In this document: piece after piece, positions 1 to 23,858 of the stretch
How the letters are laid out: each line of letters starts with the position of its first letter
How positions within the stretch are numbered: the stretch's first letter is position 1
From: a virus
Length of the DNA: 23,858 nt
Strand: one strand, 5' to 3'
IMG/VR virus record: IMGVR_UViG_3300010354_000658
Span: 1 to 23,858 of that record
The notes under the pieces: model-generated
Told to the model about the DNA's origin: nothing
Seen by the model: the letters and a program-made list of their open reading frames with translations, nothing else
Database searches by the model: none
Program-made: the position numbers and the translations under genes

Positions 1-285
1 AAGCCTTTTATGCCATGGAATGAACGGTCTATTATTGTAGAGCATTTGACTATGGTAGATAAAGTAATTGCTTTTAATGATGACGATAATACTGCCATTG
101 ATGCTATCCAACTTACAAAATCTTTGTATCCAAGCGATGATATAATTTTTGCCAATGGTGGAGATAGAACAGCAAACAACATTCCAGAAATGGTGTTTGA
201 TGATGTAGAGTTTGTTTTTGGAGTAGGTGGTGACGATAAAAAAAATTCTAGTTCTTGGATTCTAAAAAATTGGAATCAAGAATAA
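1..285 (+). CDS. Cytidylyltransferase-like nucleotidyltransferase, C-terminal part (cut by left edge)
   Basis: The frame is open to the first base (reading K-P-F before the first methionine), so this is the C-terminal part of a longer gene. The visible 94 residues resemble the second half of small HxGH-type nucleotidyltransferases of the RfaE C-terminal/TagD class: a PWNERSIIVEHL helix, a conserved V-D-x-V-I-x-F strand followed by acidic residues and a helix, and a glycine-rich FANGGDR motif that in the family sits near the nucleotide. Such enzymes join a nucleotide to a sugar- or alcohol-phosphate. The catalytic HxGH motif lies upstream of the window and cannot be checked. It ends 16 bases before a glycosyltransferase on the same strand, which fits a role in supplying activated sugar. 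Substrate is unknown. Confidence 0.6.
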   Translation, partial: KPFMPWNERSIIVEHLTMVDKVIAFNDDDNTAIDAIQLTKSLYPSDDIIFANGGDRTANNIPEMVFDDVEFVFGVGGDDKKNSSSWILKNWNQE

Positions 286-301
286 AAGCGAGAAAAAAAT
301 A

Positions 302-1945
302 ATGTATAACGTTTTTATAGGTTGGGATCCTCGTGATCAAGAAGCGGCAGAAGTGTGTCGCTATACCTTGCTTAAACATGCAACTTTACCAGTTAATGTT
401 CAATTTTTACGTTTAGATGATCTTATGGCGGGCAAGATCTATACACGTAAAGATGATCCGGAAAGCTCCGGTCAATATACCTATCTAAGATATTACATTC
501 CTCACATCATGGGTCATAAGGGTCTAGCTGTATATTGTGATCCTGGATGCGTATGGTTAACAGACGTACGAGAACTTTTCAAAGAATTTGATGATAGAGC
601 TGCTGTGCATGTGGTAAAACATAACTATAAACCATTGGCGGATAAAAAACTTGATGACAAGCCCCAAAGTCAGTATAGAAAAAAAGCTTGGTCTAGTGTA
701 ATGTTAATTAATTCTGGACACGAGTCAAACAAAAAATTAACTGCTGATTTAGTAAACAAAAGTTCCGCCCAATTTTTACATCAATTTGAATGGTTACAAA
801 ACAACGATATTTGGTCTTTAAATCCTAGTTGGAATTGGATTCCTGGATTGTATAAAGAACCTGCAGATGGTCAACCTAATCTTATACATTTTACTGAAGG
901 TGGTCCATGGCTTAAAGATTATCAAAAAATTGAATATGGGTATTTCTATTTGCAGGCTCTACAGAATTATAGGGCAAGTCTACAATCGCCACCGCCCCCT
1001 GGGCCTTATGACAACTTACCTGTAGATATTCAAAACTTTTTTGATTGGATTTTACAGTGGAGAGTTGATCCACGTGAACAATATTATAATTTAAATCTTG
1101 AAAAGTTGATTAATAAGATGAAAACATTAGATACCAAAGCTTGCGTAGCAGTTGAAGCCGAAAGTGTTAACGAAAGCAGCGACAAGCTAGAAGCAAAAGG
1201 TCAAGATTATGATCCGTTTTTGAAAAGTTTTATAATAGGATCAGGTGGGCAAATCAGTGTATGGAATAAAACTGATAAAGAAAAAATACCAGTGGTACTA
1301 CGTGGGGTAACCAAACGTAAACAGATGGATGCATGTAGAGCTGCTGACAGAGATTATTATTACATTGATACTGGATATTTTGGTAATGGCAGAAAAAAAC
1401 TCTATCATAGAATTACCAAAAATGAAATGCAAAACACAGGTCCTGTAATTCATAGACCCAGAGACAGATTGGCACTAACTGGTTACCAGGCACGTAAATT
1501 TAGACCCGGTAGATATATTTTATTAGCTCCTCCAAGTCAAAAACTCTTAATGTGTTTTAACATTGACCTAGACACATGGTTGGATGAGACCTTACAAAAA
1601 ATAAAAATTTGTACTGATAGAGAAGTAATAGTAAGAAACAAACAGAGTAGAAGCGTAAGACAAAGCACTGATACAATGGAAATGGCTTTAGAAAAAGATA
1701 TTCATTGTTTAGTAACATTTTCAAGTATTGCCGCAGTTGAGGCAGTATTACTAGGTAAACCTGCTATTACTCTTGGCCCTAGTGCCGCACACGCAGTAAC
1801 CAGTCATGATATTAAAGATATTGAAAAACCCTATATTCCTACCATGGATGAAGTTGAAGAATGGGCTGCGCATCTTGCTTACTGCCAATTTACAGAAGCA
1901 GAAATGCGTAATGGAACCGCTTGGAAAATTTTAAACAACACATGA
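302..1945 (+). CDS. Two-domain phage glycosyltransferase (GT-A/GT8-like domain fused to a second domain)
   Basis: 547 residues. Residues 1-220 match the phage GT8-like pattern: an N-terminal MYNVFIGWDPRDQEA segment, an L-R-Y-Y-I-P helix, the nucleotide-sugar site around residues 76-86, and a later K-A-W-S-S-V-M-L-I-N block followed by H-Q-F-E-W-L. Where relatives usually carry a metal-binding DxD, this protein reads D80-P81-G82, so the second acidic residue is missing. Residues about 300-547 form a separate domain that clearly resembles the whole protein at 8476-9276: both share D-T-G-Y-F-G-N, K-L-Y-H-R-I, T-D-R-E-V/I-V-I-R and a C-terminal H-L-A-Y-x-Q-F segment. The linker is rich in proline. 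The stop overlaps the next start (ATGA at 1942). Function is inferred: transfer of sugars to an unknown acceptor. Confidence 0.75.
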   Translation: MYNVFIGWDPRDQEAAEVCRYTLLKHATLPVNVQFLRLDDLMAGKIYTRKDDPESSGQYTYLRYYIPHIMGHKGLAVYCDPGCVWLTDVRELFKEFDDRAAVHVVKHNYKPLADKKLDDKPQSQYRKKAWSSVMLINSGHESNKKLTADLVNKSSAQFLHQFEWLQNNDIWSLNPSWNWIPGLYKEPADGQPNLIHFTEGGPWLKDYQKIEYGYFYLQALQNYRASLQSPPPPGPYDNLPVDIQNFFDWILQWRVDPREQYYNLNLEKLINKMKTLDTKACVAVEAESVNESSDKLEAKGQDYDPFLKSFIIGSGGQISVWNKTDKEKIPVVLRGVTKRKQMDACRAADRDYYYIDTGYFGNGRKKLYHRITKNEMQNTGPVIHRPRDRLALTGYQARKFRPGRYILLAPPSQKLLMCFNIDLDTWLDETLQKIKICTDREVIVRNKQSRSVRQSTDTMEMALEKDIHCLVTFSSIAAVEAVLLGKPAITLGPSAAHAVTSHDIKDIEKPYIPTMDEVEEWAAHLAYCQFTEAEMRNGTAWKILNNT

Positions 1946-2856
1946 TTCCTGACGTAGTAGTTTATCTAAGTAGTCTACAAAAACAAGTAGCTAGTCGTAA
2001 GGTTGATGTCCTTATGGCCTTCGCTGATGGTGCTAGAAGCCAAGGTGCAACTGTCATTGTACAAACCAAATACGAAGTAATTCCGGCTAAATTAGCTGTT
2101 ATGCTCGGATGGGCTAGCCCCCAGCAAGCAGGACCAAATATTAAATTACGAGCTGATTTAATCACCTACCAAAACAGAGCAAAAAATCATTTATTGGCAA
2201 TAGATGCCAGCACTTTTAAATTTCACGATGGTGATGGCAAATATCTTAGGTACAGTCTTAACGGTGTATTTTATGATACAAGTAACTATGCTAATCGCGG
2301 CAGTGATGCACGTAAATGGATTACAATCAGTAATGATCTAGGTCTTTCCATGGAACCCTGGCGACATCAAGGTGACTACATTTTACTATTAATGCAGCGT
2401 GATGGTGGCTGGAGCATGAAAGGTCTTGATCCTGTTCTATGGGTCAAGCAAAAAATATCAGCAGTAAGAAATTTTACAGATCTACCTATTCTAGTAAGGC
2501 CTCATCCTGGAAAAAAAATTGATTTGTCTTCTTTAAAATACTTAAACGTTCAAATTAGTGACACAAAAACTAGAACTTTACTGCAAGATTTAAATCAGGC
2601 AAAAGGTGCGTGTGTGTTTAATAGTAGTAGTGGAGTGGCAGCAATACTGCAAGGTGTGCCGCTCATGGTTGACGATTCTAGTTCAGTGTGTTGGGAAGTT
2701 GCTAATCACAATATGCAAGGATTGATTACGCCTAATTTTGCAGACAGGCATCAGTGGATTTGGGATCTTGCCGCTGCGCATTGGAGTGATGAGGAAAGCA
2801 GGCAGGGTCTAGTTTTTAATAAGTTTTTGCCCTATATTCAAGAAAAAGCTTTTTGA
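1942..2856 (+). CDS. Capsule-polysaccharide-synthesis-like protein (putative GT-B glycosyltransferase)
   Basis: 304 residues. The ATG at 1942 overlaps the previous stop as ATGA and is preferred over an in-frame TTG at 1921 inside the upstream gene; this implies translational coupling. The C-terminal half has the layout of KpsC/KpsS-type GT-B enzymes: a strand with L-V-R-P-H-P-G-K-K near residue 190, then an F-N-S-S-S-G-V-A-A-I-L-Q-G-V-P nucleotide-binding-like turn and helix around residue 230. The same pattern (R-P-H-P, N-S-x-x-G, A-x-x-G) recurs in the protein at 10135, so the two are distant paralogues. KpsC/KpsS enzymes transfer Kdo, which is notable given the kdsA gene downstream, but similarity here is only to the fold motifs and the sugar is not known. 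It converges on a minus-strand gene with a 19-base overlap. Confidence 0.55.
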   Translation: MIPDVVVYLSSLQKQVASRKVDVLMAFADGARSQGATVIVQTKYEVIPAKLAVMLGWASPQQAGPNIKLRADLITYQNRAKNHLLAIDASTFKFHDGDGKYLRYSLNGVFYDTSNYANRGSDARKWITISNDLGLSMEPWRHQGDYILLLMQRDGGWSMKGLDPVLWVKQKISAVRNFTDLPILVRPHPGKKIDLSSLKYLNVQISDTKTRTLLQDLNQAKGACVFNSSSGVAAILQGVPLMVDDSSSVCWEVANHNMQGLITPNFADRHQWIWDLAAAHWSDEESRQGLVFNKFLPYIQEKAF

Positions 2857-3173
2857 CCTATACCGTTCCAAACTATAGCATCTAGATAATCGCATGATGG
2901 TTCCGACCAAGTTGGATCATTTGTATCAGCTCTAACCGTATTTTCATTGGTAGTTACAAAATCATCATTTTCTAAACTCCACCCAACTATTGGCATATCA
3001 CTTAGTCCGTCTGAAGCAAGTGTGCGAACTACCAGTGGAGATAAGCGATCAATTAAAGCAGCTTGTTGGGCCTGAGAAAGTTCTGGACAATTTACAATTT
3101 TATAGGAACATGCACGATTTTCCCAAATATCATCAACTAAAACTTTACCGGCGCAATTTATTACTAGCATCAT
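2838..3173 (-). CDS. Hypothetical phage protein
   Basis: 111 residues, not recognised. Two adjacent methionine codons begin it; the first is chosen because a near-perfect Shine-Dalgarno (AAGGAGG) lies nine bases upstream, one of the strongest ribosome sites in the window. The protein is small and acidic, with several tryptophans in its C-terminal half and no membrane segment or signal peptide. It is the last gene of the minus-strand glycan operon, 27 bases after the stop of the gene at 3201, and its 3' end overlaps the convergent plus-strand gene by 19 bases. A CTAAATA box overlapping the upstream stop codon may give it its own late promoter, so it need not belong functionally to the glycan genes. 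Confidence 0.6.
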   Translation of the reverse strand: MMLVINCAGKVLVDDIWENRACSYKIVNCPELSQAQQAALIDRLSPLVVRTLASDGLSDMPIVGWSLENDDFVTTNENTVRADTNDPTWSEPSCDYLDAIVWNGIGQKAFS

Positions 3174-3182
3174 AACTTAAAT

Positions 3183-3189
3183 CCTCCTT
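3183..3189 (-). promoter_or_regulatory. Strong Shine-Dalgarno of the 2838-3173 gene
   Basis: On the minus strand this reads AAGGAGG, nine bases before the ATG at 3173. It decides between two adjacent in-frame ATG codons and suggests the gene is translated independently of its upstream neighbour. Confidence 0.75.
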
Positions 3190-3197
3190 GGGTAATT

Positions 3198-3204
3198 TAT
3201 TTAG
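3198..3204 (-). promoter_or_regulatory. Candidate T4-like late promoter (CTAAATA)
   Basis: The minus strand reads CTAAATA, close to the T4 late -10 box TATAAATA, with no recognisable -35 needed in that promoter class. It contains the stop codon of the gene at 3201 and lies about 25 bases before the start of the 2838-3173 gene, in front of its Shine-Dalgarno. Assignment rests on resemblance and position only. Confidence 0.3.
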
Positions 3205-4184
3205 CTTTTTTGATTAATCCAGTTTAAGATAGGTAAAATCATATCTTTTACAAGCCCGGTTTCTACTACTTGTTTATCATAAAAATGATGAAAATTGTGT
3301 AATATTCTTTTTTGAGTAGAGTTTGATATTGATCCATAGGGATAATATCTAATGTTGTCCCTAATAATTTCAAGTTTATCGTCTAAATTAGCAATATCGT
3401 CATAACCTTCATTAAACACATTGTCAAAAGTAACAAACCCTTGAGTTTTTAATTGTTTTAGTAGTCCTGGTGCTCCAATAAGCATGAACGGATGATTCCC
3501 GGCACATGCTTTGTAGGTTTTTTCAGTTAAAAAGCAAACTGCTTGATTCCAAGATCGAGCACTTTCTAAGACGATACTATAATGAGTATCTTCAAACCAG
3601 GAAGTATCTATATATCTAGTATCCATTCTTTTGGCAGTGGGCGTGTTTGGTAGCAACACACCTTGACTAGCACAACTATAATATGAATCAGGTAAAAATT
3701 CAGCTAGACTGTCAATGATATGCTGTCGCCATTCTCGCCAGTGCCCAATAGGCATAAGAAATTTTTTTTGAAAATTTGGGGTAAATTGCAGTTGATTATA
3801 CCCTCGTTGAATATACCATAAACTTTCGTTATACCAAAACCAATTTGGAACAAAAATTATGTTATCCAGAGAAGCATTAGCAGCATTTCCATAAATTATT
3901 ATTTGATTAGGAGACAGTAGTCCCTGTAATTTTGCCCATTTACCAGTAAAACTTTCCCATACTGCATCAACAATTACCCTGCGATCTGTAAAATTTTTTC
4001 TATATTCATCACTGTAAAATTTATTGCAGCCAACTACAAATACTGTATCCTTATCATAAAATTTTGTTTCGTCAAAGATCTCTAGTAAAAAAAATTTATC
4101 AACTATAGGTTTAAACCAATTGCTGTGAAATAAACTTTCTGCTTGATAAGGCGGATGACAAATTATAAGTTTTGGTTTAGACAT
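3201..4184 (-). CDS. Fucosyltransferase/exostosin-like glycosyltransferase
   Basis: 327 residues. The diagnostic part is the C-terminal region: a Y-S-I-V-L-E-S-A-R strand, then L-T-E-K-T-Y-K-A-C-A-G-N-H-P-F-M-L-I-G with T220-E221-K222. This is the acceptor/nucleotide-binding signature of GT10 fucosyltransferase-like and exostosin-like GT-B enzymes, and a similar block is common in aquatic phage glycosyltransferases. A following G-F-x-T-F-D-x-x-F-N-E-G-Y-D motif also fits that phage group. The N-terminal half is rich in aromatic residues and is not diagnostic. It would transfer a sugar from a nucleotide donor; fucose specifically cannot be claimed. Its start overlaps the end of the upstream gene (4163-4924) by 22 bases, so the two are probably translationally coupled. 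Confidence 0.65.
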   Translation of the reverse strand: MSKPKLIICHPPYQAESLFHSNWFKPIVDKFFLLEIFDETKFYDKDTVFVVGCNKFYSDEYRKNFTDRRVIVDAVWESFTGKWAKLQGLLSPNQIIIYGNAANASLDNIIFVPNWFWYNESLWYIQRGYNQLQFTPNFQKKFLMPIGHWREWRQHIIDSLAEFLPDSYYSCASQGVLLPNTPTAKRMDTRYIDTSWFEDTHYSIVLESARSWNQAVCFLTEKTYKACAGNHPFMLIGAPGLLKQLKTQGFVTFDNVFNEGYDDIANLDDKLEIIRDNIRYYPYGSISNSTQKRILHNFHHFYDKQVVETGLVKDMILPILNWINQKS

Positions 4185-4924
4185 TCTTTTAATTTTTTAT
4201 TTGCGTAATCTATAGCCGGTGCTAGTACATCAACGTGCTGTTGATTTCTTCCAATATAACTTTGCACAAAATCATAGTATACAAGCCAATCCTCTGGGGT
4301 GATATTGTAATACTTTCTTATCAGCCATAAATTGCACAATACTGTAACTGCATTTACATTATCTTTAATAATGCTTCTAAAAGTTTTGTTTCCACTACGC
4401 CTTTTGTTTGACCCAATATTAGTCAGTTGTTCAATAACAGCGTGTGTGGGAAGTAACGCTTCTCTTTTAGCAATAACTACGAAGTCTTGAATTCTAGCCG
4501 GATCATGTCTAGTAATTGGTATTATCTCATGTTCCTTGTCAAAGTTGTCATTGACTAGATCTGATCCTAGAAATACCACATCTAATCTATTTTGTAAGAC
4601 GTCTTGAGCATGTTGTATAATGACATCAATGCATCCTGGTCCAAACCAAACATCTGTTCTTAATTTTAAAACTACGGGAGTGGCAACTCTGTCGCAACTG
4701 GTCATAAAGTCCCAGACTTGTACTGCGCCTCCTTCACCTCTCCTTAAAGAAGTGTCTGGTCCGCCCTCATCAAACGGACAGTCACCTCGACCCGGAAAGT
4801 CTTTTGTAAAGTCAAATACAGCAACAGGACAAAGTAATCGTAGTGCTGTCAATAATCTTGCGTGATTTTCATTGGCAATATTTGCGTTATGACGTTTGTC
4901 ACCAGTATAAAAAACTGTAATCAT
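4163..4924 (-). CDS. WavE-like putative glycosyltransferase
   Basis: 253 residues. The most telling segment is V-L-K-L-R-T-D-V-W-F with R89-T90-D91, resembling the K-T-R-T-D strand of WavE-type lipopolysaccharide synthesis proteins, which have a GT-A-like arrangement. N-terminal MITVFYTGDKRHNANIANENH would be the first strand and helix of the nucleotide-binding half. A later Y-Y-D-F-V-Q segment follows, but no other motif is certain. It starts with an ATGA overlap with the stop of 4921-5610 and runs 22 bases into the downstream glycosyltransferase, so it sits firmly inside the minus-strand operon. The glycosyltransferase role is inferred from one motif plus context. Confidence 0.5.
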   Translation of the reverse strand: MITVFYTGDKRHNANIANENHARLLTALRLLCPVAVFDFTKDFPGRGDCPFDEGGPDTSLRRGEGGAVQVWDFMTSCDRVATPVVLKLRTDVWFGPGCIDVIIQHAQDVLQNRLDVVFLGSDLVNDNFDKEHEIIPITRHDPARIQDFVVIAKREALLPTHAVIEQLTNIGSNKRRSGNKTFRSIIKDNVNAVTVLCNLWLIRKYYNITPEDWLVYYDFVQSYIGRNQQHVDVLAPAIDYANKKLKECLNQNL

Positions 4925-5610
4925 TGGATACCTTCGTTATAGTGTTTCCATTCTTGTATTGTTCCTACGTCAGTATAGGCGTTTACTTCTTCAGCTAAAA
5001 AAATTTTTTCTTTTAAACTCTGTTGAATTACATGACTAACAAATACTTCCTTCAGATTTGTGATTTGAATTTGATTGTACATTTTTAAATAAAACTCCAA
5101 TGATTCAAACCCATAACCTCCAACACAAAATTTATCACTGATGACCTGTTTTTCAATTATGTCAGTGATGATGTTTTGATCATTGGTTTTTATAAAACTT
5201 TTTCCTGCTAGGTTCGTTAGTATCCTGTTTGATTTTACTAAACTATAACAAACAAAATTGTTAAAAGAAAAGTTGTGATCAAAAAAACTATCACAGTCTT
5301 TAACAAACAACGGAGAATTCATATTAAAACTTTTACGTTTAAGTGCTGCAATTATTGTTTCGGCTGGTCCTTTAGTTACCTCTTGTAAAATAACAAAGTC
5401 AACATTTTGGAGTCTAGATAAGAATTCGTGTTCTTTACCAAAATTATGTAAATGACTTTCTAGGAGCACCACCGTGATTGGAAATTTGCCTAGATAAGGG
5501 GAGATAGCTCGTTCTAACATGATCTTACCAGTATGATCAACTAGAGAGTATTTTGGTGCCATGTTGGGAAATCTTGTGCTGAGTCCAGCTGCTGGTACAA
5601 TTATTTCCAT
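4921..5610 (-). CDS. Sugar- or choline-phosphate nucleotidyltransferase
   Basis: 229 residues, the full length expected for a single-domain NTP_transferase of the MurU/LicC/RmlA-like group. It opens with E-I-I-V-P-A-A-G-L-S-T-R-F-P followed by P-K-Y, the GxGxR...PK nucleotide-binding signature. Further on, K-G-P-A-E-T provides the base-recognition loop, V-K-D-C-D-S-F-F supplies an acidic metal-binding pair, and Y-T-D-V-G-T-I-Q-E-W near the C terminus is the usual closing motif. The reaction is NTP plus a phosphorylated small molecule giving an NDP-linked product and pyrophosphate. It overlaps the kinase at 5601 by ten bases, so the two probably work in sequence. It lacks the KdsB signature and is not the CMP-Kdo synthetase. 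Substrate unknown. Confidence 0.75.
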   Translation of the reverse strand: MEIIVPAAGLSTRFPNMAPKYSLVDHTGKIMLERAISPYLGKFPITVVLLESHLHNFGKEHEFLSRLQNVDFVILQEVTKGPAETIIAALKRKSFNMNSPLFVKDCDSFFDHNFSFNNFVCYSLVKSNRILTNLAGKSFIKTNDQNIITDIIEKQVISDKFCVGGYGFESLEFYLKMYNQIQITNLKEVFVSHVIQQSLKEKIFLAEEVNAYTDVGTIQEWKHYNEGIQ

Positions 5611-6338
5611 AAAAGTTTTATTTTTCCTAAAATAAAATTTGCATCTTCAATTAAATTACAGTGCCTGTATATTCTTAGCAGCATGAGAATAAGCAAATAA
5701 TCGTTGTTTAATTCAGGCCATTGTTTTTCTAAATTACCTTTTAGATAAGTCAATTTGTTTTCAATCATGGCATGATTAGTGCGCATAAACCAATGACAAT
5801 CTAAATCTTGTCGTAACTTAATCAAATCAAACAACCAACTGTCCCATATACCAGTGGAACAATCTATTAATACAAATTTGTTTTTACTATAAATGATATT
5901 TTCTAAAGTCAAATCACCGTGGTAATTGCTACTCCATAAGTCAAGTTCAAGCTTGGCTGCAAGTTGTTGTTTAGTAAAAGGTAAGCATTCAAAATTTATT
6001 GATGCTAAAAAATTATCAACTGATTCAGTATAGTTTTTATGAGTAGTAGAAGTAGTAAACTTTTTTCCGAGTCTAATTAAAAATTCAAGCAGTATGTCCG
6101 GATCGTGTTCTATCAAGTATTGTCGTAAATCAATACCGTGTACATACTCCATATCAATGAAAGTATCGCCGGATGCATAAATTGCAGGAACATTTACCTC
6201 ATTTTGTAATTCTTTAAGTTTACTTAGATTTCTTTCAATGTTACCAATTTTTCTAACAAACGCTTTATCGTTGTCTTGCATTAGATAAACTTGACAGCCA
6301 CTATGCCCATAAAGTTTTTTGATTATACTTTCGGGCAT
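5601..6338 (-). CDS. Small-molecule kinase of the APH/choline-kinase fold
   Basis: 245 residues. The catalytic loop is N-Y-H140-G-D142-L-T-L-E-N147, the Brenner motif HxDxxxxN of aminoglycoside phosphotransferase/choline kinase enzymes, followed by L-I-D159-C in place of the usual DFG/IDxE magnesium-binding position. The N-terminal lobe shows a nucleotide-binding strand-loop and a F-V-R-K lysine, then D-M-E-Y-V-H-G in the hinge, all typical of the fold. Enzymes of this type phosphorylate choline, amino sugars or anomeric sugars. The start codon overlaps the stop of the upstream methyltransferase by one base (TAATG) and the gene overlaps the downstream nucleotidyltransferase. Kinase plus nucleotidyltransferase is the layout of LicA-LicC (phosphocholine) and AmgK-MurU (amino sugars). 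Confidence 0.7.
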   Translation of the reverse strand: MPESIIKKLYGHSGCQVYLMQDNDKAFVRKIGNIERNLSKLKELQNEVNVPAIYASGDTFIDMEYVHGIDLRQYLIEHDPDILLEFLIRLGKKFTTSTTHKNYTESVDNFLASINFECLPFTKQQLAAKLELDLWSSNYHGDLTLENIIYSKNKFVLIDCSTGIWDSWLFDLIKLRQDLDCHWFMRTNHAMIENKLTYLKGNLEKQWPELNNDYLLILMLLRIYRHCNLIEDANFILGKIKLLWK

Positions 6339-6898
6339 TATTTGAAAGCTACTACTCTGCTATCATTAGGTGTTTTACTGTATTGATTAGGTTCAGCTCG
6401 GGAACTAGTAAAACCTTGTTGCTTTAACAAATATTCTAAACTTTCTGCACTGTATCCCCACTTGTGCCACATAACCGGATCAGGGTATCTTTCATTGTCA
6501 CCAAAAATACCAAGAATGGTACGTTTTAAAACTCTTCTGTCACTGCTAAACAAACACGAAGGATTATCCGCAATCTCTTTGCACATTTTAAGAAAATCTG
6601 GCCATTCAATAGCGACGAACCCGTTTGGTTTTAAAACTCTTAACCATTCTTGAAACATTGGAGCAACACGACTTCTTGATATATGTTCAATTACATGTAC
6701 ACTGAGAATTTCATCAACTGAATTATCTGGTAACGGAAAAGGTTGTGTTAAATCATGAATTGCCACGCGAGCATCGTGCGCCATGTATTGCCCATCAACG
6801 TTTATATAGTCATCAAAGATTCTAGATCCACAACCTACATGCAATCTAACTGCTTTATTTAGAGCAGTATATTGATTAACAGTCGTAACCAAGTCCAC
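6338..6898 (-). CDS. SAM-dependent class I methyltransferase
   Basis: 186 residues. Motif I is L-H-V-G22-C-G24-S, the glycine-rich SAM loop, followed by I-N-V-D-G for the ribose-binding acidic residue, H-D-L-T-Q-P-F-P-L-P-D-N-S-V-D-E-I in motif II, and H-V-I-E-H-I with a following R-V-L-K-P-N-G-F motif, all standard for Methyltransf_11-type enzymes. These methylate small molecules or sugars; the target here is unknown. It begins with GTG at 6898, supported by an AGGAG Shine-Dalgarno six bases upstream, and overlaps the GT4-like gene by 23 bases. In the operon it likely caps or decorates the glycan made by its neighbours. Confidence 0.8.
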   Translation of the reverse strand: MDLVTTVNQYTALNKAVRLHVGCGSRIFDDYINVDGQYMAHDARVAIHDLTQPFPLPDNSVDEILSVHVIEHISRSRVAPMFQEWLRVLKPNGFVAIEWPDFLKMCKEIADNPSCLFSSDRRVLKRTILGIFGDNERYPDPVMWHKWGYSAESLEYLLKQQGFTSSRAEPNQYSKTPNDSRVVAFK

Positions 6899-7838
6899 GA
6901 AATACTCCTAACCATTTTTCTGCTGCCTGTTCTACTGAATAATTTTCTAGAACATATTTTTGTCCTTGAGTGATTCTATCAAGAACTGTTTGCGGATTAT
7001 TCACGGCCCATTTTATACCTTCCATTGGATCCTTTTGCCATGTATACGAATCAAACTCAACGTAACTGGCTAGTGGACTTGTAATTACCCATCTTCCTGA
7101 TACTAAGCTATCTAGAACTCTATTAGCACTTTTAGTTTCTGTTCTGTAATGATCTACATGCACAGGCATGAGCACTGCATCGCATTCTAGTAGTTTTTGT
7201 CCTTGTAAGTTCCAATCCCAATCAATGATTGAAATTTTGTTTAAATTAACTCCTGGAATCATACCACGTTTGAATCGATCTTGAAATTTTTGTGTAATCC
7301 GTTCAGCTTTAGCTGTGACCATGGTAAAGTGATAATTTTGAATTTCTTTTTCTAACCGTTGCCATATTTCTACCATGGGAAAAAATTTTAAACTGGCCAT
7401 GCTGCCAAACCAAAGTAGATTTAACTTCTCTTCAGGCATAAATCTAGGCGGCAATATTGGTCGTTCGTATGGATCAAAAACTACAGTGCTGTCTTTATCA
7501 GTCGCTGTTTTAAGGCTTGCTGCCATTTCATTACTGTTAACAGTGATATAGTCTGCAGTCAAACAGCAGGGTATGTATTCAGGTTTTTCATTAAATTTGT
7601 TGTCACAAATGTCATATATGGTTTTAGCCCCTTGGCGTTGGGCTTGCTCTATTTCTTCAGGCTGACTAAATTTTAAAAATACTACAACTGTATTATTATC
7701 CACTTGAGGCAATTTTTTTGTTGCTATAGCATCGTAACCAAGTTGACGTAGGGCTTTAGCCGGTAACTCCCCTCTAAGTCTATGGCTCGCTCGTTTTTCT
7801 TTGAAGCCACCGCTATAAAATATAATCTTTAAGGCCAT
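6876..7838 (-). CDS. GT4-like (GT-B) glycosyltransferase
   Basis: 320 residues from the ATG at 7838 (M-A-L-K-I-I-F-Y-S-G-G); an in-frame TTG at 7850 is possible but gives a less natural N terminus. The first half holds a glycine-rich start and R-L-R-G-E-L-P-A-K-A-L, as in GT-B enzymes; the middle has L-L-W-F-G-S-M-A-S at the start of the second Rossmann domain; the C-terminal half has K-S-A-N-R-V-L-D-S-L-V-S-G-R-W-V-I-T, the helix that binds the donor phosphates in GT4-type proteins. It would transfer a sugar from a nucleotide donor. It overlaps the FkbM methyltransferase stop by ten bases and the next methyltransferase by 23, so all three are probably translated together. Confidence 0.7.
   Translation of the reverse strand: MALKIIFYSGGFKEKRASHRLRGELPAKALRQLGYDAIATKKLPQVDNNTVVVFLKFSQPEEIEQAQRQGAKTIYDICDNKFNEKPEYIPCCLTADYITVNSNEMAASLKTATDKDSTVVFDPYERPILPPRFMPEEKLNLLWFGSMASLKFFPMVEIWQRLEKEIQNYHFTMVTAKAERITQKFQDRFKRGMIPGVNLNKISIIDWDWNLQGQKLLECDAVLMPVHVDHYRTETKSANRVLDSLVSGRWVITSPLASYVEFDSYTWQKDPMEGIKWAVNNPQTVLDRITQGQKYVLENYSVEQAAEKWLGVFRGLGYDC
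6905..6909 (-). promoter_or_regulatory. Shine-Dalgarno supporting a GTG start at 6898
   Basis: The minus strand reads AGGAG, six bases before GTG at 6898, inside the 3' end of the upstream gene. It fixes the non-ATG start of the methyltransferase. Confidence 0.65.
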
Positions 7839-8479
7839 CCCATTATCCAATCATCTTTAACATGATCCACTTTTTTCATGCCCCACGACTCTAATAGTGC
7901 AACTGCTGCATGTTGCCCATACTCAGAACTGTAGGCGTCATGTGGTTTTTGCTCAACTACAATAATTGGTTTGTTGTTTTTTACAGTTCTTTCTGCCCCT
8001 AACAAAACTTTGTATTCAAACCCTTCGCAATCAATTTTTATGTAATCTATATCTGAGTACCCAAAGTCGTCAAGTGGACAAATTTTAATCGTACCTTGTC
8101 CGTAACTAGTTGGATCTACATGTGTGTGCCCCATATTGTCTTTAGTAATAATCATGTTTACAGTTGACTTTTTGTCACCTAAGGCCACATCTTGGATGTG
8201 TAAATTCCATGAATCAATATTTGCTATCAAACACTCTCTAAAAATTTCAACTGGTTCAAAAGCGTATACAGTAGAAAAATGCTGCACAAGGTCTCTACTC
8301 CAAAGTCCAACATTAGCACCAATATCAATGGCACATCTAAATTTTTTACAATATTGTATACTTCGATCTCGAACTTGATACTGATATCTTGCCGGACCTC
8401 CTTTGGCAACACTTTTATCTAGCATTTTTTGAAAGTGTGTTTCGCCTTCAGGAAAATACCATCCTAGATGCTCTTTCAT
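7829..8479 (-). CDS. FkbM-family methyltransferase
   Basis: 216 residues. Clear FkbM layout: C-A-I-D52-I-G-A-N-V-G58 is the SAM-binding loop, V-Y-A-F-E-P-V follows as the acidic ribose-binding strand, then L-x-I-x-D-V-A-L-G-D, and a late strand I-D-Y-I-K-I-D-C-E-G-F-E-Y, the family's hallmark, followed by I-I-V-V-E. FkbM enzymes O-methylate sugars and other small molecules, often in surface polysaccharide clusters. The ATG overlaps the upstream stop as ATGA and has an AAGGAA Shine-Dalgarno. With the methyltransferase at 6338 this gives the operon two distinct methylation activities, probably on different positions of the same product. Confidence 0.88.
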   Translation of the reverse strand: MKEHLGWYFPEGETHFQKMLDKSVAKGGPARYQYQVRDRSIQYCKKFRCAIDIGANVGLWSRDLVQHFSTVYAFEPVEIFRECLIANIDSWNLHIQDVALGDKKSTVNMIITKDNMGHTHVDPTSYGQGTIKICPLDDFGYSDIDYIKIDCEGFEYKVLLGAERTVKNNKPIIVVEQKPHDAYSSEYGQHAAVALLESWGMKKVDHVKDDWIMGWP

Positions 8480-9276
8480 GGAAATTCCTTTTCTAAAAAT
8501 TTACGAGCAGATCCATCTGCAAGTTCTGTGTTATGAAATTGACCATAGGCTAAGTGCCTTGCCCATTGTTGCATCAAATCCATGTCGGGAAAAAACGGAC
8601 TTTCAATTTTACTAATGTCAGTGTTTGCAACAGGTAAAGCAGCGTGGCATGGTGCAGTTACAAAGGCAGGTACGCCGGAAATTATAGCTTCTGTGGCTGC
8701 ATTGGAATTAAAAGTAACCACTGCGTGTATATCTTTCAAAGCATCTTGAAAATCATTATTGACTCTATTTCTACGATTTGGATCTCGCTGTCTAATAACA
8801 ATTTCACGATCTGTGTGCTGCTTTAAATTTTCTAATACGCTACGCAACCAACCTTCCAAGGTTATGTTATATACGCTACAAGGTTTTTCATCTGGCGCTG
8901 CTACTAAAATTTTACTACCACTTTGTTTAGATTTAATTTGTATTTTAAGACGTTCCCAACGATCTGCTGGTCTAGGAATAATTTTACCATGTTGGAAATT
9001 ATTAGGTACTATTCTGTGATACAGTTTCCATCCATGCGGATTAAGAGGACCTGCACGATTTCCAAAATATCCAGTGTCCATGAATAGGAAAGGTCGGTTA
9101 TCATCCCAACAGCGTTTCATAATTTTGTGTTTCATTATGCCACGAATTACCAGTGGAGCAGTGCTGTCTCCATATTCCCATAACTCTAGAGGTGTTGGAT
9201 CAACACCAGATCCTGATGCAAATAAATTGATGTACTCATCAACACCATGCTTGCTAAGATAGATCCACTCTTGCAT
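8476..9276 (-). CDS. Stand-alone relative of the C-terminal domain of the two-domain glycosyltransferase
   Basis: 266 residues. It aligns over nearly its full length with residues about 300-547 of the protein at 302-1945. Shared segments in order: P-L/V-V-I/L-R-G, D-T-G-Y-F-G-N, K-L-Y-H-R-I, R-P-x-D-R, T-D-R-E-I/V-V-I-R, A-L-x-K-D-I-H-x-V/L-V-T-F, A-A-x-E-A and H-L-A-Y-x-Q-F. The central T-D-R-x-I-V-x-R and the later T-F-N-S-N-A-A-T-E-A turn also match the protein at 10135, so all are one family of capsule-synthesis-like GT-B domains. Catalytic residues are not certain. Likely role: sugar transfer within the operon. It sits one base after the stop of the upstream GT-A gene. Confidence 0.55.
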   Translation of the reverse strand: MQEWIYLSKHGVDEYINLFASGSGVDPTPLELWEYGDSTAPLVIRGIMKHKIMKRCWDDNRPFLFMDTGYFGNRAGPLNPHGWKLYHRIVPNNFQHGKIIPRPADRWERLKIQIKSKQSGSKILVAAPDEKPCSVYNITLEGWLRSVLENLKQHTDREIVIRQRDPNRRNRVNNDFQDALKDIHAVVTFNSNAATEAIISGVPAFVTAPCHAALPVANTDISKIESPFFPDMDLMQQWARHLAYGQFHNTELADGSARKFLEKEFP

Positions 9277-9277
9277 A

Positions 9278-10123
9278 TTACCTTATAGACTGCCAATAAG
9301 ATTCTTTACGTGTAACTTTGATATCTTTAGCTAGACTGTGCCCAGCTTGTTTACGATTGTCACCTTTTAAATGATCAAGATATGCACCCCACGCTGAGTT
9401 GATTAGTGGATGTCCTTCACCTGGTGTGTTACTAGGGCTAGCACGTAAATCTCCAAGGTTAGCACACCAATTTAATTGCCTCATGCCAGAAATGCGATTG
9501 CGCACATCGTCAAATACAAAACTATCATGCCACTCGCCTAAAGTAAAAATGCCTTGTTCAGCATCGTCATACATTCTTTGAAATTCGCGCAAAAATCTTA
9601 CTGAAAATTTTGTGTTTAACTGAATTGCATATAACCCGCATTCACTAAATTTGCCTGCTCGGCCAAGGTAACATAAATCAAATTCATTAGGACACATCAA
9701 ATCAAGAAAACTTTCAGGCAATTGACTGTGACATACCATGTCCGCGTCCATCCAAATTAACCATGGGGTGTTAGCTACGCTGGCTGCATGGAAAATACTA
9801 TAAACTTTATGACTAAATCTTATAGCATCCCATTTAAAAACTTTAAAATTATCTTTGCGTTTGGCCAAGTGCGGTAAACTGGAAATATCACCATTGGCTT
9901 TAGGGTCATTTTTGTGCCGGGCCTTAAACTCAACTAATTTTGGACAGGCACTATGTAAATCAAGCACTTCAAGATTTGGTGCTGTTTGATGAACTAAACA
10001 ATCTTCTGCATAGGCTTTAAGCTGCACAGTTTGTGGCCAGGCTCTTATAAAAGTGTCTAGCATGCGGCTAGCATATTGATTATAACCCTTCTCGTGGAAA
10101 GTGGTAACTACAGTATATTTCAT
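9278..10123 (-). CDS. GT-A glycosyltransferase with DAD motif
   Basis: 281 residues. The protein begins M-K-Y-T-V-V-T-T-F-H, a typical first strand of a GT-A fold. The metal and nucleotide site is W-L-I-W-M-D126-A-D128-M-V, a clean DxD motif. Upstream, W-D-A-I-R-F-S-H-K-V-Y supplies the conserved K-x-Y helix; downstream are an L-G-E-W-H-D-S-F-V-F-D acceptor-side motif and H-P-L-I-N-S-A-W-G. It would use an NDP-sugar and a divalent metal; the acceptor is unknown. It is the first gene of the minus-strand operon, and its start lies only 11 bases from the divergent GTG at 10135, so its promoter must lie inside the opposite gene or within the short gap. A CTAAATA box ends five bases before its ATG. 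Confidence 0.75.
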   Translation of the reverse strand: MKYTVVTTFHEKGYNQYASRMLDTFIRAWPQTVQLKAYAEDCLVHQTAPNLEVLDLHSACPKLVEFKARHKNDPKANGDISSLPHLAKRKDNFKVFKWDAIRFSHKVYSIFHAASVANTPWLIWMDADMVCHSQLPESFLDLMCPNEFDLCYLGRAGKFSECGLYAIQLNTKFSVRFLREFQRMYDDAEQGIFTLGEWHDSFVFDDVRNRISGMRQLNWCANLGDLRASPSNTPGEGHPLINSAWGAYLDHLKGDNRKQAGHSLAKDIKVTRKESYWQSIR

Positions 10124-10134
10124 GGAAATATTTA

Positions 10135-10980
10135 GTGATTAAAACTTTGGCCATATTTGAAAACTATTGCGCATTAAATTCCAAAGAAGTTCTAGCTGCA
10201 ATAAGACAAAGTACAGCAAAATTTGGTATACAAGTACTATCTAACTCAATGGATGCTGACGCTTTGTTAATTTGGAGCGTGTTGTGGAATGGCAGAATGT
10301 TGCCAAACAAAAGTTTATATGACCATTATCGGCAACAGGGTAAGCCGGTAATTGTCATTGATGTTGGTGCGCTCAAAAGAAACGTCACGTGGAAAGTATC
10401 AGTGAACAATGTAAACGCACTAGGACAATATGGGCACTTAGAAAATCTTGACTTTGATCGTCCAAAAAAGCTTGGTTTACAACTTAGTTCGAATAAGTCT
10501 AACGGTGAAATCATTGTCATGGGCCAACATGCAAAAAGTCTAGCGTTTATGCCATGGATATGTCAGGAGAATTGGTTTAATCAGACGGTGGAAATTTTAA
10601 GACAACACACTGATAGGCAAATTGTATTACGACCGCATCCTCGCAGCAGAATCAATCCGCATTTGCTGACACAAAGTGCTAGACTACAGATCCCAAAACA
10701 AATTGTTGGTACTTACGATGATTTTGATGCTAGTTTTAACTATCATCTTGTTGTAAATTATAATAGCGGGCCTGGCATCCAAGCCGCCATACACGGTGCA
10801 AACGTATTTGTAGATGTAACTAGTTTAGCTGCTCCTATTGGTATTAAGGTAAATCAACTTGAGACGCCTCCGAGCACAGATCGAGAACGTTGGTTAATAG
10901 AAATAGCTCATACTGAATATACAGTTCCTGAATTAGCAAATGGAACATGGTTAACAAGATTAGAAAAATGGATAAGTTAA
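10135..10980 (+). CDS. Capsule-synthesis-like putative GT-B glycosyltransferase
   Basis: 281 residues starting with GTG (M-I-K-T-L-A-I-F), the first in-frame start after the divergent gene; no clear Shine-Dalgarno is visible. The second half carries L-R-Q-H-T-D-R-Q-I-V-L-R-P-H-P-R-S, then V-V-N-Y-N-S-G-P-G-I-Q-A-A-I-H-G-A, the KpsC/KpsS-like nucleotide-binding region, and ends with E-I-A-H-T-E-Y-T-V-P-E-L-A-N-G-T-W, equivalent to the C terminus of the protein at 8476. It is therefore a divergent member of the family that also includes the proteins at 302 (C-terminal half), 1942 and 8476. The R-P-H-P motif groups it most closely with 1942. Donor and acceptor unknown. Confidence 0.55.
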   Translation: MIKTLAIFENYCALNSKEVLAAIRQSTAKFGIQVLSNSMDADALLIWSVLWNGRMLPNKSLYDHYRQQGKPVIVIDVGALKRNVTWKVSVNNVNALGQYGHLENLDFDRPKKLGLQLSSNKSNGEIIVMGQHAKSLAFMPWICQENWFNQTVEILRQHTDRQIVLRPHPRSRINPHLLTQSARLQIPKQIVGTYDDFDASFNYHLVVNYNSGPGIQAAIHGANVFVDVTSLAAPIGIKVNQLETPPSTDRERWLIEIAHTEYTVPELANGTWLTRLEKWIS

Positions 10981-11831
10981 GCAAACGATTACTACGAGAA
11001 CAACAGCGGTTGGATTTACACCGGCAATTGGCCGTCAGCGAAAAAGCTCAAAAGAGAGCAGAAAAAGAACAAGCTAGATTGTTAGAAACCACTACAAATG
11101 CCGCCGGCCCGGAGTTATCAGGTCCAGTTAATATTGCATGTTTAATTCACAGTGATGGTTATGATTGGGAATATGTTGAAAGACTGTACTCAATGGTAAG
11201 ACGTAATTTATCACGCCCAGTGGTCTTTCATGTGTATACTGAACCTGAACGTCATGTGCCATCGCACATGATCAAACATGAATTAATAGAATGGCCCGGA
11301 CAATGGGGCATGCGTAAAAGTTGGTGGTATAAATTGCAAATTTTTAACAATGAACACTTTTCAGGTCCTATGCTATACCTTGATCTTGATGTTGTTATTG
11401 TTCGAAGTATTGACTGGTTAGTTAAATTACCTCCAAACTATCTTTGGGCTCCTAAAGATTATCGAGTACTTTGGAAGGCTACACATAGAGGTATAAACAG
11501 CAGCGTCATGTGGTGGGATGTCAATCATTTTGCCTGGGTGTACGAAAAGTTTGCCAAATCAGATTTGAATTATCTAATGAAACAATATCAAGGCGATCAA
11601 GATTACCTGTCAGCCGTCATTCCAGAAAACAGTCTTAGGCATACATTGCCAATGACTATTATGAGTTGGCGTTGGCAAGTTTTAGATGGGGGGCTAAATT
11701 TTAAAACAAGACAACCTATCAAGCCAGGTACAGGAACCAATTTGGATGCTCGAACAAGTATTTTAGTTTTTCACGGCAGTCCAAAACCTCACGAAGTTTC
11801 AGATCCAGTTATTGAAACATTTTGGCAATGA
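10968..11831 (+). CDS. GT-A glycosyltransferase with basic coiled-coil N terminus
   Basis: 287 residues from the ATG at 10968, which overlaps the upstream stop by 13 bases; an ATG seven codons earlier (10947) is also in frame and neither has a convincing Shine-Dalgarno. Residues 1-45 are charged and heptad-like (R-L-L-R-E-Q-Q-R-L, E-K-A-Q-K-R-A-E-K-E-Q-A-R), a likely coiled coil for oligomerisation or tethering. The catalytic domain follows: I-A-C-L-I-H-S-D-G, then P-M-L-Y-L-D139-L-D141-V-V-I-V as the DxD metal site, and I-N-S-S-V-M-W-W-D and V-F-H-G-S-P-K-P-H near the end, with the histidine that completes metal binding in GT8-like enzymes. Sugar specificity is unknown. Its stop overlaps the next gene as ATGA. 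Confidence 0.7.
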   Translation: MDKLSKRLLREQQRLDLHRQLAVSEKAQKRAEKEQARLLETTTNAAGPELSGPVNIACLIHSDGYDWEYVERLYSMVRRNLSRPVVFHVYTEPERHVPSHMIKHELIEWPGQWGMRKSWWYKLQIFNNEHFSGPMLYLDLDVVIVRSIDWLVKLPPNYLWAPKDYRVLWKATHRGINSSVMWWDVNHFAWVYEKFAKSDLNYLMKQYQGDQDYLSAVIPENSLRHTLPMTIMSWRWQVLDGGLNFKTRQPIKPGTGTNLDARTSILVFHGSPKPHEVSDPVIETFWQ

Positions 11832-12331
11832 TTTTAAGAACAGTGCAGTTAATTGGACAGGTGTATGGCAAAATTAATTTGACGGTGACCTGGGACGGTG
11901 AACAAGTTTTTACCGGATCATTACCGCAAATGAAAAGTATTGCACCTGTGTGTGTTTGGTCATACCCAGCTAAAAAATTTGGCAGTATACCCATGCAATT
12001 GGCAATCACAGGTCCTGGAAAACTTATTTGGGTAGATATTCACATGAACTATACAGGTGACTATGAGTGCTTACCCGGATCTCAGAGCAGTGGAGGCATA
12101 AGGATTTCACCGCAGGATTTTTTTGCTAGCCCGGCAAATCAAAATGCTTCTACTGATGGTAAACTACAGGTAAGCATTAATGGCAACTTAGTGAAAATAG
12201 ATAAAAGTGCCGAAGACGTAGACAAAATAGGTCCATGGCATTACAAAATAAATTCTGGAGAAACTTTAAGTTGCTTGTATAGGGTTGATAGACAGAAACT
12301 TAGGTTATATACACCTACTTTTGATTATTGA
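11828..12331 (+). CDS. Hypothetical beta-rich protein
   Basis: 167 residues from the ATG at 11828, which overlaps the previous stop as ATGA; a TTG two codons earlier is rejected. The N-terminal 65 residues alternate hydrophobic and polar residues (I-N-L-T-V-T-W-D-G-E-Q-V-F-T-G-S, I-P-M-Q-L-A-I-T-G-P-G-K-L-I-W-V-D-I), as in an all-beta sandwich of the carbohydrate-binding or C2-like kind. A G-P-W-H-Y-K-I-N-S-G-E-T-L segment follows near the C terminus. No catalytic motif, signal peptide or membrane segment is visible. It closes the plus-strand glycan group; a sugar-binding or virion-decoration role is possible but is only inference from fold impression and location. Confidence 0.5.
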   Translation: MILRTVQLIGQVYGKINLTVTWDGEQVFTGSLPQMKSIAPVCVWSYPAKKFGSIPMQLAITGPGKLIWVDIHMNYTGDYECLPGSQSSGGIRISPQDFFASPANQNASTDGKLQVSINGNLVKIDKSAEDVDKIGPWHYKINSGETLSCLYRVDRQKLRLYTPTFDY

Positions 12332-12356
12332 CCATTTGTTTAAGTTGTGTTATGCT
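12328..12356 (+). promoter_or_regulatory. Sigma70-like promoter (TTGACC-17-TATGCT)
   Basis: A -35 box TTGACC overlapping the stop of the 11828 gene is separated by exactly 17 bases from TATGCT. The ATG of the small membrane protein lies 20 bases downstream. It shares the run TATTGACCATTT with the promoter at 12652. Confidence 0.6.
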
Positions 12357-12376
12357 ATGTTTTTTAGGACTATAGC

Positions 12377-12646
12377 ATGGATGCACCTTTTAAACATCGT
12401 ATAAAATATGGTTGTTGCTTTTATGCTATTACTTTTCCTGCGCTGATAATAGTTGTACCTTTATTAATATTAGCAATTTGTAATCCTTTTTGGTTTAGAG
12501 AATCGGCGTTAATAAATTTGCAACGTTTAGTAGAAAAATTTTCAAATTGGCGTTACAATTTGTTGACTCCTGTCCGTACAAAATACGAACTGTTTGATGT
12601 TATTAAAAAAACAACCATGTCAAATAGGCCAGATGGGTCGCCATAA
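12377..12646 (+). CDS. Small single-pass membrane protein, unknown function
   Basis: 89 residues, not recognised. Residues about 13-36 form one long hydrophobic helix (F-Y-A-I-T-F-P-A-L-I-I-V-V-P-L-L-I-L-A-I-C) preceded by a basic stretch (K-H-R-I-K-Y), so the short N terminus is probably cytoplasmic by the positive-inside rule and the remaining 50 residues face the periplasm; no lipobox is seen. It has its own promoter with a short leader and only a weak ribosome site. It is the first gene after the glycan island and is driven by a sigma70-type promoter, a setting often used by early phage genes acting on the host envelope, for example in superinfection exclusion. That role is inference only. 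Confidence 0.55.
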   Translation: MDAPFKHRIKYGCCFYAITFPALIIVVPLLILAICNPFWFRESALINLQRLVEKFSNWRYNLLTPVRTKYELFDVIKKTTMSNRPDGSP

Positions 12647-12651
12647 CAGTA

Positions 12652-12680
12652 TTGACCATTTATTTGCAAACAACTATAAT
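12652..12680 (+). promoter_or_regulatory. Near-consensus sigma70 promoter (TTGACC-17-TATAAT)
   Basis: TTGACC at 12652-12657, a 17-base spacer and a perfect TATAAT at 12675-12680. It precedes the AAA+ ATPase by 30 bases, with a TAGGAG Shine-Dalgarno in between. It is the strongest promoter seen in the window and needs no phage factor. Confidence 0.75.
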
Positions 12681-12710
12681 AAGGTATATTAAAACTACAT
12701 AGGAGCTAAG

Positions 12711-13721
12711 ATGTCAACAATTCTTGTTCGTGACGGTGTGTATCGTAATCATGCCGTTAGCAATCAAACATTTCAGCTTGTTAAGGGTTTTCAAACAGGT
12801 CGCAAAGGCGGCTTTGTAACAGTAAAATCTGATGGCGTTTTCGGTCCTGAGTTTGACGTAGTTAGAATTCGGGTTAATAATATTTCTGATATTGAGTATG
12901 TAGACGGAGAACCTGTGATACAAACTAAATCTGTTCTTGCAGTACAAGAAACTGACGAAGAAGTTATGGAGAGAATCGAAACTCGCTTTAACATTCTTGA
13001 CGAAATGACTAAAGCAACAATTTCAGGTGACGTTCGCGCTATGATAGTAGTTGGCCCGCCCGGTGTAGGTAAGAGCTACGGCGTTGAGTACCAACTTGAA
13101 AAAGCAGGTATATTTGACAAATTGTCCGGTCGTAAAGTCAAGTACGAAGTAATTAAAGGTGCTATGACTCCGATTGGTCTGTACTGCACACTTTACCGGT
13201 TTAGTGATCCAAAGAATGTGCTAGTATTTGATGACTGCGATAGTATTCTTATGGACGACATCGCACTAAACATTCTAAAGGCTGCACTAGACTCGGGTAA
13301 AAAACGTCGCATCTATTGGAACTCTGACAGTGCAATGCTACGGCGTGAAGGCGTACCTGATCAGTTTGATTTCAAAGGTAGCGTAATTTTTATCACTAAC
13401 CTCAAGTTTGACAATCTTAAGAGTAAAAAACTACAAGACCACCTTGAGGCACTGCAATCACGCTGTCACTTTTTGGACTTGACGCTGAACACCATGCGTG
13501 ACAAGTTCTTGCGTATCAAACAAATCTTTCGCAAGGGTGATCTGTTTCAAGACTATAACTTCACTCCAGAACAGGGCGAAGAAATTTTGGAATTTATGTA
13601 CACAAACAAAGATCGACTACGTGAGATGAGTTTACGTATGGCTCTTAAGATTGCGGATCTTACCAAGGTAAGTGCCAATTGGAAAGCACTAGCCGAGTCT
13701 ACTTGTATGCGACATTCATGA
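12711..13721 (+). CDS. AAA+ ATPase of phage type
   Basis: 336 residues. The Walker A motif is G115-P-P-G-V-G-K121-S122 and Walker B is V-L-V-F-D174-D175-C-D. Sensor-1 is visible in S-V-I-F-I-T-N-L, and a helical lid follows, with an arginine-rich R-E-M-S-L-R-M-A-L-K segment that fits sensor-2. The first 90 residues are a separate beta-rich domain (H-A-V-S-N-Q-T-F, G-G-F-V-T-V-K-S-D-G-V-F) that may bind nucleic acid or a partner. The gene has a near-consensus promoter, a good Shine-Dalgarno and a terminator directly after it, so it is a single-gene transcription unit, apart from read-through from the small membrane gene. Similar stand-alone AAA+ proteins occur in aquatic phages; it is not the gp44 clamp loader by its motifs. 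Its job is unknown. Confidence 0.7.
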   Translation: MSTILVRDGVYRNHAVSNQTFQLVKGFQTGRKGGFVTVKSDGVFGPEFDVVRIRVNNISDIEYVDGEPVIQTKSVLAVQETDEEVMERIETRFNILDEMTKATISGDVRAMIVVGPPGVGKSYGVEYQLEKAGIFDKLSGRKVKYEVIKGAMTPIGLYCTLYRFSDPKNVLVFDDCDSILMDDIALNILKAALDSGKKRRIYWNSDSAMLRREGVPDQFDFKGSVIFITNLKFDNLKSKKLQDHLEALQSRCHFLDLTLNTMRDKFLRIKQIFRKGDLFQDYNFTPEQGEEILEFMYTNKDRLREMSLRMALKIADLTKVSANWKALAESTCMRHS

Positions 13722-13729
13722 TAAATTTG

Positions 13730-13755
13730 ATTGCCTAATTTAGCTCCTAGGCAAT
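13730..13755 (+). terminator. First hairpin of a double terminator
   Basis: ATTGCCTA at 13730-13737 pairs perfectly with TAGGCAAT at 13748-13755 around a ten-base loop. No T-tract follows directly. It lies just before the strong terminator, so it may stabilise the 3' end or act as a processing signal. Confidence 0.5.
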
Positions 13756-13761
13756 TGACTT

Positions 13762-13790
13762 GAGGTACCTTAATTGGTACCTCTTTTTTT
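13762..13790 (+). terminator. Rho-independent terminator after the AAA+ gene
   Basis: GAGGTACC at 13762-13769 pairs perfectly with GGTACCTC at 13776-13783 around a six-base loop and is followed by seven T residues. The T-tract overlaps the -35 box of the uvsW promoter. Confidence 0.9.
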
Positions 13791-13817
13791 GACTTGCTTA
13801 AATAGTTACTTTATACT
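13789..13817 (+). promoter_or_regulatory. Sigma70-like promoter of uvsW, probably leaderless
   Basis: TTGACT at 13789-13794, 17-base spacer, TATACT at 13812-13817. Six bases separate the -10 box from the ATG at 13824, so a start site seven bases after the box would be the A of the ATG. No Shine-Dalgarno is present. Confidence 0.65.
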
Positions 13818-13823
13818 AGATAA

Positions 13824-15284
13824 ATGCGACAAGCAAAATTAATAATTAACGACGAAGTCAATGTCAAAATTGAAGGACTTGAGTTAGACGCACGTAGAAC
13901 TTTGGTTAAAAAGTTCAAATATGACATTCCATATGCAAGATACTTACCTGCTGTACGCCTAGGACGTTGGGACGGCAAAATGGCCTATTTCCAACTTGGA
14001 GGTAGTACTTTTGTAAATTTGCTGCCAGAAATAATTCCAATTTTAGAAGAATACAATTACGATATTGAGTTGGAAGATAGGCGAGAATACAGCACATCAT
14101 TTAAATTTACTACTGTTAACTCCGACACATTTAGTAGTCATGTTTGGCCAAAGGGTCATCCCAATGTTGGCGAACCAATCCTTTTTCGTGACTATCAAGT
14201 AAACATTGTCAATGGTTTTTTAGCGAATCCACAGAGCATACAAGAAGTCGCCACCGGAGCCGGTAAAACTCTAATCACCGCTGCACTCAGTCACAGTGTA
14301 CAACAACATGGCCGCAGCATTATTATTGTGCCCAATAAGAGTTTGGTAATACAAACTGAAAAGGATTATTTAAATTTGAATCTTGATGTTGGAGTCTATT
14401 TTGGAGATAGAAAAGACAGCAATCATCAGCACGTGATCTGTACTTGGCAAAGCTTAAACAACATTTTAAAAAATACAAAGAATGGAACAGACACAATTTC
14501 AATAAGTGAATTCTTAGAAGGTGTTGTCTGCGTTATTGTAGATGAAACACACATGGCAAAGGCAGATGTATTGAAAACTATGCTTACTGGACCTATGTCA
14601 CGTATACCAATTAGATGGGGATTAACAGGCACGATTCCTAAAGAGCAATTTGAATCGCAGGCGCTCGCAGTCAGTATTGGGCCAGTAATTAATAAACTAT
14701 CTGCCAGCGAGCTTCAAGTTCGAGGGGTACTTGCGCAGTGTCATGTGAATATTGTGCAACTTGTAGATCATGTAGAGCATAAGAATTATCAACAAGAATT
14801 AAAGTATCTATTTGAAGAAGATGGTCGTTTAAACGCAATGGCCAACCTTATACAACAAGTAAACGAAACAGGTAACACACTAGTCTTAGTTGATCGTATC
14901 TCAGCCGGACAAGAACTAGTCGCTAGATTAGGTGACCGAGCAGTGTTTGTCAATGGTGCAACCAAACTATCAGAGAGACAAGAAGAGTATGATGAAATTG
15001 CAACAAGTGATAATAAGGTTATTGTGGCGACTTATGGTGTGGCCGCTGTGGGTATTAATATCCCTCGTATTTTTAATTTGGTTCTTTTGGAGCCCGGAAA
15101 AAGCTTTGTCCGAGTTATACAAAGTATTGGGCGAGGTATTAGAAAAGCTGAAGACAAAGACTTCGTACAAATCTGGGACATAACTAGCACTTGTAGATTT
15201 GCTAAAAGACATTTAACAAAACGCAAGGCATACTACAAGGAAGCTAACTATCCGTTTACTCAGGAGAAACTTGAATGGCAGTAA
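13824..15284 (+). CDS. uvsW: UvsW-like superfamily 2 DNA/RNA helicase
   Basis: 486 residues, near the length of T4 UvsW. The N-terminal 110 residues match its small substrate-binding domain (A-R-Y-L-P-A-V-R-L-G-R-W-D-G-K). Helicase motifs follow in order: R-D-Y-Q as the Q-like motif, A143-T-G-A-G-K-T149 (motif I), D240-E-T-H (motif II), G-L-T-G-T (motif III), V-I-V-A-T-Y-G (motif V region) and Q433-S-I-G-R-G-I-R-K (motif VI). UvsW unwinds branched DNA and R-loops, drives fork regression and switches replication from origin- to recombination-dependent start. Here it has its own promoter directly after a terminator, with an apparently leaderless start. Its last ten bases overlap kdsA. Confidence 0.92.
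   Translation: MRQAKLIINDEVNVKIEGLELDARRTLVKKFKYDIPYARYLPAVRLGRWDGKMAYFQLGGSTFVNLLPEIIPILEEYNYDIELEDRREYSTSFKFTTVNSDTFSSHVWPKGHPNVGEPILFRDYQVNIVNGFLANPQSIQEVATGAGKTLITAALSHSVQQHGRSIIIVPNKSLVIQTEKDYLNLNLDVGVYFGDRKDSNHQHVICTWQSLNNILKNTKNGTDTISISEFLEGVVCVIVDETHMAKADVLKTMLTGPMSRIPIRWGLTGTIPKEQFESQALAVSIGPVINKLSASELQVRGVLAQCHVNIVQLVDHVEHKNYQQELKYLFEEDGRLNAMANLIQQVNETGNTLVLVDRISAGQELVARLGDRAVFVNGATKLSERQEEYDEIATSDNKVIVATYGVAAVGINIPRIFNLVLLEPGKSFVRVIQSIGRGIRKAEDKDFVQIWDITSTCRFAKRHLTKRKAYYKEANYPFTQEKLEWQ
15262..15266 (+). promoter_or_regulatory. Shine-Dalgarno of kdsA inside uvsW
   Basis: AGGAG lies eight bases before the ATG at 15275, inside the last codons of uvsW, so kdsA is translated from the uvsW transcript. 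Confidence 0.65.
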
Positions 15285-16105
15285 GCCTAGCAAATTTTGA
15301 AATAGGATTGCAGCATCCGTTAACTGTTATTGCCGGTCCATGTCAAATTGAAACAGAAGATCATGCGCTTATATTAGCCATGAAGTTAAAAACTATTTGT
15401 TTTGAACTTGGTGTCAATTTTGTTTATAAAAGTAGTTTTGATAAGGCTAATCGGACCAGTGTATCAACTAAACGAGGACCGGGAATCACAGAAGGTCTAG
15501 AAATTTTGTCGCAAGTCAAAAAACAAATTGATGTACCTGTACTAACTGATATACATTTGCCCGAACATGCAGAATATTGTCAAAAATACGACATTGATAT
15601 TATTCAGATTCCTGCTTTTTTATCAAGACAAACAGATTTGCTTATAGCAGCCGGAGAATCAGGTGCTGTTGTTAATATTAAAAAAGGCCAGTTCATGGCT
15701 CCTAATGATATTGCACGAGCGGCTGAAAAAGTTGCTAGCACTGGCAACACAAAAATATTATTATGTGAAAGAGGAGTAACACATGGATACAATAATCTTG
15801 TGGTTGACATGCGCAGTTTACCTATTATGGAGCGTACTGGTTATCCCGTGGTATTTGATTGCACCCATAGTGTACAGCAGCCTGGAGGGCTTGGTACTAG
15901 CTCAGGCGGGGACCGATCCATGGTCCCATACTTGGCGAGATCCGCTGTAGCAACTGGTTCAGTATCAGCAGTGTTTATTGAAACTCATCAAGATCCAGAT
16001 TCTGCTCCCAGTGATGGTCCCAATATGGTGCCTGTAAATCAAATGCATAGTTTAATTGGGCAATTGAATCAATTGCATCAAATGGTTGCAAGTTTTAAAA
16101 AATAA
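15275..16105 (+). CDS. kdsA: 3-deoxy-8-phosphooctulonate synthase (Kdo-8-P synthase)
   Basis: 276 residues, the full length of bacterial KdsA. It condenses phosphoenolpyruvate with D-arabinose 5-phosphate to give Kdo-8-phosphate, the committed step to Kdo of lipopolysaccharide and some capsules. Conserved blocks: I-A-G-P-C23-Q-I-E, Y-K-S-S-F-D-K-A-N-R-T-S, G-P-G, T-D-I-H, Q-I-P-A-F-L-S-R-Q-T-D-L, N-I-K-K-G-Q-F, C-E-R-G, F-D-C-T-H-S-V-Q-Q-P-G-G, and I-E-T-H-Q-D-P-D-x-A-x-S-D-G-P. Cysteine 23, where the E. coli enzyme has asparagine, together with the later His, Glu and Asp indicates the metal-dependent class. The gene appears intact and overlaps uvsW by ten bases. No kdsB, kdsC or kdsD was seen, so the host would supply the rest of the pathway. 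Confidence 0.95.
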   Translation: MAVSLANFEIGLQHPLTVIAGPCQIETEDHALILAMKLKTICFELGVNFVYKSSFDKANRTSVSTKRGPGITEGLEILSQVKKQIDVPVLTDIHLPEHAEYCQKYDIDIIQIPAFLSRQTDLLIAAGESGAVVNIKKGQFMAPNDIARAAEKVASTGNTKILLCERGVTHGYNNLVVDMRSLPIMERTGYPVVFDCTHSVQQPGGLGTSSGGDRSMVPYLARSAVATGSVSAVFIETHQDPDSAPSDGPNMVPVNQMHSLIGQLNQLHQMVASFKK

Positions 16106-16113
16106 AGTATAAT
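16086..16113 (+). promoter_or_regulatory. Sigma70-like promoter, probably leaderless
   Basis: TTGCAA at 16086-16091 in the 3' end of kdsA, 16-base spacer, perfect TATAAT at 16108-16113, then six bases and the ATG at 16120. No Shine-Dalgarno is present. Confidence 0.5.
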
Positions 16114-16119
16114 ATAAAC

Positions 16120-16620
16120 ATGAAAATTTTAACTCTTGACAATATCGCATATGACTTAGATCATTTACCCGAAGAAGTTGATGACTTACGATTCGCAATT
16201 TTGGATAACAGCGATCCTGCAAATCCTGATTATCACTATATTCCGCTTATTTTTCTTGAAAGCTTTTCTGCTCCGGCATTGGTGTTAAGAGTCGGAGAAA
16301 ACATAATTAAAATGCCGGTGGATTGGCAAGTGCTTATTGGCGAACCTGATTTGGGGGATCTTGAAATGCTACCACTGACATCTATAAATGATCGAGGATT
16401 TAAAATTTTTCAATTTAATCCTATGTCAAGTTTTAGACCTAGTTTTTTAGACATTGAAATTATTGATGTTTACCATGAAGTTACTTGGTATGCTCCAAAG
16501 TTGCGCAATGGACAAATGTTGTCAGTACCATTAAATAACGAACATAAACCTGAGTGTGCCTATTTTGTCAAAGACATTTCGCGTAACTGTGAAATTGTGG
16601 ACTATAGAAAAGCTTGGTAA
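16120..16620 (+). CDS. Conserved phage protein of unknown function
   Basis: 166 residues. I believe it belongs to a family common in T4-like phages of aquatic bacteria, from the block Y-I-P-L-I-F-L-E-S-F-S-A-P-A-L-V-L followed by K-M-P-V-D-W, L-P-L-T-S-I-N-D-R-G-F and F-N-P-M-S-S-F, but I know no function for that family. The protein is acidic in its first 35 residues and otherwise beta-rich, without membrane segments or catalytic motifs. A perfect TATAAT box ends six bases before its ATG, which suggests a leaderless transcript. It heads the operon of ATGA-linked genes that includes the gp62-like and DnaE-like proteins, so a link to DNA replication is plausible but unproved. Confidence 0.6.
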   Translation: MKILTLDNIAYDLDHLPEEVDDLRFAILDNSDPANPDYHYIPLIFLESFSAPALVLRVGENIIKMPVDWQVLIGEPDLGDLEMLPLTSINDRGFKIFQFNPMSSFRPSFLDIEIIDVYHEVTWYAPKLRNGQMLSVPLNNEHKPECAYFVKDISRNCEIVDYRKAW

Positions 16621-16630
16621 AAGGAACACC

Positions 16631-16846
16631 ATGCAACAATACAACAACGATCCTGTTATTCTAGATCCAGATAGATTAGAAAAACTTAACTATGATAGAC
16701 TTAAAGAACAAATTATGTCTAGATATAACCTAATGGAAGAGCGTATAATAGTGCAACAAAGCGAAATAGCTAGATTGAACAGAGAAATCGCTAGACTTAA
16801 AAACTACGTAGACGAGTTACAACAACAAATGAGACGGCGTGGATAA
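16631..16846 (+). CDS. Small coiled-coil protein
   Basis: 71 residues. The ATG at 16631 is chosen because AAGGA lies just upstream; longer in-frame starts would run back into the previous gene. Residues about 20-68 look like an almost uninterrupted amphipathic helix with heptad spacing of I, L and V (M-E-E-R-I-I-V-Q-Q-S-E-I-A-R-L-N-R-E-I-A-R-L-K) and end in a basic R-R-R-G tail, so a dimeric or trimeric coiled coil is likely. It starts ten bases after the preceding stop and overlaps the next GTG. A small scaffold or adaptor for its replication neighbours is possible; nothing more specific can be said. Confidence 0.65.
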   Translation: MQQYNNDPVILDPDRLEKLNYDRLKEQIMSRYNLMEERIIVQQSEIARLNREIARLKNYVDELQQQMRRRG

Positions 16847-17276
16847 ATTAAACATTCAAAATGAAATGGCTTGCTTTGATAACAAAGTAAGAAACTTTTA
16901 TGACGAACTAACTGATGACGAGCGTAAAAAATTTAGTAACTATCTTATGATTCGTTGGGGGTCTAGTGTAGAAGGTGGTAGAGAGCTGCAAGAATTTTAT
17001 TTGATAGCTACTAACGAAAGATTAAACAAACATTTTTTTGCTATCAACCGTCATCCAAAATTACAATGGCTATGTGCCACATCAGTTAGTCCGGGTATGG
17101 GCAAGTTTAGACACAGCTGGATAGCAACAAAGAAAAAAGAATCTAGTAGCAATCAAACCAAAAAAGTTTTAAAAGAACTATTTCCGTTGCTTAAAGAAGA
17201 TGAGTTAGAGCTTATGTCTAAAATCAACACACAACAAGATCTAAACAGGTACATAAAAGATCTTGGGGAACAATGA
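16839..17276 (+). CDS. Probable clamp-loader small subunit (gp62-like)
   Basis: 145 residues, starting with GTG that overlaps the previous stop. The middle region, H-F-F-A-I-N-R-H-P-K-L-Q-W-L-C-A-T, followed by a K-K-K-rich stretch and a C-terminal L-F-P-L-L-K-E-D-E-L-E-L-M-S-K-I-N-T-Q-Q-D-L, resembles the short gp62-type clamp-loader subunits of T4-like phages of aquatic bacteria as I remember them. In T4, gp62 joins four gp44 ATPases to load the gp45 sliding clamp on DNA. T4 gp62 itself is longer (187 residues) and no gp44 or gp45 is in this window, so the call rests on sequence pattern and on replication neighbours. It overlaps the next gene as ATGA behind a G-rich ribosome site. Confidence 0.45.
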   Translation: MDKLNIQNEMACFDNKVRNFYDELTDDERKKFSNYLMIRWGSSVEGGRELQEFYLIATNERLNKHFFAINRHPKLQWLCATSVSPGMGKFRHSWIATKKKESSSNQTKKVLKELFPLLKEDELELMSKINTQQDLNRYIKDLGEQ

Positions 17277-17953
17277 CTTCATATCAATGTCGTTTTTGCG
17301 ATAAGTCATTCCAACGAGAACGCAGTTTGGAAGTACATCTATGCGAACCTAAACGCAGATTTCAAGAACAAAACGAACCCGGAGTACGTCTAGGCTTTAA
17401 CGCATACTTAAAGTTTTATGAGTTAACACAAGGTTCTGCTCGCACAAAAACTTTTCAAACGTTTGCAGAAAGCAACTACTACCGAGCTTTTACTAAATTT
17501 GGAAAATACTGTATTAATATTCGTGCAATAAACCCCACACAGTTTTTAGATTGGCTGTTAAAAAATAATAAAAAAATTGATAACTGGACCAGTGATAGAC
17601 TGTATGAAGAATACTTGTTATGGTGGTTACCTAAGGAGAATGTAGCAGATGCGCTTGAAAGAGGAATTACTGAAATTGAAAACTATGCTGAACACAGCAA
17701 CTTGGCACATTTTCGAGATTACTTTCGTTTTGGCAATGATAACCGCATTTGCCATCACATTACTACTGGTCGTGTTAGTCCTTGGGTTGTTTTCAATTGT
17801 GGTTCTGGTATTGAGTGGGTTGATGGCCTTGAGCAACAGCATTTGGATTTGGTCCTTCGTTACATTGATCCTGATATTTGGAATCGCAAGTTTAGTGATT
17901 TCCCATCAGACGTAGAATATTGTAAACACATTTTAAAAGAAGCAGGATTATGA
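17273..17953 (+). CDS. Zinc-finger protein of unknown function
   Basis: 226 residues. The N terminus carries a single classic finger: C6-x2-C9, F13, L19, H22 and then C24, a C2HC variant of the eukaryotic-type C2H2 finger in which the last ligand is reached after one residue. The rest is a helical domain rich in aromatic residues, with Y-Y-R-A-F-T-K-F-G-K-Y, P-T-Q-F-L-D-W-L and, near the C terminus, G-R-V-S-P-W-V-V-F-N-C-G-S-G, the best conserved-looking stretch. I do not recognise its family. It lies between the gp62-like gene and the 17950 gene, with ATGA overlaps on both sides, so it is co-expressed with replication genes; DNA or RNA binding through the finger is a reasonable guess. Confidence 0.6.
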   Translation: MTSYQCRFCDKSFQRERSLEVHLCEPKRRFQEQNEPGVRLGFNAYLKFYELTQGSARTKTFQTFAESNYYRAFTKFGKYCINIRAINPTQFLDWLLKNNKKIDNWTSDRLYEEYLLWWLPKENVADALERGITEIENYAEHSNLAHFRDYFRFGNDNRICHHITTGRVSPWVVFNCGSGIEWVDGLEQQHLDLVLRYIDPDIWNRKFSDFPSDVEYCKHILKEAGL

Positions 17954-18948
17954 ATCCAGTTTATATTGATTTTGTTCCAGGTACACATGGTCATTTTTTG
18001 GCCTATTTGTGCAATAGGTTCAATCCCGAGTCGTCGGCTGCTGCAAAAGCATTAGATCCTTTCAATGACCTTGGTGCGAGTCATAACACAAGTGATGCCT
18101 ATCAAGCCACTCAAAGATTTTTTAATGCACATTACTACGAAACTGAAGATATTAGTTTACGTGGTTCAGTTATATCAATATCTTTTACCGAAGACGATTT
18201 GTTACCATTACTAAGTGGATCACTATTACGAGCTGGCAATGCAGGTATAGACAATGACGAATTACAAACAGATACCTACAATAAATTAGCTAATACCTTT
18301 AACAAACCATTACTTGAAAAACTCATTAGCGGATTTAGTCAAGGGCAGATTAAGGCCGGATACGATGCTATTAAAGATCCAACTTGGCCAGACATTAACT
18401 TTGCTGATGACTATTATGCGTTACCTAAGCATATCCAAGATGAATGCGAACAACAACATGGCATGACTGTGTTCGAGCTTTCTGAGTCAAGACCTCACTG
18501 CCCTAGAAATATCTTGCGAGAGTTTTTCAAATTTGGATTTAAGCGTCCAGAAGAACATGGGTTAATGTTAGAACAGCAACGCATGGTTTATACAAATTCT
18601 GACAAAGTGATTTATATACCGTTTTCTGCGTTTTACAACGCTAATGAGTTAGGAAAAGAATTTTACAAATTGGTAAAACATTTTGATTTAATTTGGGATC
18701 CTTGGACATTAGGTAGTTTACAAAAAAAATTCGCTAGTAAACAAAAATATGCAAACAGTCTTATTAAATGTAAACAACTGTTAGAATTTATTTTAGATGA
18801 TAAGGAAATGAAAATTCCTAAATTGTCTTTGCTGGAAGAAAGCTACATTGAAGCAATTATTGAAACACAAACTGGTTGCAGTCTACCTACAAATAATGTA
18901 GAATGGTATACTGATATTAATGAATTAAGATCACACTTTAAAAAATGA
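17950..18948 (+). CDS. Hypothetical protein with sulfotransferase-like N terminus
   Basis: 332 residues. It opens with V-Y-I-D-F-V-P-G-T-H-G-H-F-L-A-Y-L-C-N, a beta-strand, glycine-containing loop and helix that resembles the PAPS 5'-phosphosulfate loop of sulfotransferases. Later segments fit loosely: R-N-I-L-R-E-F-F-K-F-G-F, V-I-Y-I-P-F-S-A-F-Y-N and a helical C terminus. No 3'-phosphate-binding motif is clear, so the family call is weak. It is linked by ATGA overlaps to the zinc-finger gene and the DnaE-like gene. If it is a sulfotransferase it could add sulfate to a glycan made by the left-hand island; if not, it is a replication-operon protein of unknown role. Confidence 0.35.
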   Translation: MNPVYIDFVPGTHGHFLAYLCNRFNPESSAAAKALDPFNDLGASHNTSDAYQATQRFFNAHYYETEDISLRGSVISISFTEDDLLPLLSGSLLRAGNAGIDNDELQTDTYNKLANTFNKPLLEKLISGFSQGQIKAGYDAIKDPTWPDINFADDYYALPKHIQDECEQQHGMTVFELSESRPHCPRNILREFFKFGFKRPEEHGLMLEQQRMVYTNSDKVIYIPFSAFYNANELGKEFYKLVKHFDLIWDPWTLGSLQKKFASKQKYANSLIKCKQLLEFILDDKEMKIPKLSLLEESYIEAIIETQTGCSLPTNNVEWYTDINELRSHFKK

Positions 18949-19514
18949 GTGCAGATATTGACATAGACTTTGCTGATCGAGACCAAATACTTGGCTTAAT
19001 CAAGCACATCCCTGCAAGACAAGTTGTTGATGGACAGGTGCGCAAACACAACAGCGGTGTCTATGTCACTGATATTCCTTATGATGTAGTCAATCAATGT
19101 GCTGCATTTGATTATCAAGAAGCTGAACGGCGTGGATACTTTAAAATAGATTTTTTGAATATGTCAGTGTATCAATTAATTAAAGATCAAGATCATTATA
19201 ATTCCATGTTAAGCAAAGAACCAAATTGGCAGAGATTGTGGCAAGATCCAGATTGGGCAGAAAAGTTAGTGCATGTTGGAAACTATGTTTCTTTGTTGAG
19301 TACAATGAAGCCTGATTCAATTACAAGAATGGCAGCATTTATATCAGTGATTCGCCCGGGCAAAGCGCATTTGCAAGGTAAATCTTGGACGGAAGTTTTT
19401 GAAACAGTATGGGACGGTGATGATAGCAAGGGATACACATTTAAGAAAAGTCATGCTGTAAGTTACGCTGCACTTGTCACACTGCACATGAATTTACTCG
19501 ACTTTTCTAACTAA
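18945..19514 (+). CDS. Miniature DNA polymerase III alpha-like (DnaE-like) protein
   Basis: 189 residues, against roughly 1,160 in E. coli DnaE. Three conserved strips of the C-family polymerase appear in the right order: A-D-I-D6-I-D8-F-A-D-R (in DnaE P-D-x-D-x-D-F, with two catalytic aspartates), K34-H-N-S-G-V-Y-V (H-A-x-G-V-V-I), Y-F-K-I-D69-F-L-N (the third catalytic aspartate strand, K-F-D-F-L-G-L) and, near the C terminus, K-K-S-H-A-V-S-Y-A-A-L (K-S-H-A-x-x-Y-A). The PHP, most of the fingers, beta-binding and OB regions are missing. Polymerase activity is therefore doubtful; it could be a nucleotide-binding or regulatory derivative. The ATG overlaps the previous stop as ATGA; the 3' end overlaps a convergent gene by 21 bases. 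Confidence 0.6.
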   Translation: MSADIDIDFADRDQILGLIKHIPARQVVDGQVRKHNSGVYVTDIPYDVVNQCAAFDYQEAERRGYFKIDFLNMSVYQLIKDQDHYNSMLSKEPNWQRLWQDPDWAEKLVHVGNYVSLLSTMKPDSITRMAAFISVIRPGKAHLQGKSWTEVFETVWDGDDSKGYTFKKSHAVSYAALVTLHMNLLDFSN

Positions 19515-19871
19515 TGTAATAGATTTTCTTTTGCTTTTTTTCTTAGCAATATCAAGCAGACTACATGCAGGACCATGAACAATACTTAAGTCTCTATTCA
19601 TAAAGGTTCTAAGATAGGGCCTAAACGGCTCCCAGTCTTGTTTGAGAAATATGTTAATAGGGATGCTTCTGTTGCTTTCCCACCACCAAATATTTGCAAG
19701 ATTAATAAAAGTCAACTTAAGTTCATGATCTAAAATCAGCCCGTAGTCATAAATTGTTGTGACTATTTCATCTCTATTTTGTATTATTCCAACGTACTCA
19801 TTACTTGCATATATGCAAAGTGAAATAAATGGGTACTTTTCTGCCAATTTTGTAAAGATATTACTGCCCAT
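19494..19871 (-). CDS. Conserved phage protein of unknown function
   Basis: 125 residues. It resembles a family I recall from T4-like phages of aquatic bacteria, marked by K-Y-P-F-I-S-L, E-Y-V-G-I-I-Q-N, W-W-W-E-S-N-R-S-I-P-I-N-I-F and a very basic C-terminal end (K-K-K-S-K-R-K-S-I). No function is known to me. The basic tail suggests contact with nucleic acid or acidic protein. It is a lone minus-strand gene between two plus-strand units: its 3' end overlaps the DnaE-like gene and its start lies 20 bases from the divergent gene at 19892, with the candidate late promoter of that gene lying across its start codon. The two genes may thus be expressed at different times. Confidence 0.6.
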   Translation of the reverse strand: MGSNIFTKLAEKYPFISLCIYASNEYVGIIQNRDEIVTTIYDYGLILDHELKLTFINLANIWWWESNRSIPINIFLKQDWEPFRPYLRTFMNRDLSIVHGPACSLLDIAKKKSKRKSITLVRKVE

Positions 19872-19876
19872 AAATA
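19870..19876 (+). promoter_or_regulatory. Candidate T4-like late promoter (ATAAATA)
   Basis: The sequence CATAAATA at 19869-19876 matches the T4 late -10 box TATAAATA at seven of eight positions. It lies 15 bases before the ATG of a virion-type gene, which fits late expression, and overlaps the start codon of the divergent gene. Confidence 0.5.
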
Positions 19877-19891
19877 GTTTTGGAGATCCTT

Positions 19892-20977
19892 ATGTATTCA
19901 ACCACTGCGTACTTATATCAACAAATCCAAACAGTTTTATTGGTAGATATCAGTGGTGATTATTTCACTTATAGGTGGAATCCTGTGTATTCAAAACCAT
20001 TAACCATAAACAAAGGTGTTGACAATGTTCTATTATTTGAATTTGTTAACCAAGATCAAAAACCTGTAAACGTAAGCGGCAGCGAATTTATTTTCCGTCT
20101 GCTTAATCAAACTGGTGATGCTGTGCTATTGACTAAAGAAGTTACTTTACTAAGCCCAGTTACTGGGCGAGCACGGGTAGTAATTTCTGCCTTAGACACT
20201 GATCCAATTTTAGCTCAACCTGCTAGTTATAGTTTAGTCCAAAAACAACCTTTGGGAAATTATCAACAGGCAGTTTACGTAGATGCTAACAGTCAAGCTC
20301 GGGCACAGTGTAACGTTGTTGATTCGGCATTGCCAGAATTTGTACCTAGTCAATTCGTGACAATTCCCACAATTTACGGACCAGACTTATACCCACAACC
20401 AAATCAAGGTTACGGTCGTCCAGACTGGGCTTTGCCACAAAACCCACCAAATCCAGTTGTGCCACCACTGGAATATAGTAGCCAAGTATCTGCACCCGAA
20501 AGTGACTTCCACACGTTCCAATTAAAAATGGATCATTACACCGGTAATGTTAAAGTGCAATCAGCAACTCAGTATCAAGGTCCTTGGTTTGATGTCAGCG
20601 ACAGCTATGATTTTTATGACGAAAGTGTAACCCATCATATTAACGTGCCAGGTTTTTACCCATTACTTCGCTTGGCAATTAATAATGTAGGTGGAGTTCC
20701 CAATAGCCAAAGAGCAACAGCCAGTGCTACATGTATTAATGGGGAAGTGACTGAAATCACGGTGACCAGTGGTGGATACGGTTACCTAGCACCGCCGCAA
20801 GTAAGTATTGTAGGTGCCGGAGCAGGGGCAACCGCAGAAGCCACAATTAACAATGGTATAGTAACTAGCATAACAGTTACCAATGGGGGCAGTGGATACA
20901 GTCCGGTGCCACCCGAAAACGTTGGTGCTAATGTTTATATTACCACCGGTGAAATCACAGAAGTTTTATACCGATAG
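19892..20977 (+). CDS. Virion structural protein with repeated glycine-tyrosine motif
   Basis: 361 residues. The ATG at 19892 has GGAG six bases upstream and is chosen over a TTG at 19880. Residues about 30-110 form an Ig-like or BppU-N-like beta domain (S-K-P-L-T-I-N-K-G-V-D-N-V-L-L-F-E-F), common in baseplate and fibre proteins. A proline-rich linker follows at about 165-200. Near the C terminus two copies of a G-x-V-T-x-I-T-V-T-x-G-G-x-G-Y unit start at residues 284 and 322; such repeats are frequent in phage adhesins and neck or fibre proteins. A late-type promoter lies in front. It is likely a tail, neck or capsid decoration protein; the exact site is not determined. Confidence 0.65.
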   Translation: MYSTTAYLYQQIQTVLLVDISGDYFTYRWNPVYSKPLTINKGVDNVLLFEFVNQDQKPVNVSGSEFIFRLLNQTGDAVLLTKEVTLLSPVTGRARVVISALDTDPILAQPASYSLVQKQPLGNYQQAVYVDANSQARAQCNVVDSALPEFVPSQFVTIPTIYGPDLYPQPNQGYGRPDWALPQNPPNPVVPPLEYSSQVSAPESDFHTFQLKMDHYTGNVKVQSATQYQGPWFDVSDSYDFYDESVTHHINVPGFYPLLRLAINNVGGVPNSQRATASATCINGEVTEITVTSGGYGYLAPPQVSIVGAGAGATAEATINNGIVTSITVTNGGSGYSPVPPENVGANVYITTGEITEVLYR

Positions 20978-20989
20978 TACTCAAGTTAC

Positions 20990-21018
20990 TTGATATTTTC
21001 AAAATAATCCTGTAAAAT
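20990..21018 (+). promoter_or_regulatory. Sigma70-like promoter of the primase gene, probably leaderless
   Basis: TTGATA at 20990-20995, 17-base spacer, TAAAAT at 21013-21018, then six bases and ATG at 21025. No Shine-Dalgarno in the usual position. Confidence 0.45.
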
Positions 21019-21024
21019 ACTAGG

Positions 21025-22020
21025 ATGATTGATATCCTATCTTACATTCGAGGCAAAAGAAAAAATACTGCTTCGGGATGGATCAGTTTCAACGCTGTAT
21101 GCTGCCATCATAATGGAAATACACAAGACAAACGTGGCCGCGGCGGCATCAAAGTTTCTGATCAAGGGTGGAGTTATCACTGTTTTAATTGCAACTACAC
21201 TGCCAGTTTTATTCTTGGCCGCAATTTAACTTATAAAGCTCGAAAGCTTTTACAATGGTTAAATGTTCCAGAAACTGAAATTAATCGAGTGAATCTTGAA
21301 AGCATACGGCACAGAAGTATTAGTGGGCTGATCGATGATCGTCAACGTGCATTTAATGAAGTAGCCGGCATTCATTTTGATGAAAAAGACTTACCGCAGC
21401 AGGCTGTTTTATTATCATTGGTCAAAGAAGACTATTCAGAATATCAAAACTACGTTGATAGTCGATGTGTACCACCTGACTATCCAATTATGGTACAGCA
21501 AGGGAATGATGGGGTACATTGGACTCGGCCTCATGTGGTAATTCCTTTTACATTTGATAACACAATTGTTGGATACAGTTGTAGATTCTTAGATAATCGC
21601 ACACCCAAATATATTAATGAAACACAGCCTGGCTACGTATTTGGTACTGATTTAATAAAATCTTCATGGCAGTATGTGATTGTTTGTGAAGGTATTTTTG
21701 ACGCTTTGAGTATTTCTGGTCTAGCAGTGTTACACAGTGAGATAAATGATGCGCAGGCAAGGCTAATAAGAAGCCTTGGCAAGGAAATAATAGTTGTTCC
21801 GGACCAAGACAAAGCTGGTATTGCCTTAATTGATCGAGCAGTAGAATTGAATTGGAGTGTTAGTATACCAGACTGGCCCAATGATGTAAAAGATATCAAT
21901 GATGCAGTTAAGAAATTTGGACGCCTTGGTGCTTTACTAACTATTATGCAATCAAGAGAAATTAGTCGTATTAAAATAGAATTAAGGAAGAAACAACTTG
22001 TTAAAAGATTACAACATTGA
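21025..22020 (+). CDS. DNA primase, gp61-like
   Basis: 331 residues, close to T4 gp61. The N-terminal zinc site shows C26-x2-H29 and, after a basic loop, C53-x2-C56 (Y-H-C-F-N-C-N-Y). The TOPRIM domain follows: I-V-C-E222-G-I-F-D-A-L with the catalytic glutamate, V-V-P-D260-Q-D262-K-A-G with the metal-binding pair, and a later K-D-I-N-D-A-V. It makes short RNA primers on the lagging strand and works with the gp41 helicase, which is encoded next and overlaps by 23 bases. The layout primase then helicase fits a coupled primosome. Its promoter resembles those of uvsW and the 16120 gene in placing the -10 box six bases before the ATG. Confidence 0.88.
   Translation: MIDILSYIRGKRKNTASGWISFNAVCCHHNGNTQDKRGRGGIKVSDQGWSYHCFNCNYTASFILGRNLTYKARKLLQWLNVPETEINRVNLESIRHRSISGLIDDRQRAFNEVAGIHFDEKDLPQQAVLLSLVKEDYSEYQNYVDSRCVPPDYPIMVQQGNDGVHWTRPHVVIPFTFDNTIVGYSCRFLDNRTPKYINETQPGYVFGTDLIKSSWQYVIVCEGIFDALSISGLAVLHSEINDAQARLIRSLGKEIIVVPDQDKAGIALIDRAVELNWSVSIPDWPNDVKDINDAVKKFGRLGALLTIMQSREISRIKIELRKKQLVKRLQH
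21984..21990 (+). promoter_or_regulatory. Shine-Dalgarno supporting the TTG start of the helicase
   Basis: AAGGAAG lies seven bases before TTG at 21998, inside the primase gene. The next in-frame ATG (22042) would remove 15 residues and has no such site. Confidence 0.65.
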
Positions 22021-23407
22021 CGTACAGCGACTTTTCTTAGAGATGATGCTGGAGGATGCACAAAGCTATGTTCGAGTGCAGAATATCTATAATGCTGAAA
22101 ACTTTGACAAAAGTCTTCGTGCAGCCGCTCGTTTCATACAAACGCATACTGATGAACACAAAACTATGCCTGATCGTGCGCAGATTGCAGCAGCCACAGG
22201 TACTAAATTAGAGACTATACCTGATCTTAACGAAGGACACTATGATTGGTTTCTAGCAGAGTTTGAAACTTTTACAAAGCGGCAGGAACTAGAACGTGCT
22301 ATTTTGAAAGCAGCAGACTTACTTGAAAAAGGCAACTTTGATCCAGTAGAAAAACTAATAAAAGATGCTGTACAAATTAGTCTACAGAAAGACATGGGCA
22401 CTGATTACTTTGCTGACCCTCGCTCTCGCTTGCTTGCGTTAAAAAACAGCAATGGGCAAAACAGTACAGGATGGCCTGCTTTAGACAAACTGTTGTATGG
22501 TGGGTTCAATCGCGGCGAACTACAGATCTTTGCTGGAGGTTCTGGTAGTGGTAAAAGTCTGTTTATGCAAAATCTTGCAGTGAATTGGGTACAAGCAGGT
22601 CTTAATGGTGTATATCTTACACTAGAACTTGCTGAAGGGCTTTGCTGTATGCGTATTGATTCAATGATGACCAACACTGCCAGCAAAGAAATTTTCCGTG
22701 ATATTGACACAGTAGAAATGAAAGTTAGAATGTTGGCCAAGAAGTACAACAGCAAGTTCCGTGTCAAGTACATGCCAGCACAGAGCAACATCAATGACAT
22801 TAGATCGTATATCAAGGAACTGCAAATACAAGAAAATATGAAAATTGATTTTTTGTGTGTTGACTATCTTGATTTGTTAATGCCTGTAAGTGCCAAAGTT
22901 AGTCCTAATGATCTTTTTGTTAAAGACAAGTATGTTTCTGAAGAATTGCGTAACCTAGCCAAAGAACTTAATGTGTTGTTTGTTACAGCATCGCAGTTGA
23001 ATCGTAGTGCCGTTGAAGAAATTGAATTTGACCATAGTCATATTTCTGGTGGCATATCTAAGATCAATACAGCAGACAACGTGTTTGGTATCTTTACTAG
23101 CCGAGGTATGCGTGAAAAAGGTCGCTATCAAATACAGTTAATGAAAACTCGTAGTTCTAGCGGGGTAGGACAAAAAGTTGACCTGGAGTTTGATATTGAA
23201 AGCTTGCGTATCAGAGACCTAGCTGAAGACCAAGGTTATCAAGAATTTAAGAAACGAGCACCGTCAATCTATGAATCAATTAAGGCCACTAGTCAAGTTG
23301 TAGACAACGAGCCTAACGCTACAACCCCTGATGAAGTAGGTAAGATTTCTGCCGATGTGCAGAGTGCCAAGCTAAAACAGTTGTTGAATAAAATTAAGCC
23401 AAGCTGA
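21998..23407 (+). CDS. Replicative DNA helicase, gp41/DnaB-like
   Basis: 469 residues from a TTG start backed by a good Shine-Dalgarno. The N-terminal 150 residues are helical, as in the DnaB/gp41 N domain. The RecA-like motor follows: Walker A is G180-G-S-G-S-G-K186-S187, Walker B is I-D-F-L-C-V-D-Y-L-D-L-L, and F-V-T-A-S-Q-L-N-R-S-A-V-E is the conserved Q-containing motif; G-G-I-S-K-I-N-T-A-D-N-V-F-G-I and L-M-K-T-R-S-S-S-G-V-G are the later family blocks with the arginine region. It forms a ring hexamer that unwinds the fork 5' to 3' and recruits the primase encoded just upstream. The last 14 bases overlap the convergent minus-strand gene. Confidence 0.93.
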   Translation: MLKDYNIDVQRLFLEMMLEDAQSYVRVQNIYNAENFDKSLRAAARFIQTHTDEHKTMPDRAQIAAATGTKLETIPDLNEGHYDWFLAEFETFTKRQELERAILKAADLLEKGNFDPVEKLIKDAVQISLQKDMGTDYFADPRSRLLALKNSNGQNSTGWPALDKLLYGGFNRGELQIFAGGSGSGKSLFMQNLAVNWVQAGLNGVYLTLELAEGLCCMRIDSMMTNTASKEIFRDIDTVEMKVRMLAKKYNSKFRVKYMPAQSNINDIRSYIKELQIQENMKIDFLCVDYLDLLMPVSAKVSPNDLFVKDKYVSEELRNLAKELNVLFVTASQLNRSAVEEIEFDHSHISGGISKINTADNVFGIFTSRGMREKGRYQIQLMKTRSSSGVGQKVDLEFDIESLRIRDLAEDQGYQEFKKRAPSIYESIKATSQVVDNEPNATTPDEVGKISADVQSAKLKQLLNKIKPS

Positions 23408-23858
23408 GATAGTTGTCAATGGGCATAGACTTAATGTTTTGCCTATTGCAATATATGTACTGCGATCCATCCCGACTGCGTACTTCACCTTGTCCTACAA
23501 TAACTGACTCATTAGAATAACGCACAGGGCGATCCACAACAAGATCCACATATTCACCTTCGCCTACTCCTAGGGTTATAAAGTGTATGTAGTTTTTCTT
23601 GTCGGCTCTAAATACTCTGCTGTTTGCCACAATACCAGCAAATTCAAACCGATCCAAATAGAGATTTTTAACACCCATGTTAGGCAAGAAGCCGGGAGTG
23701 TTCCAAGCTTGATATTCTTTAAAGGCTTCTACTGGATCTTCCATAATCCAGTTGTCAAATCCTAGATCGCGTAGATCCCAACCGGCCCGTTTTGCTTCGT
23801 TACGATAGACCCAACGTGCATACGAACCTTGACAGTGCTTGAGCGCAGCACGCCAAAA
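23394..23858 (-). CDS. Hypothetical phage protein, C-terminal part (runs off right edge)
   Basis: The frame is open from the stop to the last base of the window, giving 154 residues of the C-terminal part; an internal methionine at 23744 is not the true start. The visible part begins with a helical, tryptophan-rich segment (Y-A-R-W-V-Y-R-N-E-A-K-R-A-G-W-D-L-R-D-L-G) and ends with a beta-rich domain of about 90 residues (F-E-F-A-G-I-V-A-N-S-R-V-F, V-I-V-G-Q-G-E-V-R-S-R-D-G-S) that could be an OB-like or SH3-like barrel. I do not recognise the family. Being opposite in strand and convergent with the helicase, it belongs to another transcription unit whose promoter lies outside the window. Confidence 0.6.
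   Translation of the reverse strand, partial: FWRAALKHCQGSYARWVYRNEAKRAGWDLRDLGFDNWIMEDPVEAFKEYQAWNTPGFLPNMGVKNLYLDRFEFAGIVANSRVFRADKKNYIHFITLGVGEGEYVDLVVDRPVRYSNESVIVGQGEVRSRDGSQYIYCNRQNIKSMPIDNYLSLA

Follow-up and report, generated by a model that had tools for sequence, protein, structure and literature searches.

The gene at positions 18945-19514 of the analysed DNA encodes half of a predicted enzyme, i.e., its 189-aa protein is a member of the already described family of split DNA polymerase III (Pol III) alpha subunits. The protein is very probably the C-terminal subunit of a two-subunit split family C polymerase with a catalytic role. For the reaction of this split enzyme, templated DNA synthesis is a reasonably probable, if less certain, assignment. 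In the following, the window denotes the whole stretch of 23,858 nucleotides, i.e., positions 1 to 23,858 of the IMG/VR virus record IMGVR_UViG_3300010354_000658. For the two halves we computed homology, complementary coverage of DnaE, the exact split point, co-occurrence, conservation and the fold of each half.

For the jumbo phages of group 2.2, Iyer et al. 2021 (Viruses 13:63, PMC7824862) predicted a phage-specific minimal Pol III alpha made of an N-terminal NTP-binding and a C-terminal metal-/template-binding protein. The two genes are distant from each other in these phages, which also have a family B polymerase, and the split form was suggested to be primitive. Previous genome descriptions of CBB (PMC5259590) and Atu_ph07 (PMC6102473) had reported no more than a truncated or single alpha subunit. 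In the open-access literature, we found no published experimental test of split Pol III alpha. New here are the exact split point, the co-occurrence, a 141-kb non-jumbo carrier, the structural mapping of both halves and the conserved neighbourhood.

The first-pass annotation of the window had interpreted the protein as a miniature DnaE-like protein in its own right. Its DnaE origin and the acidic triad stand, while the stand-alone miniature does not; both the second half encoded in trans and PMC7824862 had been overlooked.

Motifs and conservation of the 189-aa protein

According to the ORF list and its translation, the gene starts with ATG on the plus strand and encodes 189 aa. The features of the gene are

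18945..19514, plus strand: predicted C-terminal subunit of a split minimal DNA polymerase III alpha (phrog_11778), with three catalytic aspartates and reduced fingers
18954..18971, plus strand: DIDIDF metal-binding motif (D4, D6, D8), equivalent to E. coli DnaE D401/D403 by DnaE-chain and structural alignment
19143..19157, plus strand: KIDFL (E. coli KFDFL) with K67 and the third catalytic aspartate D69, equivalent to D555 by DnaE-chain alignment
19353..19364, plus strand: RPGK of the fingers (R137, P138, K140), equivalent to DnaE RPGP by DnaE-chain alignment and conservation
19446..19469, plus strand: KSHAVSYA with H170, equivalent to DnaE KSHSAAYA by DnaE-chain alignment and conservation

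The protein shows D4-I-D6-I-D8-F, H35-N-S-G-V-Y-V, K67-I-D69-F-L and K168-S-H170-A-V-S-Y174-A in DnaE order. These four strips, together with the match to phrog_11778 ('DNA polymerase', E 2e-57), identify the ORF, well beyond chance similarity, as a genuine DnaE (family C) relative, as had been proposed. The DIDIDF and HNSGV strips, between which the thumb of DnaE lies, are spaced by about 26 residues only. The G-x-GRGS nucleotide-binding motif is absent from the 189-aa chain when its sequence is read.

D4, D6, D8, H35, G38, K67, D69, L71, W95, R137, P138, K140 and H170 never vary in 129/129 aligned homologues, whose identity to the 189-aa protein goes down to 29%. That is, the triad D6, D8 and D69 reported by the first-pass annotation is identical throughout. 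The start of the protein is similarly constant, i.e., in 81/91 IMG/VR loci of the phrog_11778 family the start codon lies 3 residues before DxDxD. Some members open with MPDIDIDF, which equals the reading of cellular DnaE at the same point.

Family assignment and distribution

Searched against the PDB, the family profile finds DnaE chains only (best E 0.014). The profile is needed for this detection, since with the single 189-aa sequence as query the only PDB match was a restriction enzyme, hit by chance. The family also escapes a search with Pfam by itself, where the only match to the protein is a sub-threshold, unrelated one to NIPSNAP; the NCBIfam matches are far under the cut-off.

Matches to the 189-aa protein occur in 95 phage records, and in 63 of these the match spans 80% or more of the protein. 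Streptomyces phages make up 32 of the 95, with weak, partial matches to genes annotated as DnaE-like. The isolate phage members are 29-44% identical to the window protein, and the C-terminal half was found in at least 579 IMG/VR contigs. Several C-terminal units (JN882285, KU574722, MT939487 and others) carry the label 'putative membrane protein', which is probably a misannotation.

The genome collection yielded 11 matches, each of which lies in a metagenome-assembled bin; the taxa of these bins are scattered and include archaea. We infer that the matches are misbinned phage contigs and not host genes. One carrier of the C-terminal-half gene, PBPT01000016.1, is filed under Neomarinimicrobiota; its 335 kb roughly correspond to a jumbo phage genome, and it is probably a misbinned phage.

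A partner half encoded elsewhere

A short ORF of 150-180 aa (phrog_11127) is located elsewhere in the genome in 12/12 isolate phage genomes checked. It matches PF07733 at profile positions ~13-98 of 260 (11/11 isolates plus Alishewanella phage Slicko01), and its sequence holds G-x-GRGS and ends with EFLR, EFLK or similar. The partner profile aligns gaplessly to E. coli DnaE 322-392 (E 4e-4, DnaE chains only). In 79/80 IMG/VR loci the C-terminus lies exactly 29 residues past G-x-GRGS, and G142/R143/G144/S145 are invariant in 61 partner sequences. The profile has at least 593 matches in the same public viral collection.

Apart from a sub-threshold match in CBB, no further PF07733 piece was found in the complete relatives. 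The partner gene was not found within the 23.9-kb window; since this record is a fragment, the window phage's own partner is presumed from its relatives. According to a survey (PMC9123017), 51.9% of one group of marine jumbo phages have PF07733; in our own reading, these matches would be, at least in part, the partner half. Two further families, phrog_13169 and phrog_7513 (~461 aa), match the partner close to their own C-termini, a hint that a DnaE piece ending shortly past the same motif exists in other phages as well.

The invariance of both pieces bears on a non-catalytic role, in which the DnaE-derived protein would serve the family B replisome as a subunit or regulator. Such a role would fit a short protein that lacks most DnaE domains and whose relatives have a family B replicase, but the metal- and nucleotide-binding residues are invariant among the 129 sequences and so is the GRGS loop of the partner family. 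Because loss of active-site residues would be expected in a catalytically dead subunit, we regard this role as improbable, and the earlier idea of a decoy or regulator is not supported for the same reason.

Structure and split point

The AlphaFold model of the 189-aa protein, based on a 67-row alignment from IMG/VR loci, has a mean pLDDT of 91.5, and that of the partner has 83.3. Both halves were folded separately.

In line with the proposed comparison to the DnaE palm, VIA-align superposes the 189-aa model on DnaE/PolC with Z 6.3-9.6 over 184-187 of 189 residues. That is, the protein shows the Pol-beta-like palm fold, matching palm and fingers of DnaE/PolC at Z up to 9.6 over 187 residues. 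The next unrelated entry has Z 3.6, such that no non-DnaE/PolC entry exceeds this value among the entries listed by VIA-align; taken alone, this list does not argue against other polymerase folds. This is also reflected in the Foldseek search, where ranks 1-12 are all DnaE/PolC with a modest best E of 8e-4. The palm of the 189-aa chain alone is incomplete, i.e., its first part including the GS loop is missing.

For the partner, model residues 71-174 match DnaE/PolC with Z 7.3-11.7 (next unrelated VIA-align entry Z 2.3; Foldseek best E 0.018, which is modest), and the first 70 residues have no structural match.

The structural mapping on E. coli DnaE assigns residues 278-393 to the partner and 399-780 to the 189-aa protein. 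As only 189 residues cover the latter stretch, about half of it is deleted, in agreement with the long deletions noted before; the deleted part presumably includes the thumb, given the DnaE domain layout. PHP, thumb, clamp-binding, OB and tau-binding regions are absent from the two chains as mapped. In the four DnaE/PolC crystal structures used for the mapping, the end of the partner and the start of the 189-aa protein correspond to residues 393 and 399 in E. coli, 413 and 418 in M. tuberculosis, 455 and 460 in T. aquaticus, and 965 and 970 in G. kaustophilus PolC. Given this partner end and the fixed start before DxDxD, both proteins jointly cover one palm with about 5 residues lost at the junction.

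Rejoining by an intein was considered and rejected, since the pieces end (EFLR) and start (MSADIDIDF) at the junction without extra sequence. Among 80 partner loci, selected for their resemblance to the short partner, we observe no natural fusion of the halves.

The split point also speaks to a self-sufficient tiny polymerase or transferase that works without a partner. In its favour, the high pLDDT predicts a good fold for the chain by itself. On the other hand, it begins at DnaE 399 and thus without the GS motif and the helix of the nucleotide site, and a partner with exactly the missing parts is always present in complete genomes. We therefore give self-sufficiency very little weight. Since the GS/triphosphate-binding part of the palm is lacking, the self-contained, very small nucleotidyltransferase once suggested for the protein is not supported.

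Co-occurrence and polymerase complement

Both halves are present in 12/12 isolate phages. These include Alishewanella phage Slicko01 (OQ508956.1), which with 141 kb is below the jumbo threshold and carries the halves about 11 kb apart together with a family B polymerase; there, both halves are annotated as hypothetical. Among IMG/VR contigs of at least 290 kb, 7/7 examined have both halves with one copy each. Three smaller contigs have one half only, which is expected as they are fragments. The phage of loci L020 and L108 also has both halves, and its C-terminal unit is 73% identical to the window protein.

Across genomes, the halves are spaced from ~4 kb to more than 200 kb apart. Over 13 genomes, the distances of the two halves co-vary (r 0.86, 0/5000 permutations), which shared ancestry alone could yield.

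The first-pass annotation had named gp43 of family B as the usual polymerase of a T4-like replication operon, and we find a separate family B polymerase in 12/12 isolates. In the three family B ORFs read, DINSLYPS, NSLYG/NSSYG and YGDTDS as well as the exonuclease motifs are intact. Family A polymerase is absent from all 14 records searched, and no family B polymerase was seen among the ORFs of the 23.9-kb window, which is a fragment.

Genomic neighbourhood

The neighbours of the gene within the window are

13824..15284, plus strand: UvsW-type helicase, conserved upstream in 39/41 testable loci
17273..17953, plus strand: phrog_11058 protein, its N-terminus resembling a C2H2 zinc finger, conserved upstream in 95/104 testable loci
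17950..18948, plus strand: 332-aa ORF with no family assigned, found in 13/109 loci, its stop overlapping the start at 18945 (ATGA)
19494..19871, minus strand: phrog_11637 ORF, convergent and overlapping the end of the polymerase gene, directly downstream in 111/120 testable loci
21025..22020, plus strand: gp61-type primase with Toprim domain, 80/88 loci
21998..23407, plus strand: gp41-type DnaB-like replicative helicase, 47/49 loci

The UvsW, primase and helicase genes are thus conserved around 18945-19514, i.e., the T4-like replication neighbourhood is genuine. The partner has a neighbourhood of clamp loader and topoisomerase genes; in RaK2 and XacN1 the clamp loader gene follows a few genes downstream of it. 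We rule out the 332-aa ORF as a subunit of a conserved system, since only 13/109 relatives have it.

Two further observations concern the window itself. An aldolase-type synthase (15275-16105, plus strand; phrog_5045, E 2e-8) that resembles KDO-8-phosphate or DAHP synthase lies inside the replication block and is found there in 2/51 testable loci. Furthermore, positions 302-11831 hold a long run of ORFs that, by the appearance of their sequences, resemble glycosyltransferases or surface-sugar genes beside the replication module.

The synteny also argues against a pseudogene, i.e., a decaying remnant of a full DnaE. Truncation relative to cellular DnaE is what a remnant would show, but the gene occurs in the at least 579 viral contigs with near-constant length and start site, an invariant active site and conserved synteny. 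We thus rejected this explanation, the probability of which we consider negligible.

Proposed two-piece enzyme

From the results above, we infer a physical complex, catalysis and a biological role of the two halves. By analogy with DnaE biochemistry, the phrog_11127 partner would supply the first part of the palm, the G-x-GRGS loop of which would hold the incoming triphosphate. The 189-aa protein would provide the strands carrying D6, D8 and D69 for the binding of two metal ions, and R137, K140 and H170 of the reduced fingers together with the invariant K67 may contact nucleotide or template. The two chains are thereby predicted to rebuild non-covalently one Pol-beta-like nucleotidyltransferase palm, which would lack the thumb, PHP, clamp-binding, OB and tau-binding parts.

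Most likely, the split enzyme would act as a low-processivity accessory DNA polymerase at T4-like replication forks, with gap filling, primer extension, repair and bypass as candidate roles. The accessory role is suggested by the family B replicase carried by the same phages. Efficient primer extension is doubtful given the loss of the thumb.

Alternatively, the two-piece enzyme might be active as a nucleotidyltransferase on another substrate (terminal addition, end repair or priming) and not as a templated polymerase. This would agree with a fully conserved palm active site that is complete only in trans, with the loss of the thumb and much of the fingers (i.e., the short DIDIDF-HNSGV spacing), and with replication being already done by the family B polymerase. 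The retained fingers motifs RPGK and KSHAxxYA are at odds with it, and so is the genomic context, with UvsW, primase and helicase adjoining the gene and the partner located near clamp loader and topoisomerase. We consider such a transferase unlikely, though less so than the other alternatives above.

Returning to the split polymerase, we tentatively suggest a more specific picture, which we hold to be possible but somewhat short of probable: the smallest working family C polymerase might be a thumb-less heterodimer of ~360 residues with a shared active site that performs a task of its own next to the family B replicase across a very large giant-phage group. This task might be, e.g., lagging-strand primer extension or a non-templated reaction.

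Relation to known systems and implications

The window protein belongs to the same family as the split Pol III alpha described by Iyer et al. and is likewise a free-standing C-terminal unit. Its complete relatives have the NTP-binding versus metal/template split, the distant genes, the family B polymerase and the T4-like replisome as described there. Compared to those isolates, the window is a metagenomic fragment, its protein is 29-44% identical, and its presumed partner gene is outside of the fragment.

Bacterial DnaE (E. coli, T. aquaticus, M. tuberculosis) and PolC have the same palm motifs, the three aspartates and the order of RPGP and KSHxxxY, and they superpose over nearly the full length of the protein. 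In contrast to these, the 189-aa chain lacks E. coli residues 1-398 as well as part of the fingers, and the phage palm is divided between two proteins.

Cyanobacterial DnaE (Npu/Ssp split intein) is likewise made from two distant genes. There, the break is at a different place, immediately ahead of the KSH motif, and protein splicing joins the halves, whereas the phage pieces have no intein sequence at the junction. In the phage family, an intron, an intein or a homing endonuclease located at the active-site motif could have caused the break, or the split form could be primitive as Iyer et al. propose.

Given its presence in hundreds of viral contigs of one public collection, the split enzyme may be among the commoner uncharacterised polymerases. 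If active, the pair would show what the minimal core of the bacterial replicase family is, and that two chains from separate genes can build one active site with no protein splicing involved. The pair also bears on the question whether the split form is primitive, as put forward by Iyer et al., or a broken, reduced descendant of cellular DnaE.
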